Shown here piece by piece: positions 1 to 64,000 of a DNA stretch of 64,000 bases; the first letter of the stretch is position 1, and every line of letters begins with the position of its first letter. The position numbers were made by a program, and so were the translations under genes. The stretch is from Streptomyces sp. NBC_00464. Lineage in GTDB: Bacteria; Actinomycetota; Actinomycetes; Streptomycetales; Streptomycetaceae. The notes below the pieces were generated by a model. That model was not told the origin of the DNA, searched no databases, and was given only the letters and a program-made list of their open reading frames with translations. Where the stretch lies: positions 620,001 to 684,000 of the forward strand of contig NZ_CP107899.1 of NCBI RefSeq assembly GCF_036013915.1, read 5' to 3'.

Positions 1-142
1 CCGCCGAGCGTATGAAACCCGTCGCCCGCGAGACGACGGAACCGGCGGCCATGACGGCGCCGCTGCGCAGCACCGAGCCGGAGCCCTGGCGTTCGCGCTG
101 CTCGGGGGCGACCGTGCCGGTGGTCGCGTCCGCGGCCGTCAC
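1..142 (-). CDS. murJ: MurJ/MviN-like lipid II flippase, N-terminus only
   Basis: This is a partial gene whose 3' part lies beyond base 1. About 47 codons are visible. After a hydrophilic leader they read SVLRSGAVMAAGSVVSRATG, the usual first transmembrane segment of MurJ/MviN, which flips lipid II across the membrane. The start is a GTG overlapping the TGA of the preceding femX gene by 4 bases, so the two are translationally coupled. Pairing with a FemX-type enzyme fits a cell-wall precursor role. The call rests on a short segment only; another MATE-like flippase is possible. Confidence 0.7.
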   Translation of the reverse strand, partial: MTAADATTGTVAPEQRERQGSGSVLRSGAVMAAGSVVSRATGFIRSA

Positions 143-1302
143 CGGTGTGCCAGATAGGCCTGGAACGCCCGGTACAGCGCCTTGTTGGCTGCTCCGCCCA
201 CCGATGTCTCCCACTCTCCGAGGGTCTCCACGACCTGCCCTCCGGTGCCGAACTTCCAGCGCAGCAGCCCGAAGGGGCGGTCGTCGGGATCGAGCGTGGA
301 GGATACCCCGCGCATGTCGTACACCTCCGCCCCCTGGGCCTGTGCGTCGAGGAGCATCTGCCACTGCAGGGCGTTGCTGGGGCGGACCTCGCGGCGGTGG
401 TCGGCGGAGGCGCCCGTCTGGTACCAGACCCGGCGCCCGGTGCTGATCATGGTGTGGGCGGCGAGGATCTCGCCCTGGTGCACGGCGAGGCAGAGCTTCA
501 TCCGGCCCGGCTGTTCGGCGTTGAGCGCGGCGTACTGGCGCTGGTAGTAGGCGAGGGAGCGGCCGAGCCGGAAGCCGTCGCGTTCTTCGGTGATCCGCAA
601 CAGGCGGTGGAACTCGGGGAGTTCGGCCGCACCGCCGGTGACGATGCGCACCCCCGCCTTTCCGGCCCGGCGGACGTTGCGGCGCCACTCCTGATTGAGC
701 CCGGACCACAGATCCTCGGGGGTCCGTCCGGCGAGGGGCACCCGGAAGACGTACCGGGGCTGGGCGTCGGCGTCGTCGCCGTCCCCGCCGCAGCGCCGCC
801 AGCCACGGGCCCGGAGCCGGTCGGCCACTGCCGCCCCGAGCGGATCGACCTCGCTCGCCAGTACGTCACCCACCGTGCGGCCGGGGCCGGTGGCGGCCTT
901 GAGCCGGGCGGTGTCCCAGCGGCGGTAGGCCGGGGACGGTCCGATGCGTACGGCGAACGCCCCCGCGCCGCGCAGATGGGCCATGAGCGGCCGGAGCCAG
1001 CGGTCGATTCCGGGATCGGCCCAGTTCGCGACCGGCCCTTCCGGTATATAGGCGAAGTATTTCCGGGTGCCCGGAAATTGCCGGTAGAGAATCAACGCAC
1101 TCCCAGCCAATTCACCGTGGTCGCCGAGCCAGCCGACCGTTTCCGACTTCCACTGCTCTTTCACGTCGGCCCAGGACGGGTACTGGAGAAAGCTCGCGTC
1201 CGCGTGCGTGGCCACCTGTGTCCGGTGCTCGGCGGCGGTCAGACCGCATATGCGCAGTTCCTGGTCACGGCTGCGTTCTCCGGTCGCGAGCAGCGCTGAC
1301 AT
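139..1302 (-). CDS. FemX/FemAB-family lipid II aminoacyltransferase (GNAT-fold)
   Basis: 387-residue FemAB-family enzyme, which uses aminoacyl-tRNA to add cross-bridge amino acids (glycine in Streptomyces) to lipid II at the inner membrane face. Two GNAT-like halves are visible. The second half has the NQEWRRNVRRAGKAGVR stretch and a late block with ALQWQMLLDAQ and YDMRGVSS typical of FemX/VanK proteins. The ATG at 1302 is preceded by a GAGGGAGGG Shine-Dalgarno; an upstream extension in the same frame lacks one. It overlaps a MurJ-like gene by 4 bases. Family call is firm; the amino acid transferred is inferred. Confidence 0.85.
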   Translation of the reverse strand: MSALLATGERSRDQELRICGLTAAEHRTQVATHADASFLQYPSWADVKEQWKSETVGWLGDHGELAGSALILYRQFPGTRKYFAYIPEGPVANWADPGIDRWLRPLMAHLRGAGAFAVRIGPSPAYRRWDTARLKAATGPGRTVGDVLASEVDPLGAAVADRLRARGWRRCGGDGDDADAQPRYVFRVPLAGRTPEDLWSGLNQEWRRNVRRAGKAGVRIVTGGAAELPEFHRLLRITEERDGFRLGRSLAYYQRQYAALNAEQPGRMKLCLAVHQGEILAAHTMISTGRRVWYQTGASADHRREVRPSNALQWQMLLDAQAQGAEVYDMRGVSSTLDPDDRPFGLLRWKFGTGGQVVETLGEWETSVGGAANKALYRAFQAYLAHR

Positions 1303-1579
1303 GTCCGTGGCCCTCCCTCGTGGGCCCCGCGGCCGTTCTGCGGGGCTGCACAGGATGCTCACAGCGGACCATGACCGGGCTGCGCGCCGGATGTGACCGG
1401 ACGATGACCGTTGCGCTGCGTTTCCTGTCACACACCGCATTCCCGCTTTTCCGTGGATTTACGGAACTTAGGCTCACGGGCAATGGGGGTGCGATGCCAC
1501 CCTTCGATTGCCGACCGGCCACAGGCTCCGGCGAATGCCTCTCCTTCGATGACAGAGCAAGGCCCAGGAGGTTTTTCCG

Positions 1580-2821
1580 TTGATCCCCGCCCCTTTCATA
1601 TCCCCCCCTCGGCGCGCTGCCCGTTCCGCTCCGTCCGCCCGTCCTGCCCGGCTCGCCCTGATCGCCGGCACGGCGGTGCTCGGCGCCGCCCTCACTGCCT
1701 GCTCCGGCGGTGCCGCGGCCTCGGGCCATGACGCGGGGCGGGCGCAGGACGCCGGCCCTTCGAAGGCTGCGAAGACCCGGATCTCGGTGAACCTCCACGG
1801 CACCGCGGCCGCCGCGGGCAAGCCGGTGAAGGTGACGCTGGCCGCCGGGAAGCTGCACACCGTCACGGTCTCGGCGGACGCGGGCGACGCCCTCACCGGC
1901 CGGCTGTCCCCCGACGGCCGGACCTGGACCTCGGACCGGGTGGCCGCGCCCGGCACCACGTACCGCGTCGAGGCGAAGGACACCGGGGGTGGCAGTGACA
2001 CGGCCGGGTTCACGACCGCGGCAGCGGACAGGGTGAACAAGCTGACGCTCGCCCCCGGAAAGAACACCACGGTCGGCATCGCCCAGCCGCTGTCCATCGT
2101 GTTCGACCACCCGGTGAAGAACAAGGCGGCGGTGGAGAAGGCGCTCAAGGTCTCCACCTCGAACAACACCGAGGGCTCCTGGGGGTGGCTGCAGGACTAC
2201 TCGGGCCGGGACCGTGTGGACTGGCGGCCCCGGGAGTACTGGAAGTCCGGCACCCGGATCACGCTCGACGCCGATCTCAACGGCGTCGACTCGGGTCCCT
2301 CGGGCGGCTGGTTCGTACGCGACTACGCGACGACGTTCACCATCGGCAGCAGTCAGGTGGTCGAGGTGGACCTGGACCGTCACCGGCTGGCCCTGAAGCG
2401 GGACGGCAGGACCGTCATGGACGTGCCCATGTCCGCGGGCACACCGGGCGGCGACAGGGCGTCCTGGCGGGGCACTGCGGTGCTGATGGCGAAGGAGGGC
2501 ACGATCAACATGCGCTCCGAGACGGTGGGCCTCGGTGACCTCTACGACAAGATGGTCGACTACTCGATGCGGCTGACCTGGTCGGGCATGTACGCCCATG
2601 CGGCGCCGTGGAACGCCGCGTACTTCGGGGTGGCCAACCACAGTTCCGGCTGTGTCGGGATGAGCGACGCCGACGCCGCTTCCCTCTACCGCCGGGCCCG
2701 CGTCGGCGACCCCTTCGAGATCACCGGCGCCGACGCCAAGGGCACGGTCGCGGAGGGCAACGGCTACGGGGCGTGGAACGTCTCCTGGGCCGACTGGCGA
2801 ACCAGGAGCGCACTGAGCTGA
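1580..2821 (+). CDS. L,D-transpeptidase lipoprotein (Ig-like + YkuD)
   Basis: 413-residue lipoprotein that would form 3-3 peptidoglycan cross-links outside the membrane. It has an N-terminal signal with lipobox LTAC (Cys about residue 41), a long Ig-like region, then a YkuD domain. The YkuD catalytic motif is NHSSGCVGM near residue 355, with a further His earlier at MYAHAAPWN. This is the architecture of mycobacterial LdtMt2-type enzymes. The start is TTG at 1580, nine bases after an AGGAGG site at 1566-1571. It is divergent from femX across a 277-base gap. Confidence 0.9.
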   Translation: MIPAPFISPPRRAARSAPSARPARLALIAGTAVLGAALTACSGGAAASGHDAGRAQDAGPSKAAKTRISVNLHGTAAAAGKPVKVTLAAGKLHTVTVSADAGDALTGRLSPDGRTWTSDRVAAPGTTYRVEAKDTGGGSDTAGFTTAAADRVNKLTLAPGKNTTVGIAQPLSIVFDHPVKNKAAVEKALKVSTSNNTEGSWGWLQDYSGRDRVDWRPREYWKSGTRITLDADLNGVDSGPSGGWFVRDYATTFTIGSSQVVEVDLDRHRLALKRDGRTVMDVPMSAGTPGGDRASWRGTAVLMAKEGTINMRSETVGLGDLYDKMVDYSMRLTWSGMYAHAAPWNAAYFGVANHSSGCVGMSDADAASLYRRARVGDPFEITGADAKGTVAEGNGYGAWNVSWADWRTRSALS

Positions 2822-2992
2822 CGACCGGCCATAGGCGCTCCCGGCCGACGGCCCGGCCCGGCCCGGCATGCAGCTGACCTTCTCCCCGCCCGGCACGGGC
2901 CTTCGCAGGCGTCCGCGCCGTGGGCGAGAGGTGATCACCGGCTGCTGCCGGACGGGCACCGCTGCCCGGGACCGCCTCGCGGCAGGTCCCGG

Positions 2993-3865
2993 CTACTGCG
3001 CTCCCGGCATCAACTTCCCCGGTTCGGCCGGGGCGACGCCCGCCGCCTCGGTCTTCGGGTTGCGCCGCTGCCGCTTCGCCACCCAGGTGGCGAACCAGGA
3101 GAGCAGCATGCACATCCCGATGTAGATCGGCGAGATCACCATCACCACGGGGATGAAGGGGAGATCGTAGTCGAGGTTGGACGCGATGAGCTTCCCCGCG
3201 TGAAGGAATTCCTCGTAGGTGATCAGGTATCCCAGCGAGGTGTCCTTCAGTGCCACCACCAGCTGACTGATGATGGTGGGCAACATCGCGCGCACCGCCT
3301 GCGGAGCCAGGACGAAGGTCGTGACCTGTGTCTTGCGCAGGCCCAGGGCGAACGCCGCCTCGCCCTGGCCGCGCTCCACCGAATTGACACCGGTACGGAA
3401 CACCTCGGCGAGCACCGAGCCGTTGTACAGCGTCAGCCCGGCGACCAGGGCCGGCAGCGGCTGCACCTTCAGCGCGACGAAGATGAAGAAGATCATCACC
3501 AGGACGGGCATGGCCCGGAAGAACTCGACGAGGATCGTCGCCACCCAGCGCACCGGCCGGTGGTCGGAGAGTCTCCCCACCGCGAGGACGGCCCCGAGTG
3601 CCAGCGAGAGCACCGCGGCGTACGCGAACGCCTTGAGGGTGTTGCCGAGCCCGCGCAGCAGCAGTTCCTGAATGCCCTTGTACTCGAAGGGCGTCCACTT
3701 GGCGCTGGTGAACTGGTCGGTGTCGAAGAGCAGATAGATGACCCAGCCGACCAGGGCGAGGATGAGGATCGTCGAGACGATCCCGTACACGAGATGCCGC
3801 TTGCGGGTCTGCGGACCGGGAATGTCGTACAGCACGGTCGCGCTGGGTGCGGAGTGGGCGGTCAT
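2993..3865 (-). CDS. gluD: Glutamate ABC transporter permease GluD
   Basis: 290-residue membrane permease of a polar amino-acid ABC importer. It has an extended N-terminus with one transmembrane segment, then the HisM-type permease block with five more segments. The EAA loop, which contacts the ATPase, reads EAAFALGLRKTQ near residue 170. It is the last gene of the gluA-B-C-D order read on the minus strand and overlaps gluC by 4 bases. Corynebacterium and Streptomyces use this set for glutamate uptake; substrate is inferred from gene order and similarity. Confidence 0.88.
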   Translation of the reverse strand: MTAHSAPSATVLYDIPGPQTRKRHLVYGIVSTILILALVGWVIYLLFDTDQFTSAKWTPFEYKGIQELLLRGLGNTLKAFAYAAVLSLALGAVLAVGRLSDHRPVRWVATILVEFFRAMPVLVMIFFIFVALKVQPLPALVAGLTLYNGSVLAEVFRTGVNSVERGQGEAAFALGLRKTQVTTFVLAPQAVRAMLPTIISQLVVALKDTSLGYLITYEEFLHAGKLIASNLDYDLPFIPVVMVISPIYIGMCMLLSWFATWVAKRQRRNPKTEAAGVAPAEPGKLMPGAQ

Positions 3866-4506
3866 CGGGCGACTCCCCAGCGCTTTTCCAGCACGTTGAA
3901 GATCGCGCTGATGGTCAGAGTGATGATCAGGTACCCGACGGCGATCCAGACGAAGGTCCAGATGATGCTGTAGCCCAGCTCGTTCAGGGTCTTGTAGGTG
4001 CCGAGCAGTTCGGTGACGCTGAACGCCCCCGCGATCGCCGAGTTCTTGGCGAGCGCGATGAGCGTCGATCCGATCGGCGGAATCACCGACCGGAACGCCT
4101 GCGGGAGCACCACGTTGCCCAGCGTCTGAGCGAACGTCATACCGAGACTGCGCGCAGCCTCACCCTGGCCGGTGGGCACCGTGTTGATGCCGGAGCGCAG
4201 CACCTCGCAGATGAAGGCGGAGGTGTAGCAGCCGAGGGCGAGGATCGCGAAGACGTTGAACGGCAGCACCAGGCCGAAGCGTGGCAGGCCGAGCAGTACG
4301 GCGAAGAAGAGCAGCGTCAACGGCGTGTTGCGCAGCACGGTCACCCAGACCGTGCCGAGTACCCGGAGCGAGCCGACGGGCGCCACCCGGCAGGAGGCCA
4401 TGACGAAGCCGACGACCAACGCCAGGATCGAGGCGTAGAAGGTCAGTTCGACGGTTCCGAGGAAGCCCTTGGCGTAGAGCGAGAAGTTGTCGGTGAGTAC
4501 GTCCAT
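3862..4506 (-). CDS. gluC: Glutamate ABC transporter permease GluC
   Basis: 214-residue permease with five or six hydrophobic segments and the EAARSLGMTFAQ coupling loop near residue 110. It pairs with GluD to form the membrane channel of the importer. It follows gluB by 17 bases and overlaps gluD by 4 bases, indicating a single operon. Confidence 0.88.
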   Translation of the reverse strand: MDVLTDNFSLYAKGFLGTVELTFYASILALVVGFVMASCRVAPVGSLRVLGTVWVTVLRNTPLTLLFFAVLLGLPRFGLVLPFNVFAILALGCYTSAFICEVLRSGINTVPTGQGEAARSLGMTFAQTLGNVVLPQAFRSVIPPIGSTLIALAKNSAIAGAFSVTELLGTYKTLNELGYSIIWTFVWIAVGYLIITLTISAIFNVLEKRWGVAR

Positions 4507-4523
4507 GTGTCGTGGCCGTCCTC

Positions 4524-5438
4524 TCAGTTCGCCGGGTAGCGGTCGATGGGCGGCGGCTTCGGCGCTGGAGCCCCGGAGAGGCCGAGTGTCGCCTCGAACG
4601 CCTTCTTCCAGTTGCCGTTCTTCTCGTTGGCCTCCAGTGCGTCGTCGAGCGCGAACCGCAGCGCGTTGTCGCTGCGCGGGACCCCGATGCCGTACGGCTC
4701 CTCGGAGAAGGGCTTGCCGACGACCTTCATCTCGTCGGGCGCCTTCGCGGCGAAGCCCAGCAGGATCGCGTCATCGGTGGTGACGACGTCGACCTGGTAC
4801 GTCAGCAGGTTGTCGACGCAGATCGAGTACGTGTCGTAGGCGACCAGCTTCGCCTTCGGGTAGTCGGCGGCGATCCGCTGGTACGGGGTCGAACCTGCCG
4901 CCGAACAGACCGTCTTGCCGGCCAGGTCCTGCGGTCCGTGGATGTCGTTCTCGTCCGTGCGGACCAACAGCCCCTGACCGGCCATGTAGTAGGGGCCGGC
5001 GAACCCGACGAGCTTCTTGCGCATGTCGTTGATGGTGTAGGTGCCGACGTAGTAGTCGATCTGCCCGTTCTGCAGGGCGGTCTCGCGGTTGGCCGAGGCG
5101 ATGGTCTTGAACCTGATGGTCTTCGGGTCGAAGCCCAGCGAGGCGGCCATCATGCGGGCGATCTCGATGTCGAAACCGGAGTAGATCCCGGTGGCCGGGT
5201 CCTTCTCGCCGAGGTAGGGCTGGTCCTCCTTGGCCCCCACCCGCAGGTATCCGCGCTTCTTCGCGCTGGTCCAGGTCTTGGAGTCCGGCAGCTGGAAGGA
5301 CTTGTCCACCTTGTAGACCGGCAGCGCCTCGCGCTGCGGCCCCTTCACCGGCGGGCTGCCGTCCTTGCCGCAGCCCGCCGCGAGGACGGCCAGCAGCAGG
5401 CCGGCACAGGCGGCCAGTACTCTTCTCGTACGCAACAC
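4524..5438 (-). CDS. gluB: Glutamate-binding lipoprotein GluB
   Basis: 304-residue solute-binding protein (SBP_bac_3) tethered outside the membrane. Lipobox LAAGC places the modified Cys at residue 23. Typical elements follow: LRVGAKEDQPYLG at the start of lobe one, GFDIEIARMMA, and TINDMRKKLVGFAGPYY in the ligand-binding region. It delivers glutamate or a related amino acid to GluCD. It sits between gluA (11-base gap) and gluC in one operon. Confidence 0.9.
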   Translation of the reverse strand: MLRTRRVLAACAGLLLAVLAAGCGKDGSPPVKGPQREALPVYKVDKSFQLPDSKTWTSAKKRGYLRVGAKEDQPYLGEKDPATGIYSGFDIEIARMMAASLGFDPKTIRFKTIASANRETALQNGQIDYYVGTYTINDMRKKLVGFAGPYYMAGQGLLVRTDENDIHGPQDLAGKTVCSAAGSTPYQRIAADYPKAKLVAYDTYSICVDNLLTYQVDVVTTDDAILLGFAAKAPDEMKVVGKPFSEEPYGIGVPRSDNALRFALDDALEANEKNGNWKKAFEATLGLSGAPAPKPPPIDRYPAN

Positions 5439-5449
5439 AGGGCCTCCCG

Positions 5450-6193
<744 letters not shown>

Positions 6194-6326
6194 ACGCTGC
6201 CCTACCCACTTATCGCTATGTCGAGGTCAGCGCAAACTATCCACCCCGGAAAGGGACTTCACACCCGACACGCGTAAATGGGGCATAAGGCGTTTTATCT
6301 CGTCGCAGGGTGTGCGCGACCCGTCG

Positions 6327-6767
6327 TCACCCCTCGGCCGACTCCGAATACACCTGCGACAGCTCGGGACTGCCCGTCATCGCCCATTCCAGACCGGCCT
6401 CGACCACATCGATCTCGCGCCCCGAGGCGAGCCGCACCACGGGCTGACCGCTCGGCCAGATGTGCCAGAGCGCACCGGCGACGTTGCGCACCAGGACCGT
6501 GCCCAGATAGAGGCCCGCGTCATTGCCCAGCCAGGGCAACTCCTCCGGATCGTCGCGCCAGCGCGGCGGCAACTGGTCGAGCGCCGCCAACGAGGCCGGA
6601 CTGTCGTCGAGTTCGAGCCCCCGTTCCCCGACCCGGACGCGCAGAAGCTCACATTCGGCGAGCAGTTCGGCCACGCCTTCCGGGTCTGCCTCGACGGCGG
6701 CCGCGAGCCCCGTCGACCGCGTTCCGTCGTGACGCTTAAGCCAGTTGTCCAAGAAAGGGATGTTCAT
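6327..6767 (-). CDS. Small conserved actinobacterial protein, DUF6278-like
   Basis: 146 residues beginning MNIPFLDNWLKRHD. It is soluble, with no signal peptide or membrane segment, and carries a conserved tryptophan-rich C-terminal half (PRWRDDPEELPWLGNDAGLY, then GALWHIWPSGQPVV). It resembles the Streptomyces family annotated DUF6278. No function is known to me. The ATG at 6767 was preferred over an in-frame upstream extension because the conserved sequence begins there. It is divergent from the next gene and separated from gluA by 133 bases. Confidence 0.7.
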   Translation of the reverse strand: MNIPFLDNWLKRHDGTRSTGLAAAVEADPEGVAELLAECELLRVRVGERGLELDDSPASLAALDQLPPRWRDDPEELPWLGNDAGLYLGTVLVRNVAGALWHIWPSGQPVVRLASGREIDVVEAGLEWAMTGSPELSQVYSESAEG

Positions 6768-7318
6768 ACCAGTCAGGGTCCCATCCCGGCCGGGATCCGC
6801 ACCACAGGGCGCGCGGCCTGTCGTTCGAGTGCTGAACACCACGCGTACGCCCCGCGTTCACCCGGACACGCTCCCGCCCGGCGAACACACGGGCCGGGCG
6901 TGCACGCGATGCGATCGGAAGGAACCGGAGAGAAGGGGAGAGAGCAGGGTGGAGGAGCTGGGCGTCGGGCTGGTAGTTTCCCCTTCATGAGCAGCCCCGA
7001 GTCCGACAGACGCTAGCCACCGGTCCCCGGTGGCTTCCCGCGTCCGAGCCCGACCGACTTCCCATCGTCAGGGCTGCCGCGCTGCCACCCCCGGACCCAT
7101 GCCGATGCGGGTCGCGCCGAGCGTGGCGCACGGGCTCAGCACTCCACATTCCCGGCTCCACGGTCCTGCTCCTGTTGTGCCGTGTCACAGGCATGACCGC
7201 ATGACCGTTGTGCTGACCTTCCGTTCCGCTGATCTGCCGCGTTGCCGCTCGTCGTCACGAGCGGGTGCGGCCCGCATCCCCGACCGGTTCTGTCCATCAG
7301 CCGACCATGGGGTTCTTC
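6768..7318. other. Intergenic region with one hairpin
   Basis: 550 bases with no convincing gene. A perfect 8-base inverted repeat with a 3-base loop sits at 7016-7034 (GCCACCGG...CCGGTGGC). A nine-codon reading frame just before it (ATG at 6988) is too short to call. Promoters for the genes on both sides should lie here, but no clear -35/-10 pair stands out. Confidence 0.4.
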
Positions 7319-8488
7319 ATGCCGTTTTCCGTCTACGCTCTCGGGCTCGCCGTCTTCGCCCAGGGCACTTCCGAGTTCATGCTGTCCGGTCTGCTTTCGG
7401 GCATCTCCCATGACCTGCACGTCTCCATTCCCGCCGCGGGCCTGCTGACCTCGGCGTTCGCCGTGGGCATGGTCCTCGGGGCGCCCGCGATGGCGCTCCT
7501 GGGCCGCAACTGGCCGCGCCGACGCGCCCTGTTGTCCTTCCTCTGCGTCTTCGCCGCCGTGCACGTCATCGGTGCGGTCACCTCCAGTTACGGGGTGCTG
7601 CTGGCCACCCGGGTCGTCGCGGCGGTGGCCAATGCCGGGTTCTGGGCCGTCGCCCTGGTCACCGCGGTCGCCCTCGCCGGACCCGCGGCAAGGGCGCGGG
7701 CCACGTCCGTGGTGGTCGGCGGTGTCACCGTCGCCTGTGTGGCGGGGGTGCCCGCGGGCGCTTGGCTGGGCGGGCAGTGGGGGTGGCGTGCGGCGTTCTG
7801 GGCCGTGGCCCTCGTCGCGCTGCCGGCCCTCGCCGTGATCGCGGCGACGATTCCGGCGGGACGCCCCGCGGCCACCCTGCCGAGCGCGTACACCGAGCTG
7901 CGGACGCTGGCCGGGTCCCGGCTGCTGCTGACCCTGCTGACGAGCGCACTCGTCCAGGGAGCGACCTTCTGCGCGTTCTCCTACCTCGAACCGGCCGCCC
8001 GGCACATCACCGGACTCGGCGCCGCGTGGGTGCCGGTGCTGCTCGCTCTGTTCGGCGTGGGCTCGTTCATCGGGGTCGCCGTCTGCGGCCGGATCATCGA
8101 CTCCCGTCCGGTCGCGCTGACTGCGGCCGGTCTGGCCGCTCTGACCGTCGGCTGGGCCCTGTTCGCGGCCGGCGCCGGCAGCCCGGTTGCGGTGGTCGCG
8201 CTCGTCCTCGTCCAGGGCATGCTCGCGTTCGGCACCGGAACGGCGATGATCTCGCACGTGTTCCGGCTGGCGGGCGGGGCGCCTACCCTGGCCGGTTCGT
8301 TCGCCACCGCGGCGTTCAACGTGGGCGCCGCGCTCGGGCCCTGGCTCGGCGGACTGGCGATCGGCGCGGGGCTCGGCTTTCGCTCGCCGCTGTGGGTGAG
8401 CGCACTGCTCATGGTCCTGGCGCTCGGCACCGCGGCGGCCGCCTCCCTGACGGCCGTACGTGCTCAGGCACCAGGGGTGGACGCCTGA
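7319..8488 (+). CDS. Cmx/CmlR-type MFS drug exporter
   Basis: 389-residue, 12-segment major facilitator close to the actinobacterial chloramphenicol exporters CmlR/Cmx. It opens MPFSVYALGLAVFAQGTSEF, and the GTSEFM block is shared with that group. Substrate is probably chloramphenicol or a related drug, exported by proton antiport; specificity cannot be proven from sequence. The ATG at 7319 follows GGGG by about 8 bases; ATG 7307 is an alternative. It converges on xthA. Confidence 0.8.
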   Translation: MPFSVYALGLAVFAQGTSEFMLSGLLSGISHDLHVSIPAAGLLTSAFAVGMVLGAPAMALLGRNWPRRRALLSFLCVFAAVHVIGAVTSSYGVLLATRVVAAVANAGFWAVALVTAVALAGPAARARATSVVVGGVTVACVAGVPAGAWLGGQWGWRAAFWAVALVALPALAVIAATIPAGRPAATLPSAYTELRTLAGSRLLLTLLTSALVQGATFCAFSYLEPAARHITGLGAAWVPVLLALFGVGSFIGVAVCGRIIDSRPVALTAAGLAALTVGWALFAAGAGSPVAVVALVLVQGMLAFGTGTAMISHVFRLAGGAPTLAGSFATAAFNVGAALGPWLGGLAIGAGLGFRSPLWVSALLMVLALGTAAAASLTAVRAQAPGVDA

Positions 8489-8501
8489 GCACGGCCGCTG
8501 A

Positions 8502-9281
8502 TCAGAGGTCGAGGTCGACGACCACCGGGGCGTGGTCGGAGGCGCCCTTGCCCTTGCGCTCCTCGCGGTCCACGTAGCTGTCCTTGACGGCGGCGGTGAA
8601 GGGGGTGTTGCCGTAGACGAGGTCGATCCGCATGCCCTTGTTCTTCGGGAAGCGCAGCTCGCGGTAGTCCCAGAAGGTGTACGGGCGGTCGTACTTCAGC
8701 GGGCGGGGCATCACGTCGGCGAGGCCCTCCTCGCGCAGGGTGGCGAGGGCGGCCCGCTCGGCGGGGGTGACATGGGTGGCGCCCTCGAAGAGGGCCGGGT
8801 CCCAGACGTCCTCGTCGGTCGGAGCCACGTTGAAGTCTCCGAGGACGGCAAACGGCTGCGCCCCCGCGGCATCCGCCGCCACCGCCTTCTGCAGCGCCTC
8901 GAACCAGCGCAGCTTGTAGGCGTAGTGCTCGTGCTCGACCTCGCGGCCGTTGGGCACGTAGACCGACCAGAGGCGGACCGGGCCACAGGTCGCGCTGATC
9001 GCCCGGGGCTCCTGCACGCCGTCGTAGTCGGGGCCGCCGGGCAGTCCCGACACGACGTCGGCCAGGCCGACACGGGAGACCAGCGCGACCCCGTTCCACC
9101 GCCCTGTGGCGTTGACCGCGGACTCGTAGCCGAGCTCGCGGAGCGCCTCGGCCGGGAACTGCTCGGCCGCGCACTTGGTCTCCTGGATGCACAGCACGTC
9201 CGTGCCGGTGCTCTCCAGCCAGGCCAGCAGCCTCGGCAGGCGGGCGGTGATCGAATTGACGTTCCAGGTGGCGATGCGCAT
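8502..9281 (-). CDS. xthA: Exodeoxyribonuclease III (AP endonuclease)
   Basis: 259-residue EEP-fold nuclease for repair of abasic and 3'-blocked DNA. The family residues are present: WNVNSITAR, the metal-binding Glu in IQETK, YVPNG, GDFNVAPTD and the C-terminal SDHAPV His. The start MRIATWNVNS at 9281 matches the usual N-terminus; the longer in-frame extension is not conserved. It is convergent with the exporter gene, with a 13-base gap. Confidence 0.93.
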   Translation of the reverse strand: MRIATWNVNSITARLPRLLAWLESTGTDVLCIQETKCAAEQFPAEALRELGYESAVNATGRWNGVALVSRVGLADVVSGLPGGPDYDGVQEPRAISATCGPVRLWSVYVPNGREVEHEHYAYKLRWFEALQKAVAADAAGAQPFAVLGDFNVAPTDEDVWDPALFEGATHVTPAERAALATLREEGLADVMPRPLKYDRPYTFWDYRELRFPKNKGMRIDLVYGNTPFTAAVKDSYVDREERKGKGASDHAPVVVDLDL

Positions 9282-9331
9282 GTACGTAAACCTAGCGGCT
9301 CCCACTGACAACGGGGCCGGGGCGGCTCCCG

Positions 9332-9994
9332 TCACACGCCGGTCGACTCCCCCGGAGTCAGCCGGGCGTGGTCGGCGCCGCCCAGGTTGCCGATGTGGGT
9401 GTCGTAGATCGGGCGGGCCAGGTCGGTGAGCAGCGCGTCGTGGATGTCGATGGCGCGGCGCGGCTTGACCTCGCGGACGTAGTCGATGACCTCGGAGATC
9501 TTGTTCCAGGGGGCCATCACCGGTACCAGCAGCGTGTCGACCGGATGTTCGGGCACGGTGAGGGCGTCGCCCGGGTGGAAGACGGAGCCGTCCACGAGGA
9601 AGCCGACGTTCGTGACCCTCGGGAGATCCGGATGGATCACGGCATGGAGCTCGCCGTGCACCTGGATGTCGAACCCGGCGGCCGAGAAGGTGTCGCCGTG
9701 GCCGACGGTGTGGACGCGCCCCGGGAACGCCGCGGCGAGCTGCCCCGCCACGCTGCCGAGCGTCCAGATCTCGGCGGCCGGGTCGGCCTCCAGGCCGGCG
9801 CGCAGCCGCTCCTCGTTGAAGTGGTCGGGGTGCTCGTGCGTCACCAGGATCGCCTCGGCGCCGATCGCGGCTTCCTGCTCGGAGAACCCGCCCGGGTCGA
9901 TGACGAGCGTGCGCCCGCCCTTCTCCAGTCGGATGCAGGAGTGGGACTGCTTGGTCAGCGTGAGCGCGAGCGGCTCGGGATTCTGGGCGTTCAT
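9332..9994 (-). CDS. MBL-fold metallo-hydrolase (UlaG/YtnP-like)
   Basis: 220 residues with the metal motif THEHPDHF near residue 57 and further His residues in HGELHAVIH and near the C-terminus. It resembles the small UlaG-like L-ascorbate-lactonase relatives common in actinomycetes. Substrate unknown. The ATG at 9994 is placed about 9 bases after a GCAGGATGG site; ATG 10003 is the alternative. It lies 13 bases downstream of pcaL on the same strand, so the two are probably cotranscribed. Confidence 0.8.
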   Translation of the reverse strand: MNAQNPEPLALTLTKQSHSCIRLEKGGRTLVIDPGGFSEQEAAIGAEAILVTHEHPDHFNEERLRAGLEADPAAEIWTLGSVAGQLAAAFPGRVHTVGHGDTFSAAGFDIQVHGELHAVIHPDLPRVTNVGFLVDGSVFHPGDALTVPEHPVDTLLVPVMAPWNKISEVIDYVREVKPRRAIDIHDALLTDLARPIYDTHIGNLGGADHARLTPGESTGV

Positions 9995-10007
9995 ACGGTC
10001 CATCCTG

Positions 10008-11285
10008 CTACGCGGGCGGCGTCGTTTCGGCCTGAATCACGGACTGGGCGATCGTGAAAGCGGCACTCGCGGCGGGAATCCCGCAGTACACGGCGGTCTG
10101 CAGGAGCACTTCCCGGATCTCGGCCGGTGTGAGGCCGTTGCGCAGGGCGGCGCTGACATGGGCGGCCAGGCCCTCCAGATGTCCGGAGGCGACCAGAGCG
10201 GTGATCGTGACGCTGCTGCGGGTGCGCCGGTCAAGACCCTCCCGGCGCCAGACCTCACCCCAGGCGTAGCGGGTGACGAGCTCCTGGAAGTCGCCGGTGA
10301 AGTCGTCGGCGGCGGCCATGACCCCGTCGACATGGGCGTCACCGAGCACCTCACGGCGAATCTTCATACCCGGCCCGTACGGATCGGGGCGCCCACCGGA
10401 TTCCGCCTCGGGCTGCGCGGTGCCGGTGGTGAGTTCCGCGACGGGCAGCACGGGGGCGGAGAGCCTGGGCGCGAACGAGGGAACGGGAATGGCGGCCAGG
10501 GTGTCCTGCCAGGCCGTGGAGAAGTGCGTGAGCAGGAGGTCGGTGACGGCTCCCGGCTGCTCGACCGGGGCCAAATGGGAGGCGCCCGGGACGAGGGCGA
10601 GTCGTGCGTCCGGTATGCCCGCGACCAGGGTCCGGGCGTCGCCGGGACCGGTGACCTGGTCCTCGGCGCCGACCAGGACGAGCGTGGGAACACCGATCCG
10701 GCCGAGATCGGTCCGGATGTCGAAGGCGGCGAGTGCCTCGCAAGCGGCGATGTAGCAGCCGGGGTCGGTGGTACGCACCATCTGGACGGCCCACTCGACG
10801 ATGGCCGGCTGCGCGGCGGCGAAGCCCGGCGTGAACCAGCGCTCCGGCGCGGTGCGGGCCATGGGCTCCAGCCCGTTGGTGCGGACGATCACCCCGCGCT
10901 GTCGGAATTCGTCGGCGCTGCCGAACCGGGGCGAGGCGGCGACCAGTGCCAGCGAGGCAACCCTCTGTGGGTGGCGCAGCGCGAGGTCGGCGCCGATCGC
11001 GCCGCCGATCGAGCAGCCCGCGTAGCCGAAACGCTGCACGCCGAGACCGTCGAGCGTGGCCACCAGCCGGTCGGCGAGCTCACTGACGGCGGTGGCGGGA
11101 TGCGCGGGCGCGCCGCCGTGTCCCGGAAGGTCGTAGCGGAAGACTCTCCAGTGCTGGGTGAGCTCGGGTATCTGCCGGTCCCACATGTGCCATGTAGTAC
11201 CGAGGGAGGGGCCTATGACGAGGACCGGGGCGTCTTCTGGCCCGTCAAAGCGGTATTGCAGGGTGTTCGGAGGTGTCTCGCTCAC
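10008..11285 (-). CDS. pcaL: Fused 3-oxoadipate enol-lactonase / 4-carboxymuconolactone decarboxylase
   Basis: About 425 residues carrying two activities of the protocatechuate branch of the beta-ketoadipate pathway. The N-terminal alpha/beta hydrolase (PcaD, residues 1-250) has nucleophile elbow GCSIGG and a terminal His in ASHLAP. The C-terminal PcaC domain (about 300-420) has RREVLGDAHVDG and TRYAWGEVW. PcaL fusions are normal in Streptomyces, but the partner genes pcaIJFHGB are not here. GTG 11285 is chosen because the same start is conserved in a second fragment at 46561; GTG 11309 is an alternative. Immediately upstream is IS110 debris. Confidence 0.92.
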   Translation of the reverse strand: MSETPPNTLQYRFDGPEDAPVLVIGPSLGTTWHMWDRQIPELTQHWRVFRYDLPGHGGAPAHPATAVSELADRLVATLDGLGVQRFGYAGCSIGGAIGADLALRHPQRVASLALVAASPRFGSADEFRQRGVIVRTNGLEPMARTAPERWFTPGFAAAQPAIVEWAVQMVRTTDPGCYIAACEALAAFDIRTDLGRIGVPTLVLVGAEDQVTGPGDARTLVAGIPDARLALVPGASHLAPVEQPGAVTDLLLTHFSTAWQDTLAAIPVPSFAPRLSAPVLPVAELTTGTAQPEAESGGRPDPYGPGMKIRREVLGDAHVDGVMAAADDFTGDFQELVTRYAWGEVWRREGLDRRTRSSVTITALVASGHLEGLAAHVSAALRNGLTPAEIREVLLQTAVYCGIPAASAAFTIAQSVIQAETTPPA

Positions 11286-11317
11286 CCGCCCGACCCTCTC
11301 ATCTGTCACGACAGCCC

Positions 11318-11885
11318 CTATGAGCGGGGTCCTGGCGATTCCTGTTTGACCAGGTAAAAGACTTCACGGGCAGCATGGCGTTTGAGGCAACGGGGGATTT
11401 CGCGCCTGGTCCCTCCTAGATCCGGCGCTTGTAACAACGCCCGGGGGGACTCCCCGCACAGGCGGCGAACCACGCTTCACGGCCCAGCCGCTCCGGATAG
11501 CCGAGCGGCCTGCAGCACGCCGGCGGGCCCGCGGAGCAGAAGCCGTTCTGAACATGCCCGATCCCCTTCCGTCGCATGAGTATCGCGCTGCCGGTACCGG
11601 ACCGCGTCGGACGGTCAGAATCGTGAGTGGGCCACAACGATCGGCAGGCCCCTATCGGGACACACCCCGCCAGCCCGGCACCGACAACGCACCATCCCCG
11701 GCCAACAGCCGACACTGTGTGATTCAGACGCTTCGGTCAGGCGTGTCATGAGTCAGACCCCGGGCCCGGGACAGCACGGGCCCATCCTCTCGCCCCTCAC
11801 CTCACACGGGCCCCCGTGCACAAACCCGATCGTCAGCCAGGACCATTCGACAACCGACGCCCACTGACGACAAGAAATGCGCGAA
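11318..11885 (-). mobile_element. Deleted IS110-family copy (relic)
   Basis: Three stretches match, in order and orientation, the intact IS110 at 40.8-42.3 kb: about 11318-11440 equals the transposase 3' end, about 11448-11500 a middle piece, and about 11515-11885 the 5' end plus upstream non-coding part. Most of the transposase is missing, so it is dead. Both copies begin at a CCTATGA(G/A)CGGG sequence and lose similarity after ATGCGCGAA, which marks the probable element ends. It abuts the upstream side of pcaL and forms the left edge of the accessory region. Confidence 0.7.
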
Positions 11886-12061
11886 ACAAAGAGACAGCGA
11901 GGCCCGCGGCGTTCTGTGCGAGCCGGCCCGCCGGGCCGCAGGACGCCCCGGACACGTGCGCTATCGGCGACATCTGCACCATCCTTACGACCGCTGACGG
12001 CTCACACAGGGCCAAGTAGGTCGGCGATCCGGCGGGCGGCTCCGCGGATGGGGCGGCCGCC

Positions 12062-12270
12062 AGGCGGCGAAGTAGTAGTAGGTCGCGCTCTTCCCACTAG
12101 CAACCGGTCCGTCCCTGGCACAGGATCGCGTTCACGATCTCCCGCACGTCGTAGGCACCTTGATGGCCTCTGACCGACCGATGCCGCCCCTTCCACGCGG
12201 TGATCACCGGCTCGATCAACGACCACTGCCCGTCCGATAAGTCACTCGGATTCGGCTTGCGTTCACTCAC
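12062..12270 (-). pseudogene. IS5-family transposase fragment (5' part)
   Basis: On the minus strand from GTG 12270 the sequence encodes SERKPNPSDLSDGQWSLIEP and then VREIVNAILCQGRTGC, the N-terminus of a Streptomyces IS5-type transposase. A frame disruption follows, then SATYYYFAAW in another frame, after which similarity stops. No terminal repeats are recognisable. It is debris between the IS110 relic and the arsenic genes. Confidence 0.65.
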
Positions 12271-12350
12271 CCGGTCACATCACCAGATCAACGACCGTGA
12301 ACCGGCAGATTCCGCCTCGACGCCACACCATCAGGCGACAGCAGATCCGC

Positions 12351-13565
12351 TCAAAGACTCACGAACCGCCCACTGAGTGCGGTGAGACAGGCAGCTGCGG
12401 CTACGCAGGCGAGGGCGATGAACAAATGAGGGTATCCGCCAAGCGATGCGGCCAAGGCTGCGCCGGCGAAGGGAGCAAGTGCTGAGGCCGTGGTGGTCGG
12501 CGCGGCAAGGATTCCGGACAGGCGGCCGTAGTGGGTGGTGCCCCATCGGTCGGTGATTGCTGTGGCCTGCAGCAGGGTGATGTTGCCGCGGACCATTCCG
12601 GCGGCAATCGAGAGCACCACCAGCAGCGAATACGGGCCGGGGGCCAGCGCGAGTGCCGCGGTGGTGACGCCGCCGAGCGCGATGAGCGCGGCCGTTCGGA
12701 CGGTGACACCGGTTCGGGCGGCGAGTGTTGCGTACAGGGTGCGACCGAGGGTCTGTCCGGCGCCGCCGAGGCCGAGTGCCCATGCAGCCTGGCTGGTTGA
12801 GTACCCGCGCTCGATGAGGAGGGGGACCAGGGCGACGACTGCAGCGGACACCGCGAAGGCCGAAAGAGTGAGGGATGCGGCGAGCATCCAGAAGGGCCGG
12901 CTACGTGAGACCGCGGCCGCGGAGTCGTTGGTGTGGGGCGACGGTGGCGGCGCGGCGGGCCAGGGGGCCTTGAGTGCGAATAGGTGGGCGGGGATCGTGA
13001 CGGCAGCAAGGATCACGGCAAGGACGGTGTAGGTCATGCGCCAGCTCATGTGGTCGGCGAGAGCTGCAGTCAGGGGCGCGAAGACGGTGGAGGCAAGTCC
13101 GCCGGCGAGGGTGATGATGGTGAGGGCGCGGACGTGATCGGGTGCCCACCAGCGGGTGAGTGCAGCGAATGCAGGCTGATAGAAGGTGGCTGCCATGGCC
13201 AGTCCTGCCAACAGCCAGCCGGCGAAGAACACCGGCAGGTTCGGGGCAGCTGCCATGACGAGCAGGCTTGCCACTCCGAGGACGGAGCCGGTGGTCATGA
13301 CGGTGCGCGGTCCGCGGTGGTCGATGATCCGGCCGACCCGGATCCCGGCGAAGGCGGAGATGAGCAGGGCTGTGGAGAACGCGGCTGTCGTTGCACCGGC
13401 GGACCAGCCGGTGTCGGCTGTGATGGCCGGGTTCAGTACAGGGAAGGCGTAGTAGACGATTCCCCAGCTGGTGATCTGTGTGGCGCAAAGGGCTGGGAGC
13501 ACGGCGCGGGGCCGCGACCGGTCCCCTGTTCCGGTCGCGGCCCCGCGGGCGTCAAGGTTGGTCAC
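12351..13565 (-). CDS. MFS transporter in the arsI operon
   Basis: About 404 residues, 12 predicted transmembrane segments, with the motif-A-like loop GRIIDHRGPRTVM between segments 2 and 3. GTG 13565 overlaps the arsI stop by 4 bases, suggesting translational coupling. However, a perfect 16-base-pair hairpin lies in the first 20 codons, and GTG 13502 downstream of it is a possible alternative start. Position after an ArsI C-As lyase suggests export of arsenic species or a linked metabolite; it is not similar enough to ArsJ or ArsB for me to name it. Confidence 0.78.
   Translation of the reverse strand: MTNLDARGAATGTGDRSRPRAVLPALCATQITSWGIVYYAFPVLNPAITADTGWSAGATTAAFSTALLISAFAGIRVGRIIDHRGPRTVMTTGSVLGVASLLVMAAAPNLPVFFAGWLLAGLAMAATFYQPAFAALTRWWAPDHVRALTIITLAGGLASTVFAPLTAALADHMSWRMTYTVLAVILAAVTIPAHLFALKAPWPAAPPPSPHTNDSAAAVSRSRPFWMLAASLTLSAFAVSAAVVALVPLLIERGYSTSQAAWALGLGGAGQTLGRTLYATLAARTGVTVRTAALIALGGVTTAALALAPGPYSLLVVLSIAAGMVRGNITLLQATAITDRWGTTHYGRLSGILAAPTTTASALAPFAGAALAASLGGYPHLFIALACVAAAACLTALSGRFVSL
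13506..13546 (-). terminator. Strong hairpin at the arsI-MFS junction
   Basis: Perfect 16-base-pair inverted repeat GCGGGGCCGCGACCGG with a 9-base loop, located 16 bases past the arsI stop codon and inside the first codons of the MFS reading frame. It could terminate or attenuate transcription after arsI, or hide the downstream start. No U-run follows. Confidence 0.5.
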
Positions 13566-14026
13566 GGGCAGCAGCCACCGGCCTGGACCGGAGTGGACGG
13601 GTCGGCTACGGCGGCCGGGTCGGCGCAGCAGGTGCTGTTCTTCTGCTTGGCCATGGAGTCGGCGTCTGCCTTGACGACATAGACCTCCCACGGTTCCTGG
13701 CCGGGGCCGTGGACCCAGACCTTGTCCTGGAGGGCGTAGCAGCAGGTGGTGTCGTTCTCGACGTCGGTCGTCAGCCCTTGGTCCTGGAGGCGGGCGGTGG
13801 CGGCGTGGACTGCTTCCGTGGTGTCGACCTCGACGCCTAGGTGGTCCATGCGCGTGTCCTCGTCGAACTTGCCTTGGACGAGGACGAGTTTGAGCGGTGG
13901 GTCGGCGATGGTGAAGTTGGCGTAACCGTCACGCAGTTTCGCCGGTTCGGTGGCGAAGAGCTTGCTGTAGAAGGCGATTGAGGCTTGGAGGTCGGGGACG
14001 CGTAGGGCGAGCTGTACTCGGGACAT
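13562..14026 (-). CDS. arsI: ArsI/CadI-type C-As lyase
   Basis: 154-residue type-I extradiol (VOC-fold) dioxygenase that splits the carbon-arsenic bond of trivalent organoarsenicals such as methylarsenite. The metal triad pattern fits Gln5, His62 and Glu115 (Gln instead of the first His, as in the Thermomonospora enzyme). The arsenic-binding vicinal pair is CC at 95-96. Two further Cys pairs occur in a long C-terminal tail (STCC and a final GGCCP). It has an AGGAGGA site. It is the middle gene of an oxidoreductase-arsI-MFS operon. Confidence 0.9.
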   Translation of the reverse strand: MSRVQLALRVPDLQASIAFYSKLFATEPAKLRDGYANFTIADPPLKLVLVQGKFDEDTRMDHLGVEVDTTEAVHAATARLQDQGLTTDVENDTTCCYALQDKVWVHGPGQEPWEVYVVKADADSMAKQKNSTCCADPAAVADPSTPVQAGGCCP

Positions 14027-14052
14027 GACGATCCTCCTGACGCAGGGTGGAA

Positions 14053-14080
14053 GCGCTCCGACCTAGGTAGGTCGGAGCGC
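14053..14080 (-). promoter_or_regulatory. Intercistronic hairpin before arsI
   Basis: Perfect 12-base-pair stem (GCGCTCCGACCT) with a 4-base loop in the 60-base gap between the oxidoreductase gene and arsI, about 27 bases upstream of the arsI start. It may be an RNA-processing or attenuation element that sets different levels for the two genes. There is no U-tract, so full termination is less likely. Confidence 0.55.
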
Positions 14081-14086
14081 CGATGT

Positions 14087-15484
14087 TCAGGACCCGCAGC
14101 ATCCGCCGGACGCCGTGCCGGCAAGGGCTGCGACGGGAAGCGAGATTCCCGTTCCGATCTGTACGAGCGCTGGGGCTGCCGGGGCGCAGCAGCCGCCTTC
14201 GTCGGTCTGCCCGGCGGCGGGGTCATCGAAGAGTCCGGCGCCGCCGCAGACCCCGGTCTCGGGGAGGGTGAGTTCGACGCGGTCGGCGGCTTCGGTGTCG
14301 CCGGCGAGTGCGGCGGCGACGGAGCGGACCTGCTCGTAGCCGGTCATGGCGAGGAAGGTCGGGGCACGGCCGTAGGACTTCATGCCGACCAGGTAGAAGC
14401 CCGGCTCGGGGTGGGACAGTTCGCGGTGGCCGTGCGGGTAGACGGTGCCGCAGGAGTGCTGGTTCGGGTCGATGAGCGGGGCGAGCTCCACCGGCGCCTG
14501 GAGGCGCTCGTCCAGGGCGAGGCGGAGCTCCGACAGGAAGGACAGGTCGGGGCGCAGGCCCGTCAGGACGATGACCTCGTCCACCGGGTCGAGGCGCCGG
14601 CCGTCCTCGCCGACCAGGACCAGGCGGTCGTCGTCGGTGGGCTCGATTACTTCGGTGCGGAAGCCGGTGACGGCCTCGGCGTGGCCGTTGTCGACGGCGG
14701 TCTTGGCGGCCAGGCCCAGCGCGCCGCGGGCGGGAAGCTGGTCGGCGGAGCCGCCGCCGAAGGTGGAGCCGCTGATGCCGCGGCGCAGGACCCACACCGA
14801 GTGGGTGCCGGGTTCGTCCTTCGAGACGGCGGCGAGGGCGGCCAGGGCGGTGAACGCGGAGGCCCCGGAACCGATGACAGCGGTGCGCCTGCCCGCGTAC
14901 CGGGCGCGGACGGCCGGGTCCTTGAGGTCGGGGATGCGGTAGGAGATTCGGGCGGACGCGGCATGCTCGCCCAGGGCGGGGAGGCCGTCGGCGCCGATCG
15001 GGGCGGGGGTGGACCAGGTACCGGACGCGTCGATTACGGCGCGCCCCAGGATCCGCTCCTCGACACCGTCGCCACGCGTGATCCGGATGGTGAAGGGCTG
15101 CTGCTCGCGGTCCGCGTCGACGATCCGGTCCCGTCCAAGGCGGGAGACGCCGGTGACGGTGGCGCCGTAGCGGACCCGGTCCCCGAGGACATCGGCGAGC
15201 GGCTGGAGGTACTGCTCGGCCCAGTCACCGCCCGTGGGGTAGGTGTCCGCGGCGGGCCGGACCCAGCCGGTGGGCGCCAGGAGCTTCTCGGCGGCCGGGT
15301 CCGTCAGCTCGCTCCAGGTCGAGAACAGCCGCACGTGCGACCAGCCGCGCACCGCGGTGGCGGCGGTCGGGCCGGCCTCCAGGACCAGGGGTTCGATGCC
15401 GCGTTCGACCAGGTGGGCGGCTGCCGCCAGTCCGGCGGGGCCGGCGCCGATGACGACGACCGGGAGGTCTGCAGTGGTGGTCAT
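14087..15484 (-). CDS. FAD/NAD(P)-dependent oxidoreductase with Cys-rich tail
   Basis: 465-residue flavoprotein. The FAD site is VVIGAGPAGLAAAAH at the N-terminus; a second nucleotide site RRTAVIGSGASAFTAL lies near residue 200. It resembles the flavin monooxygenase-like proteins in arsenic clusters (ArsO group in a wide sense). The last 60 residues contain VCGGAG, DEGGCCAP and a terminal GGCCGS, an unusual thiol-rich extension that may bind As(III). ATG 15484 follows a GGAGGA site. It heads the arsI operon and is divergent from an arsR gene. The reaction is unknown; oxidation of trivalent arsenicals is an inference. Confidence 0.8.
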   Translation of the reverse strand: MTTTADLPVVVIGAGPAGLAAAAHLVERGIEPLVLEAGPTAATAVRGWSHVRLFSTWSELTDPAAEKLLAPTGWVRPAADTYPTGGDWAEQYLQPLADVLGDRVRYGATVTGVSRLGRDRIVDADREQQPFTIRITRGDGVEERILGRAVIDASGTWSTPAPIGADGLPALGEHAASARISYRIPDLKDPAVRARYAGRRTAVIGSGASAFTALAALAAVSKDEPGTHSVWVLRRGISGSTFGGGSADQLPARGALGLAAKTAVDNGHAEAVTGFRTEVIEPTDDDRLVLVGEDGRRLDPVDEVIVLTGLRPDLSFLSELRLALDERLQAPVELAPLIDPNQHSCGTVYPHGHRELSHPEPGFYLVGMKSYGRAPTFLAMTGYEQVRSVAAALAGDTEAADRVELTLPETGVCGGAGLFDDPAAGQTDEGGCCAPAAPALVQIGTGISLPVAALAGTASGGCCGS

Positions 15485-15536
15485 GGCGGTGATGTCCTCC
15501 GGGATGAGCGACCACTCCGGGCCGCTGTTTCGACTG

Positions 15537-15587
15537 TTGTCTATATCCAAAGGTTGCCACCGGTATCGACGAGTGTCAACATAGACG
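15537..15587. promoter_or_regulatory. Divergent promoter with ArsR-like operator
   Basis: The 104-base gap between the oxidoreductase and arsR genes has an imperfect inverted repeat, TTGTCTATAT near 15537 and ACATAGAC ending at 15586, in a locally AT-rich stretch just before the arsR start. Its position fits an operator at which the adjacent ArsR controls both directions. Confidence 0.45.
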
Positions 15588-15588
15588 C

Positions 15589-15954
15589 ATGTCGAATTCA
15601 GAGATTGCGGAGCTGCCGATCCTCGATACGGATGCCGTGGTGCCGTGCTGCCCGCCGATCACCGCCGGGGAGCTGTCGCAGGAGGACGCGGAGCGGATGG
15701 CCGCGATGTTCAAGGCACTGTCCGACCCGGTACGGCTGCGCCTGTTCTCCAAGGTCGCCTCACACCCGGGCGGCGAGGCGTGCGTGTGCGACATCTCCGA
15801 CGTCGGCGTCTCCCAGCCGACCGTGTCCCACCACCTGAAGAAGCTGCGCGAGGCCGGCTTGCTGACCTCGGAGCGACGCAGCACCTGGGTCTACTACCAG
15901 GTCGCCCCGCCGGTCGTCGCCGCCATGTCCGCCATGCTCGACCTCCGCACCTGA
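15589..15954 (+). CDS. arsR: ArsR-family arsenic-responsive repressor
   Basis: 121-residue winged-helix repressor. The recognition helix region reads DVGVSQPTVSHHLKKLREAG, preceded by the metalloid-site motif EACVCDI (Cys pair near residues 62-64). An N-terminal CCPPIT adds two more thiols. It is a close paralogue of the ArsR at 24146. Divergent from the arsI operon, which it probably represses until As(III) or MAs(III) binds. Confidence 0.9.
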   Translation: MSNSEIAELPILDTDAVVPCCPPITAGELSQEDAERMAAMFKALSDPVRLRLFSKVASHPGGEACVCDISDVGVSQPTVSHHLKKLREAGLLTSERRSTWVYYQVAPPVVAAMSAMLDLRT

Positions 15955-15975
15955 CCTTCGACCGACTTCTGAGCG

Positions 15976-16302
15976 TCAGCCGTTGCAGTCAGGCGGGCAG
16001 CAGCGCGCCAGGTACGCCTGGAGCGCAGAGACGCGCAGGGTCATCGTGGCGCCGTCGGCCCGGTAGTAGACCTGCTTGCCCTCCTTACGGGAGATCACCA
16101 GGCCGCCGCGGCGCAGCAAGCTCAGGTGCTCCGAGGCGGTCGACGGCTTCAGCGCACAGCGGTCGGCGATCTCGCCGACCGTCAGCTCGATCCCGCCGGC
16201 GAACTGCTGCAGCACCTTCTGACGCGTTTCGCTGGCCAGGGCCTTGAGGAAGTCAGCCGTCGCCGGATCCACCACGGACGCCTCGATGCCGTTCTCTGTC
16301 AC
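15976..16302 (-). CDS. ArsR-family repressor with C-terminal Cys site
   Basis: 108-residue winged-helix repressor with helix ALKPSTASEHLSLLRRGG. It lacks the CVCD motif of its neighbours; its thiols are instead at the very end (ARCCPPDCNG), plus one Cys at the helix start. This suggests an inducer site built at the C-terminus. It converges with the previous arsR (21-base gap) and is divergent from the flavoprotein gene at 16366. Confidence 0.85.
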   Translation of the reverse strand: MTENGIEASVVDPATADFLKALASETRQKVLQQFAGGIELTVGEIADRCALKPSTASEHLSLLRRGGLVISRKEGKQVYYRADGATMTLRVSALQAYLARCCPPDCNG

Positions 16303-16317
16303 AGCTCCCTGCCAAAC

Positions 16318-16337
16318 ATTTCGTCACTTCCCGAAAT
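16318..16337. promoter_or_regulatory. Inverted repeat, putative ArsR operator
   Basis: Perfect 6-base arms ATTTCG and CGAAAT separated by 8 bases, in the 63-base gap between arsR (start 16302) and the flavoprotein gene (start 16366). Location between divergent genes suggests control of both. Confidence 0.5.
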
Positions 16338-16365
16338 AACGACTCAAGTGAAGGATTACGTTCTC

Positions 16366-17409
16366 ATGGAACATGCCGATCTCATCGTCATCGGCGCCGG
16401 GCAGTCCGGCCTGGTCACCGCAGCCCTTGCCCCACGTCACGGCTTCACCCGCACTCTGGTCCTGGAAGCCGCAAAGGAACCGGGCGGATCGTGGCCGCGC
16501 TACTACGACAGCCTCACGCTGTTCTCCCCTGCCCGGTACTCCTCCCTTCCCGGCATACAGTTCCCCGGCGACCCGGATCGCTACCCACGACGGGACGAAG
16601 TCGTGAACTACCTGCGCGACTACGCCAACCGCCTACTCGCCGACATCCGCACCTCGACCTCTGTCACCTCTGTAACGCACCAGGATGGTGCCTGGTCCGT
16701 ACTCGCCGACGACGGGCGGAAGTTCACCGCCGGGGCGGTCATCGCCGCTACCGGCGACTACGGCACCCCCTTCACTCCGGACCTTCCTGGCCGGACGGAG
16801 TTCGGCGGCCAGGTACTGCACGCCGCCGACTACCGCAGGCCCGACGCGTTTACAGGGCAGCGAGTCGTCGTGGTCGGCGGAGGCAACTCCGCGATCCAGA
16901 TCGCTGCGGATCTCGGCGCGATCGCCGACACCACCCTGGCCAGCCGACGCCCGATCGGGTGGATGCCCCAACGCCCGCTCGGCCGGGATCTGCACTGGTG
17001 GCTCAAGCACACCCGCCTCGACATCGCACCGATCCGACGGCTACTGGCGAAGGTCCCCGTCTCCGTGATCGATGACGGCCACTACCTGGCTGCACTGGAC
17101 CGACACGGCGTCGAACGCCGCGACATGTTCAGCCGGTTCACCAACCAGGGCGTGGTGTGGGCCGACGGAACGAAGGAAGCCGTCGACACGGTCCTGCTCG
17201 CCACCGGCTACCGGCTCACCTTCCCCTACCTGCACGACAGCGGCGCCGTCGGCGCCGATGGCGCGCCGCTGCACAGGGGCGGCATCGCCAGCACCGTGCC
17301 GGGATTCGGTTTCGTGGGCATGGAGTTTCAGCGCAGCTTCTCCTCCAAGACCCTGCGCGGCGTCGGCCGGGACGCGGAGTACGTGCTGTCGCGGCTGCGG
17401 AAGCACTGA
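16366..17409 (+). CDS. Flavin-containing monooxygenase (ArsO-like)
   Basis: 347-residue flavoprotein. FAD motif VIGAGQSGLVTAALAPRHG at residues 8-26; NADPH motif VVVVGGGNSAIQIAADLG near residue 167; the ATGYR late motif is present. It is of the single-component FMO-like group that includes ArsO. ATG 16366 lies downstream of the operator-like repeat; the much longer frame reading back into arsR is not coding. Substrate unknown; the arsenic context suggests oxidation of a trivalent arsenical or a thiol. Confidence 0.8.
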   Translation: MEHADLIVIGAGQSGLVTAALAPRHGFTRTLVLEAAKEPGGSWPRYYDSLTLFSPARYSSLPGIQFPGDPDRYPRRDEVVNYLRDYANRLLADIRTSTSVTSVTHQDGAWSVLADDGRKFTAGAVIAATGDYGTPFTPDLPGRTEFGGQVLHAADYRRPDAFTGQRVVVVGGGNSAIQIAADLGAIADTTLASRRPIGWMPQRPLGRDLHWWLKHTRLDIAPIRRLLAKVPVSVIDDGHYLAALDRHGVERRDMFSRFTNQGVVWADGTKEAVDTVLLATGYRLTFPYLHDSGAVGADGAPLHRGGIASTVPGFGFVGMEFQRSFSSKTLRGVGRDAEYVLSRLRKH

Positions 17410-17474
17410 GTGGCTCTGTTCATGAGAACGGGCTCTGGCTCGACTTCTGTGAAGCGGAGCAGGAACGCCGCGTT

Positions 17475-17576
17475 CGGAAGGTCGCTCCTCCGTCTGACTG
17501 CGAGATATCCGGGCACGGCCTCGTCCGGACTCGGTATGACCGCTGACATCACAGAAGATGAGTCAGAGCTCGAGTT
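17475..17576 (-). repeat. Left arm of ~100-base inverted repeat around the TauE gene
   Basis: Read on the minus strand this segment matches 18526-18628 on the plus strand at roughly 80% over about 100 bases, including shared blocks CTTCTGTGA, CAGCGGTCA and ACGAGGCCG. Together they bracket the TauE/SafE gene. A short related motif (GGCTCTGGCTC...CTTCTGTGA) also occurs at 17431 on the plus strand. Confidence 0.65.
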
Positions 17577-17619
17577 TCGACGGCATCCCAGCGCGGCAGA
17601 GGCGGCGATTGCTGGACGG

Positions 17620-18402
17620 TCAGCCCCGTACCTGCACCGCGTAGAGCGCGCCAACGCTGATGGCCAGGACGGCAAGCAAGAGGCGCAGGGCAGTTTCGGG
17701 CAGGCGTGGCTGGAGGTGTGCGCCGAGATATCCGCCCAGGAGTCCGCCGACGCCGCAGGACAGGCCCAGAAGCCAGTCGGGGGCAACGTCGCCTGTGGTG
17801 GTCAGGGAAAGCAGTGCGTAGGTGGCCGCGCCGACGATGGAGGTCACGAAGGTAGAGGCCAGAGCTGCAGGTGCGACGGTGGCGACCGGGGTTCCGCGGC
17901 CGACGAGGATCGGTCCGAGCAGGGAGCCGCCTCCGATGCCGTAGATGCCGCCGACGACGCCGACCACCAGGGCCAGCGTCCTCGTGGTGCGTGGCGGGAG
18001 CGGTTGCGGGTCACGGGCCGGTGCCGGACGTACGGTCCGCAGCCACAACCACAGCCCGAGCGGCAGGAGGAGTGCTGCGACGAGCAGTCGGAAGACGCGC
18101 GGGCCGGGTACGGCGAAGACTCGGATCAGGGCGCCGAGCACGACGCCGGGCAGGGTGCCGGAGATCAGCAGCCAGGTCAGCGGCGTTCCGAGACGGCCAG
18201 TCCGCGAGTACCGGAAGAGGGCGCCGGGGCCGGCCACGACGTTGTAGAGCAGGTTCGTTGGTGTCACCGCTGGGCTCGGCACGCTCAGCATGCTGAGCTG
18301 AACAGGCAGCAGAAAGACCGCTCCGGAGACGCCTACGGGCGCCGTGGCTACGGAGATCATCAGCCCTGCAGAGAAACCGAGCAGTCCCATCGACCAGTCC
18401 AC
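17620..18402 (-). CDS. TauE/SafE-family membrane permease
   Basis: 260-residue permease with about eight hydrophobic segments and two related halves (PVGVSGAVFLLPVQL and GGIYGIGGGSLLGPIL), the pattern of TauE/SafE exporters of sulfite and organic sulfonates. GTG 18402 follows a GAGGGGGC site. In an arsenic island it could export sulfur- or thiol-linked compounds, but this is not shown by sequence. It stands alone, enclosed by imperfect inverted repeats at 17475-17576 and 18526-18628. Confidence 0.85.
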   Translation of the reverse strand: MDWSMGLLGFSAGLMISVATAPVGVSGAVFLLPVQLSMLSVPSPAVTPTNLLYNVVAGPGALFRYSRTGRLGTPLTWLLISGTLPGVVLGALIRVFAVPGPRVFRLLVAALLLPLGLWLWLRTVRPAPARDPQPLPPRTTRTLALVVGVVGGIYGIGGGSLLGPILVGRGTPVATVAPAALASTFVTSIVGAATYALLSLTTTGDVAPDWLLGLSCGVGGLLGGYLGAHLQPRLPETALRLLLAVLAISVGALYAVQVRG

Positions 18403-18525
18403 GAGGGCCCCCTCGGCGATCCGCTCCCGGTGCCCGACGAAGGCTCCGGCTCAGGTGCCCCGTTCTCGTGAACATCGACCCCGACCTGATCCAACCGCCT
18501 CCCGAGGCGGTGAACAACTGCTGTC

Positions 18526-18628
18526 CAAACTCAGGCTCTGGCTCAACTTCTGTGACGCCAGCGGTCACACCGACTCCGAACGAGGCCGGGCCCGGATTCG
18601 CGCAGGTCAGACGAAGGCGCGACCTTGA
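18526..18628 (+). repeat. Right arm of ~100-base inverted repeat around the TauE gene
   Basis: Inverted partner of 17475-17576. The paired arms at similar distances outside the single TauE gene resemble ends of a small mobile cassette, but no transposase is present. Confidence 0.65.
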
Positions 18629-18748
18629 TGAGGATCTGTGAGAACGGCTCTGACCGGACTTCCGTGATGTCCCGGTTCGCTCAGCCTCGGCCACAGCAGA
18701 TCCCCGGTTTGGATCACCGGTGCGCCTATACGGGTCGCTTCCGGGAGT

Positions 18749-18776
18749 CCCCCGAGCGAAAGATGCTCGGTGGGGG
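18749..18776. terminator. GC-rich hairpin
   Basis: CCCCCGAGC and GCTCGGTGGGGG form a stem with one bulged base and a 7-base loop, upstream of the small monooxygenase-like gene at 18825. No U-tract. It could insulate that gene from the repeat region. Confidence 0.35.
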
Positions 18777-18824
18777 TAGGTCGCTTCGCGCAAGGTGAAC
18801 TTGGGATCTGTGAGGAGATCAGCT

Positions 18825-19109
18825 GTGTACGCAGTAATTCGGCGTTACGAAGGAGTGACTGACTCTGCTGAGGCGGGACGCCGAGTGGATGAGGGATTCG
18901 TGCCTCTCCTCCGCCGAGTCCCCGGATTCGTGGCCTACTACTGGGTGGACGCCGGGGACGGAGTGATGGTCTCTACCAGCGTCTTCGAAGACCAGTCCGG
19001 GGCCGAAGAGTCGATCGAGCGGGCGGCGGACTTCGTAAGGGACAACCTCGCGTCGCTGCTCCCCAACCGTCCTCAGGTCACGGCCGGCATGGTTGTGGCT
19101 GCTGGGTAG
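18825..19109 (+). CDS. Small ABM/Dabb-like alpha-beta barrel protein
   Basis: 94 residues, VYAVIRRYEGVTDS onward, with VPGFVAYYWVDAGDG and a ferredoxin-like pattern typical of the antibiotic-biosynthesis-monooxygenase superfamily. Most such single-domain proteins have no assigned reaction. GTG 18825 follows a GAGGAGA site. Its neighbours are the TauE cassette and arsO (convergent). Function unknown. Confidence 0.6.
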   Translation: MYAVIRRYEGVTDSAEAGRRVDEGFVPLLRRVPGFVAYYWVDAGDGVMVSTSVFEDQSGAEESIERAADFVRDNLASLLPNRPQVTAGMVVAAG

Positions 19110-19265
19110 CGACCTACGAAGGGTGCTGCTGAATCCCAGCCACCTCCACTCCGACGACCTGGCCCTTCACGAAACTCCGGCCAGAGCCGTGAAAACGGCC
19201 AATGCTGCTCCTCGTTCCCCACTCGGTTGCTGCCGTAACGACGACAAGCGCCGGCTCGGATGTCT

Positions 19266-20345
19266 TCAGCGGCTGAGGAGTTCAGCGATCTCTGAGGCGG
19301 CGTCGCGGGCCGGGCGGCCGACGCCGATGAGGGTGGCGGAGGCGGGGCCGGTCCAGTCGCCGTAGCCGAGCAGGTGCAGGCGCGGTTCCCCGGCCGCCCG
19401 CGTGCCGTGTGTGGGGATGTGGCCGCGTGATCCCCGAAGGCCCAGCGCGGCGAGGTGGGACAGGGCGGGGCGGAAGCCGGTGCACCAGATCACGGCGTCG
19501 GCTGCGGCCCGTGTGCCGTCCGCCCACTCGATGCCGTCGGCGGTGAGCCGGGTGAACATCGGGGACGCCTTGAGCAGTCCGGCGTCCCGCGCCTCGCGAA
19601 CGGGTGGGACGGCGACGATGTCGCCCAGTGAGGCGACGCCGCCGGTATCAGTGCGTCCTTCGTCCAGGGCGCGGCGCCGGGCGGTCGCGGCGTCGAACAG
19701 GGCCCGGCCGTCGATGTCGTCAGCGAGGAAGCGTGGCGGGCGCTGGGTGACCCAGGTCGGATCGACCCCGTCGTGGGTGGCGAGATCCGCGGCGATCTGC
19801 GCTCCGGAGTTCCCGCCGCCGACCACGACGACTCGCTGCCCGGCGAAGTCGGATGGTCTCCGGTAGCCGGTGGTGTGCAGCTGCCGGCCGGCGAAATCGT
19901 TCCGGCCGGGGGTGGCGGGCAGGAAGGGGCGCCACCAGGTGCCGGTTGCCGAGACGACGGCCCGGGCGGACCAGGTGTCCTTGTCCGTCTCCACCCGCAG
20001 CCGATCGCCGTCCCGGCGTACCTGCTGGACCCGGACCGGGCGGTGAACGGGCAGTTCGTAGCGCTGCTCGTAGTCGCTCAGGTACTCCACGACGTGCCCG
20101 GCGTCCGGGTACTCGTGGCCCGGCTGGGCCGGCATGATCCGGCCGGGCAGCGAGGAGAAGGCGGCCGGCGAGAACAGGTGCAGGGAGTCCCAGGTGTGCT
20201 GCCAGGCCCCGCCGGGTGTGCCCTGCGCGTCCAGGATCACGAAGTCCAGCTTCTTGCGGCGCAGGTGGTAGCCGGCGGCGAGCCCGGCTTGCCCGCCGCC
20301 GATCACCACCACGTCCGTCTGCCTGGTCACGGTGTCAGGACGCAT
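19266..20345 (-). CDS. arsO: ArsO flavin-binding monooxygenase
   Basis: 359-residue FMO-like protein. FAD motif VVVIGGGQAGLAAGYHL; NADPH motif VVVVGGGNSGAQIAADLA near residue 165; CTGFRP near the end. In Streptomyces FR-008 the linear-plasmid ars locus is reported as arsR1-B-O beside arsC-T; the same gene set and order is seen here, so the symbol is supported by context as well as sequence. It starts 3 bases after acr3 ends. The proposed role, oxidation coupled to arsenic resistance, is from that system. Confidence 0.88.
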   Translation of the reverse strand: MRPDTVTRQTDVVVIGGGQAGLAAGYHLRRKKLDFVILDAQGTPGGAWQHTWDSLHLFSPAAFSSLPGRIMPAQPGHEYPDAGHVVEYLSDYEQRYELPVHRPVRVQQVRRDGDRLRVETDKDTWSARAVVSATGTWWRPFLPATPGRNDFAGRQLHTTGYRRPSDFAGQRVVVVGGGNSGAQIAADLATHDGVDPTWVTQRPPRFLADDIDGRALFDAATARRRALDEGRTDTGGVASLGDIVAVPPVREARDAGLLKASPMFTRLTADGIEWADGTRAAADAVIWCTGFRPALSHLAALGLRGSRGHIPTHGTRAAGEPRLHLLGYGDWTGPASATLIGVGRPARDAASEIAELLSR

Positions 20346-20348
20346 CGC

Positions 20349-21467
20349 TCAGGCGTCCTTTTGCGGGGTGGCGAGGGCTGAGGGGGCGAACTTCTTGCGC
20401 CAGGCCAGTGCGACGTACACCAGGCCGATCAGGACGGGGACCTCGATGAGCGGGCCGACGACGCCCGACAGGGCCTGGCCGGAGGTGACGCCGAAGGTGG
20501 CGATGGCGACGGCGATGGCCAGCTCGAAGTTGTTGCCCGCGGCGGTGAACGCGAGCGTGGTGGTGCGGTCGTACGCGAGGCCGAGGCCCTTGCCCAGGAG
20601 GAAGGTCCCGAAGAACATGATCGCGAAGTAGACCAGGAGCGGCAGCGCGATCCGTACGACGTCCAGCGGCTGGGAGGTGATGGTCTTCCCCTGGAGTGCG
20701 AAGAGGATGACGATCGTGAACAGCAGCCCGTACAGCGCCCAGGGGCCGATCTTCGGCAGGAATTTCGCCTCGTAGTTGCTGCGGCCCATCTTCTGCTCGC
20801 CGATGCGGCGGGTGAGGAAGCCGGCGAGCAGCGGGATGCCGAGGAAGATGACGACGTTCAGTGCGATGTGCCAGACGGACACGTCCAGGCCCTGGCCGTC
20901 GCCGAGGTTCATCCAGCGCGGCAGCAGGTCGAGGTAGAACCAGCCCAGCAGGCCGAACGCGAACACCTGGAACACCGAGTTCAGGGCGACGAGAACAGCG
21001 GCGGCTTCGCGGTCGCCGCAGGCGAGGTCGTTCCAGATGATGACCATGGCAATGCAGCGGGCGAGGCCGACGATGATCAGGCCCGTGCGGTACTCGGGCA
21101 GGTCGGGCAGGAAGATCCACGCCAGGGCGAACATGACGGCGGGCCCGACGATCCAGTTGATAACCAGCGAGGACACCATCAGTTTGCGGTCGCCGGTAAC
21201 GGTGTCGAGCTTGTCGTAGCGGACCTTGGCCAGCACCGGATACATCATGACCAGCAGGCCCAGGGCGATCGGCAGCGAGATCCCGCCGACCTCGATCTTC
21301 GCCAGCGCATCGTTCAGGCCGGGAATGAGCCTCCCCAGGCCGAGCCCCAGGGCCATGGCCAGGAGGATCCAGACGGCGAGGAAGCGGTCGAGGGTGGAGA
21401 GCTGCTGCACGACCGAGGCATCCTCGGTCGTCGCGGGCGCGGGTGCTTGGGTCGGGGTCACGGGCAT
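20349..21467 (-). CDS. acr3: ACR3-family arsenite efflux permease
   Basis: 372-residue, ten-segment As(III)/H+ antiporter of the ACR3 (BASS-related) group. The functionally important Cys is in GLARCIAMV at residue 138, and PLLVYFAIMF and TTTLAFTAAGNNFELA are family blocks. It overlaps arsR by 10 bases and precedes arsO, forming arsR-acr3-arsO. It is the main arsenite exporter of the island. Confidence 0.93.
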   Translation of the reverse strand: MPVTPTQAPAPATTEDASVVQQLSTLDRFLAVWILLAMALGLGLGRLIPGLNDALAKIEVGGISLPIALGLLVMMYPVLAKVRYDKLDTVTGDRKLMVSSLVINWIVGPAVMFALAWIFLPDLPEYRTGLIIVGLARCIAMVIIWNDLACGDREAAAVLVALNSVFQVFAFGLLGWFYLDLLPRWMNLGDGQGLDVSVWHIALNVVIFLGIPLLAGFLTRRIGEQKMGRSNYEAKFLPKIGPWALYGLLFTIVILFALQGKTITSQPLDVVRIALPLLVYFAIMFFGTFLLGKGLGLAYDRTTTLAFTAAGNNFELAIAVAIATFGVTSGQALSGVVGPLIEVPVLIGLVYVALAWRKKFAPSALATPQKDA

Positions 21468-21766
21468 GCCCTCTTGTTCTCGGCGGCATTACGGGCGGAA
21501 GCCGCCAGGTCGGCGAACTGATCCGCGAGCTGGGTGATGACGTCGGGGCGGAGCTTGTAGTAGGTGAAGCGGCCGCAGGGCTCCGTCTCCACCACACCCG
21601 CCTCTCGCAGCACCCGCAGGTGGTTGGAGAGGTTCGTCTGCTTCGCCCCCGTCTCCTCCACCAGGTGTGTGGTGCACAGGGTCTCGCGGGCGAGCAGGGT
21701 CACGATCTTGAGCCTGAGCGGATCACCCAGCACCCTGATCAATTCAGTATCGACTGACGTCATCAT
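21458..21766 (-). CDS. arsR: ArsR-family repressor of the arsR-acr3-arsO operon
   Basis: 102-residue winged-helix repressor with ETGAKQTNLSNHLRVLREAG as the recognition region. Its Cys residues are in LCTTHL (near 31), EPCGRF (near 64) and the C-terminal RACP, a spacing unlike the CVCD type. No Shine-Dalgarno precedes the ATG (ATG 21763 is an alternative) and the operator-like repeat abuts the start, so the message may be leaderless. Divergent from arsC. Confidence 0.9.
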   Translation of the reverse strand: MMTSVDTELIRVLGDPLRLKIVTLLARETLCTTHLVEETGAKQTNLSNHLRVLREAGVVETEPCGRFTYYKLRPDVITQLADQFADLAASARNAAENKRACP

Positions 21767-21767
21767 G

Positions 21768-21789
21768 TACTGATACTGTCACATCAGTA
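21768..21789. promoter_or_regulatory. Perfect inverted repeat, putative ArsR operator
   Basis: TACTGAT and ATCAGTA, 7-base arms separated by 8 bases, immediately upstream of the arsR start and in the arsR/arsC divergent promoter. A related element (TGATG...CATCA) occupies the same position before the second arsR-arsC pair at 38.44 kb. Confidence 0.6.
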
Positions 21790-21858
21790 GCCACTGACGC
21801 CATTCGGTGCTGATATCAATGACACCTGATCCCGCCGTGAGACAAGAGAGCCCCCCTG

Positions 21859-22272
21859 ATGTCCGACAAGCCTTCGGTGCTGTTCGTCTGTGTACACAAT
21901 GCCGGCCGTTCCCAGATGGCCGCCGCCTGGCTCAGTCACCTCGCGGGCGACCGCATCGAGGTCCGCTCCGCCGGCTCCGCACCGGGAGCGGAGGTCAACC
22001 CGGCCGCAGTCGAGGCGATGGCCGAAGTCGGCATCGACATCTCCGATCAAACTCCGAAGATCCTCACCGTGGACGCCGTGCAGGCGTCGGACGTCTGCAT
22101 CACGATGGGCTGCGGCGACGCCTGTCCCGTGTTCCCCGGTAAGCGCTACCTCGACTGGAAGCTCGAAGACCCTGCAGGACAGGGCGTCGCAGCAGTCCGC
22201 CCCATTCGCGACGAGATCAAAGCCCTCATCGAGGACCTGATCGAGGATCTCGCCCCGGAGCCTGCGGCATGA
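21859..22272 (+). CDS. arsC: Arsenate reductase, LMW-phosphatase type
   Basis: 137-residue enzyme reducing As(V) to As(III). The P-loop CVHNAGRSQ puts the nucleophile at Cys11; resolving thiols are in VCITMGCGDAC (Cys80, 85, 89). It overlaps arsT by 4 bases, so electrons probably come through the thioredoxin pathway. A second copy at 38514 is very similar over its whole length. Confidence 0.93.
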   Translation: MSDKPSVLFVCVHNAGRSQMAAAWLSHLAGDRIEVRSAGSAPGAEVNPAAVEAMAEVGIDISDQTPKILTVDAVQASDVCITMGCGDACPVFPGKRYLDWKLEDPAGQGVAAVRPIRDEIKALIEDLIEDLAPEPAA

Positions 22273-23276
22273 GTGAACGCGTGCGCAACGTCATCATCAT
22301 CGGCTCAGGACCTGCCGGGTACACCTCGGCCCTGTACACGGCCCGCGCCGAGCTCAAGCCTCTGCTGTTCGGCAGCTCGATCTTCGTCGGCGGCTCGCTG
22401 ACCACGACGACCGAGGTGGAGAATTTCCCCGGCTTCCCTCAGGGTGTCGACGGTCCTGTCCTGATGGACAACATGCGGGCCCAGGCCGAGCGCTTCGGCG
22501 CCGAGATGGTCGACGACGACATCGTCTCCGTTGACCTCACCGGACCCGTGAAGCAGGTCACTGACAGCGCCGGGAGCGTGCATCGCGCGAAGACCGTGAT
22601 CATCTCCACCGGCTCCGGGTACCGGAAGCTCGGGCTGCCGCTCGAAAACAATCTTTCGGGACGTGGCGTGTCGTGGTGCGCGACTTGCGACGGGTTCTTT
22701 TTCCGCGACCGCGACATCGTCGTCGTTGGCGGTGGCGACACCGCGATGGAGGAGGCCACCTTCCTCACCCGCTTCGCCCGTTCGGTCACCATCGTCCACC
22801 GGCGCTCGTCCCTGCGCGCCTCCCAGGTGATGCAGAACCGGGCCTTCTCCGACGACAAGATCTCCTTCGCTTTCGACAGCGAGATCGCTGAGATCAAGGA
22901 GGAGGGCGGAATGCTCGCCGGTGTGGTGCTGCGGGACACGTTCACCGGAAGACTGCGCGATCTACCGGTGACGGGGCTGTTCATCGCGATCGGCCACGAC
23001 CCGCGGACCGAGCTCTTCACCGGGCAGCTCGACCTCGATGCCGAGGGCTACCTCAAGGTCGATTCGCCCTCGACCCGCACCAGCATCCCCGGTGTCTTCG
23101 GCGCGGGCGATGTCGTCGACCACACCTACCGCCAGGCCGTCACCGCAGCCGCGTCCGGGTGCGCGGCGGCACTCGACGCCGAGCGGTACCTCTCCTCGCT
23201 GACCGACCACACAAAGACCATCCCCTCGCCGGCCGGAGCCCTTGCCGAGGCCGTGACCAGCCACACCACCGTCTGA
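22269..23276 (+). CDS. arsT: Thioredoxin reductase of the ars operon
   Basis: 335-residue FAD/NADPH thioredoxin reductase. FAD site IIGSGPAGYTSALYTARA, redox pair CATC at residues 137-140, NADPH site VVVGGGDTAMEEATFL, C-terminal GVFGAGDV. Coupled to arsC by an ATGA overlap, as in the described Streptomyces arsC-arsT. It recycles the reductant for arsenate reduction. A strong hairpin follows at 23297-23342. Confidence 0.92.
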   Translation: MSERVRNVIIIGSGPAGYTSALYTARAELKPLLFGSSIFVGGSLTTTTEVENFPGFPQGVDGPVLMDNMRAQAERFGAEMVDDDIVSVDLTGPVKQVTDSAGSVHRAKTVIISTGSGYRKLGLPLENNLSGRGVSWCATCDGFFFRDRDIVVVGGGDTAMEEATFLTRFARSVTIVHRRSSLRASQVMQNRAFSDDKISFAFDSEIAEIKEEGGMLAGVVLRDTFTGRLRDLPVTGLFIAIGHDPRTELFTGQLDLDAEGYLKVDSPSTRTSIPGVFGAGDVVDHTYRQAVTAAASGCAAALDAERYLSSLTDHTKTIPSPAGALAEAVTSHTTV

Positions 23277-23296
23277 TCACCCCCACCCCATAAGCA

Positions 23297-23342
23297 CCAG
23301 CTTCTGTCCGCCGCGTTGGCGGACCTGGCGGACAGGAGCTGG
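23297..23342 (+). terminator. Terminator hairpin after arsCT
   Basis: 16-base arms (15 of 16 pairing; CCAGCTTCTGTCCGCC on the left) with a 14-base loop, beginning 21 bases after the arsT stop. Typical of Streptomyces terminators without a U-tract. Confidence 0.75.
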
Positions 23343-23531
23343 CCCCCGCCTTCCGTGACCGCACGTGCGCGCAGGTCCCGCCCCGCCCCACCGCGCCCGT
23401 CGTCGCCGTGAATTCCATCGACCGGTTGGCGACTCCGACGTCCTCCGCCTCGGCCCTCTGATGAGCCCCGTCGTGCACTCGGAAAGAATTGCCGCAAGCA
23501 CCTTCCCCACCGCACCCCAAGAGGAGAGCCC

Positions 23532-24032
23532 GTGCACGGCGCCTTCACCCTGGAACCCATGCATGCCAGCCATGCCAACCAGGTCCTGGCGGTCTACCAG
23601 GCAGGCATCGACGAGGGCAACGCCACCTTCGAAACCTGCGCACCGACGTGGGCCGCGTTCGACAGATCAAAGCTCCCCAGCCACCGTTTTGTCGCCCTAC
23701 GGACGGACGGAACGCTCCAGGGGTGGATCGCTGCTTCAGCGGTATCCGCCCGCCCTGCGTATGCGGGCGTGGTCGAGCACTCCGTCTATGTCGCCCCGTC
23801 GGCACGGGGTCAGGGTGTGGCCCGGTCCTTGTTGGAAGCGTTCATCGCCTCAACGGAGGCTGCGGGAATCTGGACCATCCAGGCCGGAGTGTTCCCGGAG
23901 AACACCGCCAGCCTCCTCCTGCACGAGCGTGTCGGGTTCCGGGTTATCGGCACTCGTGAGCGCGTCGGTCGGCTGCACGGGGTGTGGCGTGACGTCCAGC
24001 TGATCGAACGCCGCAGTCCTGTAGTGAACTGA
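23532..24032 (+). CDS. arsN1: ArsN1-like (arsinothricin/phosphinothricin) N-acetyltransferase
   Basis: 166-residue GNAT enzyme of the PAT/ArsN1 group. It has AYAGVVEHSVYVAPSARGQG, the acetyl-CoA loop of these enzymes, and ENTASLLLHERVGFRVIG near the end. ArsN1 acetylates the amino group of arsinothricin, and PAT that of phosphinothricin, which removes toxicity. GTG 23532 follows a GAGGAGAG site. It sits between arsT and arsR genes, 13.6 kb from the ArsL-like gene, and fits self-protection. Which of the two substrates it prefers cannot be read from sequence. Confidence 0.82.
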   Translation: MHGAFTLEPMHASHANQVLAVYQAGIDEGNATFETCAPTWAAFDRSKLPSHRFVALRTDGTLQGWIAASAVSARPAYAGVVEHSVYVAPSARGQGVARSLLEAFIASTEAAGIWTIQAGVFPENTASLLLHERVGFRVIGTRERVGRLHGVWRDVQLIERRSPVVN

Positions 24033-24145
24033 CGGGCGGCCAAGGATCGTGCATCGCCTTCGCTCAACTCCCAGGCCCTTCAGCGACCGATCAGCGGCAC
24101 TGTCGCCCCGGCGTTCTCCGCTCCTGGCATTCAGGGGTTGACCAC

Positions 24146-24535
24146 CTATCGAACGGCCCTCACTGTCGCCTCGGGCGGGGAAACTGCTTCCGGGTCCGTG
24201 AGGAAGGTCCCGAGCAGGCTGAGAATGCCCGGCGCGAGCCGGTAGTAGACCCAGGTGCCGCGGCGTTCGGACGTCAGCAGCCCCGCCTCACGCAGCTTCT
24301 TGAGGTGATGGCTGACCGTGGGCTGCGAGACGCCGACATCGGCTATGTCGCAGACACACGCCTCGCCACTCGGGTGCGAGGCAACCCGGGAGAACAGGCG
24401 CAGGCGCACCGGGTCGGAGAGGGCCTTGAACATGACCGCCATGGTCTGGGCGGCCGGTTCGGACAGCGCTGCCGTGGTGATGGGCGGGCAGCAGGCGGCT
24501 ATGCCGTCGGATATCTGCGACTTCTGCTCAGACAT
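24146..24535 (-). CDS. ArsR-family repressor (CVCD type)
   Basis: 129-residue paralogue of the ArsR at 15589. It shares an N-terminal CCPPIT, EACVCDI thiol motif and DVGVSQPTVSHHLKKLREAG. The start at 24535 was chosen by length and alignment to that paralogue; the long frame upstream runs through another arsR and is not coding. It lies 11 bases downstream of the next arsR, on the same strand. Confidence 0.88.
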   Translation of the reverse strand: MSEQKSQISDGIAACCPPITTAALSEPAAQTMAVMFKALSDPVRLRLFSRVASHPSGEACVCDIADVGVSQPTVSHHLKKLREAGLLTSERRGTWVYYRLAPGILSLLGTFLTDPEAVSPPEATVRAVR

Positions 24536-24546
24536 TCGTCCACGTT

Positions 24547-24876
24547 TCAGGCGGAGGCCGCGGGACGGCCCATGACGGCATCGGCAGCGCTGGGGAAACA
24601 AGCGACGCAGGCAACGTTGATCGAGTAAAGCATGGAGGTCCCCTGGCGTTCGCGCAGTACGAAGCGGACGTCGGCCAGGAGTTTCAGGTGGTGGGAGACC
24701 GTGGACTGCCCCACACCGACTCGCTCGACGATCTCGCCGACGTTCATCGCGCCAGGGGCGAGCGCGAGCAGGTTGAGGATCTGTACGCGGGTGGGGTCGG
24801 ACAGTGCTTTGAACCACGTCGCATAGGACTCGGCGGTGGCTCGGTCGATCAGCTGGGCGTTCAGTGTGCCGCTCAT
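24547..24876 (-). CDS. ArsR/SmtB-family repressor
   Basis: 109 residues with GVGQSTVSHHLKLLADV as recognition helix and a C-terminal CVAC pair (INVACVACFPSA), the inducer-binding position of a different ArsR subgroup from its downstream neighbour. It is divergent from the ArsP-like permease. A perfect CATCGA/TCGATG repeat lies 5 bases upstream of its start. Confidence 0.88.
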   Translation of the reverse strand: MSGTLNAQLIDRATAESYATWFKALSDPTRVQILNLLALAPGAMNVGEIVERVGVGQSTVSHHLKLLADVRFVLRERQGTSMLYSINVACVACFPSAADAVMGRPAASA

Positions 24877-25222
24877 GATCCATCGATGTTAGTCGATGGC
24901 GCGCGACAGAGGCAAGGTGCGTGCAACAGGCGACAGCACGCCGCACGACCACCGACGGAACGTTCGCGCCTATATGGACAAGAATCGATCCTGCCAAATC
25001 GGAGCCACCGGGAGGTCGGCCGAACCGCTTCCCACCCACAAGAGCCAGGGCCGATCGATCGGCCTGCATGAACAGGCCCTACAGGCCATTGCTCACCCGT
25101 TCTTTAATCGTCTATCATCGATATTCGATGAATGGGGGCGGGTTGTTGAGCCTCCCGTGCTGCCGACCGTGCAAGTTCGGCGAATTGACACCCGTGTGCC
25201 GCCTTCCCAGAGAGGTCCTCCT
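24877..25222. promoter_or_regulatory. Divergent promoter region of arsR and arsP
   Basis: 346 bases without a gene. Two similar operator-like sites are present, one at each end of the region: 24881-24898 (CATCGA-6-TCGATG, perfect) next to arsR, and 25115-25132 (TCATCGATATTCGATGAA) about 90 bases before the permease start. Their shared core suggests one ArsR binds both. Sequence between them shows nothing else. Confidence 0.6.
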
Positions 25223-26314
25223 GTGAGCGAAGTGCAGGCCCTGAGCCTGTTCATACTGCGCGAGTTGCTGCACTACCTCCCGTGGTTTCTGGTAGCCATC
25301 GTTCTGGGCATCGCCGTTCAGCGGCTGTCCATCGACGTGGTCGCCAAGCGCAGTTTCGCCAACGGCCGCGGAGGGATCCTCGGCATCGCGATCACCACGG
25401 CCATCGGCGCTTTCAGTCCGTTCTGCTCCTTCACCGTCATTCCGCTCATCCGGCGCTTTCTGATCGCTGGGGTCCCTCTGTCGGCCGTGATGGCCTTCTG
25501 GATCGCCTCCCCCGCAATGGACCCCGAGATCTATGCCCTGTCCGCCACGCAGCTCGGCCTTCCCGTAGCAACAGCGCGTCTGGTCGGCGCGCTGATCCTC
25601 AGCTTCGGGGCGGGTCTGATCGTCCTGGCAATGGAGCGCCGGGGGCGCTTCGCCAATCCGCTGCGCGAAGGCACCAAGGATTCGGCTCCTGCCAAGGCGT
25701 GCTCCCAGACGGCGGTCGAGGCCCCTGCATGCTCGGCGGTGCAGTCTCCTGCCCCGGTCTCGGTCGGCGCAGGTTCCGCTCCCGGAGCCGGCGAGCCTGC
25801 ACAGGATGCCTCCACCGGTACGAGCTCCTGCGAGGCGGCGGCGAATGCCCCCGACGAGGACGATGGCACGCCTTGGCGGATCCTGGTCAGGCGTGACATC
25901 AAGAATCTCAACGCGGTTGAGATCCTCAAGGAAATCGTCAGTGACTCGCTCATCCTGGGCCGCTGGCTGCTGCTGGCCATCGTGCTGGAAGCGCTGATCG
26001 TCCGCTACGTGCCGAGTGATGTCGTCAGCTCCATCCTGGGAACGGACGGCATCTTCTCCGTCCTGCTTGCCGGACTGATCAGTGTTCCGCTCTACCTCAA
26101 CGGCGTCGGAGCCATTCCGGTCGTCGAGGGCTTGATGAATCAGGGCATGGCGGCGGGCGCCGGCGTCACCTTCCTCCTGGGCGGTGCGATCACGACCATT
26201 CCCGCGATGGTCGCGGTCCGCAGCGTCGTGAAGGGCAATGTCTTCGCCTTCTACCTCGGCGTGGGCCTGGTGGGCAGCGTCGGCATCGGGCTGGCCGCCC
26301 TGCCGCTCCTGTAG
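25223..26314 (+). CDS. arsP: ArsP-like organoarsenical permease
   Basis: 363-residue permease of the DUF318/ArsP family, which exports trivalent organoarsenicals. Two membrane halves of about four segments flank a soluble linker of about 90 residues. Half one has the family stretch GAFSPFCSFTVIPLIRRFL and WIASPAMDP; half two has LYLNGVGAIPVV. The linker contains isolated Cys residues (KACSQT, APACSA, TSSCEA) in an Ala/Pro-rich context. GTG 25223 follows AGAGG; longer reading upstream is not conserved. It could export methylated or aminocarboxypropylated arsenicals made by this island. Confidence 0.85.
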   Translation: MSEVQALSLFILRELLHYLPWFLVAIVLGIAVQRLSIDVVAKRSFANGRGGILGIAITTAIGAFSPFCSFTVIPLIRRFLIAGVPLSAVMAFWIASPAMDPEIYALSATQLGLPVATARLVGALILSFGAGLIVLAMERRGRFANPLREGTKDSAPAKACSQTAVEAPACSAVQSPAPVSVGAGSAPGAGEPAQDASTGTSSCEAAANAPDEDDGTPWRILVRRDIKNLNAVEILKEIVSDSLILGRWLLLAIVLEALIVRYVPSDVVSSILGTDGIFSVLLAGLISVPLYLNGVGAIPVVEGLMNQGMAAGAGVTFLLGGAITTIPAMVAVRSVVKGNVFAFYLGVGLVGSVGIGLAALPLL

Positions 26315-26334
26315 GACCGCTCCCCCGCCCCTGC

Positions 26335-26371
26335 CGGCCCCCGCTGCGCCACTCAGGCGCAGCGGGGGCCG
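26335..26371. terminator. Bidirectional terminator between arsP and mtnP
   Basis: Perfect 16-base-pair stem (CGGCCCCCGCTGCGCC) with a 5-base loop between two convergent transcription units. It begins 21 bases after the arsP stop and 48 bases past the end of mtnP. Confidence 0.85.
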
Positions 26372-26418
26372 TTCGCGCGGAAGGTTCCTGATCCCGGTTG
26401 GGGCGGCACCGGACTCGT

Positions 26419-27237
26419 TCAGGGCAGGTTGATGGGCAGCGTGATGCCGTCGAGTACTGCCGCGCAGCTGCAGGGGCGCGTGAGGTCGAGCTGGGCGATG
26501 GCCTCAAGAACCAGGCCCTTCAGCACTTCGACGTTCTCACCGAAGATGCGGAAGACCTCGTCCTGCGAGACACCGTCGCCTGCCTGTACGCCCGCGTCGT
26601 AGTCGGTGACCAGTGCGATCGGGGTATAGCACAGGGCCAGTTCGCGGGCCAGGACGGCTTCGGGGTGCCCGGTCATGTTGACCACGGACCAGCCGGACGA
26701 GGCGTACCAACGGGATTCGGCCCGGGTGGAGAATCTGGGCCCCTCGATGACCACCATGACGCCGCCGTCGTGGGCGGGGAGGCTGGTGCCGGCGGCGGCC
26801 TTGACCACGGTGGTGCGGCCGGCGGGGCAGTAGGGGTCGGCGAAAGGCACGTGGACCGCGCCTTCGTCGAAATAGGTCTGCACGCGCGAGGTGGTTCGGT
26901 CGACGAGTTGGTCCGGAATGACGATGCTGCCCGGTCCGAGCTCCGGGCGCAGCGATCCGACGGCGCAGGGTGCCAGAACCTGGCGTACTCCCAGTGAGCG
27001 CAACGCCCAGAGGTTCGCGCGGTAGTTGATGCGGTGGGGCGGGTGGCGGTGGTCGGTGCCGTGGCGGGCCAGGAAGGCGACCTGCCGGCCGGCGACCTTG
27101 CCCAGAGCTATCGGGTCGGAGGGCTCCCCGTAGGGGGTGGCGATGTGGACGAGCTGCGCACCGTCAAGGAGTGAGTAGAAGCCGCTGCCTCCGATGACGG
27201 CGATGTCGGCCTGCGGGCTGGGGGTGTGGGTGCTCAT
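26419..27237 (-). CDS. mtnP: S-methyl-5'-thioadenosine phosphorylase
   Basis: 272-residue purine nucleoside phosphorylase-fold enzyme converting MTA and phosphate to adenine and 5-methylthioribose-1-phosphate. Motifs: GGSGFYSLLDG, ARHGTDHRHPPHRINYRAN (phosphate and base site), and VNMTGHPEAVLARELALCY. It is the last gene of the eleven-gene operon, overlapping mtnC by 4 bases. It takes the first step of methionine salvage on the MTA that an ArsL-type reaction would release. Confidence 0.92.
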   Translation of the reverse strand: MSTHTPSPQADIAVIGGSGFYSLLDGAQLVHIATPYGEPSDPIALGKVAGRQVAFLARHGTDHRHPPHRINYRANLWALRSLGVRQVLAPCAVGSLRPELGPGSIVIPDQLVDRTTSRVQTYFDEGAVHVPFADPYCPAGRTTVVKAAAGTSLPAHDGGVMVVIEGPRFSTRAESRWYASSGWSVVNMTGHPEAVLARELALCYTPIALVTDYDAGVQAGDGVSQDEVFRIFGENVEVLKGLVLEAIAQLDLTRPCSCAAVLDGITLPINLP

Positions 27238-27974
27238 GGGCGGGATCCTTCGGCGTGCGTGGGAACGCCGGTTTGCGCGCCGGCCCGGATGAGAGGTGTC
27301 AGTGAGGTGAGCAGGCGATGGGCCGGAGGTGCGGGACGGGGGTCGTCCGGGCGGCGGACGGCGAGGGTCTGGAAGCCTGCGGTGGCCGCGGCATCCAGTT
27401 CTTCACCCGAGTCGCTGGCGAAGAGGACGAGCGCCGGTGGTGTGCGGATGGCTCTGGCGATGCTCAGGTAGGAGGCGGCATCGTGCTTGGGGCCGGCCGA
27501 GTTGAGGTCGAAGTGGCCGTCGAGGAGCAGGGTCAGGTCGCCGTGGGCGGTGTGGGCGAACCAGTCGCGTTGGGCGGCTTCGGAGCCTGAGGAGTAGATG
27601 TAGCGGGCGATGCCTTGTTCCCGCCAGGCGGCGAGGGCCGGCGGGACGTCCGGATAGACGTGACCGGTCAGTTCGCCGGCGGCGTATCCGGCTGCCCAGA
27701 TGTGGCCCTGGAGGTTCTTGAGGGGTGCTGCCTTGGTGTCGGTGTCGGCCCATTCTTCGAGCTGGGTGATCACATCGGTGGGGTCGAGTCGCGGGTCGCC
27801 GAGGTCGGTTCGGACTGCTTGGAGGATCTGCTGGCCCTGGTCGGTGTGGTGGTGGGCGGTTATCCACGGGGCGATGCGCGTGCGGGCGTAGGGGAAGAGC
27901 ACATCGCGGACGTGGGAGAGGGCGCCTGTGGTGCCTTCGATGTCGAGGAGGACTGCCTGGTGGTGCGGGTTCAT
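27234..27974 (-). CDS. mtnC: Acireductone synthase (enolase-phosphatase)
   Basis: 246-residue HAD-family enzyme making acireductone from 2,3-diketo-5-methylthiopentyl-1-phosphate. The nucleophile Asp is in LLDIEGTTG; IYSSGSEAAQRDWF carries the second HAD motif; FASDSGEELDAAATAG the acidic motif. It follows mtnD by one base and overlaps mtnP by 4. Confidence 0.92.
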   Translation of the reverse strand: MNPHHQAVLLDIEGTTGALSHVRDVLFPYARTRIAPWITAHHHTDQGQQILQAVRTDLGDPRLDPTDVITQLEEWADTDTKAAPLKNLQGHIWAAGYAAGELTGHVYPDVPPALAAWREQGIARYIYSSGSEAAQRDWFAHTAHGDLTLLLDGHFDLNSAGPKHDAASYLSIARAIRTPPALVLFASDSGEELDAAATAGFQTLAVRRPDDPRPAPPAHRLLTSLTPLIRAGAQTGVPTHAEGSRP

Positions 27975-27975
27975 G

Positions 27976-28551
27976 TCAGTCCTCGGCCAGCAGTGCGTCG
28001 AGGCGGGGGAAGGAAGCGGCGATGGGGTCTGCGGTGAAGTCGCCGACCCAGCCGTCCTCCTTTTCGAAGAAGCGGATGGCGGCGAAGTCCGGTACGGGGC
28101 CCATGTCGAACCAGTGCCGGGTGCCGGCGGGGACGGACAGGAGGTCGCCCGCCTCGCATACGACGGCGTGGACCTTGTCGTCCAGGTGCAGGTAGAAGCA
28201 ACCGGTGCCGTGGGCGAAGAACCTCACCTCGTCTTCGTCGTGACGGTGTTCTTCGAGGAACATCGAGCGGGCCGCGTCGGCACGCACGGCCCATGCGGGG
28301 CTGTCCTCGGGATGGAGTCGGGCCACGTCCACCAGACGCAGGCCCTGCTCGGCGCACAGGGCGTCGACCTCCTTGCGGTAGGTCTCCAGCAGGTCGGCGG
28401 GGGTGGTGGTGGGGGCGACCTTCAGCCGCACCGGCCAGCGGCTGAAGGACGCTCCATGTGTGCGCAGCATGTCGGTGATCTCGGCGGTGTCGCGGGTCCG
28501 GGTGAGGACGGTGCCGGGTGCTTCGACCGGCATGACCTGAAGGAGTGTCAT
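27976..28551 (-). CDS. mtnD: Acireductone dioxygenase
   Basis: 191-residue cupin. The metal ligands are in EEHRHDEDEVRFF (HxH and Glu) and the later GTRHWFD. With iron it yields 2-keto-4-methylthiobutyrate and formate, the direct precursor of methionine. Overlaps mtnB by 4 bases. Confidence 0.92.
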   Translation of the reverse strand: MTLLQVMPVEAPGTVLTRTRDTAEITDMLRTHGASFSRWPVRLKVAPTTTPADLLETYRKEVDALCAEQGLRLVDVARLHPEDSPAWAVRADAARSMFLEEHRHDEDEVRFFAHGTGCFYLHLDDKVHAVVCEAGDLLSVPAGTRHWFDMGPVPDFAAIRFFEKEDGWVGDFTADPIAASFPRLDALLAED

Positions 28552-29240
28552 GAGTGCTCCGCGGTGGGTGAGGTGTCAGGTGTGGTGGTGGTGCTCAGGG
28601 GCGTAGCTGCCAGGACCAGGAGCTGGCAGATCGCTTCCAGGCATTCGAGACGGTTGCGAGCCTGGGCAAGGGAGTTGCCCCAGGTGGTGATGCCGTGGTC
28701 GGCGATGAGCAGTCCGGGCGGAGCGCCGGGGGTGGCCGTGGCCCAGGCTGCGACGTTGTGGGCGATGCGGGGGACGTCGGGCCAGTTGACGAAGACGGGC
28801 ACGGTGGTCCGGGAGGGGTCGGCCAGACCGAGGCCCTTGAGGAGCTCGTAGCGTTCCAGGTGCAGAAGGCTGGTGTGCTGGGGGTGCTGGGCTCGGGTGG
28901 CGATGACGGTGGCGTACGGCGAGTGGACGTGGATGACGGCTTGTGCGTCGGTGGTGCGGTAGAGCGCGGAGTGGATGCAGGTTTCGGCCGAGGGGCGCTG
29001 GGACCCGGTGCGGACGGGTTCGCTGGTGTGGGCGTCGATCTCGACCATGTCCTGGTTGGTGAGTTCGCCCTTGTCCCGGCCGCTGGCTGTGATGAGGGCA
29101 CGCTGCGGCTGGTCGGGCAGGAGCATCGACAGGTTGCCTGCGGTGCCGGGCATCCAGCCCTGCTCGTACAGGTGGCGGCTGGTGGTGGCCAGTTGCCCGG
29201 CAGTTGTGCGGCCGGTGCTGGTGGCGGGTGCGTAGGTCAT
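28548..29240 (-). CDS. mtnB: Methylthioribulose-1-phosphate dehydratase
   Basis: 230-residue class-II aldolase-fold enzyme. Zinc ligands are in VIHVHSPYAT and in IADHGITTWG, and the N-terminal GWMPGTAGNLSM is family-typical. It dehydrates MTRu-1-P to the diketo compound used by MtnC. Overlaps mtnA and mtnD by 4 bases each. Confidence 0.92.
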   Translation of the reverse strand: MTYAPATSTGRTTAGQLATTSRHLYEQGWMPGTAGNLSMLLPDQPQRALITASGRDKGELTNQDMVEIDAHTSEPVRTGSQRPSAETCIHSALYRTTDAQAVIHVHSPYATVIATRAQHPQHTSLLHLERYELLKGLGLADPSRTTVPVFVNWPDVPRIAHNVAAWATATPGAPPGLLIADHGITTWGNSLAQARNRLECLEAICQLLVLAATPLSTTTTPDTSPTAEHS

Positions 29241-30259
29241 GCGTGGTCTCCCTTGGGCCAGGTGATGCCGTCCTCGGAGATGACCGCTGTGATCAGCTGG
29301 GCGGGGGTGGTGTCGAAGGCGGGGTTGAAGGCGCGGGTGGAGGCCGGCGCGGTGAGTTTCCCGGCGTAGTGGGTGACCTCGTGGGCGGGGCGCTGCTCGA
29401 CGACGATGTGACTGGCACCGGGGATCGTGGCATCACGGGTCGATTCGGGGGCCACGACGAAGAACGGGACGCCGTGGTGATGGGCGGCCAGGGCGAGGGC
29501 GTACGTACCGATCTTGTTGGCGACATCGTGGTTGGCGGCTATGCGGTCGGCTCCCACCAGGACGCAGTCGACCAGGCCCACTGCCATGGCGGTCGCGGCC
29601 GCGGAGTCCACGCACAGCCGGTGCGGGATGTCGGCCTCGGCGAGTTCCCATGTGGTCAGGCGGGCGCCTTGAAGGAGTGGTCTCGTTTCGCCCACCAGGA
29701 CTTCACGGACTCGGCCGGATTCGGCGAGGGCGAGGATGGTGCCCAGAGCGGTTCCGACTGCGGCTGTGGCAAGGCGGCCTGTATTGCAGTGCGTCCATAT
29801 GCTCAGCGGTTTGTCGGGGCAGGTAGAGGTGACTGCGTCGACGGCGTGCGTGACCATGCGCAGGTTGACGGCGATGTCCTGGTCCAGCATGTTCAAGGCT
29901 TCTGCCAGGACCGCGTCGGTGCCTTCGGGAAGGTGGTGCAGGACCCGGTTTACGGCCCAGGCGAGGTTGACGGCGGTGGGGCGCACGGCGACGAGCCGTT
30001 CTGCATCTGCCCGCACCGCTCCGGGGTCGGGTGCCGGTCCGGACAGATGGCGGCGAGCTGAGAGGGCCACGGCCAGGGCTCCGGCCAGTCCGATGGCCGG
30101 GGCTCCGCGGATGGCGAGGGTAGCGATGGCCTCGCTCACTTCCTCGACCGTGGTCAGCCGGATCTGCCGGGTCTCGTGAGGCAGGGCGCGCTGGTCGAGG
30201 GTGACGATCGTGCCGTCGTCCCAGGCCAGCGACGACTGCACGGTGCCGGGTGGGTTCAC
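29237..30259 (-). CDS. mtnA: Methylthioribose-1-phosphate isomerase
   Basis: 340-residue eIF2B-like isomerase. Motifs: EVSEAIATLAIRGAPAIG, SIWTHCNTGRLATA (catalytic Cys), ETRPLLQGARLTTWEL, and VLVGADRIAANHDVANKIGT (catalytic Asp). GTG start after AGGG. First of five mtn genes, 38 bases downstream of the ATP-grasp gene. An mtnE aminotransferase and mtnK kinase are absent; mtnK is not needed with MtnP. Confidence 0.93.
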   Translation of the reverse strand: MNPPGTVQSSLAWDDGTIVTLDQRALPHETRQIRLTTVEEVSEAIATLAIRGAPAIGLAGALAVALSARRHLSGPAPDPGAVRADAERLVAVRPTAVNLAWAVNRVLHHLPEGTDAVLAEALNMLDQDIAVNLRMVTHAVDAVTSTCPDKPLSIWTHCNTGRLATAAVGTALGTILALAESGRVREVLVGETRPLLQGARLTTWELAEADIPHRLCVDSAAATAMAVGLVDCVLVGADRIAANHDVANKIGTYALALAAHHHGVPFFVVAPESTRDATIPGASHIVVEQRPAHEVTHYAGKLTAPASTRAFNPAFDTTPAQLITAVISEDGITWPKGDHA

Positions 30260-30297
30260 TGGTGGGTGTCCCTTCGGGTTGGGCCTGTGCCGACGGT

Positions 30298-31932
30298 TCA
30301 GCTGGCAGGGGGCTGGGCTCGCAGTTCGATCAGTGCGCTCGGATCGGCGAGGTCGGCGGTCACCTGCTCGGGGTCCTCGCCGACGGCGATGACGTATCCG
30401 TAGCGGTTGAGGTAGGCGCGTGGCGGCAGGGCGAGTGCGGTACCGGGGCCGGCGGTGGCCACGGCGCGATGGATGGTGGGGCCGAGGCGGTCGGTCCGGA
30501 CGGTCACGGTGGCCGCGATGCAGTCCTGGGCCGGGTAGAGGAAGCGGATCGCGGCGGTGTTACCGGTGCGGGGTGTGGTGTCGGGGGCGAACCCGGCGGC
30601 CACGTGGGCGGCGGCGACTGCGGGGTCGGTGCCGGTGGCGAGGGCTCCGAGATAGGGGATGAAGTCACCGCCGAGCCGGGCGTTGATCTCGATCAGCCGG
30701 GGGCCGTGGGGGGTGAGTTTGAACTCGGTGTGCGTGGCGCCGTGGACGTAGCCGATCGCTTTGTGGATGCGGTTGAGCTGGTCGAGAAGTTCGGGGTCCT
30801 CCATGAGCGGGTCGGCGCCGTGGACGGTGTGTCCGATTTCCTCGAAGTAGGGGTTGCAGCCGACCTGCTTGCGGGCCAGGACCATCGGGGTGCAGACGCC
30901 TTCGGTGATGACGGCGTCGATGCTGATCTCCTCACCGGTGACCAGTTCCTCGATCAGGACGTCGGCTTCGTAGCGCGGCACTCCGGCGTAGGTGGCCCCA
31001 GCGGCGACCGTGTACGCCTGGCGGACGGCGGCCGGGGTGTCGGCGCGCAGGACGCCCATGCTTCCGGCGAGTCCGCGGGCCTTGACGACTACGGGGTATC
31101 CGATGGTCTCTGCTGCGGCGGTTGCCTCATCGGCGTCGGCCACGGGGATGGATGCCGGTTGCGGGATCTCGGCTTCGGTGAGGAGGGCGCGGGTGGTTGC
31201 CTTGTCTCGGCAGGCCAGGACCGCGCGCGGCGGGCTGCCGGGCAGGCCGAGGGTCTGGGCGAGCTGCGCGGCGGCGTGCACCAGTGACTCGTCGTAGGTG
31301 AAGACCCCCACGACGGGAAGAGCGGCGGCGACGGGACCAGCAGCTTCGTACAGGGCGCGGACGTCTTTGGTGTTCAGCACCGTGGCGCCTTCGATGTACG
31401 GAAGTTGCCAGGTGGGCTCGTAGGCATCCAGGAGCCAGAGGCGGAAGTCACGGGTGATCGCGGCGAGGATGTACTCGCGATAGCGGCGGTCTCCGCTGCC
31501 GATGAGCAGGAGGACGGGGGCCGGCGTGTCGCCGGTGGGCGGGGTGGTGGCGTCCATTTCGGGCCTCTTGATGGGCGTGTGACCGTCGGGGTGATCGGCT
31601 GCGGTGCGGGGACTGGCGCGGCCGGGGTGGTAGGGGCCGTTGCCGGTGAGGAGACCTGCGGGGAGTTGGGTGAGGCAGTGGTCGTCGAGGCTGTAGAGGA
31701 TGCTGGTTCCGGCTCGGGCGGTGGTGAGGAAGCGGGCCTGGCGCAGGATCTTGAGGTGGTGGGAGACCGTCGACTGGCTGAGCTTGAGGTGGTCGACGAT
31801 GACGCCCGCTGGTACCGGGCGTTCCTGCCGGCTGACGAAACGCACGATGAGAATGCGTGTCGGGTCGGCGAGGGCCTGGAACCAGCGGGCGTACTCCTCG
31901 GCGGTTGCCCGCTCGAGTGAGGGCTCGTGCAC
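30298..31932 (-). CDS. ArsR domain fused in frame to an ATP-grasp ligase
   Basis: 544 residues in one uninterrupted frame. Residues 1-100 are an ArsR winged-helix domain (LKLSQSTVSHHLKILRQARF, no obvious Cys pair; one Cys in DDHCLTQLP). Residues 100-125 are a Pro/Thr-rich linker. From Met126 (31557) an ATP-grasp ligase follows, with lid GYPVVVKARGLAGSMGV, metal-site Glu/Asn at RLIEINARLGGDF and a preceding EFKLT. ATP-grasp enzymes of this shape join a carboxylate to an amine, for example in dipeptide formation. Met126 has its own AGAGG site 8 bases upstream, so a separate ligase may also be made. GTG start. Sits between the PiT and mtnA genes. Confidence 0.85.
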   Translation of the reverse strand: MHEPSLERATAEEYARWFQALADPTRILIVRFVSRQERPVPAGVIVDHLKLSQSTVSHHLKILRQARFLTTARAGTSILYSLDDHCLTQLPAGLLTGNGPYHPGRASPRTAADHPDGHTPIKRPEMDATTPPTGDTPAPVLLLIGSGDRRYREYILAAITRDFRLWLLDAYEPTWQLPYIEGATVLNTKDVRALYEAAGPVAAALPVVGVFTYDESLVHAAAQLAQTLGLPGSPPRAVLACRDKATTRALLTEAEIPQPASIPVADADEATAAAETIGYPVVVKARGLAGSMGVLRADTPAAVRQAYTVAAGATYAGVPRYEADVLIEELVTGEEISIDAVITEGVCTPMVLARKQVGCNPYFEEIGHTVHGADPLMEDPELLDQLNRIHKAIGYVHGATHTEFKLTPHGPRLIEINARLGGDFIPYLGALATGTDPAVAAAHVAAGFAPDTTPRTGNTAAIRFLYPAQDCIAATVTVRTDRLGPTIHRAVATAGPGTALALPPRAYLNRYGYVIAVGEDPEQVTADLADPSALIELRAQPPAS

Positions 31933-31940
31933 GAGGGTGG

Positions 31941-33020
31941 TTAGCGGGCCACCAGGAAGACCAGGGCGGCTACCGCTGCGGCGAAGGGTGGGGTCACCAG
32001 CCAGGCGATGAGGAAGTGACGCAGTGTCTTGCCGCTCAGACGGTTGAGGTTGGCCCCGGCCGAGCCCGCGATGGCGCCCGTCGAGGTGTGGGTGGTGGAC
32101 ATGGGCAGCCCGTAGCCGGCGCCGAGGCCGACCAGGGTGGCGGTGGTGATGTTGGCCATGAACCCTTCGCGGTGGTTCATGCGGATGACGCCTTCACCCA
32201 GGCGCTGGGCCAGGCGCATGCCACCGGTGAGGGAACCGAGGGCCATCGCTCCGGAGACCAGGAGCATGATTTGCCAGGTCGTCATGCCGGCCGGGACCAG
32301 GGCGAACGCGCCGATGGCGACGATCTTGGGGGTGTCGTTGAGGCCCCGGGCGAAGCCGGTGGCACCGCTGGTGAGCCAGTGCGCGGCGGCCAGGACGCGC
32401 CCGGCGGGGGGCTCGGTGGCGGTGGTCGGGGCGGCGTTGACGCGTTCGGCGGCCAGCACGGCTCCGCCCTCGCCTGCCGGGGTGGCCGGGGATGCGGGTT
32501 CGGCGGTCGCTTCCGGCTCAGTGGTGGGGGGCTTGGAGGCGGCGCCGCGGTTGAAGACCAGGGCCAGGATCAGGGATATGGCGTAGGCGATGCCGATGCT
32601 GACGAGCAGCGGGATGATGAGCTTCTCCGGAATGGCGCTCCAGGCGATGGAGTCGGATGCGAGCAGCATCCCGGCGCCCAGGAGGGCGCCGATCAGGGCG
32701 TGGGTGGTGGAGACGGGCAGGCGCAGGACGGTCGCGAGGGCGACCCAGGCGACCGCGCCGGCGAGCACGGCGACGGCGAATGCGTCGGTCGGTTCAGCGG
32801 TGACGATGCCCGCGGAGAAGAGCTTGGTCATGCGGTCGGCCAGGGCCAGGGAGCACAGGCATCCGGCGAGGGTGGTGACGGTGCCCCACACAATGGCGGT
32901 GCGGTACTTGGTCACCCCCGCCCCGGCGAGGGTGGCGACGCCTTTGGGGACGTCATTGCTGCCGTTGGCGGCGGCAAGGGCCGCTACCAGGATGAAAACG
33001 AGCACGACAGTGAAAGACAT
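31941..33020 (-). CDS. PiT-family phosphate (possibly arsenate) transporter
   Basis: 359-residue membrane transporter with the two PiT signature repeats, AAANGSNDVPKGVATLAG at the N-terminus and GFARGLNDTPKIVAIG in the second half, separated by an Ala/Pro-rich cytoplasmic loop. PiT systems carry metal-phosphate and also admit arsenate. ATG 33020 begins MSFTVVLVFIL; longer in-frame sequence lacks conservation. It lies within the ArsL operon, 8 bases before the ArsR-ATP-grasp gene. Arsenate uptake as a substrate supply is an inference; phosphate import for MtnP is another. Confidence 0.88.
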   Translation of the reverse strand: MSFTVVLVFILVAALAAANGSNDVPKGVATLAGAGVTKYRTAIVWGTVTTLAGCLCSLALADRMTKLFSAGIVTAEPTDAFAVAVLAGAVAWVALATVLRLPVSTTHALIGALLGAGMLLASDSIAWSAIPEKLIIPLLVSIGIAYAISLILALVFNRGAASKPPTTEPEATAEPASPATPAGEGGAVLAAERVNAAPTTATEPPAGRVLAAAHWLTSGATGFARGLNDTPKIVAIGAFALVPAGMTTWQIMLLVSGAMALGSLTGGMRLAQRLGEGVIRMNHREGFMANITTATLVGLGAGYGLPMSTTHTSTGAIAGSAGANLNRLSGKTLRHFLIAWLVTPPFAAAVAALVFLVAR

Positions 33021-33090
33021 GGCGGTGTCTCCAGTGTGTGAAGGGGCCGCGGCCATCAGGGGGCCGCGGCCCGGAATCCGGCGGTGCGGA

Positions 33091-33888
33091 TCAGCAGCAG
33101 GTGCCCCCGGGGGCACACTCCTGCGGAGCGTCGGCTTCGCTGTCGACGGGCTTGCGGGCGCGGATGATGGCGGCGTGCAGGCCGTCCGCGGCTTCCTGGG
33201 TGAAGACGATCTCGGTGTCCTTCAGGCCCACAGCGTCCAGGAGTTCGCGGTACTCCCCCACCGACAGGGCGCCTGCGATGCACTGACTGTGCCCGCCGCG
33301 CTGGGCCCGCTCGTCGGGACTGAGGCGGTCCTCGGCCACGACGTCGCTGATGCCCAGGCGTCCGCCGGGGGCCAGCACGCGGGCCATCTCGGCGAACACG
33401 GCCGGCTTGTTCAGCGACAGGTTGATCACGCAGTTGGAGATGATGACGTCGACGGTCTTCGCGGGCAGCGGAATGGACTCGATGGTGCCCTTGAGGAGGA
33501 CCACGTTGTCGATCTCGGCGTCCTCGATGTTGCGGGCCGCCAGAGCGAGCATCTCCTCAAGGAAGTCCAGCCCGAAGACCCGCCCGTCGGGGCCGACGCG
33601 GCGTGCGGACAGGATCACGTCCAGTCCGCCACCGGAGCCCAGGTCCAGAACCGTTTCGCCTTCCCGCAGTTCGGCGACCGCGCTGGGGTTGCCGCAGCCC
33701 AGGGAAGCGAGCAGGGCGGTGTCCGGTGCGGCGCCGGGGCCGATCTCGTCGTAAGCGGCGGGGCCGAAGGTATTGGGGTCGGGGGAACAGCAGGCGCCAC
33801 TGGTCTCGGCCTCTTCGGCCTTGGCGCGGTAGTAGGCGCGGACCTCTTCCTGCAAGGTGCCCGAGGCCGTGGTGGTGGTGTCACTCAT
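33091..33888 (-). CDS. arsM: Arsenite S-adenosylmethionine methyltransferase
   Basis: 265-residue class-I methyltransferase. SAM site LDLGSGGGLDVILSA; the conserved arsenic-binding Cys residues are in GACCSPD (33-34), NCVINL (153) and SQCIAG (203). It ends in APGGTCC, two more thiols. ArsM methylates As(III) and, in arsinothricin synthesis, hydroxyarsinothricin to arsinothricin. Here it is the fourth gene of the ArsL operon, which favours the biosynthetic role; general arsenite methylation is the alternative. Confidence 0.93.
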   Translation of the reverse strand: MSDTTTTASGTLQEEVRAYYRAKAEEAETSGACCSPDPNTFGPAAYDEIGPGAAPDTALLASLGCGNPSAVAELREGETVLDLGSGGGLDVILSARRVGPDGRVFGLDFLEEMLALAARNIEDAEIDNVVLLKGTIESIPLPAKTVDVIISNCVINLSLNKPAVFAEMARVLAPGGRLGISDVVAEDRLSPDERAQRGGHSQCIAGALSVGEYRELLDAVGLKDTEIVFTQEAADGLHAAIIRARKPVDSEADAPQECAPGGTCC

Positions 33889-33912
33889 GTCTGAAGTCCT
33901 TGAGGAAGGGGG

Positions 33913-35025
33913 TCAGGCGCCGGCGGGGGCGAGGCGGTGGACCGGGCGGGGATAGGACGGCTTGAAGGAGACCGGTGCGGTCGCGGAGGACATGACCTGG
34001 TGGCTGTCGTCGGCGGCTTTGACCGCTGCGGTGACGGCCTGGTCGAGGGCCTCGGGCTCGCAGGCGACGCGGGCGTTGACGACCGCCCGGCCGGCCGCGG
34101 CATGGGCAGCCGCGGCGCGGTCGCACGTGGGGTCGGCTCCTGCCTGGGTGCAGCTGAGCTTGGCGAAGTCCCCGTCGGGCAGCTCCACGGTGAGCTTGGC
34201 ATGCCCGATCACCGCGTCGCTCTCCTGTGCCCAGCGGGAGAGCCCGGCCAGTACGGTGCCGGCCCAGGCGGTGGCGTCGAAGCCGGTGCCCGCCACTGCT
34301 GCGGTGAGGTCGAGTTCCTGGTTCATCCAGGCCAGTTGCGCCTCGGCGGCGGCATAGCGGTCGTAGTCGATGTCGAGCTGGACATCCTGGTTGGTCGCCG
34401 GTGCCTGCCAGGCGTCGGTGAGGTCCTCAAGTCCGGCACCAGTGGTGGCGGAGTAGCCCACAACAGTGGCGTTGGGGTACTGGGCGGCCAGGTCCTTCAG
34501 CAGAGTCTCGGCCCGCGGCGCCGGGATGGTGTCGAGTTTGTTGACGGCGATGACGTCGGCTTCGGTGAGCTGCTGGCGGAACAGGTAGGAGAGGTCCGAT
34601 TCCGGTTCGGCTCGCTGGGCCGCGCGCTCGAAGGCCAGGTGGCGCAGCGGGTCGACGACCGTGGTGAGGGGGGCGACGACCATGCTGTCGCCGTAGTACT
34701 GGCGCAGCGGGCGCACGACGGTGGCCTGCAGGTCGGTGCAGGAGCCGACGGCCTCGGCGATCACGACGTCGACTCCGTCGGAGTCGACCAGGGCGACGAC
34801 GGCCTCGACGAGGTCCTCGAACTTGCAGCAGAAGCATCCGCCGGTGACTTCAGCGACGCTGCCGAGTTTGCTGCGGACCAGTTTGGTGTCGACCAGCTCG
34901 ACGCCCTGGTCGTTCGTGATGACGGCGACTTTGCGGCCGGTTTCCTGCAGGGCCAGCGCGGTTGCGGTCATGGTGGTGGTCTTGCCCGCCCCGAGGAACC
35001 CGGTCAGCGGAATGAACGTGATCAT
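33913..35025 (-). CDS. CobW/COG0523-type GTPase, putative metallochaperone
   Basis: 370-residue G3E GTPase. Walker A GFLGAGKTT at residues 8-16, the metal-binding motif GGCFCCKF near residue 63, and NKLD as the guanine-specificity motif. The C-terminal half is not the usual CobW_C in any way I can recognise, with Cys residues in KLSCTQAGADPTCDR and RVACEPE. Such proteins insert or deliver metals to target enzymes. Located between the transferase and ArsM genes, it may hand As(III) or a cofactor metal to ArsL or ArsM; that is inference. Confidence 0.85.
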   Translation of the reverse strand: MITFIPLTGFLGAGKTTTMTATALALQETGRKVAVITNDQGVELVDTKLVRSKLGSVAEVTGGCFCCKFEDLVEAVVALVDSDGVDVVIAEAVGSCTDLQATVVRPLRQYYGDSMVVAPLTTVVDPLRHLAFERAAQRAEPESDLSYLFRQQLTEADVIAVNKLDTIPAPRAETLLKDLAAQYPNATVVGYSATTGAGLEDLTDAWQAPATNQDVQLDIDYDRYAAAEAQLAWMNQELDLTAAVAGTGFDATAWAGTVLAGLSRWAQESDAVIGHAKLTVELPDGDFAKLSCTQAGADPTCDRAAAAHAAAGRAVVNARVACEPEALDQAVTAAVKAADDSHQVMSSATAPVSFKPSYPRPVHRLAPAGA

Positions 35026-35064
35026 GTCGTTCCTTCTGGTCCGATTCGAAAGCCTGGGAGGGGG

Positions 35065-36333
35065 TCAGCCGGTGGAGCAGCAGCCCCCGTCCGGGCTCTG
35101 GCCGAGCAGGGTGAGGGGTGCGGGCTGGGAGGGTGCGGCTGTCGTGTCACCGAACGCGATGCGGCGGCTGGCGCCAAAGGCATCCAGCCAGGTGGCAGCC
35201 TGGGGACGTAGGTCGGGGTCGGACAGCACCAGAGTGGTGGTGACCTTCCTCGGGGTGCAGCCGCGCAGGGCCTTGGCCTGGTGGGCGCCCGCGCCGAACT
35301 CCACGGTGCGCAGCCCTTCGGCGTAGGCGTCCTTGACGGGTGCGTCCAGGACCAGGGCGAAGTAGATGCCGCTGCGTTCGCCGATCGCGGCGTAGTCGAA
35401 GCCGGCCCACTTGGGGAACAGGCGGTGGTTCTTGCGTACGGTGACGCAGGTGGCGACCAGGGCGCCGTCCTTGTAGCCGAGGTAGGCGCGTACGTCGGCG
35501 CCCTCGTCGATCAGCGTGGTGAGGATGCCGGCGATGTGCCCGGGCTCCTCGCCCGCACCGTTCTTCTCCCGGTTGAGGCAGGTCAGTTCGGCGATCCGGG
35601 CCGTGTAGGGGCGGATGTTCTCGCCGTCGACACGCTCGATGGTGACGCCTGCCGCCAGGGCGCGGCGCACGTCACCCTTGATGCGCTGGCGCTTCTTCAG
35701 CGGCAGCGCGGCCAGGTGTCCTTCCCAGCTGCCCGCGTCCAGGCTCATGAAGTCCTCGAAGCCCCAGAAGGCGCTGTGACCGCCGGCCGCGTTCAGTGCG
35801 GTGACCAGGGCCTCGTTGCCTCGCCTGTCGGGTATCCACGGGGCGGCGATGCAGCGGATGCCCGCCTCGAAGGCCGCCGGGACGAGCTTGTCGACGATCG
35901 CACCCATGAGGGTGGGCGTCCAGAAGTTGTAGGCGACCTCTGTGCGGTAGCCCAGCGGAGACCCGAGCAGGAGGGTCGGGAAGAACGGCTCAGTACCCAG
36001 GGCGTCGACTGCCGCGCTGCGGGCGGCATCCGTCTCCGCGCCGCAGCACACTTCCTCACCGCTGGGGGCCTGCCAGCCCAGGTAGGTGCGCGGCTCGTGG
36101 TCGACGACAGGCGGGTTGGTGATGATGTATCCCGGCAGCAGGGCCAGTTCGCCCCGCGCGCGGGTGGCGATCGTGTGCCAGGGCTGGGCCTCGGGCAGGA
36201 CCTTCTCCGTGGCCCGCAGCCAGGTGGGTCCCAGGTAGGGCCAGGAGTCGGTGAGGCGGTCGAGTTCGCCGGACCAGTCCATGTCGGGCAGGGTCTGGCC
36301 GGTGGAGATGACGATGCGGGGTGATCCACCCAT
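35065..36333 (-). CDS. GNAT/FemAB-like transferase with CC tail
   Basis: 422-residue protein of the peptidoglycan biosynthesis/recognition (COG3146-like) GNAT group. The central KKRQRIKGDVRRALAAGVTIER resembles the substrate loop of FemAB and related aminoacyl transferases, and later blocks YLGYKDGALVATCVTVRK and VEFGAGAHQAKALRG are typical. It ends in DGGCCSTG. In a cluster making an amino-acid arsenical, it could acylate or aminoacylate the product; no substrate is evident. It is second in the operon, 30 bases after arsL. Confidence 0.75.
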   Translation of the reverse strand: MGGSPRIVISTGQTLPDMDWSGELDRLTDSWPYLGPTWLRATEKVLPEAQPWHTIATRARGELALLPGYIITNPPVVDHEPRTYLGWQAPSGEEVCCGAETDAARSAAVDALGTEPFFPTLLLGSPLGYRTEVAYNFWTPTLMGAIVDKLVPAAFEAGIRCIAAPWIPDRRGNEALVTALNAAGGHSAFWGFEDFMSLDAGSWEGHLAALPLKKRQRIKGDVRRALAAGVTIERVDGENIRPYTARIAELTCLNREKNGAGEEPGHIAGILTTLIDEGADVRAYLGYKDGALVATCVTVRKNHRLFPKWAGFDYAAIGERSGIYFALVLDAPVKDAYAEGLRTVEFGAGAHQAKALRGCTPRKVTTTLVLSDPDLRPQAATWLDAFGASRRIAFGDTTAAPSQPAPLTLLGQSPDGGCCSTG

Positions 36334-36363
36334 GTCAGTGTCCTTCGCGTGTGAGGGGGCGGG

Positions 36364-37614
36364 TCAGCACTTCACGCAACAGCGGATCTTGCCTGCGTCC
36401 TCGGCATCGGTGCGCCGGTCCTGCCACAGTTCCTCGACGCGCTTGTCGGGGTGGGTCCACTCCACCCAGAAACCGCGGTCGACGGTGGCGATGTCTTCCA
36501 TCCACGGCGAGGACAGCAGCGGGGACCCCTTGAACAGCAGCAGCCGCGTCTGCAGAGCCGTGGGGTCGGTGACCCGGGCCAGCCCCGTCTCCACCAGCCA
36601 GTCCTCGAACCCGAGGAGTTCCTCGTACTCGATCCATGGCGTGAAGGGAATGAAGGTGGGAAACAGCTCGAAGCCGATGCGTTCGGCTTCCGCCACCGCC
36701 TGCTTCATGTGGTCGACGTCGATGTGCTTGTCGAAGATCCGCAGGATTCGGTTGGAGGGGAACTCCAGCGCGCACGTCACCTTGCGCAGGCCCAGCGAGA
36801 CGAGCTTCTGCAGTTCCTTGGTGTAGTCCAGGACGTGGTCGACGCGGGTGGTGAACTCGAACGTGATCGGCCCGATCGCCTCGACGAGCCGCTCGACGAC
36901 ACCGACACCAATGGTGCGGGAGTTGAAGAACTCCGCGTCGATGAAGCAGAAGTGCCGTACGCCTTCCTCGGCCAGTTGCAGGGCGTCGGCCAGGACGGTG
37001 TCGCCGTCGAAGGCTGCCACCCCGCCGTCATAGGCCCCGTACACCGAGCAGTAGGTGCACTTGTGGTGGCAGCCGCGGGACGCCTCAATGTTGCCCATCA
37101 GCCCGTACGGGGTGTGGTGGGCCGGGTAGTGCACCAGCGAGGGGAACAGCTCCCTGGCCGGGGCGGCCACGCTGATCCGGCGGCGCGGCGGCTTGGGACG
37201 CATCCCGCCGGCTGTCATGAGCGCCGGCACCTCGCCCAGGGGCATGGTCCCGGAAGCGAGGTGGACCAGGTCCTCGGCGATCAGTTCCGGCTCCTCCATC
37301 GCCACCCCGCTCACGACCTGGAGGAATTCACGATGATTCATCTGCGCGTACTGGCCGAACGTCACCACCAGGGTGCCGTACGCCTCGCTGACACGCCGGG
37401 CCAGGGCGATACCGCGCTCCAGACCCTCGAACTGCTGCACCGAGACCAAGGTGAGATCGAACGGGCCCTCAGGCAATGCGTCAGGCTGCAGATGGGCGTC
37501 CCAGCCCACCACGTCAGCGCCGTGATCACGCAGAGCAGCCGCCACGCAGGCAGAGGTCAGAGGTTGGAGCTCCGCCTCGAAAGCAGAAGCCACGAGCACA
37601 CGGGGTGTGGTCAC
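36364..37614 (-). CDS. arsL: ArsL-like non-canonical radical SAM enzyme
   Basis: 416 residues. An N-terminal B12-binding-like region (VLVASAFEAELQP, residues 5-120) is followed by a radical SAM core with CX3CX2C at Cys172, 176 and 179 (RGCHHKCTYCSV). The protein ends exactly in RCCVKC (411-416). The arsinothricin enzyme ArsL of Burkholderia gladioli is of this type and is described as having an RCCLKC C-terminal motif; it moves the 3-amino-3-carboxypropyl group of SAM to As(III), leaving MTA. GTG start. It is the first gene of an operon that also holds ArsM and a full MTA-recycling set, which strongly supports the call. Confidence 0.85.
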   Translation of the reverse strand: MTTPRVLVASAFEAELQPLTSACVAAALRDHGADVVGWDAHLQPDALPEGPFDLTLVSVQQFEGLERGIALARRVSEAYGTLVVTFGQYAQMNHREFLQVVSGVAMEEPELIAEDLVHLASGTMPLGEVPALMTAGGMRPKPPRRRISVAAPARELFPSLVHYPAHHTPYGLMGNIEASRGCHHKCTYCSVYGAYDGGVAAFDGDTVLADALQLAEEGVRHFCFIDAEFFNSRTIGVGVVERLVEAIGPITFEFTTRVDHVLDYTKELQKLVSLGLRKVTCALEFPSNRILRIFDKHIDVDHMKQAVAEAERIGFELFPTFIPFTPWIEYEELLGFEDWLVETGLARVTDPTALQTRLLLFKGSPLLSSPWMEDIATVDRGFWVEWTHPDKRVEELWQDRRTDAEDAGKIRCCVKC

Positions 37615-37998
37615 ACGTCCCCCCAGGGAGTGGTCAGAGTGAGCGACGAAACAGCCGGGCCGGCAGAGACCCGGGCCTGGTCGGTGACGGCCCTGTCAGT
37701 CCGACGGCGGAACACTCCCAGCATTAAACGATGTATGTCAATAGATCGATGAATAGCTGGTACGCACCCCCGGACAGTGGCGCAATGTGACACCCTCCCG
37801 GTGGCGCGATCCGATCCATGCAGCACGGAAGGCCCGGTCACCGGTGCAAACGGCCAGAGTTGGCGTTTCGCAAATGCGGTCCGGCGCACCGAACTCCCCA
37901 GGTCACGCGGTCCGCAAAGGCATGGGGTGAAGAGGGTTAGCAACCATTGAGCTGGGGTAGCACCAGCGTCATTGAATCGGCGTACTTCGATGTACCTG
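37615..37998 (-). promoter_or_regulatory. Promoter region of the arsL-mtnP operon
   Basis: 384 bases upstream of arsL with no gene. A markedly AT-rich patch at 37722-37760 contains TTGACA on the minus strand (37736-37741) and the 9-mer TCGATGAAT, which also occurs in the operator-like repeat before arsP (25.12 kb). No well-spaced -10 is evident. An ArsR of this island may therefore control the operon. Confidence 0.5.
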
Positions 37999-38030
37999 CC
38001 GTTCCGGAGCAGCACACTGCTCCGGAACGG
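37999..38030 (-). terminator. Terminator hairpin between arsR and the arsL promoter
   Basis: Perfect 13-base-pair stem CCGTTCCGGAGCA with a 6-base loop, 99 bases beyond the stop of the arsR gene at 38129. It should stop arsR transcripts before they enter the arsL operon. Confidence 0.75.
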
Positions 38031-38128
38031 GCACGACCCATCAGGATGCGGTCAACCGCTCGTCGGCAGGCAAGGGGGACACACCACACGTGCACTGGCG
38101 AATGCGGAATCTCCCGTTCAGAGGGGAG

Positions 38129-38437
38129 TTACGGGCAGGGGCGCCGGGCGTTTCCGGCGTTGTACACACTCTGCGCCAGGCCGCCGAAGAAGGATGCGAG
38201 TGCTTCAAGCGCCTCGGGCCGGACCTTGTAGTAGGTGAAGCGGCCACACGGTTCGGTCTCCACCACACCTGCCTCACGCAACACCCGCAGATGGTTGGAG
38301 AGGTTGGTCTGGCGCGCACCGGTCTCGGCCACCAGATGCGTCGTACACAACGCCTCCCGGGCCAGCAACGTCACAATCCGCAGCCTGAGCGGGTCCGCAA
38401 GCGCCCGCACAACCTCAGCGTCGACCGATGTCAGCAT
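38129..38437 (-). CDS. arsR: ArsR-family repressor (second arsR-arsC pair)
   Basis: 102 residues, nearly a copy of the ArsR at 21458: LCTTHLVAETGARQTNLSNH, EPCGRFTYYK and a final RRPCP. No clear Shine-Dalgarno before the ATG, again like its paralogue. Divergent from arsC with an operator-like repeat between. Confidence 0.9.
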   Translation of the reverse strand: MLTSVDAEVVRALADPLRLRIVTLLAREALCTTHLVAETGARQTNLSNHLRVLREAGVVETEPCGRFTYYKVRPEALEALASFFGGLAQSVYNAGNARRPCP

Positions 38438-38442
38438 GAGAT

Positions 38443-38458
38443 TGATGGTGACACATCA
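38443..38458. promoter_or_regulatory. Putative ArsR operator, second arsR-arsC pair
   Basis: TGATG and CATCA with 6 bases between, starting 6 bases upstream of arsR. It occupies the same place as the perfect repeat before the first arsR. Confidence 0.5.
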
Positions 38459-38513
38459 GGATCATCCGCGAGGCAGACCACCGGGCACACACCCATACCA
38501 ACAGGAGCAAACA

Positions 38514-38921
38514 ATGCCCGTCAGACCGTCCGTACTGTTCGTCTGCATCCACAACGCCGGCCGCTCCCAGATGGCCGCTGCCTGGCTCCGCCACCTCGCC
38601 GGCGACCGCATCGAGGTCCGCTCCGCCGGCTCCGCACCCGGTGACACGGTCAACCCGGCCGCGGTGGAGGCCATGGCAGAGGTCGGCATCGACATCTCAG
38701 ACCAGGCACCGAAGATCCTCACCGTCGACGCGGTAAGGGCTTCGGACGTCTGCATCACGATGGGCTGCGGGGACACGTGCCCCGTCTTCCCCGGCAAGCG
38801 CTACCTCGACTGGCAGCTCGAAGACCCCGCCGGACAGGGCGTCGCAGCAGTCCGCCCTATCCGCGACGAAATCAGAACCCTCGTCGAAGCCCTCATCAAG
38901 GAAATCGACCCAACCTCGTAA
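38514..38921 (+). CDS. arsC: Arsenate reductase, second copy
   Basis: 135 residues, differing from the 21859 copy mainly at the ends. P-loop CIHNAGRSQ, distal thiols VCITMGCGDTC. ATG 38514 follows ACAGGAGC. Unlike the first copy it has no arsT behind it and must share the reductase in trans. It could supply As(III) to the adjacent arsL operon; that is inference. Confidence 0.92.
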   Translation: MPVRPSVLFVCIHNAGRSQMAAAWLRHLAGDRIEVRSAGSAPGDTVNPAAVEAMAEVGIDISDQAPKILTVDAVRASDVCITMGCGDTCPVFPGKRYLDWQLEDPAGQGVAAVRPIRDEIRTLVEALIKEIDPTS

Positions 38922-38924
38922 CGC

Positions 38925-39296
38925 CTAGTGCGGCACGAGGGAGCCAAAGACGCGGTCCTGCAAGTCTCGCAGCGCTGAGGGAACCAGGGAGAACCAGGCC
39001 CACGTGCCTCGCTGCTCACGCGCAAGAAGACCGGCCATCGCCAGAATCTTAAGATGACGGCTCACCGCGGGCTGGCTCAGCCCCAGCGAATCCGTCAGGT
39101 CACACACGCACAACTCTCCTGCAGGGGCCTGCTGGATCAAATGAAGAATCTGCAGCCTGGCCGGATCGGCCATGGCTTTCAGCCCAGCCACCCTCAGCTC
39201 AACCTCGTCACGAGTGATGAGGTCCCCAGACGGTCCCGGCGAGCAACTCCCCTGCCCTACTGGACTTATACGTAAGTTTGAAGCAGCAACGACCAT
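38925..39296 (-). CDS. ArsR-family repressor (ELCVCDL type)
   Basis: Up to 123 residues with the classical metalloid motif ELCVCDL followed by GLSQPAVSRHLKILAMAG. Convergent with arsC (3-base gap). The first 30 residues are atypical and overlap an ACTTA/TAAGT inverted repeat at 39264-39277, so the true start may be downstream, for example GTG at 39191. Eighth ArsR domain of the island. Confidence 0.82.
   Translation of the reverse strand: MVVAASNLRISPVGQGSCSPGPSGDLITRDEVELRVAGLKAMADPARLQILHLIQQAPAGELCVCDLTDSLGLSQPAVSRHLKILAMAGLLAREQRGTWAWFSLVPSALRDLQDRVFGSLVPH
39264..39277. promoter_or_regulatory. Short inverted repeat near the arsR start
   Basis: ACTTA-TACG-TAAGT, within the first codons of the annotated arsR frame. 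If it is an operator, the gene starts further in. Confidence 0.35.
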
Positions 39297-39462
39297 GCCC
39301 TCACTCTACGAGCAGTCGGCTCACCACAAGATCTGGGGCAGCCCGTCCCGGGCGCGAACTCGCCGCCACCTGACGCTCGGCTTGGCCGACAGCGTTACCG
39401 GCCCGGGAGCGCCCTCTTCTCAAGCCGGGAGGTTCGGGGAAGGTCCGCAGACTTAGCAGCGA

Positions 39463-40323
39463 TCAGACCTTGCCCTTACGCCACGGGGCGGCAGGGTCAG
39501 ACAAAGTGTCGAGAATCAACTCACACCAGGTCACAGCGGCGTTGACCGTCAAGCGCGCATGGCGAACCCCGAGTCCTGACGGCGCACTCGCCTGGCCGTG
39601 ACCGCTGCCGAAGCCCTGGTTGCGCAGCTCCGCGACGCCCACGGCAATGTTCACAGCCCCTGAAAGGATCTTCTTGATGGCCTTGCTGCCGTCCGGCCCC
39701 TCGGCTGCAGAAGCGGCATCGAGCTTCAGCTCCCTGTGGACCATGCTGATCAGCGAGGGGAGGGCAGCGTTCTTGTCGACCTCGATCTTCAGCTCCTGAA
39801 GTGCCGTCTTTGCCGTGGCCTCGATAAGCTGCTTAGCCGCCCCAATGGCCCCCTGCGAGTCGGTCGTCAGATCTCGCCGGATACGCTCCAGCTCGATCGT
39901 GATCCCGGAGGCGTCGCTGAGAGTACTGAGGTCCCGGACCAGCACCGGCGGGTTGGGCCACGTGATCCGTCCCTCCTTGTCGAGAGTGAACCCGTCGCGC
40001 TCCAGCCGGACTCGGATGTCCTCCAGCCACCTGGGGGTGCCCTGCTCATCAGGGTTCCTACACGCGCGAATGAAGTCCTCGAAGACCAACAGCGCACGCC
40101 GGACCTGGTTCTGATCCGACCAGTCCACGCCCTCGGCGTAGAGCATGAACTCCGTACGCCGCTGCCCCGGGTCCTGGTACTTCAGCTCATCGGGCGGGAT
40201 AGGGACGAACCCGTGATCCTGCCACAGTTCAGACACGATCCGGATGGTCAGATCTGTCGCAAGCGAGCGGATGGCGTTGCGGACTGCTGGACTCACAAGC
40301 TCCTGGCGTGCAGTGACGGTCAT
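39463..40323 (-). CDS. Abortive-infection family protein (Abi-C domain)
   Basis: 286 residues. The C-terminal block (ELRNQGFGSGHG, then VRHARLTVNAAVTWCELIL) is that of the Abi-C domain found in abortive-infection-like proteins. The N-terminal half is unassigned. ATG 40323 starts MTVTARQELVSPAVRNAIRS; the frame continues upstream but without conservation. It stands at the border of the arsenic island, next to the IS110 element. A phage-defence role is inferred from the family only. Confidence 0.7.
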   Translation of the reverse strand: MTVTARQELVSPAVRNAIRSLATDLTIRIVSELWQDHGFVPIPPDELKYQDPGQRRTEFMLYAEGVDWSDQNQVRRALLVFEDFIRACRNPDEQGTPRWLEDIRVRLERDGFTLDKEGRITWPNPPVLVRDLSTLSDASGITIELERIRRDLTTDSQGAIGAAKQLIEATAKTALQELKIEVDKNAALPSLISMVHRELKLDAASAAEGPDGSKAIKKILSGAVNIAVGVAELRNQGFGSGHGQASAPSGLGVRHARLTVNAAVTWCELILDTLSDPAAPWRKGKV

Positions 40324-40426
40324 GGTCTGAAGATACGAGGAGACTCTGACACCGTCATGGCCTTTACCGACAAGGGCGCTCAACTCAGGGATGTGCTCAG
40401 ACCGAGCCGAAGCCTTTGGGCCTGAG

Positions 40427-40630
40427 TCAGTCCTCAACCCGGTAGGCAATTTCCCCTCCAGTCGAGACCTGCGGTTCGATGGTGACGCGCACCGTGTTAG
40501 TAGAGGTCTCACCGCGAATCGCTTCCGGAAACGGCCGTCCAGAACCCAGATGTTCAGGCCGCCCTGGCGCTCTGGAGTTGCTCACGGCGATGGCCATCTC
40601 CAGCTCGATGGTGCTGCACCTGAAGCGCAT
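40427..40630 (-). CDS. Possible small hypothetical protein
   Basis: 67 codons from ATG 40630 (MRFRCSTIELEMAIAVSNSR). No recognised domain, weak ribosome site. It fills part of the 487-base gap between the Abi gene and IS110, and its final residues (VRVTIEPQVSTGGEIAYRVED) look protein-like. May be a chance frame. Confidence 0.25.
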   Translation of the reverse strand: MRFRCSTIELEMAIAVSNSRAPGRPEHLGSGRPFPEAIRGETSTNTVRVTIEPQVSTGGEIAYRVED

Positions 40631-40794
40631 GGCGGCGTTGCCCTGTTCGTGGAACTGAGCAGCCGACAAGGCCCCTCACCTCCGCGCCCGGGGCAAAGGT
40701 GAACCCCCTGCGCCCCCGCTCGCCACGAGAAAGCACAGGCGCGCCGGTTACCACCCTTGCATACACGGCGGAGCCGTCCATAGGGCAACCGCGA

Positions 40795-42265
40795 ATGTCG
40801 CCGGCCTCTCCTATGAACGGGTTCCTGGCTGCAGTTGTCCGACCAGGTGGAACACCTCCCGGGCCGCGTAGCGTTTGAGGCAGCGGACGATTTCGCGGCG
40901 GGTTTTGCCCTCCTTGATCCGGCGCTCGTAGTAGTCCTGCGTGCGCGGGTCGACCCGCAGGCGGGTGAACACGATGCGGTGGAGCGCGGCATTTGCCTGC
41001 CGGTCACCACCGCGGTTGAGGCGACGGAACTGCCGGCGTCCCGAGGAACGCTCGACCGGGCTGACCCCGCACAACGCGGCGAAGGACGCCTCACTGTCCA
41101 GCCGTTCCGGGTTGTCCCCCACCGTGATCAGCAAAGTGACAGCCGTGTCCGGACCGATCCCCACCACATCGAGCAACTGCGGGGCGTACCAGTTCACGAG
41201 CCGGGCCAGACGAGCGTCCACATCCCGGATCTGCTCGGAAAGCTGGCCGATCCGGTGAGCCAGCAGACCCAGCGCGACTCGAGTGGCCAGCAACACCCCC
41301 TCCTCGCCCATCTCCTCCTGAGCGCTCACGTCGGCGAACCGTGCACAGCGACGGAAGAGTTCGGCATTGCCCAGGCCCGCCAGTTCCTCCCGCAAGGCGG
41401 GGTCGGCAGTGATGAGGATAGCTTTGAGCTGGTTGATGGCCTGCGTGCGGGCTTTTACGGCGGAGGCCTTCGTGAGTTTGTACATTCTCGCGATCTGTAC
41501 CGGCCCATCGCCCGACTTGGCCCTGGCGCGGGCCCGCCCGCTCAATACAGCTCGCGCCGCGTTCTGCGCATCGAGCGGATCCGATTTGCCGCGCCGACGG
41601 CGATCTGCCCGGTCCATACGATTCACGTCGAACACGTCCACGCCCTGAGCCAGCAGATAGCGCGACAGTGACGCCCCGTAGGAGCCGGTCCCCTCCACAC
41701 CGGCCCGCCCCACCCCGCCCAACGTCCGTGCCCACTTCAGCAGATCGCGGTATCCCGCTGCGGTGGCCGGGAACTCATCGGTGGCCAGGACTGCCCCCGT
41801 CACGGAAAGCACCGCAGCCACATGAGCATCCCGGTGCGTATCCACTCCCAAAATCACCTCCCCCGCAGGGCGGCGACGGCGAGCCTGCGGAGCAGGCGAC
41901 GTAATGGACACGGTCGAACTGGACATGCCCGTTCTCCTTCCGGTCCGATGGCATATCGCGGTGCCGGTGCCGGTCCGGATCGGACGGTCAGAGTCGTGAG
42001 GACGCCACAATGATCGGCAGGCCCCTATCGGGACACACCCGCCGGCCCGGCACCGACAACGCACCGTCCCCGGCCAACGGCCGACACTGTGAAAGCTGGA
42101 CACAGTCGCACTTCGGTCAGAGATGTCATGAGTCAGACCTCGGACCCGGAACAGCACCCACCCATGCTCCCGCCCCTCACAACACATCGGGCTCTGCGTT
42201 CAAACCTGACCGTCGATGGAGAACATTCGGCAGCCGACGCCCAGTCGCGACTACACATGCGCGAA
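40795..42265 (-). mobile_element. IS110-family insertion sequence, apparently intact
   Basis: Ends inferred by alignment with the relic at 11.3-11.9 kb: similarity begins at CCTATGAACGGG and stops after ATGCGCGAA. It includes the transposase gene and about 330 bases of conserved non-coding sequence upstream of it, where IS110 elements often keep regulatory or bridge-RNA sequence. Same orientation as the relic; together they bracket the arsenic island. Confidence 0.75.
40811..41926 (-). CDS. IS110-family transposase
   Basis: 371-residue DEDD transposase. N-terminal RuvC-like motifs GVDTHRDAHVAAV and GVEGTGSYG, then RGKSDPLDAQNAAR; C-terminal Transposase_20 region with ALCGVSPVERSSG (active Ser region). 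ATG 41926 (MSSSTVSITSP) follows GGAG; the longer upstream frame is the non-coding end of the element. Confidence 0.9.
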   Translation of the reverse strand: MSSSTVSITSPAPQARRRRPAGEVILGVDTHRDAHVAAVLSVTGAVLATDEFPATAAGYRDLLKWARTLGGVGRAGVEGTGSYGASLSRYLLAQGVDVFDVNRMDRADRRRRGKSDPLDAQNAARAVLSGRARARAKSGDGPVQIARMYKLTKASAVKARTQAINQLKAILITADPALREELAGLGNAELFRRCARFADVSAQEEMGEEGVLLATRVALGLLAHRIGQLSEQIRDVDARLARLVNWYAPQLLDVVGIGPDTAVTLLITVGDNPERLDSEASFAALCGVSPVERSSGRRQFRRLNRGGDRQANAALHRIVFTRLRVDPRTQDYYERRIKEGKTRREIVRCLKRYAAREVFHLVGQLQPGTRS

Positions 42266-43025
42266 GACGAACAGCGAACAAGCGCATTTGCTTCACAACT
42301 CGGCAAGGTGCTTGCGATGCCTCCGAAGGCAAGGAAGTGCTCGGCCTTGCGCTCATAGCTGCAGTGCAGACGGCGGCGTCCACCGAGCCCAACATCGGGG
42401 TACCGATGCAGCGTCCAACGAAGCCAGCGGAAGCCGCCGGTCGAACGGGCCCAGTCCGCCGGCACCGTCACGACAGCGTTCAGTACGTCTTCTGGGACCG
42501 GCCCGTCGACTGCATCACTCTCGTTCCGGGGCCTGTCGCCCGACAGAGCGATCTCCGCGTGTGCGAAACCAACGAGGTCTTCGGGTCCAGGCGATCCCGC
42601 GCCATGAGCGATCTCCGCGTGCGCAGCGATGTTCCGCACCTGTGTCGCTGGGAGATGGCCTGACGCACGTCCGCTCCGCGTAGGTGTTCGGTCGGATACC
42701 CGGGCCCTGGCGGGGTTTCTGACGTCGTCCGCCGTTGATGGCGGCGAACATGCGAGAGATACAGCCGTGACGAACACGATATGGCAACCCTAAGTTCCTC
42801 CGCGAAGCGACCTCCTGATCTGCGCAACGATCCACCGTCTCGGGCGGAAGATGCCGATGAAGCCCTCCCTCACTCAACAGCGCTCACCAGACGTGCAGTT
42901 GGACTGTCAGTGGCGCGTGGTATCCCTGAAGGCATGACACTTTACGGATCATGTCCGGAATATTCTGAGGGATAAAACCGTGTATCCTCAGCGGAGTTAT
43001 GACTTGCCAGGGCTGGAGGTGGACC
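42266..43025. other. Intergenic region with IS5-like debris
   Basis: 760 bases without an intact gene. On the minus strand near 42290-42410 the encoded TLHRYPDV and RRLHCSYERKAEHFLAFGGI resemble the C-terminus of IS5-family transposases, broken and without ends. An AT-rich patch at 42940-42985 is the probable promoter of the XRE-ImmA gene. Confidence 0.45.
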
Positions 43026-44135
43026 GTGAGTGATCAAAGGGAGTTGCTGGCGGATCCCGCCATGCTCGGCCTGGCGCGCGACTCTCGGGGGTGGACCCAG
43101 TCCGAGCTTGCGGAGCAGATGTCGCACGTGGAGGGCAACCGCATCTCGCAGGGGTACGTAAGCCGGGCCGAAGCCGGACGCATCCCGGTCCGGGCGGAGC
43201 GGGTACTCCTGTTCGCCGCCGCACTTCGCTTCACCCCCGAGATGCTGTGCCAGGCCACCGACACGGCCGGGGCAGGCATCGGGCTGATCCACCACCGTAA
43301 GCGGGCCTCACTGGGCGCCCCCGCACTGCGCCGGATCCATGCGACGCTGACGCTCACCCGCCTCCAGGTCGAAGCGGTAACGCAGGCGGCAGACCTCAGC
43401 CATCCCCACCGGTTCAGGCCCATTGAGGTCAACGACTTCGACACCCCCGCGGACGCCGCGGAAACGGTACGCGAGGAGTGGAACGTTCCCGCCGGCCCCA
43501 TCGCCGACCTGGTCGAGGTGCTCGAAGACGCCGGCACCCTGGTCGTAGTCCGCGACCTGGGCACCACGGGACTCGACGCTGTAAGCCAGTGGCCGCGCGG
43601 CCGGACGCCGCTGGTTCTTCTCAACTCCGCTGTGCCTGGTGATCGTTCACGCTTCAGCCTCGCTCACGAGCTGGGCCATCTGATCATGCACCAGGAACCG
43701 GGCGAGGGCCGTACTCAGGAGGCACAAGCCGACCGGTTCGCCGCCGAGTTTCTCATGCCGCACGAGGAGATCCTGAGCGAGCTGAAGCCCGGCATCGACA
43801 TCGCCCGCCTCATGGATCTGAAAGCCCGCTGGGGGGTCTCCATGGCCGCTCTCATCCGGCGTGCTGTGGACCTGGGCGTGATCACCGAATGGCAGTACCG
43901 CACGCTCATGGTCGAGTTGTCCGCACTCGGCTACCGCACAAGCGAACCGATCGTCATCCGGCGCGAGACCCCGCGCCATATCGCTCAGGCCGTCACCCGG
44001 CTTGCAGGACAGCACCACCTCAGTGCGACCGAGACCGCTCACCTGGCGGGTCTGGGGCGTGAGGAGTTCCACGAGATCTACCTGTGCGCTTCTTCGTCCG
44101 GACACAAGGACGTGCCGGACCCTTCTGCGAGGTGA
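43026..44135 (+). CDS. XRE regulator fused to ImmA/IrrE metallopeptidase
   Basis: 369 residues. An N-terminal helix-turn-helix of the Cro/XRE type (RGWTQSELAEQMS...QGYVSRAEAGR, residues 20-55) is followed by an ImmA/IrrE domain whose zinc site is HELGH at 214-218 with a downstream acidic stretch EAQADRFAAEFLMP. Such proteins typically cleave a partner repressor or sense damage. GTG 43026 has a GGAGGT site. It lies 3 bases upstream of the next gene, so the two form a unit. Confidence 0.88.
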   Translation: MSDQRELLADPAMLGLARDSRGWTQSELAEQMSHVEGNRISQGYVSRAEAGRIPVRAERVLLFAAALRFTPEMLCQATDTAGAGIGLIHHRKRASLGAPALRRIHATLTLTRLQVEAVTQAADLSHPHRFRPIEVNDFDTPADAAETVREEWNVPAGPIADLVEVLEDAGTLVVVRDLGTTGLDAVSQWPRGRTPLVLLNSAVPGDRSRFSLAHELGHLIMHQEPGEGRTQEAQADRFAAEFLMPHEEILSELKPGIDIARLMDLKARWGVSMAALIRRAVDLGVITEWQYRTLMVELSALGYRTSEPIVIRRETPRHIAQAVTRLAGQHHLSATETAHLAGLGREEFHEIYLCASSSGHKDVPDPSAR

Positions 44136-44138
44136 TTC

Positions 44139-45302
44139 ATGAGCAACGCCCCCGATCCGAGGCGGCGGCCGCCCGCCGTGAAGACGCTCGACCACACCGT
44201 GGCAGCGGTGCCACTCCTGCAGGGACGCGTGCTACTGCACGAACATGCCCGGTACACCCCTCGGCCTCGTCCTGCCCTTGATGATGACCTGAGCGGTGTC
44301 GTCATGACCGGCGCCAACGCCGACGCACGCGCCTTCCAGCTCCGCGCCGATGTCGGCTACACAGGAACTCTCCTGATCGACAGCGCCGCCTACACCACGT
44401 ACACGGCAACGGCGGAGGAACCGTTCATGGCGCCTCCCGACGAACTGTTCGCCACCGTGCACGACTCCTTGAACTTCCAGAAGGCTCGAGGGGCAAGCGC
44501 AGCACTGACGCCCACCGGCTACATACCGCCGGCGAACTCCCGGACGCTCAAAGCAGTAATGCGGGAAGCCAACCGAATCGAGCGAGCAGACACCCTGATA
44601 TCCCTCCCGATCGACGCCACCTGGCTCAACCGGGAGAACATCAGTCAGCTGATCGCGGTCTGCGCCAAGATCCACCACCCCAAAGCCCTCATCCTCTTCC
44701 GCCAGTTCGACCCGCTGGAACAGGCGAAGGACATTCCGGCCAACCTCCGGCGGTTGTTCACCGAGGTCGAGCACATGTCACTGTTGCGCACAGACCTCGC
44801 AGCCCTCGACGTGATGGCGCACGGCGCCTTCTGTGCGGGAATCGGTGCCCAGAGCTCGCTCCGCCACGCGATACCGCCCGACGAGAAACCCCGGATAGGA
44901 AAGCGCGGCGGCGGGCCCACATACCCGCACGTCCTAATGCCGCAGTTAATGTGCTTCAAGGGCGCCGAATTTCTGTCCAACGTCTACGGCAACGCCGACC
45001 CGGCAACCTGCGACTGCGAGGAGTGCGACGGGCGCGGTCTCGAGCGTTTCTACCTTTCCGACGGCGACACGCGGCGTGAGGCCGAGAACCACAACATCCT
45101 CACCTGGAGCGAATGGGTCAGCGACATGGCCGGCCACCGCGCCGGCAGCGAGCGCAAGACGTGGTGGCGCAACAAATGCGCGGCAGCCGTCGACCGCTAC
45201 GGACTGGAAAACCAACGCTTCGAAGTGGGCGCAAGCCCCAGGTCCGGGTTCCAAGTACCGCCGCCGCTGAAGACGTGGGCAACGCTGCCCGTCTCTCCCT
45301 AA
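44139..45302 (+). CDS. tRNA-guanine transglycosylase-like protein
   Basis: 387 residues. I recognise the zinc-binding signature of TGT-fold enzymes near the end: CDCEEC (Cys291, 293, 296) and His318 in ENHNI, with the surrounding spacing of bacterial Tgt. The earlier half fits an alpha/beta barrel (GTLLIDSAAYT, DTLISLPIDA). Overall identity to canonical Tgt looks low; it may be a DpdA-like base exchanger or an inactive relative. Coupled to the XRE-ImmA gene. No other deazapurine genes are nearby. Confidence 0.6.
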   Translation: MSNAPDPRRRPPAVKTLDHTVAAVPLLQGRVLLHEHARYTPRPRPALDDDLSGVVMTGANADARAFQLRADVGYTGTLLIDSAAYTTYTATAEEPFMAPPDELFATVHDSLNFQKARGASAALTPTGYIPPANSRTLKAVMREANRIERADTLISLPIDATWLNRENISQLIAVCAKIHHPKALILFRQFDPLEQAKDIPANLRRLFTEVEHMSLLRTDLAALDVMAHGAFCAGIGAQSSLRHAIPPDEKPRIGKRGGGPTYPHVLMPQLMCFKGAEFLSNVYGNADPATCDCEECDGRGLERFYLSDGDTRREAENHNILTWSEWVSDMAGHRAGSERKTWWRNKCAAAVDRYGLENQRFEVGASPRSGFQVPPPLKTWATLPVSP

Positions 45303-45321
45303 TCGAAATCGGGCAGAGAGC

Positions 45322-45939
45322 TTAGGACAGCTGACGGTGGACATCCTCCAGGAACTTCCAGTTGGCCACCGTATGACGTTTGCGAACAAAGGGGCTCGGC
45401 GGCACAACAACCTCCACGGTTGCCCCTTGGACACGGAGCAATCCGATGCCATAGAAGGCTGCACGCATCACAGCTTCCTCCTTGCGCCTCAACACACCAT
45501 CGATCAGTACGGCACGAGCAGTGAATGGCGTGAACCGCTCGGCCTGCTCCATCGCCGACTCCCAGCCGCGTCCAGACACGAACACCATGTCGACATGCAC
45601 CGGCTGGGTCGCCAGACGGGTAATCAATCCGTCGCGCCGAACCACAGCCCCCTTCGGAAGGCACTTCAACGCTCGGCGCTCCCTGTCGCTCAGTGACCCG
45701 GCAGGAACAGGCTCTCCGAGTGGCAGCGCCATCAAGAGGTTCAAGGCATCCGGCCGCGTCAGCGGTTTCATCCCCGCAGCCGCCCGCCGCTCCCGCTCTC
45801 GCGCCTCGAATCGGTAGGCCGCCACGACCTTCGCCCCCAAGGCTTCAACGACCGCCAGGCTCGCTTCGCGGGGTACGAGATCGCCGGGAGCCAGCGCTCC
45901 CGCAACCACACCCAAGGACTCTCGTGCCGCGATTGCCAT
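45322..45939 (-). CDS. Hypothetical protein next to the XRE-ImmA/TGT-like pair
   Basis: 205 residues, soluble, with a charged region REARERERRAAAGM and a C-terminal RKRHTVANWKFLEDVH. No domain recognised. It converges with the TGT-like gene 20 bases away, so it may belong to the same module or be unrelated. Weak ribosome site before the ATG. Confidence 0.55.
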   Translation of the reverse strand: MAIAARESLGVVAGALAPGDLVPREASLAVVEALGAKVVAAYRFEARERERRAAAGMKPLTRPDALNLLMALPLGEPVPAGSLSDRERRALKCLPKGAVVRRDGLITRLATQPVHVDMVFVSGRGWESAMEQAERFTPFTARAVLIDGVLRRKEEAVMRAAFYGIGLLRVQGATVEVVVPPSPFVRKRHTVANWKFLEDVHRQLS

Positions 45940-46453
45940 CGACCAACCCGCTCTCGTCCCGCATCGACGCTCTTCCAGCAGGGCTGTGCGCGCCCATCCT
46001 TACCGCTTGCCACGCGCCACCGGGAGCAGCCTCAGCAACAAAGCCAACGGACCTCAACCGGCCCTAGACACGGGAACGCGCCCAAACGAACGGCAAGGCT
46101 AGTACGGACACTCGCACGATCATCGACCACCTCCCCGAACAGCTCCACATCGGTCACCCACCGCCCTCTCGCTGCACAATTTGCACCCACAACAGGTCGC
46201 GGACGAGCGACTGCGATCGTAGCCATCCCACGCCACGATGCCTACAGCTGTTCGAATTCTGGGGCGCGCCTCAGCTACCGGAAGCATCTCCCAGGCCACG
46301 GCCGACCAGTACCGCGCCAGCGGCCCCGCAGGCCGACGGGGGGCAACATCTGTCACGTCCGTGTCACCAACAACGTCGACGCACCTGGACCACCGAGACC
46401 AAACCCGCGTGAACAGCGTCGAACTGGACCACGTGGACGCCACAAGACGCCAT
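45940..46453. other. Intergenic region, nothing recognised
   Basis: 514 bases with several short frames on both strands, none with family features or a credible ribosome site. It ends at the pcaL fragment. Confidence 0.4.
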
Positions 46454-46561
46454 CTACCACCTGTGCCAGGTGGTACCGAGGGAGGGGCCGATCACCAGAA
46501 CTGGTGCGTCTTCCGGCCCGTCAAAGCGGTATTGCAGGGTCTCTGCCGTCGTCTCACTCAC
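46454..46561 (-). pseudogene. 5' fragment of a second, diverged pcaL
   Basis: Encodes VSETTAETLQYRFDG and PVLVIGPSLGTTW, matching the first 36 residues of the intact pcaL at 11285, then stops. DNA identity over about 130 bases is near 80%, so it is a diverged copy rather than a recent duplicate. It retains the GTG start at 46561. This places sequence homologous to the left border on the right side of the accessory region. Confidence 0.8.
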
Positions 46562-46640
46562 CCGTCCAGACTCCCATCTCTCACAATCACTCACGACCCC
46601 GGTATGTCCTCCCCCGCCCCATGCAGCCCACCCACCCCAC

Positions 46641-46747
46641 ACTGTGGCAGCTCCACGAAGTTCCTCCACACCCGGCTTGACGTACCACCTCTCCGTGGTC
46701 AGGACGTGCGTGTGTCCCGCCCACCGAGCCAAAAGGTGATCCGGCAC
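46641..46747 (-). pseudogene. Tyrosine integrase C-terminal fragment
   Basis: About 35 codons, PDHLLARWAGHTHVLTTERW then YVKPGVEELRGA, match the end of phage-type integrases of actinomycete elements, with the AGHT box of the active site and a Tyr nearby. The upstream part is missing. Its frame runs on into the pcaL fragment. Confidence 0.65.
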
Positions 46748-47209
46748 ACCCTTATTGGCCAGGTACGTGAAAACACGACGCCCGAGCGTCGTGCAGGCGC
46801 ACCCGACCTAGGGCCTCTCATGGCGGCACCGACATCACCTGGTCAGCGGCCTACCGGCACGCCCTCCCTCTCTTGGACATGCTCAGGAGACGGCGTCTGC
46901 AGGTTCGGGTCCACGATCTCAAGCACCGACCTGTCCGCTCACGCCCCCGAGCACCTGGCCGCCGTCGCCGCAGAACTCAACAGCCGCCCACGCAAAACGC
47001 TCGACTGGGAAACCCCAGCCGAGCGCCTCGCTAAGCTACTGGGCCCAGCCAGTTGACCAGCAGTGTTGCAACGACTCCTCGAATTCGCCCACCAGGGTGG
47101 GGCCTTCCCGTGGCCGCCGCACTGTCGCTGGACCGGTACAGCCGAAAGACCTGCACTGCTTCAGGATCTTGATGGCTGGGCTCGCGTCGTAAACAACGAA
47201 GAGTGCTGA
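46748..47209. other. Intergenic region with IS debris
   Basis: 462 bases without an intact gene. It contains the IS30-like fragment at 46917-47056 and nothing else recognised; the remainder precedes the tail of tryptophanase. Confidence 0.45.
46917..47056 (+). pseudogene. IS30-family transposase 3' fragment
   Basis: The last 40-odd codons encode TDLSAHAPEHLAAVAAELNS and RPRKTLDWETPAERLAKLL, the characteristic end of IS30 transposases. The catalytic core is absent. Confidence 0.7.
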
Positions 47210-48583
47210 TCAGTCGCCGGACTTCACGGGCTCCAGCTTGATGCTGAAGTGTCGGAGGATCGGGGACTGGCCCGTAACCCGGTAGCCACGGACCGATTCA
47301 GGATTCTTCGCGATATCTGCCAGGGTGGCGGCAACGTGGTCGTAGTGGCTGCGGGTGTAGACCCGTCGGGGGAGAGCCAGCCGTACAAGTTCGTAGGGCG
47401 CCGTCTTGACAGGGTTGCCGTGCTCGTCCTCTTCACCGAGGTACAGCGACCCCAGCTCCGCCGAGCGGATGCCTCCGCGCAGATAGAGCTCGCAGACGAG
47501 TGCGGTGCCGGGGTACTGGTGCGGGGGGATGTGGGGCAGGAGGCGCCCGGCGTTGACGTAGAGGGCGTGCAGACCGGCGGGTTCCACGATGTCGACGCCG
47601 GCCTCGCGGATGCGTGCGGCGAGATGGGCGGCTATGTCGGCACGCTCGGCGAGGTAGGCCGGCTCGGTCACTTCGAGGAGGCCGCGGGCCATCATGTCGA
47701 GGTCACGTCCGGACAGACCGCCGTAGGTGGTGAATCCTTCGGTGGCGATGAGCAGTCCCCCGCACCGCTCGGCGAGTTCGGCGTCCTTCAGACCGATGAA
47801 GCCGCCAATGTGGACGATCCCGTCCTTCTTCGCGCTCATGACGCAGCCGTCGGCGAGGCGGAAGGCTTCCTCGGCGACCTGGCGCGGGGTGCGGTCGGCG
47901 TAGCCGGGTTCGCGCTGGGTCACCAGCCAGGCGTTCTCCGCGAACCGGGCGGCGTCGAGGATCATCGGCACGTTGTGACGGCGGCACAGTTCGGCGGTGC
48001 GGTGCAGGTTGTCCATGCTGACCGGCTGGCCCCCGCCACCGTTGTTGGTGATGGTCATCAGCACGGCCCCAACGGGCGTCCGGTCCGCGTTCTCCAGGGC
48101 CTGTTCGAGGGCGATCAGGTCGATGTTGCCCTTGAACGGAAAGTCGCTGTCGAGGTCCTTCGCCTCGGCGCAGGGCAGGTCGTACGCCGTGCAGCCAGTC
48201 AGTTCGACGTTGGCGCGGGTGGTGTCGAAGTGGGTGTTGGACAGCACACTCGTGCCAGGCCGCAGCAGCGAGGAGAAGAGGATGCGCTCGGCCGCGCGGC
48301 CTTGGTGGGCCGGCAGGATGTGGGGGTAGCCGGTGAGTTCGGAGACGACCTCGTGCCACCGGTAGAAGGAGCGGCTGCCGGCGTACGACTCGTCGCCCTG
48401 CATTCCTGCGGCGAGCTGGTCTGCGGAGATGGCACCGGTCCCGGAGTCGCTCAACAGGTCGATGGTGACTTCGTCGGCCCGCAGATCGAAGGGGTTGTAG
48501 GCGACCCGCTTCAGCGCGGCCTCGCGCTCCTCCCGGGTGGTGAAAGCAAGAGGTTCTACGACCTTGATGCGGTAGGGCTCCAC
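47210..48583 (-). CDS. tnaA: Tryptophanase / tyrosine phenol-lyase family enzyme
   Basis: 457-residue PLP enzyme. The Schiff-base Lys is in MSAKKDGIVHIGG; LLSDSGTGAIS, THFDTTRANVE and DAARFAENAW are family motifs. Tryptophanase (Trp to indole, pyruvate, ammonia) is preferred over tyrosine phenol-lyase because of the AARFAENAW and SAKKDG context and the prenyltransferase next door. The GTG start follows GAAGGAAG, inside the last 28 bases of the prenyltransferase gene, indicating translational coupling. Confidence 0.85.
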   Translation of the reverse strand: MEPYRIKVVEPLAFTTREEREAALKRVAYNPFDLRADEVTIDLLSDSGTGAISADQLAAGMQGDESYAGSRSFYRWHEVVSELTGYPHILPAHQGRAAERILFSSLLRPGTSVLSNTHFDTTRANVELTGCTAYDLPCAEAKDLDSDFPFKGNIDLIALEQALENADRTPVGAVLMTITNNGGGGQPVSMDNLHRTAELCRRHNVPMILDAARFAENAWLVTQREPGYADRTPRQVAEEAFRLADGCVMSAKKDGIVHIGGFIGLKDAELAERCGGLLIATEGFTTYGGLSGRDLDMMARGLLEVTEPAYLAERADIAAHLAARIREAGVDIVEPAGLHALYVNAGRLLPHIPPHQYPGTALVCELYLRGGIRSAELGSLYLGEEDEHGNPVKTAPYELVRLALPRRVYTRSHYDHVAATLADIAKNPESVRGYRVTGQSPILRHFSIKLEPVKSGD

Positions 48584-49812
48584 GTGACTTCCTTCTGTGC
48601 GGTGGGCGGGCTGATGTGGCCGACGGCCTGGTGCCCGAGGTCCAGGACGCTCTGGGTGAGTTGCGCAGGCATCCAGGTGCCCCGCGGGTACTGCTCCTGC
48701 GGCGGCCGGACGCGGTGGGCCTCGGAACTCAGGTAGGCGGTGAGCCGGGGCGGCCGGTTGCGCTCGTACACCAGGGCCAGGTAGGCGATCAGCCCCACGC
48801 CGTCGGCGAGGGTTCGCTGTGTGAGCGCTCCCAGACTTCGGTTCAGGACGGTGGGGTCCAGGCCGGCCCGGGTCAGCAGTGCTGTGGCGCGGGCGAGGGC
48901 CTCTTCGTCATCGCGCACGTAGTCGCGAACGGGGATGTGGAGCGTGAAGCCGCTCGGGTTGCTGTCGCCTTCGGTGAAGGAGTGGCAGGTGAGCGCCGGC
49001 CGCCGTACCAGTCGCAGGATGTCGTTCCCGCCGCGCTCGGACGGCGCGAGGGAGCCCGCGGCCGCGTGGAAGAAGTAGCGGATGTCGGCCGCTGCGGCTC
49101 CGGAGGTACGGCTGAGCGCGCAGGCGTCATCGGCTGACATGCGCGGGTGTCTCACGTAGACCTTGACGCGGGGGGACGTCCAGGCGCCCAGGTCCAGAGC
49201 GAGGAACGGATAGCCGGCCCCCGGGGGCAGTTGCTCGAAGGCCTGGCCGTAGCCGAGCCGCCGCAGTGCCTCGTGCACGGTGCGGGCCGCGCTTTCCGGG
49301 CCGGAGGCGGAGGGGTTCAGGTAGACCTTGACCCCTGGGACCCCTCCAGCGCGCAGATCGAGCGCGTACCACAGGGCCAAGGGGCCCTGTGCTGCAGCGG
49401 GGAAGAACAGGTCGGCGAGGGCGTCGAGTCGGTCGGTGGCGAAGCCCCAGCGGGCGCCCATGGCGCGGATGACCGCAAGCCCGGCGCGGCCGCTGTCGAC
49501 CATGTCGCTGTGGGCCCACCCGGGCTCCACGAGCACGCGCAGGGCCGGGGCGGCGTCCGGAGCACTGGCGAGGGAGAACTCGACGGGGGTGTGGTCATCG
49601 GAGAGGAAGGTGGGCGAGGCCGGTGGCAGAAACAGCGGCCGGTGGGCGGCGCCTGCGAGGGAGTCGATCAGGACATTTCCGTACAGTTCGATGTCCGCCT
49701 CGCTCAGGCCCACCGTGGCGCCCAGGCGCCGTAGTTGACCGAGTACGTGGTCGCCGAGCGTCGTCTCGCCGGGGCTGGTTGCCGGTACGCCGGGATCCGG
49801 GCGGGAGGTCAT
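48556..49812 (-). CDS. Indole/tryptophan prenyltransferase (DMATS type)
   Basis: 418-residue ABBA-fold aromatic prenyltransferase related to Streptomyces 5-/6-dimethylallyl-tryptophan synthases (IptA group). Typical stretches: PVEFSLASAPDAAP, VKVYLNPSASGP, PRVKVYVRHPR and the late LTAYLSSEAH. It transfers dimethylallyl to the indole ring. ATG 49812 follows GAGG. With tnaA it should yield prenylated indoles, as the tnaA-iptA pair does in Streptomyces sp. SN-593. Confidence 0.85.
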   Translation of the reverse strand: MTSRPDPGVPATSPGETTLGDHVLGQLRRLGATVGLSEADIELYGNVLIDSLAGAAHRPLFLPPASPTFLSDDHTPVEFSLASAPDAAPALRVLVEPGWAHSDMVDSGRAGLAVIRAMGARWGFATDRLDALADLFFPAAAQGPLALWYALDLRAGGVPGVKVYLNPSASGPESAARTVHEALRRLGYGQAFEQLPPGAGYPFLALDLGAWTSPRVKVYVRHPRMSADDACALSRTSGAAAADIRYFFHAAAGSLAPSERGGNDILRLVRRPALTCHSFTEGDSNPSGFTLHIPVRDYVRDDEEALARATALLTRAGLDPTVLNRSLGALTQRTLADGVGLIAYLALVYERNRPPRLTAYLSSEAHRVRPPQEQYPRGTWMPAQLTQSVLDLGHQAVGHISPPTAQKEVTWSPTASRS

Positions 49813-50165
49813 CGTGTGCCTCGCACATCGTGGCGCGTAACGCGTCTGGACGGTGCGGGAGTACGGGGACGTGCTCCGCCGGCAAGGGAGGAGACGAGGG
49901 CCGATCCGCTGCCGGGAGCAGCGGGTATTCGGTCCTGCGGCCGGTCGGGGTCTCGGCCCCCGCACGGGTTCCGTCTGCTGAGGGTGGTGCGCCGTGGGCC
50001 CGGTCGGGCGCTCGCGGATGGGGGCGCGGAGATATTTGCGAGGTCCACTGCCTCTCCTTCATCTTGTGTCACTCCAGACACTCCGCGCCGTCCTACCCAG
50101 GAAGTTGATCTTTCATGCAGGCCATGTCAACTGCCTGTGTCACATGCATCACAGGGGGTGTGGGG
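49813..50165 (-). promoter_or_regulatory. Upstream region of the prenyltransferase-tnaA pair
   Basis: 353 bases without a gene. On the minus strand TTGACA occurs at 50125-50130, and CCTGTG/CACAGG forms an inverted repeat at 50134-50155. A matching -10 is unclear. The pair probably has its own promoter separate from the conservon. Confidence 0.35.
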
Positions 50166-51512
50166 CTACTCGCCCGTCAGCCACTTCATGAAGCTGCTCC
50201 AGCGCCCCGCTTTGCCGGTGGGCTGCGGCGCCGCAGGCGCGGGTGAGGCCGCGACGGGGGGTGCCTCGTAGCGGGGCACGGCCGTCGGCGCCGGTGCGGC
50301 CGCGGCGCGCGGGGTGACTGCGCTGAACCGGACGGGCAGGGAGATCAGGGCCCGGTTGAAGGGGCCGGGCCGCCAGGCGAGGCTGTCCGCGGGGACGGCG
50401 AGTTCAACGTCGGGCAGGGCGTTGAACAGCGTCTCCAGGCCCGTCAGGGCGATCAGCCTGGCCGGCTCCTTCGACGGGCAGGCGTGCGGGCCGGCGCTCC
50501 AGGCGAGGTGACCGCGAGTGTCGGCACCGCGGTCCGCGAGCGCCGTGTTGGCGGCGCCGAAGGACACCAGCACCAGGTCACCGGCGCGCACCTTGTCGCC
50601 GGCCACGTCCGTGTCGACCACCGGGTAATGGGGCGCGTAGTTGGACATCGGCGCATTGCGCCACAGAGTGTCGTCCACAGCCTTGTCGAACTGCCCCAGG
50701 CGCGCGAACTCCTCGTTGGTCAGCATCGTGTAGAAGGCGTTGCCGATCAGGTTGCCCTCCGGCTCGCCGCCCGCGCCGAGGAGCAACACCAGTGTGTGCG
50801 CCAGTTCCTCGTCGTTCAGCTGCGCCGGATGCTGCATCAGGTAGGACGTGACGTCCTCCCCGGGCTGGGCGCGCTTGAGCGCCACCAGCTCGCTGACCGC
50901 TCCGAGCAGGACCTGGCTGGCCGCTTCGGCGTTGACTCCGTCGAACATGCCGGAGATGCCGAACAGCACCCGGTCACCGATCTCTGCCGGGCAGCCGAAC
51001 AGCTCGTTGAACACGTACAGCGGGAGCTGCTGGGCGTAGTCGCGGAGCAGGTCGGCGCTGCCGCGGGCGCTGAACTGGTTGATGAGGAACTGGGCCGCCT
51101 GGCCGACGATCCGGCTCAGCCGCTTGTTGCTGACGCGGGCGAAGGAGTCGGTGATGGCCTGCCGCAGCCGCACATGCTCGGCGCCGTCGGTGAACATCGC
51201 GTTCGGCCGGTAGGCCAGCAGCGGCAGGACCGGGCTGTCGGGGCGGATGCAGCCCTCAGCCAGGGCACGCCAGCGGCGTGAGTCCTTGCGAAAGGTCGTC
51301 GAATCCTGCAGCAGTTCCAGAGCCGCGTTGTAATCGGTCACCAGCGTCGCCTCCACGCCGGGGGCGATGGTGACCGGAGCGGTGGGGCCGAGCTCGCGCA
51401 TGTAGCGGTAGTACGCGTGCGGATTGGCAGCGAACTCCGCGCTGTCCAGGGGTATGCGCTGCCCGCTGCCGTGTGCGGGGCAGCCGGGCGGAGGTACAGA
51501 GGGGGTTGTCAT
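50166..51512 (-). CDS. cvnE: Cytochrome P450 of a conservon (CvnE-like)
   Basis: 448-residue P450. Haem-ligand region AWSAGPHACPSKEPA, with Cys in GPHAC; ExxR-type and LWRNAPMSNYAP segments are present. The I-helix reads LLLGAGGEPEGN, lacking the usual acid-Thr pair, as in several Streptomyces conservon P450s. The C-terminus has an Ala/Pro-rich tail. It overlaps cvnD by 4 bases. Could also act on the prenylated indole made next door; this is inference. Confidence 0.88.
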   Translation of the reverse strand: MTTPSVPPPGCPAHGSGQRIPLDSAEFAANPHAYYRYMRELGPTAPVTIAPGVEATLVTDYNAALELLQDSTTFRKDSRRWRALAEGCIRPDSPVLPLLAYRPNAMFTDGAEHVRLRQAITDSFARVSNKRLSRIVGQAAQFLINQFSARGSADLLRDYAQQLPLYVFNELFGCPAEIGDRVLFGISGMFDGVNAEAASQVLLGAVSELVALKRAQPGEDVTSYLMQHPAQLNDEELAHTLVLLLGAGGEPEGNLIGNAFYTMLTNEEFARLGQFDKAVDDTLWRNAPMSNYAPHYPVVDTDVAGDKVRAGDLVLVSFGAANTALADRGADTRGHLAWSAGPHACPSKEPARLIALTGLETLFNALPDVELAVPADSLAWRPGPFNRALISLPVRFSAVTPRAAAAPAPTAVPRYEAPPVAASPAPAAPQPTGKAGRWSSFMKWLTGE

Positions 51513-52114
51513 GCGTGCTCCAGGTCGGCGCGCTCGTGCAGATAGCGGACCAAGGTGATCAGGGCGTCGACGGACGACTTCTCGTCGCGTGCGTCGATGG
51601 TGACGACGGGGGTGTCGGGCAGCAGGTCGAGTGCCTCCCGGACTTCCTCCGGGGTGTGGACCGTACTGCCGTCGAAGTGATTGATGGCCACGGCGAAATC
51701 GAGGCCGTAACTCTCGACCAGATCCATGATGTCGAAGGAGTCGGCCAGGCGCTCGGGGTCCACCAGGACCAGGGCGCCCAGCGCTCCGCGGGCCGTGTCG
51801 TCCCAGAGACTCACGAAGCGCTGCTGTCCGGGGGAGCCGAACAGATACAGAACGATGCGCTCGCTCAGCGTCAGCCGGCCGAAGTCCAGGGCGACGGTGG
51901 TGGTGGTCTTTCCCTGAACCCCTTTGAGGTCGTCGACGCGCTCCGAGAGCGTCGTCATCCGCTCCTCGGTGGACAACGGCGTGATCTCGGAAAGTGAGCC
52001 GATCAGGGTGGTCTTGCCGACGGCGAAATGCCCGACGACCAGGATTTTCACTGCAGTCTGCTGTGCGCCGCTGGGCACGTAGGCATCCTCAGACAGAGAG
52101 AGCCTTGAGGCCAT
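51509..52114 (-). CDS. cvnD: Conservon GTP-binding protein CvnD
   Basis: 201-residue small GTPase. P-loop GHFAVGKTTL, switch region GKTTTTVALDFG, FGSPGQQRF (Walker B/switch II) and AINHFDG for guanine specificity. Works with CvnA-C in a membrane-associated complex likened to eukaryotic GPCR signalling. Overlaps cvnC by 26 bases. Confidence 0.92.
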   Translation of the reverse strand: MASRLSLSEDAYVPSGAQQTAVKILVVGHFAVGKTTLIGSLSEITPLSTEERMTTLSERVDDLKGVQGKTTTTVALDFGRLTLSERIVLYLFGSPGQQRFVSLWDDTARGALGALVLVDPERLADSFDIMDLVESYGLDFAVAINHFDGSTVHTPEEVREALDLLPDTPVVTIDARDEKSSVDALITLVRYLHERADLEHA

Positions 52115-52484
52115 CGAGCACCTCCTTAAGCAGGGCCTTGTTGGTGGGACGAGCCGAGGGCACCGGCGCCCGGGTCACGAGATAGCCCCCCTCGGCGAGG
52201 GAACTGAGCAGCGCCTTGACCACCCCGAGCGGCAACTGGGAGTGCGCGGCGATCTCAGCGACCGAGAGGTAGCCACTGGAGCACATCTCCAGGATCTGTT
52301 CCTCCTCGGGCGAGAGCCGTTGGGGGCGCTGCTGCTCGTCGGTGGCCGTCGTAACGAGAGTGATGAGGGCGAACTCGCCCTCATCAGGCAGGTCACGGCC
52401 ACGGGTGATCACGTAGGGACGGACTAATGCTCCGGCCTCGGACACGAACTCGGGCTCGGGCTCGGGACGGCCGGGTTCCGTCAT
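52089..52484 (-). CDS. cvnC: Conservon DUF742 protein CvnC
   Basis: 131 residues with VRPYVITRGR and a winged-helix-like C-terminus (AEIAAHSQLPLGVVKALLS), the DUF742 pattern. Overlaps cvnB by 4 bases and cvnD by 26. Confidence 0.92.
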   Translation of the reverse strand: MTEPGRPEPEPEFVSEAGALVRPYVITRGRDLPDEGEFALITLVTTATDEQQRPQRLSPEEEQILEMCSSGYLSVAEIAAHSQLPLGVVKALLSSLAEGGYLVTRAPVPSARPTNKALLKEVLDGLKALSV

Positions 52485-52879
52485 GAGGTGACCGATTCGC
52501 CGCGAAGGCCGGTCGACATCGCCTTGCCCAGCCGGCTGACCAGCTGCTGCATCCGGTACGTGATGTCCTGCATGTCGACCTCGGCCGACGCCGCCACGGC
52601 AAGGTAGCTGCCGCCGCCCGCAGCGTTCAGGAACACCCAGCCCCCGTCGAACTCGATGAGGGTCTGGCGCCAGTTCGCTCCGTGCTCACCGCAGAAGAAG
52701 CTGACGGCCCGGCTGAGCGACTGCAGGCCGGAGACTGCGGCGGCCACCTTGTCGGCATCGCCCCTGTCGAACTCCGCAGTACGGGACATCTGGAGGCCGT
52801 CGGCAGAAATCAGGACCGCGTGGAGAGCATGCGGAATCTGCAGCGCGTCCTCAAGCATCCAGGACAGGTCGTCGCTCAC
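52481..52879 (-). CDS. cvnB: Conservon roadblock/LC7 protein CvnB
   Basis: 132 residues of the roadblock/LC7 fold, beginning LSWMLEDALQIPHALHAVLI and containing GGWVFLNAAGGGSYLAV. Probably regulates the CvnD GTPase. Overlaps cvnA by 4 bases. Confidence 0.92.
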   Translation of the reverse strand: MSDDLSWMLEDALQIPHALHAVLISADGLQMSRTAEFDRGDADKVAAAVSGLQSLSRAVSFFCGEHGANWRQTLIEFDGGWVFLNAAGGGSYLAVAASAEVDMQDITYRMQQLVSRLGKAMSTGLRGESVTS

Positions 52880-54075
52880 GGGGCATCGAATCCTTCGTGT
52901 GAATCGGCAGTGGTATCGCCTTCGGCGGCCGGTACCCCCGCACCTCGGCCGCTGAGAGTGCCGCGCTGAAACGCGCCCATGGCCGCCACCCTTGCCTCTG
53001 CTGACCGGGCCGGCGGCGCTTCATCAGATCTGCGGCCGCCGTCCGGCACGAGCGCCATGCCGCGCTTGTTCCGTCGCCGGGGCAGCCCGCCCTCTGCCGC
53101 CGCAGGAGCCGAAGCGCGGCTCTCGGCAGCGGCATTGACTTCCTGCGTGGTAGTGGGCGTCTTGGGCTCGGGCATCTCGGTCAACAACTCCTTCGGCACC
53201 ATCACCACCGCGCGGACGCCGCCGTAGGGAGAGGTGCTGTCGATGGCGACCGTGAACCCGAACCGCGCGCACAGGGCACCGATCACCGCGAAACCGAACG
53301 CGGGAGGGTTGCCGAGCTCCGCAACGCTCACCGCAGACCCGCTGGACAGCAGAGCGGTGGCGTTCGTCCGTTCTTCCTCGCTCATGCCGACACCGGCGTC
53401 GTCGATCACGATGCAGATGCCCCGGGGCACCGTCCGCACCTCGACCTCGACCATGGTGGACGGCTCGGAATAGCTGGTCGCGTTGTCGAGCAGCTCGGCC
53501 ACCGTCAGCGCGATCGGTTCGACGGCACGGCTGGTCACCGCGAAATCGACCCGTGAGGCGATTTCGATGCGCTGGTAGTGCCGGATACGGCCCTGCGCTC
53601 CGCGGATCACGTCATAGACCGATGCAGCCTCCCGCTGCCGGCCGAGCCACCCGCCGCACAGCACAGCAATGGACTGCGCACGCCGGTTGAATTGCGAGTT
53701 CATGTGGTCGATGTCCAGCATGTCCCGCAACACGGCCGAGTCGCCGTACTTCTTCTGCAGCCCGGAGATGGCCCGCTGCTGCTCCGCGGCAAGGCCTTGA
53801 AGGGTCCGCATAGCCGACTTCAGTACGGTGTTCGTGGCCTCCTCCGCCTCTTCCTTGGCCTGGCGGACCACCTCGTCGTAGCCGCTGCGCAGCTCGGTGA
53901 CGGTGGACTCGAGGTCGGCGGCCCCGCCCTGCGATGCGGTCAGCTCACCCTGAAGGCCCTGCTTTTGACGACGTAGCGCCTTGATCGTTTTTCGCTGGCG
54001 AGTTATTACCGTGGCGGCGACAGCGACGCCGACGGCAAGCGCCCAGACTGTCGGATCCTGCCAAAAATTCGTCAT
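52876..54075 (-). CDS. cvnA: Conservon sensor kinase-like protein CvnA
   Basis: 399 residues. One N-terminal membrane segment (VWALAVGVAVAATVI), a coiled coil to about residue 90, a dimerisation-like region with DIDHMNSQFNRRAQSIAVL, and an HATPase domain (AELLDNATSYSEPS and VIDDAGVGMSEEER). The C-terminal 100 residues are disordered and Arg/Ala-rich. ATG 54075 is chosen because the membrane segment follows directly. First gene of the conservon. Confidence 0.9.
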   Translation of the reverse strand: MTNFWQDPTVWALAVGVAVAATVITRQRKTIKALRRQKQGLQGELTASQGGAADLESTVTELRSGYDEVVRQAKEEAEEATNTVLKSAMRTLQGLAAEQQRAISGLQKKYGDSAVLRDMLDIDHMNSQFNRRAQSIAVLCGGWLGRQREAASVYDVIRGAQGRIRHYQRIEIASRVDFAVTSRAVEPIALTVAELLDNATSYSEPSTMVEVEVRTVPRGICIVIDDAGVGMSEEERTNATALLSSGSAVSVAELGNPPAFGFAVIGALCARFGFTVAIDSTSPYGGVRAVVMVPKELLTEMPEPKTPTTTQEVNAAAESRASAPAAAEGGLPRRRNKRGMALVPDGGRRSDEAPPARSAEARVAAMGAFQRGTLSGRGAGVPAAEGDTTADSHEGFDAP

Positions 54076-54719
54076 GTGACTCTCTATTGAGCGGCTGGAT
54101 TCCAGCTCTCGAAAACTGTCCAAGCGGACCCTCGGCTGTGGGCAGACGTCACCGCCCGGAGAGCCCCCTGGCTGTAGCCATGCCAAGGTGAATGCTCACG
54201 TGGCATGTGCACGCGAGCGTATCACCGGACGATCATGAGACTCTGTCAAGTCCGCCACGCCGTTGCTCCGTTGGCGAGAAATGCATGTTCATGTCAGTGA
54301 GGAAGGTGTGCCTGCGAGGTGGAGGCCCAGTGGCGGAGCGCACCATGCCGCTCAGTAGTGTGGCACCTGGGTTCTTGCAGCTCTGCGCCGCATCTCGCCT
54401 CGTAGCGGGCTGACGCGGCGATACAGGGCAGGGCGAGTGTGATCCGACCAACAAGCGTGCCCAGGGCACAAGATGGCCGATTCGAGAGCGGTTACGGACA
54501 GCGACGCGAGCTGCGACTCAGGACATGTGACCGCAACCCTCACGGTCTGGGATTCCTCGCCGCCGGCAGCCTGTCCAGAACGCGGCGACGCGAACGACCG
54601 AGGCGGCCCAGCCCATATTCAGGTGCGCCCGTACTGGAAAGACCTGCGGGAAACGCCCCATGAAGACCGCGTCGCCCCGTGATCACTGACCCGCCCGACT
54701 GCGATCTGCACGGACACCC
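54076..54719. other. Intergenic region upstream of the conservon
   Basis: 644 bases with only short frames that show no family features. The part next to 54076 should hold the conservon promoter; the part next to 54720 is the IS701 left flank. Confidence 0.4.
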
Positions 54720-54720
54720 C

Positions 54721-56289
54721 TAGTACTCCAGCCGGACTTCGGTGTATGTCCTGGTCAACGGCTGGAGCGTGGGGATTTTAGCGGGGTGGTGCCGGGTGTG
54801 GGGCGGGTTCGCCCGGCCTGTCCCGCGAAGGAGTGACCGCGCCGTGTGTAGTGACAGCGGCGGGCCCGGGCCTGGTGTCGGCGGCGCCATCTCGACCACT
54901 TCATTGCATGGTTGCCCTGTCGAGCAGGATGCCGGCGGGTAGTTGCCAGTAGACGGCGGATCTCGGCCGGGGTGAGGTCCACGAGGTCGGGTGTGTCGTG
55001 ACCGGCTCCCCCTTTTGGCGCTCTTGGGCGGCGGTGACGGCGAGAAACGCGTGGGCGAGCATGGCAAGGGTGATGTGCCGGTGCCAGCCGACGTAGTGGC
55101 GGACTTCGTACTGGTCCAGGCCGCATTCGTTCTTCGCGCTCTGGAAGCACTCCTCGATCTTCCAGCGGCACCCGGCAACCTGAACGAGATCGGCGACGGT
55201 GGCGTCCAAGGGCGCGGATGCGAGGAAGTAGGCGAGCTCGTCGGGCTTGGTGATGCTGCGGCGGGCGAGCATCCAGCGTTGTCGGGTGGGCTCGTCGCCG
55301 TCGAACTCCCAGACGGCGGGCAGGCGGGCGGCAGCCCAGTCGTAGAGCCGAGGCCCTTTGGCGCCGTCGCCGCAGGAGAGCCGCTGCCATGCCTGATCGG
55401 GGGCCTGGCCGATGAGGTGGTCGATGCGGGGGCCGTGGACCTGCTGGGATTTGGGCACTGCCATGACGTAGGAGAGGCCGGCGTCTTCCAGGAAGCGTCG
55501 GAAGCGGGAGTCCTGTCCGTAGGCGGCATCGGCCGCGACCCAGGCGACGGGCAGGGGGCCGTCCTACGCACGCAGGACCATGGTGCGGGCCAGCTCGTTC
55601 TTGGTCGCGAATGGGCGATTCTCGGGGATGCGGGCTGTGCGGCAGCGTTCGGGGTCGTCGGTCCAGGACTTGGGAAGGTAGAGCTCGCGATCGACGAGAG
55701 CGTGGCCGCGGGTGGTGGCGTAGGCGGCGAATACGCCGATCTGGCAGTTCTCGGTGCGGCCGGCGGTTCCGGAGTACTGCCGTTGCACCCCGGCGGAGGT
55801 GGTGCCTTTTTTGACGAATCCGGTGTCATCAATGATCAGGATGCCCTCGTCGGTGCCGAGGTGTTCGGCGACGTATCCCTGCAGGTCGTCGCGTATCCCG
55901 TCGGCTACCCAGCGGCTCTTCCCCAGGAGATGCTGCAGCCCGTCAGGGGTGGGGTGCCCGGCGAACTCGGCCAGTTGCCAGGAGTTCTTGCGCCCCACGG
56001 GCCCGAGCAGCCCTCGCACGTAGTCCCGCATCCGGCGTCTGGGCTCGACGCGGGGGAAGCGGTGTCCGATCCGCAAGAAGAGTTCTTCCAGGTCTTGTTC
56101 CCACACGGAGGCAGGTACGTCATCGATCACGTGCGATGGCTGTCCCCATCGCTGTCACTACACACGGCGTGGTCATACGTTCGTGGGACAGGCCGGGCGA
56201 ACCCGCCCCTCACCCGGCACCATCCAGCTAAAATCCCCACACTCAAACCGTTGACCAGGACATACACCGAAGTCCGACTTGAGTACTAA
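54721..56289 (-). mobile_element. IS701-family element with a broken transposase
   Basis: About 1.56 kb bounded by imperfect terminal inverted repeats of at least 100 bases; the left end (from about 54724) and right end (to about 56285) share CGGACTTCGGTGTATGTCC and GGGGATTTTAGC. CTAG precedes the left end and CTAA follows the right; both fit the YTAR target rule of IS701, but they differ, so no clean target duplication is present. Confidence 0.8.
54901..56130 (-). pseudogene. IS701-family transposase, frameshifted
   Basis: The N-terminal half runs from ATG 56130 to a stop at 55564 (GILIIDDTGFVKKGTTSAGV carries a catalytic Asp). The reading continues in another frame as DGPLPVAWVAADAAYGQDSR and on to YRLQ-like end motifs (GCRWKIEECFQSAKNECGLD) ending at 54901. 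A single frameshift near 55563 explains this. The element is not likely to move by itself. Confidence 0.82.
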
Positions 56290-56716
56290 GGGGCGCACCG
56301 CACAGGCTGACGGTTGAATCCTCTGCGCCCGTCATCCTGCGCTTGGCGTCCGGAGGAGCTGCCGGCCGGGGCTGCCCGCCCTTCTCGATCGACGCCCCAT
56401 GGTGTCGCGATCATCTTCGGGGCGGGCCGGGGCTGTCGTCCGGGTCATCTGGCAGGCGGTAGTTGGGGACGGTTCGCGCCCGACACGGGCGCGCTCACGC
56501 TTACACGGATCGGGCGCATCGCGGGAGTGGATGCTCGTGCGGCAGCCCACGGCCAGGGGAGGGATACGGTTCCCGGTCCGGGGCCTCGCGCTACCGGTCG
56601 CCAGGAAGAGGCGCCCTTGCGGCCTTCGGTGTTGCTGGGCAACGAGACCGGCGGGTGCGGCGTCACCTTTCGGGGGTGCGGTGCGTCAGGGAGTCGATGC
56701 CGTCGAGGAGGGGCTC
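56290..56716. other. Intergenic region upstream of the sigma factor
   Basis: 427 bases between the IS701 right end and the sigma gene. An open frame continues upstream of the sigma start but encodes no conserved residues. No promoter motif identified. Confidence 0.4.
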
Positions 56717-57616
56717 GTGATCGTGAATCCACCTGAGTTCTTGGCCATGCGGTTCGAGGAGCACCGGCCGCATCTTCGTGCAGTGGCGTACCGCATGCTC
56801 GGTTCCCTGGCCGAGTCTGACGACGCAATCCAGGAGACCTGGCTGCGCCTGGCGGGCTCCGACGACAGCCGGATCGACAACCTTGGGGGCTGGCTGACCA
56901 CGGTGGTCGGCCGTGTGTGTCTGGACATGCTCCGTGCGCGCAAACGGCGCGGCGAGGAGCCGTTGGAGCAGCGACTGCCCGATCTTGTGATCGGCCATGA
57001 CGGTGCGGACGGGGCTGGCCCCGAGCAGCAGGCGCTGCTGGCGGACTCGGTGGGTCTGGCTCTGCTGGTGGTGCTGGACTCGCTCAGCCCGGCGGAACGG
57101 CTGGCGTTCGTGCTGCATGACCTGTTCGGGCTGTCGTTCGAGGAAATCGCGCCGGTCGTCGACCGCACGCCCGCGACGGCCAAGAAGCTGGCCAGCCGCG
57201 CCCGGCTGCGGGTCCGCGGCACGACGCCGCCCCCCGACCCGGACCGGGCCGATCAGCGGCGGGTGGTGGACGCCTTTCTGACCGCTGCCCGCGGCGGCGA
57301 TTTCGACGCGCTGCTCGCACTCCTCGACCCGGACGTGGTGCTGCGCGCGGACGGCGGTGCTCTCACCGGGGGCCTGCGGACCAACCGCGGCGCCGCCGCG
57401 GTCGCCGGCCGGCTTGACACCTTCCAGCGGATGGCAACCACCGCCACCACTCGCCCGGCGCTGGTCAACGGCTTCGCGGGCCTGGTCAACTCCCTCGACG
57501 GACAGCCGCTGTCCGTCATGAGCTTCACCATCACCGAAGGCAGGATCGCCGCCATCGACATCCTGTCTGACCCCCAGCGGCTTGCCCGGCTCGACCTCGC
57601 GTCCGTCGAGGACTGA
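56717..57616 (+). CDS. sigJ: ECF41-type RNA polymerase sigma factor (SigJ-like)
   Basis: 299 residues. Region 2 (FEEHRPHLRAVAYRMLGSLA...DAIQETWLRLA), region 4 (LSPAERLAFVLHDLFGLSFE) and a C-terminal SnoaL-like extension (VVDAFLTAARGGDFDALLAL onward). This three-part layout defines ECF41, where the extension modulates activity. GTG 56717 follows GAGGAGGGG; GTG 56723 is also possible. It is followed by a carboxymuconolactone-decarboxylase gene, the usual ECF41 partner. Confidence 0.88.
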   Translation: MIVNPPEFLAMRFEEHRPHLRAVAYRMLGSLAESDDAIQETWLRLAGSDDSRIDNLGGWLTTVVGRVCLDMLRARKRRGEEPLEQRLPDLVIGHDGADGAGPEQQALLADSVGLALLVVLDSLSPAERLAFVLHDLFGLSFEEIAPVVDRTPATAKKLASRARLRVRGTTPPPDPDRADQRRVVDAFLTAARGGDFDALLALLDPDVVLRADGGALTGGLRTNRGAAAVAGRLDTFQRMATTATTRPALVNGFAGLVNSLDGQPLSVMSFTITEGRIAAIDILSDPQRLARLDLASVED

Positions 57617-57729
57617 CCTGTTCGGCTACTCGCCCCCCGCCCCGCTGACCGTCGTCCTTGGGGCGGGGTCTGTGGTTCACGCGCGTGCGGCACCGGCCTA
57701 GCAACCTGCTGAAGAGATCCGCGTCTGCC

Positions 57730-57756
57730 GGTCACCTTCCCCCCGCGGGCGTCGTC
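57730..57756 (+). promoter_or_regulatory. Candidate ECF41-type promoter
   Basis: GGTCACC, 16 bases, CGTC. This resembles the described ECF41 consensus TGTCACA-16-CGTC and lies 65 bases before the decarboxylase-like gene, the expected target. Two positions of the -35 differ from consensus. Confidence 0.4.
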
Positions 57757-57820
57757 AGCGCAGTGAACCAGCCGAGAAAGCCGGGCGACGAACAGCCCGC
57801 ACTGACAAAGGGATACTCCT

Positions 57821-58336
57821 GTGGACACGATGGCGACCAGCCTCGACAGCCTCACCTCCCGGTTCTCCGACCCGCAGCAGCTGGTCCCCGAACTCGGCGA
57901 CGTCAGCACCGCTCTCTTCAAGATCATCGGCAATGGGGCGGTGCCCCGGAGCACCGTCACCCTGGTCCACCTGCGTGCCGGGCAGCTAGCCGGGAACACG
58001 TACCTGACGGTGATGCACACCGCGAACGCGCGCCGCGCGGGAGTACTGGAGGAGAAGATCGCCGCCGTCGTCTCCTGGAAGGACGCCCCCTACTTCAATC
58101 AGGCCGAGCGGGTGGCCCTGGAGTTGGTGGAAGCCGTCCTTACGCCCGGCGGGTGCAGCGAGCGAGTCCCGGACGGCCTGTACGCGCGGGCAGCCGAGCA
58201 CTACGACGACAGGGCGCTGGCCACCCTCGCCATGGCGATCGGGCAGGTCAACTTCTTCATCCCCCTCGCCGTGATCGGCAAGCCCCTGCCCGGTGTCTCC
58301 ATGGCCGATCAGTGGCGCACGTCCACGACCGATTAG
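57821..58336 (+). CDS. Carboxymuconolactone decarboxylase-family protein without the CxxC
   Basis: 171 residues of the AhpD/CMD fold. Where relatives have a redox CxxC followed by His, this protein has GQLAGNTYLTVMHTANAR, so both cysteines are replaced while the His stays. Peroxidatic activity is therefore doubtful. ECF41 sigma factors typically sit next to such a gene (or an oxidoreductase or epimerase) and control it. GTG 57821; ATG 57830 is an alternative. Confidence 0.82.
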   Translation: MDTMATSLDSLTSRFSDPQQLVPELGDVSTALFKIIGNGAVPRSTVTLVHLRAGQLAGNTYLTVMHTANARRAGVLEEKIAAVVSWKDAPYFNQAERVALELVEAVLTPGGCSERVPDGLYARAAEHYDDRALATLAMAIGQVNFFIPLAVIGKPLPGVSMADQWRTSTTD

Positions 58337-58445
58337 CCCGGGGCACAGCCCTGCGGGCCCGGCGCACCGCCAAGACCGATCGCCGCCGGGCCCGCCCGGG
58401 CCAGCCCGCTTCACCCAGCCAGCCCGGAAGGAAGAGCATTCCGCT

Positions 58446-59708
58446 ATGAGTTCACCCCAACCCAGCCCGCCCGCCCTCACACACGCCACGACCGCCTCCT
58501 CCTTCGAGGCCATGTTCCCGGCTTCCGGCCCCGTCGTCTGGCACGGCGCGTGGACCACTTCGGTCATGCGGCCCTCCGCCGCGCCATGGTTCGAAACCTG
58601 GGCCGAGCAGGGCTTCATGAACCAGTCGCTCCGTCAAGTCGTCCGAGTCCACACCGGCGGCACCCAGGTCAGAATCCGCCTCTCCAACGCCTACAGCCAC
58701 ACACCTCTGCGCCTGACCGGCGCGAGTATCGGCGGTACCGCCGGCGCCGCGGCCGTGCGCCCGGGCACCTTGCGCACGCTGCGCTTCGCCGGCCTCCCCT
58801 CCACCACCATCCCCGCGAAGGGACGCGCCGTCAGCGACCCGGTCGCCCTGCCCACCGAACCGCTCGACCAGCTCACCATCAGCCTGTACTTCAAGGAGGC
58901 CACCGGACCGGCCACGTACCACCAGCTGTCCATGGCCACCACCTACCGGGCAGCCGGTGACCACCACCGCGACCCGGCCGCTGCCGCCTACACCGACAAG
59001 GTCCAGCCCGCCTACGGATCCTGGTACTACCTCGAAGGCGTCGAGACCTCGGGCAAGCACCGCCTGCCCTCCGCGGTTGTCACCTTCGGCGACTCCCTCA
59101 CCGACGGGTTCGGTGCGACCATCGACCGCCACGACCGCTACCCCGACCTCCTCGCCCAACGCCTGCTCACCGCCGCCCTGCCCCGCCCGGTACTGAACGC
59201 CGGCATCGGCTCCAACAAGCTCCTCACGGACGCGGCCCTCGGCGGTGACGCCGGTATCGCGCGATTCGCTCGGGACGTCCTCGACCAGCCCCACGTCGGC
59301 ACCGTGATCGTCCTGATGGGCATCAACGACATCCAGCAAACCTTTGAACCGGCGCGCAGCACCAGCCCTGAGGCCACGCCAGTCACCGCGCGGCAGCTGA
59401 TCGAGGGGCACCGCACACTGATCCGCGCCGCCCACGCCCGCGGAGTCAGGGCCGTCGGCGCCACGCTCACCCCCTACCGGGGCGCGGCCGGCTGGACCCC
59501 CGCAGGCGAAGAGATCCGCAGCCGGGTCAACCAATGGATCCAAACCGGCGGCGAGTACGACACCGTCGTCGACTTCGCGTGCGCCCTGGACCCCGACGGC
59601 ACCGGCAGCATCACGGAAGACCTGCACATGGGCGACCACCTCCACCCCAACCCCACCGGATACCGGGCGATGGCCGACGCCATCGACCTGGCCTCCCTGG
59701 GACAGTGA
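58446..59708 (+). CDS. SGNH/GDSL hydrolase
   Basis: 420 residues. A beta-rich N-terminal region (residues 25-190) precedes the SGNH core: GDSLTDGFG (Ser), GIGSNKLL, LMGINDIQQ (Asn) and the terminal DHLHPNPTGY (Asp/His). No signal peptide is evident, so location is uncertain. Likely an esterase or lipase. ATG 58446 after GGAAGAG. Confidence 0.88.
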   Translation: MSSPQPSPPALTHATTASSFEAMFPASGPVVWHGAWTTSVMRPSAAPWFETWAEQGFMNQSLRQVVRVHTGGTQVRIRLSNAYSHTPLRLTGASIGGTAGAAAVRPGTLRTLRFAGLPSTTIPAKGRAVSDPVALPTEPLDQLTISLYFKEATGPATYHQLSMATTYRAAGDHHRDPAAAAYTDKVQPAYGSWYYLEGVETSGKHRLPSAVVTFGDSLTDGFGATIDRHDRYPDLLAQRLLTAALPRPVLNAGIGSNKLLTDAALGGDAGIARFARDVLDQPHVGTVIVLMGINDIQQTFEPARSTSPEATPVTARQLIEGHRTLIRAAHARGVRAVGATLTPYRGAAGWTPAGEEIRSRVNQWIQTGGEYDTVVDFACALDPDGTGSITEDLHMGDHLHPNPTGYRAMADAIDLASLGQ

Positions 59709-59841
59709 GGTGTGAGCTCCCGATCGGGACTCGGTCCGCTGTGCGCAGGCGTGCCAGTGTGTGGGCCTAGTACACAAGCAGCACACTGAGCATCCTGCGG
59801 AGCTCTCCCTTCCGCGGACCGCCATGCCTACCCTGGCAGGC

Positions 59842-60642
59842 ATGACTACGGGGGATGAACTACTCCTGCTCGCGATAGTCCCGGGCAGGCAGCGCATACG
59901 CATACGAAGCGACAGTCGGCTTCGGTACGCCCTGCGGGCCTCGGAGTTGGCAGATCTGTGCCTGGCCGGACGGATCGCCGTCGGGCGCCGACGGATCGAG
60001 GTGTTGGACACCCGGCCTGTCGAAGACCGTCGCCTGAGCAATGTCCTGCAAGGTCTCGGCGCAGCTACTCCCCCGCCCGGCCTCAAGGACTGGCTGCGCC
60101 GGACACCGCGCTCCCTGACCCTCGAGTACCTCTCCCAACTGGAGGACCAGAAGGCGGTCCGTGTCCGTCGGTGGCGCGATTCCAGCGGCCGTACTCGCAA
60201 CGACATTCTTTCCCTGAACATGCCACGCCGCCAGGCGCTACTGATCCGCCTCGACAGCGTGGTCCGCTCTGGCTCGGCAAGGTCCACCGCTGACCGCAAC
60301 CTCACCCTCGCCGTGCTTGCCCAGGCCGCGGGCCTCGCCCCTGCCGCCTACCCTGGACTGCGCGGCATCACCGGCCGCCGCCGTATGGCCGCCCTCGCCG
60401 CAACGCACCGTCTCACCCCCGCAGCCGCCGGAGCGGTCCCGGCCGCCGACGTGGAGCTCGCTGCGGCACTGACCACCGGCGCCGACGTCCTCACCCGCCA
60501 ACTCCTCGGCGAGCTCAGTGACCTCTACGCCGACTTCACTACCGGCGGCCACGGTCTTGGCCACGGATTGGACTCCGGCGGTTGGTCCGAGGGCGGCGCA
60601 GGCGGCACCGGCCACCACGGCGACGGGCACGCCGGCTGGTGA
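59842..60642 (+). CDS. GPP34 (Golgi phosphoprotein 3-like) protein
   Basis: 266 residues. TGDELLLLAIVPG near the start, the LRYALRASELADLCLAGRI helix, and RNLTLAVLAQAAGLA match the GPP34/GOLPH3 family, abundant in Streptomyces and of unknown function there. It has a Gly/His-rich C-terminus. ATG 59842 is preferred; ATG 59824 is possible. Confidence 0.85.
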   Translation: MTTGDELLLLAIVPGRQRIRIRSDSRLRYALRASELADLCLAGRIAVGRRRIEVLDTRPVEDRRLSNVLQGLGAATPPPGLKDWLRRTPRSLTLEYLSQLEDQKAVRVRRWRDSSGRTRNDILSLNMPRRQALLIRLDSVVRSGSARSTADRNLTLAVLAQAAGLAPAAYPGLRGITGRRRMAALAATHRLTPAAAGAVPAADVELAAALTTGADVLTRQLLGELSDLYADFTTGGHGLGHGLDSGGWSEGGAGGTGHHGDGHAGW

Positions 60643-60744
60643 CTCCGACAGCCGAAAGTCACATGGCTCTTGACCTTGCCCGGGCCCGGCGGAACTCGGT
60701 ACGCGAGCCGTGCGGGCATCCCTCGCCATCCATCACATGACATG

Positions 60745-61645
60745 GTGTCAGGGGCTCCTCTACTATCCGTAGCTTGGCGTCGAGCCCACATCAGGAGCGA
60801 TGCGAGAGCGACTGCTGCCCGGTAGGACTCGGCGGTCTTGTCGTAACGCGTGGCAATGCCGCGCCATTGTTTCAAGCGGTTGAAGCAGCGTTCGACGACG
60901 TTGCGCTGTTTGTAGAGCTGCTTATCGAAGGTTGGCGGGCGCCCGCCGCGGCATCCTCGGCGGAGCCGGTTTCGGATTTGGTCGGCCCGTTCCGGGATTG
61001 TGTGCCCGACACCGCGCTGTCTGAGCCAGACCCGGATGGCTTTGGAGCTGTAGCCCTTGTCGCCCAGGACGTGGTCGGGCCGATTCCGTGGCCGTCCCGG
61101 TCCGAGGCGGGGCACCCGTATCGCGTCCATCACGGCAGTGAACTGGGTGCAGTCGTTGGTGTTCCCACCAGTGACAGTGAAAGCGAGCGGACGTCCCAGG
61201 GCATCGCAGGCCAGGTGGATCTTGCTGGTCAGTCCGCCCCGGGAGCGTCCGAGTGCGGGACTGCCCCCTTTTTCGTGCCCCGGCGGCGTGCTGGTGAGCC
61301 CGGACGGCCGTGGAGTCGACCGACACAAGCCAGTCGATGCCCCCGGCCGCGTCCGCCTTCGCCTGGGCGGCCCGGAGCATCCGGTCGAAAGTGCCGTCCA
61401 GGGCCCACCGGCGAAATCGGGTGTGCAGCGTGCCCCACGGGCCGTACCGCTCAGGAACGTCCCGCCATCCCACCCCGGTGCGGAACTTCCACACTATGCC
61501 GTTGAGCACGGTGCGATCATCCAACCGCTTCCGCCCTCGCAGCGACGCGGGCAGGAGCGACCGGACGAACTCCCACTCGACGTCGGATAGTTCATGGCGC
61601 CGTTTCACCCGACCATGATCCACTAAGCAAGGGCTTCTGAAGACA
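60745..61645 (-). mobile_element. IS5-family (IS427-like) insertion sequence
   Basis: Two overlapping transposase frames: an upstream one from GTG 61608 (VKRRHELSDVEWEFVRSLLP, then VSVDSTAVRAHQHAAGARKR with catalytic Asp) and a downstream one (GGLTSKIHLACDALGRPLAF, then VLGDKGYSSKA with the second Asp, and NVVERCFNRLKQWRGIATRY with the Glu). A run of A and G bases near 61263-61273 is where frames join. Ends are approximate; about 17-base imperfect inverted repeats are suggested. The downstream frame runs past the left end, so the native stop may be lost. Confidence 0.8.
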
Positions 61646-61737
61646 CTGCTCGTCTTGATATTTGTATGCCCTGCCCATCGGGCGAGGGTGTGATCCGGTA
61701 CACGGTTGGTGGCCAAGAAGGTGAAGGAGCCGGGCAC
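61646..61737 (-). pseudogene. Integrase fragment interrupted by the IS5 element
   Basis: About 30 codons encode VPDHTLARWAGHTNIKTS, similar to the integrase tail at 46.7 kb, and are cut off exactly at the IS5 end. The rest of the gene is absent, as judged from the sequence on the other side of the IS. Confidence 0.6.
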
Positions 61738-61856
61738 TCTGGATCAGACCCGTGCGCGGGCCCTGCCCGGACGTACTCGGACACTCGTCGCTCTCGGCCT
61801 CGGACGGGACACTCCTCCGGCTACCGTCCGGCCGGGGTGACGGTCCGGCGCCGCCG

Positions 61857-62885
61857 CTACCGCCCCGGCGTGCTGCCACGCACGACCGGCTCCGCATCGA
61901 GCAGCAGACCACTCGTCGGGACGGCGGCAGGGTTCTCGACGGCCGTGATCAGCCGGTCGACGAGGTGGTGGGCGATGGTGGCCAGGGGAAGGCGCGCGCT
62001 GGTGAGCGCGGGCTGGAGCAGCGTGCAGAGCGGGATGTCGTTGAAGCCGGTGACGGCGATGTCGTCGCCGACGGCGAGCCCGGCGGCTCGGACGGCCTCG
62101 TAGGCGGTCAGGGCGATCCAGTCGCTGACGCAGACCAGGGCGGTCGGACGGTCGGGGCCGGTGAGCAGACGCTGGACGACGTGAGAGAGCGCGGCCGGGT
62201 CGTCGTCGGGGACGCTGACTTCGAAGGCTCCGTCGGGGGCGGATGCCGCGGCCTGGAGGAAGCCGGCCCTGCGGTCCGCGAGCCAGGGCAGTGACGCGGC
62301 GGAGTTGAGGAAGCAGATCCGGCGGTGGCCCTGTTCGAGGAGGAGCCCGGCCAGTGCGGCGGTGGCGGCGGTGGAGTTGATGTCCACCCAGTTCTGGGGG
62401 CGGCCGGGGGCCGTACGGCCGAAGGCGGCGAAGGGGAAGCCGGCCTCGGTGAGCACATCGACCCGGGGGTCGTCGTGGACGACGTCGGAGAGGATGAACC
62501 CGTCGACCTGGCGGGCCGCGATCAGGCCGCTGAAGGATCTGGCGACCGCCTCGGCGCCCTGCCGGGGATCGGAGCGGAACACGAGGATGCGGTGGCCGAC
62601 CGCGTCGGCGGCGGTCACCAGTGCCTGGAGGAAACCGCCCATCAGGGGGTTGGGGTCGGCGGGGTTGTCGGCGGGCGCCGGGTAGCCGATGACCTTGCGG
62701 GTGCCGGTGCGCAGGCTGCGGGCGGACTGGTCGGGCTGGTAACCGAGTTCGTCGATGGCGGCGGTGACCCGGGCCAGAGTGGTGGCGCGCAGCCGGTGGG
62801 GCGCGTTGAGGGCATTCGAGACGGTCTGGCGGGAGACTCCTGCCGCCTGCGCGACGTCCTCGATAGTCACCTGGCGAACGGTCAT
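61857..62885 (-). CDS. LacI-family transcriptional regulator
   Basis: 342 residues. N-terminal helix-turn-helix VTIEDVAQAAGVSRQTVSNA, hinge ARSLRTGT, and a periplasmic-binding-like core (GFILSDVVHDDP, VCVSDWIALTAYE, VTGFNDIPLC). It sits downstream of an alpha-galactosidase gene on the same strand, 58 bases away, and probably responds to a galactoside. Confidence 0.92.
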   Translation of the reverse strand: MTVRQVTIEDVAQAAGVSRQTVSNALNAPHRLRATTLARVTAAIDELGYQPDQSARSLRTGTRKVIGYPAPADNPADPNPLMGGFLQALVTAADAVGHRILVFRSDPRQGAEAVARSFSGLIAARQVDGFILSDVVHDDPRVDVLTEAGFPFAAFGRTAPGRPQNWVDINSTAATAALAGLLLEQGHRRICFLNSAASLPWLADRRAGFLQAAASAPDGAFEVSVPDDDPAALSHVVQRLLTGPDRPTALVCVSDWIALTAYEAVRAAGLAVGDDIAVTGFNDIPLCTLLQPALTSARLPLATIAHHLVDRLITAVENPAAVPTSGLLLDAEPVVRGSTPGR

Positions 62886-62943
62886 CGTTCCTCTGTGGTC
62901 GGTGGGCTGGGGCGGCGGGTGGCCGCCCCCCAGCCCCCGGTCG

Positions 62944-64000
62944 TCAGTGCTCTCGGGTCAGGGTGAGCAGGCCACCGGTCGGCACGGTCACCGCGTTCGC
63001 CCCGGCAACGAGGTCGAGCACGGTCTCGGACAGGATCTCACCCCGGCAGTCCTGGACGCGGGCGAGGGCCTGTTCCGGTCGGGCAGCGGTCAGGAGCACG
63101 ACCGGGTCCCCGTCCGCGTTGGCGACGAGCACGGTCTGCGGGCCGCCGGCCGCGCGCCGGTCCGGAAGCGCGACGGGCAGCGGCGCGTAGCGGGCGACCA
63201 CCATGGTCCGGTGGTCGCCTGCGCGGACCAGCGGATAGCCGAGTTCCGGTCGTGCGGGTTCCAGGTCGCCGAGCTGGAGGACATCGGCGTACCGGCGGAA
63301 GACACCGAGCCAGAAGCGCAGGGCGGCGAGCTGGCCAGGGCTCTGGGCGTCGAGGTCCACGGAGATCTGCGGCACCGAGAACAGGGCGTTGACCAGGTGG
63401 ACCGCGACGGACTCGGGGGTCTCGGCGGGGTGCCACGTGATCATGTCGGCGTGGACGGCGAGCGGGCCCGCGGTGAGCCGGCAGTCGACGGTGCGCTGGC
63501 GGTTCTCGGCGGGGCTGAGGGGACAGTCGGTGGCACGGATCATGGTGGCGTTCGGCCAGAGCCCCGGGCTGACGTACGGCTGGCGGTGCTCGACGATCAC
63601 GTCCGGCCGGGTGCGGCGCAGGCGGGTACCGAGGTCGGCGAGGAGCTGGCGCACGCCCTCGTGGACGTCGGTGCGGTCGGCGCCGGCCGGGGCGGGCGGG
63701 GGGTCGGCAGCAGCGAAGCGATCGATGAAGTCCAGCTTCAGACCATCCATGCCCCACTCCTCGACGGCGCGGGAGATCTTTTCGATCAGGTACGCGCGGA
63801 CATCGGGGTGGCGGGGGTCCAGCACCGCCGCGTCCAGGTGGGGCTCCTCGCGAAGGATCATCCCCTTGAAGCGGTCCCAGGCCTCGTTGTGCCGGCCGAT
63901 GAACGGCACGGCGTACCAGAGGAGATAGGCGACGCCGAGCCGGTGGACCTCGGCCACATGAGCCGCGAGGTCCGGGAAGGCCGCCGGGTTGGGCTCCCAG
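62944..64000 (-). CDS. Alpha-galactosidase-like glycoside hydrolase (GH36 type), C-terminal part
   Basis: 352 visible codons; the gene continues past the window, where the frame begins WEPNPAAFPDLAAHVAEVH. A TIM-barrel is indicated by YLLWYAVPFIG, the nucleophile region GMDGLKLDFID and MIRATDCPLSP with a likely acid/base Asp, then a small beta domain at the C-terminus. This is the Melibiase layout. Soluble and probably intracellular, paired with the LacI regulator. Confidence 0.78.
   Translation of the reverse strand, partial: WEPNPAAFPDLAAHVAEVHRLGVAYLLWYAVPFIGRHNEAWDRFKGMILREEPHLDAAVLDPRHPDVRAYLIEKISRAVEEWGMDGLKLDFIDRFAAADPPPAPAGADRTDVHEGVRQLLADLGTRLRRTRPDVIVEHRQPYVSPGLWPNATMIRATDCPLSPAENRQRTVDCRLTAGPLAVHADMITWHPAETPESVAVHLVNALFSVPQISVDLDAQSPGQLAALRFWLGVFRRYADVLQLGDLEPARPELGYPLVRAGDHRTMVVARYAPLPVALPDRRAAGGPQTVLVANADGDPVVLLTAARPEQALARVQDCRGEILSETVLDLVAGANAVTVPTGGLLTLTREH

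Follow-up and report, generated by a model that had tools for sequence, protein, structure and literature searches.

Arsinothricin is a new type of antibiotic for which the 2021 report, in the parts considered here, names a single producer, whose cluster has three genes (PMC8552651). According to the same parts of that report, the Burkholderia ArsL protein yields hydroxyarsinothricin in E. coli (PMC8552651). For the bsnMN genes of the bisenarsan pathway, the available portions of the source propose a C–As bond made without SAM, unlike the ArsL route (PMC12159101). Among phosphonopeptides, the sections of the relevant paper that were available state that phosphonoalamides use two ATP-grasp ligases, dehydrophos and argolaphos a tRNA-dependent GNAT, and phosphinothricin tripeptide an NRPS (PMC11867202).

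The locus described here combines an arsL gene with ten further genes, and we estimate a probability of about 70% that the eleven make up one biosynthetic operon under common control, that its product is an arsenical amino acid of the arsinothricin type, probably released in the form of a short arsenopeptide, and that the operon recycles the by-product of this synthesis. An arsenical product with linked, co-regulated MTA salvage is highly probable; for a peptide product the chances are roughly equal either way. The data suggest that the cluster is a variant of the arsinothricin kind. In the open-access literature searched, neither the extended cluster nor its operator was found described, and the same holds for the links to mtn and FemAB.

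Gene content of the operon

The sequence-only reading had described a leftward operon of eleven genes, and all eleven frames (11/11) were recovered on the minus strand, with unchanged coordinates, at 26419..37614 of the window, the whole 64-kb stretch of DNA that was analysed. Scores are given against cut-offs:

36364..37614, minus: arsL, radical SAM enzyme (NF040542 482 bits, cut-off 450; CX3CX2C at residues 182/186/189, C-terminal RCCVKC)
35065..36333, minus: FemAB/FemX-like transferase (Cys pairs 96-97 and 418-419)
33913..35025, minus: CobW/G3E-type GTPase with a CXCC motif (PF02492 99.5, cut-off 20.7)
33091..33888, minus: arsM-like As(III) methyltransferase (PRK11873 243 bits, cut-off 263; conserved Cys 33-34, 65, 153, 203)
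31941..33116, minus: PiT-family phosphate/arsenate-type transporter, start possibly later (PF01384, PHO4, 191, cut-off 33.7)
30298..31932, minus: ArsR HTH plus LAL-type ATP-grasp ligase in a single frame (PF01022 45.6, cut-off 22; PF13535 49.2, cut-off 27)
29237..30259, minus: mtnA (TIGR00512 366, cut-off 279)
28548..29240, minus: mtnB (TIGR03328 177, cut-off 137)
27976..28551, minus: mtnD, acireductone dioxygenase (PF03079 96, cut-off 27)
27234..27974, minus: mtnC, acireductone synthase (TIGR01691 226, cut-off 128)
26419..27237, minus: mtnP, MTA phosphorylase (NF005876 446, cut-off 306)

The largest gap within the operon measures 39 bp, inside the limit of 70 bases claimed earlier, and the three 4-bp overlaps claimed among the mtn genes are present (mtnP/mtnC, mtnD/mtnB, mtnB/mtnA). 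The spacing from mtnC to mtnD is 1 bp, and pit and arsM, as called, overlap by 26 bp. The only terminator-like sites found on the minus strand lie at 37674-37655, in the leader of arsL, and at 37603-37590, a short way into the gene; shuffled sequence gives as many. Judged from the sequence, one transcript for all eleven genes is plausible. The gene families named earlier (ArsL, ArsM-like, FemAB/GNAT, CobW, PiT and mtn) stand, except that the frame called an ATP-grasp ligase encodes an ArsR HTH as well as ATP-grasp.

The assignment of the radical SAM protein to ArsL is supported by the curated profile. Against it, the margin above the cut-off is only 32 bits and the identity to proteobacterial ArsL only 34-41%. 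Its three cluster and three tail cysteines are invariant in 29/29 sequences. The invariant CCxxC tail also occurs in the ArsL protein of L025, which its scores mark as a genuine arsQML locus (ArsQ 515, cut-off 480; ArsM 511, cut-off 500; ArsL 662, cut-off 450). Structure modelling of ArsL used 32 of 120 listed relatives plus three loci as input. Yao et al., 2024 (JACS) reportedly deals with ArsL chemistry. Over-cut-off ArsL occurs in 10/392 Streptomyces genomes, and only these ten were counted; looser matches (E 0.001) occur in 142/392 genomes and in 10/14 control genomes, and the best miss, in G381, was rejected as a member of the CUAEP family. The ArsL proteins of Lentzea (442) and Microbispora (448) fall just under the 450-bit cut-off. 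Public Streptomyces annotation already uses the name ArsL.

The earlier proposal of an arsinothricin-like product that is probably ligated further survives in part. The operon is not arsQML with extras: among its eleven genes there is no ArsQ/GntP match, whereas the L025 control exceeds the ArsQ cut-off, and its ArsM scores 110 bits against the arsinothricin-type profile NF040538 (cut-off 500, passed by the L025 control) and 60 against NF040539 (cut-off 240). The FemX-type fold and the LAL-type ATP-grasp suggest possible further ligation. The PiT protein may transport arsenate.

The FemAB-like protein matches FemAB_like and GNAT (Acetyltransf_6) in Pfam and, in a structure comparison, has the double-GNAT fold of FemX; its modelling used 56 of 120 listed relatives. 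At the sequence level, no match to FemX and no alignment on which to place the catalytic Lys of FemXWv (K305) and the tRNA-binding helix was obtained, and a FemAB profile run against the PDB gave only weak, unrelated matches. K354, kept in 113/121 sequences, is at most a candidate counterpart of K305. The next Streptomyces relatives adjoin bsnM-like EPSP synthase and bsnN-like iPGM genes in 9/9 loci; these domains are absent from the eleven genes, and tblastn found no match to them in 31 loci (L001-L022 and L109-L117, some from the same genomes). In 21/22 actinobacterial loci, cobW follows femAB. Cys96 of CobW is kept in 121/121 close relatives; it was rejected as an arsenic-specific ligand because YjiA has a cysteine aligned at the same place.

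From the ArsR/ATP-grasp frame, separate proteins could arise by use of an internal start (ATG near residue 126). ArsR is separate, with a stop behind it, in 9/11 loci (L001, L003, L005, L006, L009, L010, L013, L015 and L113); it runs into ATP-grasp in L018, as in the window, and L012 has no stop within the 140 codons inspected. The ATP-grasp domain matches the L-amino acid ligase 3vot (E 1.9e-15), and LAL_C2 scores 26.2, under its cut-off of 29.4. Relatives at E 1e-60 or better are found in 132/381 genomes, and only the ATP-grasp class at 70% or above tracks ArsL.

The same two enzymes allow another account, which we consider unlikely though the best of the alternatives: the product may be plain arsinothricin, with the FemAB-like protein as a self-resistance acyltransferase of the acetyl-CoA type and the ATP-grasp enzyme put to other use, e.g. 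a storage or resistance dipeptide. The Acetyltransf_6 match would fit this, N-acetylation is a known arsinothricin resistance in the sections of the source considered (PMC6465285), and arsL and arsM suffice in E. coli for the known pathway, as far as the cited portions go (PMC8552651).

The ars island and the 20-bp operator

The earlier extent, 26419..37614, holds for the eleven genes, but the cluster continues beyond it, with an operator upstream and ars genes flanking the operon on both sides:

20349..21467, minus: SBF-family arsenite exporter, which we take to be ACR3-like (PF01758 194.7, cut-off 24.3)
21859..23276, plus: LMW-phosphatase-type ArsC-like protein and thioredoxin reductase (PF01451 71.7, cut-off 23.2; TIGR01292 367, cut-off 343)
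23532..24032, plus: GNAT similar to ArsN1, a candidate acetyltransferase for self-resistance (highest-scoring family ArsN1a at 119 bits, cut-off 170)
24146..24876, minus: two regulators of the ArsR family (one at 24547-24876, the other an HTH in a different frame at about 24272-24415; PF01022 52.4 and 49, cut-off 22)
24896..26314, plus: ArsP_1-type permease, candidate exporter, convergent with the operon (PF03773 144.5, cut-off 32.3)
37729..37748, minus: 20-bp palindromic operator CGATCTATTGACATACATCG, upstream of arsL, overlapping a TTGACA -35-like element at 37736-37741
38129..39296: upstream ars genes by Pfam (ArsR 38129-38437, minus; ArsC-like about 38514-38912, plus; ArsR 38925-39296, minus)

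An ArsP-type gene lies downstream on the opposite strand in 9/9 loci compared (L109-L117), and in the same nine, ArsN1-like relatives, 67-73% identical, adjoin mtnP or ATP-grasp. For four ArsN1-like proteins, ArsN1 is the highest-scoring family, at 119-146 bits and so below the cut-off of 170.

This setting inside an ars island would suit a detoxification system that turns arsenite into a less toxic, exported organoarsenical without an antibiotic role. For bisenarsan, a detoxification role is proposed in the sections of the source considered (PMC12159101). Such a role is rather unlikely here: the simpler ACR3-like, ArsC-like and ArsP-like genes already adjoin the operon, and the presence of an ArsN1-like gene points to a product that would harm its producer.

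The operator is the sole such site in the 64-kb window at up to 3 mismatches (0.02 expected). At up to 2 mismatches, it lies upstream of arsL in 18/22 actinobacterial loci; at up to 1, it is found in 10/10 ArsL genomes and in 1/382 other Streptomyces genomes. In 8/10 ArsL genomes, arsL and the ATP-grasp(-mtn) unit lie apart, and the operator precedes each. It was not found at the other mtnA and mtnP of the window genome (L119, L120). A repressor probably acts on this site. GAGTGT at 37712-37717 may serve as a -10-like element; a strict sigma-70 scan gave no match. The 134-aa frame at 37611-38015, ahead of arsL, matches no family and covers the operator, and was rejected as a gene.

The methionine salvage genes

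The universal methionine (MTA) salvage pathway is mtnP-A-B-C-D, and a general aminotransferase could perform the closing MtnE step. In the window, MtnA, B, C and P exceed NCBIfam cut-offs; MtnD, for which NCBIfam gave no match, does so in Pfam only (PF03079), and it also matches the E-2/E-2' protein 1zrr (E 1e-42). All five carry the expected motifs, with the roles we presume for them. No mtnE transaminase is among the eleven genes. The same genome holds a second mtnA (C1:4841276, 338 bits) and a second mtnP (C1:4553710, 63%). It has no other over-cut-off mtnB (next match 66 bits) or mtnC (next match 22 bits) and no other mtnD match, so that without the cassette MTA would be a dead end. This would be a simpler reason for the linkage than the hypothetical flux, high enough to need its own MTA recycling, that had been proposed; two of the ten ArsL genomes (G304 and G370) lack mtn beside ATP-grasp.

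The arsL-mtn neighbourhood, for which a search in other actinomycetes had been suggested, does recur: in 8/10 over-cut-off ArsL Streptomyces genomes, mtnC lies no more than 14 kb downstream of arsL and on its strand. Over-cut-off MtnC is present in 9/10 ArsL genomes and in 59/382 ArsL-negative ones (Fisher p 8e-7, kinship ignored); the Streptomyces ArsL clusters are close kin, so these counts are not independent. Conservation and the common operator together support the proposed functional link between ArsL and MTA salvage.

The mtn genes might nevertheless be a passenger salvage set beside ATP-grasp, serving general sulfur metabolism. Clusters that are alike in other respects either have or lack them in the interval from ATP-grasp to arsN1/arsP, the 59 ArsL-negative genomes carry MtnC too, and in the MtnC tree, for which the program gave a long-branch warning, cluster-type mtnC appears in G304 and G321 without other mtn matches nearby. 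A passenger role is improbable all the same, given that the mtn-bearing unit has the operator of arsL, absent at the other mtnA and mtnP, and that gene order is the same in 7/7 mtn-bearing loci of L109-L117 (mtnP of G085 being a partial match only). The Lentzea arsL gene row also argues against it by holding a separate mtn set, with no mtnC nearby and no mtnP in the flank examined. The missing Lentzea genes and the partial mtnP of G085 themselves count against the preferred reading, as do the flanks of six proteobacterial loci, which gave no mtn matches. The mtnA-C-B-D genes upstream of arsL in Amycolatopsis pretoriensis (L016/L128) group with housekeeping sets and were rejected as an independent link; a second mtnAB-D-C set lies elsewhere in that organism (L125).

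Canonical radical chemistry, with a 5'-deoxyadenosyl radical acting on arsenic to give an arsenosugar-like product whose nucleoside MtnP/MtnA would handle, is very improbable for a protein in the curated ArsL family that shares its invariant CCxxC tail with L025, and it would leave mtnC and mtnD without purpose, going by the familiar salvage pathway.

Proposed pathway and comparison with known systems

In the preferred reading, a co-regulated operon for an arsenopeptide, ArsL would split SAM so that an aminocarboxypropyl radical and As(III) give hydroxyarsinothricin and MTA, and ArsM would methylate the arsenic. Going by fold, family and conservation, the FemX-type protein would transfer an amino acid from aminoacyl-tRNA onto the product, and the ATP-grasp ligase would form another peptide bond. 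MtnP, A, B, C and D, active as their families predict, would convert MTA to the keto acid of methionine, with the cassette supplying mtnB, C and D, which have no other over-cut-off copy in the genome. An ArsR-type repressor would occupy the 20-bp operator until arsenic turns the set on, and ArsP-type export and ArsN1-like acetylation would protect the producer. A module that salvages MTA fits if ArsL releases MTA, so that the genes themselves hint at the chemistry of ArsL.

A broader proposal is tentative, its chances lying somewhat below even: an arsenopeptide antibiotic family in which Cys-paired FemX-type transferases aminoacylate arsenic-containing amino acids would be common to two chemically unrelated C–As pathways, ArsL radical SAM, leading to arsinothricin-type amino acids, and BsnMN-like enzymes with an aminotransferase, perhaps leading to arsonoalanine. 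In the ArsL branch, operator-coupled salvage would recycle the MTA that ArsL releases. The Cys pairs, like the CCxxC tail of ArsL, are possible binding sites for trivalent arsenic. Bisenarsan itself is reportedly the subject of Hoshino et al., 2023 (JACS).

The cluster recurs in Streptomyces and other actinomycetes and predicts more elaborate relatives (arsenopeptides); natural arsenic antibiotics would then be more elaborate than the three-gene version suggested. The 20-bp operator provides a DNA signature for finding such clusters. Candidate enzymes for testing are now named, and a role of FemX-type proteins in arsenic chemistry becomes testable.

With arsQML of Burkholderia gladioli GSRB05, as far as the source portions reach (PMC8552651), the window operon shares the ArsL family, the presence of arsM among the operon genes, the ars setting and a gene of the PiT type, pitA being located close to the known cluster. 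It differs in having no ArsQ match and an ArsM of another type, in adding a FemX-type transferase, a CobW GTPase, an ATP-grasp ligase and mtnABDCP, and in the two-operator layout of its relatives. With the bisenarsan/bsnMN clusters, in the parts of the report at hand (PMC12159101), it has in common a Streptomyces arsenical natural product and FemAB relatives beside bsnMN-like genes. The likeness to phosphonopeptides, within the sections available (PMC11867202), is a heteroatom-acid amino acid extended by ATP-grasp or tRNA-dependent enzymes; here arsenic would replace phosphorus, both enzyme types stand in a single cluster, and the product is predicted from the genes. Compared with universal MTA salvage, the five families and their motifs are the same, but the window set, without mtnE, lies within a natural-product operon under the operator of that operon.

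An operon within an arsenic-resistance island

The window occupies positions 620–684 kb of an 8.47-Mb contig in a genome of 8.96 Mb. The sequence-only reading had claimed a leftward eleven-gene operon with an ArsL-like gene at its head, and both points are borne out: junctions have gaps of at most 39 bp or overlap by 4 bp (three cases), and the first product scores 482 bits against the ArsL family profile, above the curated cut-off of 450.

26419..37614 (−): operon from arsL (37614) to mtnP (26419), encoding in order ArsL, a FemAB-like/GNAT transferase with a predicted FemX-type fold, CobW, an ArsM-like protein, PiT, ArsR with ATP-grasp, and MtnA, B, D, C and P
Both sides of the operon: ars island with an ACR3-like protein, two ArsC-like proteins, thioredoxin reductase, several ArsR proteins, an ArsP-type permease and a GNAT with ArsN1a as its best-matching family, at a score under that family's cut-off
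39463..42187 (−): Abi_C protein and IS110 transposase adjoining the island
47210..54186 (−): Tryptophanase family protein (PRK13238, 615 bits), P450-like and small-GTPase-like proteins and a weak match to Trp dimethylallyltransferase; these may form a prenyl-indole cluster of their own

Conservation of the neighbourhood and linkage to mtn genes

The proposed search for the same neighbourhood in other actinomycetes was run on one genome from each of 84,980 species and returned 28 loci; it detects close relatives only and is therefore no census. Among the 22 actinobacterial loci, femAB follows arsL in all, with cobW next in 21 and arsM after that in 19. The fetched flanks of the six proteobacterial loci held no femAB match. 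By its scores, the control locus L025 is a true arsQML locus (ArsQ 515 bits, cut-off 480; ArsM 511/500; ArsL 662/450). In Vogesella (L027), ArsM-ArsL is preceded by an ATP-grasp ligase. In Amycolatopsis pretoriensis (L128, 1738–2598, −), the ATP-grasp gene is followed by an ArsR fused to an ArsN1-like acetyltransferase (ArsN1a 146 bits, cut-off 170).

ArsL scores over cut-off in 10 of 392 Streptomyces genomes and MtnC in 68; MtnC passes its cut-off in 9 of the 10 ArsL genomes versus 59 of the 382 others (p 8e-7, kinship ignored). In eight ArsL genomes, mtnC lies downstream of arsL on the same strand, 8.4–13.7 kb away, and encodes the genome's sole over-cut-off MtnC. In the species scan, whose genomes partly overlap the 392, mtnC shares the arsL contig in 9 of 14 Streptomyces loci, is on another contig in two (L002, L012) and has no match in three (L001, L013, L014). 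Seven of the nine loci L109–L117 share one gene order, in which ATP-grasp is followed by mtnA, B, D, C and P and these by arsN1-like and arsP genes in convergent orientation; L110 (genome G304) and L117 (G370) keep ATP-grasp, arsN1-like and arsP, with all five mtn genes absent from that place. At L109 (12819–13217, genome G085), the mtnP match covers only residues 27–160 of the window's protein, and this gene may be shortened or broken. The window's genome carries second copies of mtnA and mtnP and no second over-cut-off copy of mtnB, mtnC or mtnD.

In the MtnC tree, which drew a long-branch warning from the program, cluster MtnC forms a 100/99 group; it comprises 19 rows, of which 14 are distinct, and the 12 rows outside it include 11 distinct ones. 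The MtnD tree points the same way, though less firmly (90/83). Also in the MtnC group are two mtnC genes that stand alone, one from G304 and one from G321, a 78% complete genome without ArsL over cut-off. The 15–20 kb fetched around lone mtnC genes of this group (L129, L121) held no other mtn matches, and these genes are perhaps relics or borrowed copies. Lentzea ArsL is 59% identical (442 bits), and its strand also carries femAB, OsmC-like and ABC transporter genes, arsR, arsP, an mtnA-mtnB fusion and mtnD; mtnC was not found near arsL, so the mtn set is partial, and an mtnA-C-B-D set lies elsewhere in the genome. This is a different solution to the arsL-mtn pairing. A second set in A. pretoriensis (L125, G407:C24), mtnAB fusion-mtnD-mtnC beside methyltransferase-like and alanine-dehydrogenase-like proteins, possibly belongs to another MTA-releasing pathway.

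A shared palindromic operator

The palindrome CGATCTATTGACATACATCG lies upstream of arsL, overlying a TTGACA element, and is the only such site in the window (0.02 expected). With at most two mismatches it precedes arsL in 18 of the 22 actinobacterial loci, and with three in L021; L017, L020 and L022 have none before arsL within four mismatches. At one mismatch or fewer it occurs in 11 of the 392 genomes, namely all 10 with ArsL and G082. Eight ArsL genomes have a second copy before the ATP-grasp start (102–118 bp in the seven measured; G143 assigned by position), and six of these carry mtn at that unit. In the window's genome and G085, the genes run together under one copy each. The 10 ArsL genomes, searched whole at up to two mismatches, gave no further site except one, with two mismatches, in the window's genome. 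This stray site (G000:C1:67045-67064) and that of G082 (G082:C1:6330368-6330387, one mismatch) lie away from any ArsL gene known here. The palindrome was not found around the window genome's other mtnA and mtnP (stretches L119, L120). We read this pattern as one regulon of two units, apparently fused in the window to a single operon, with the operon's ArsR as candidate repressor.

Transferase relatives and known pathways

Of the 392 genomes, 19 encode a FemAB relative at E 1e-30 or better: the 10 with ArsL (identity at least 86%) and nine without (48–51%). All nine latter neighbourhoods (L150–L158, 20 kb fetched; FemAB relatives 45–51% identical at these loci) contain EPSP synthase, iPGM, aminotransferase and ArsP permease genes. 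ArsR, glutamine-amidotransferase-like and LuxR-type genes are also among the neighbours, and the loci are predicted to be a second kind of organoarsenical cluster. BsnM (EPSP-synthase-like) and BsnN (phosphoglycerate-mutase-like) are proposed in PMC12159101 to build the bisenarsan C–As bond without SAM; the likeness of the genes found here to BsnM and BsnN is by domain only. Related transferases in two unrelated C–As pathways suggest an arsenical amino acid as the substrate.

Gene identities, conservation, linkage, operator, clade structure and a predicted fold are established from sequence; we infer that the cluster yields MTA, forms peptides, is under arsenite control and provides export and self-protection. 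Against the overall reading stand the two ArsL genomes without linked mtn, the ArsM and ArsN1-like scores under cut-off, the lack of an ArsQ hit, the shortened mtnP match in G085, the partial Lentzea set and the fact that the Streptomyces clusters are close kin. The most novel proposal, at somewhat below even odds, is that arsenopeptide antibiotics form a wider class with FemX-type transferases in common. The window cluster itself is read as a new arsinothricin-type variant, which probably works like arsQML yet is not an arsQML locus.
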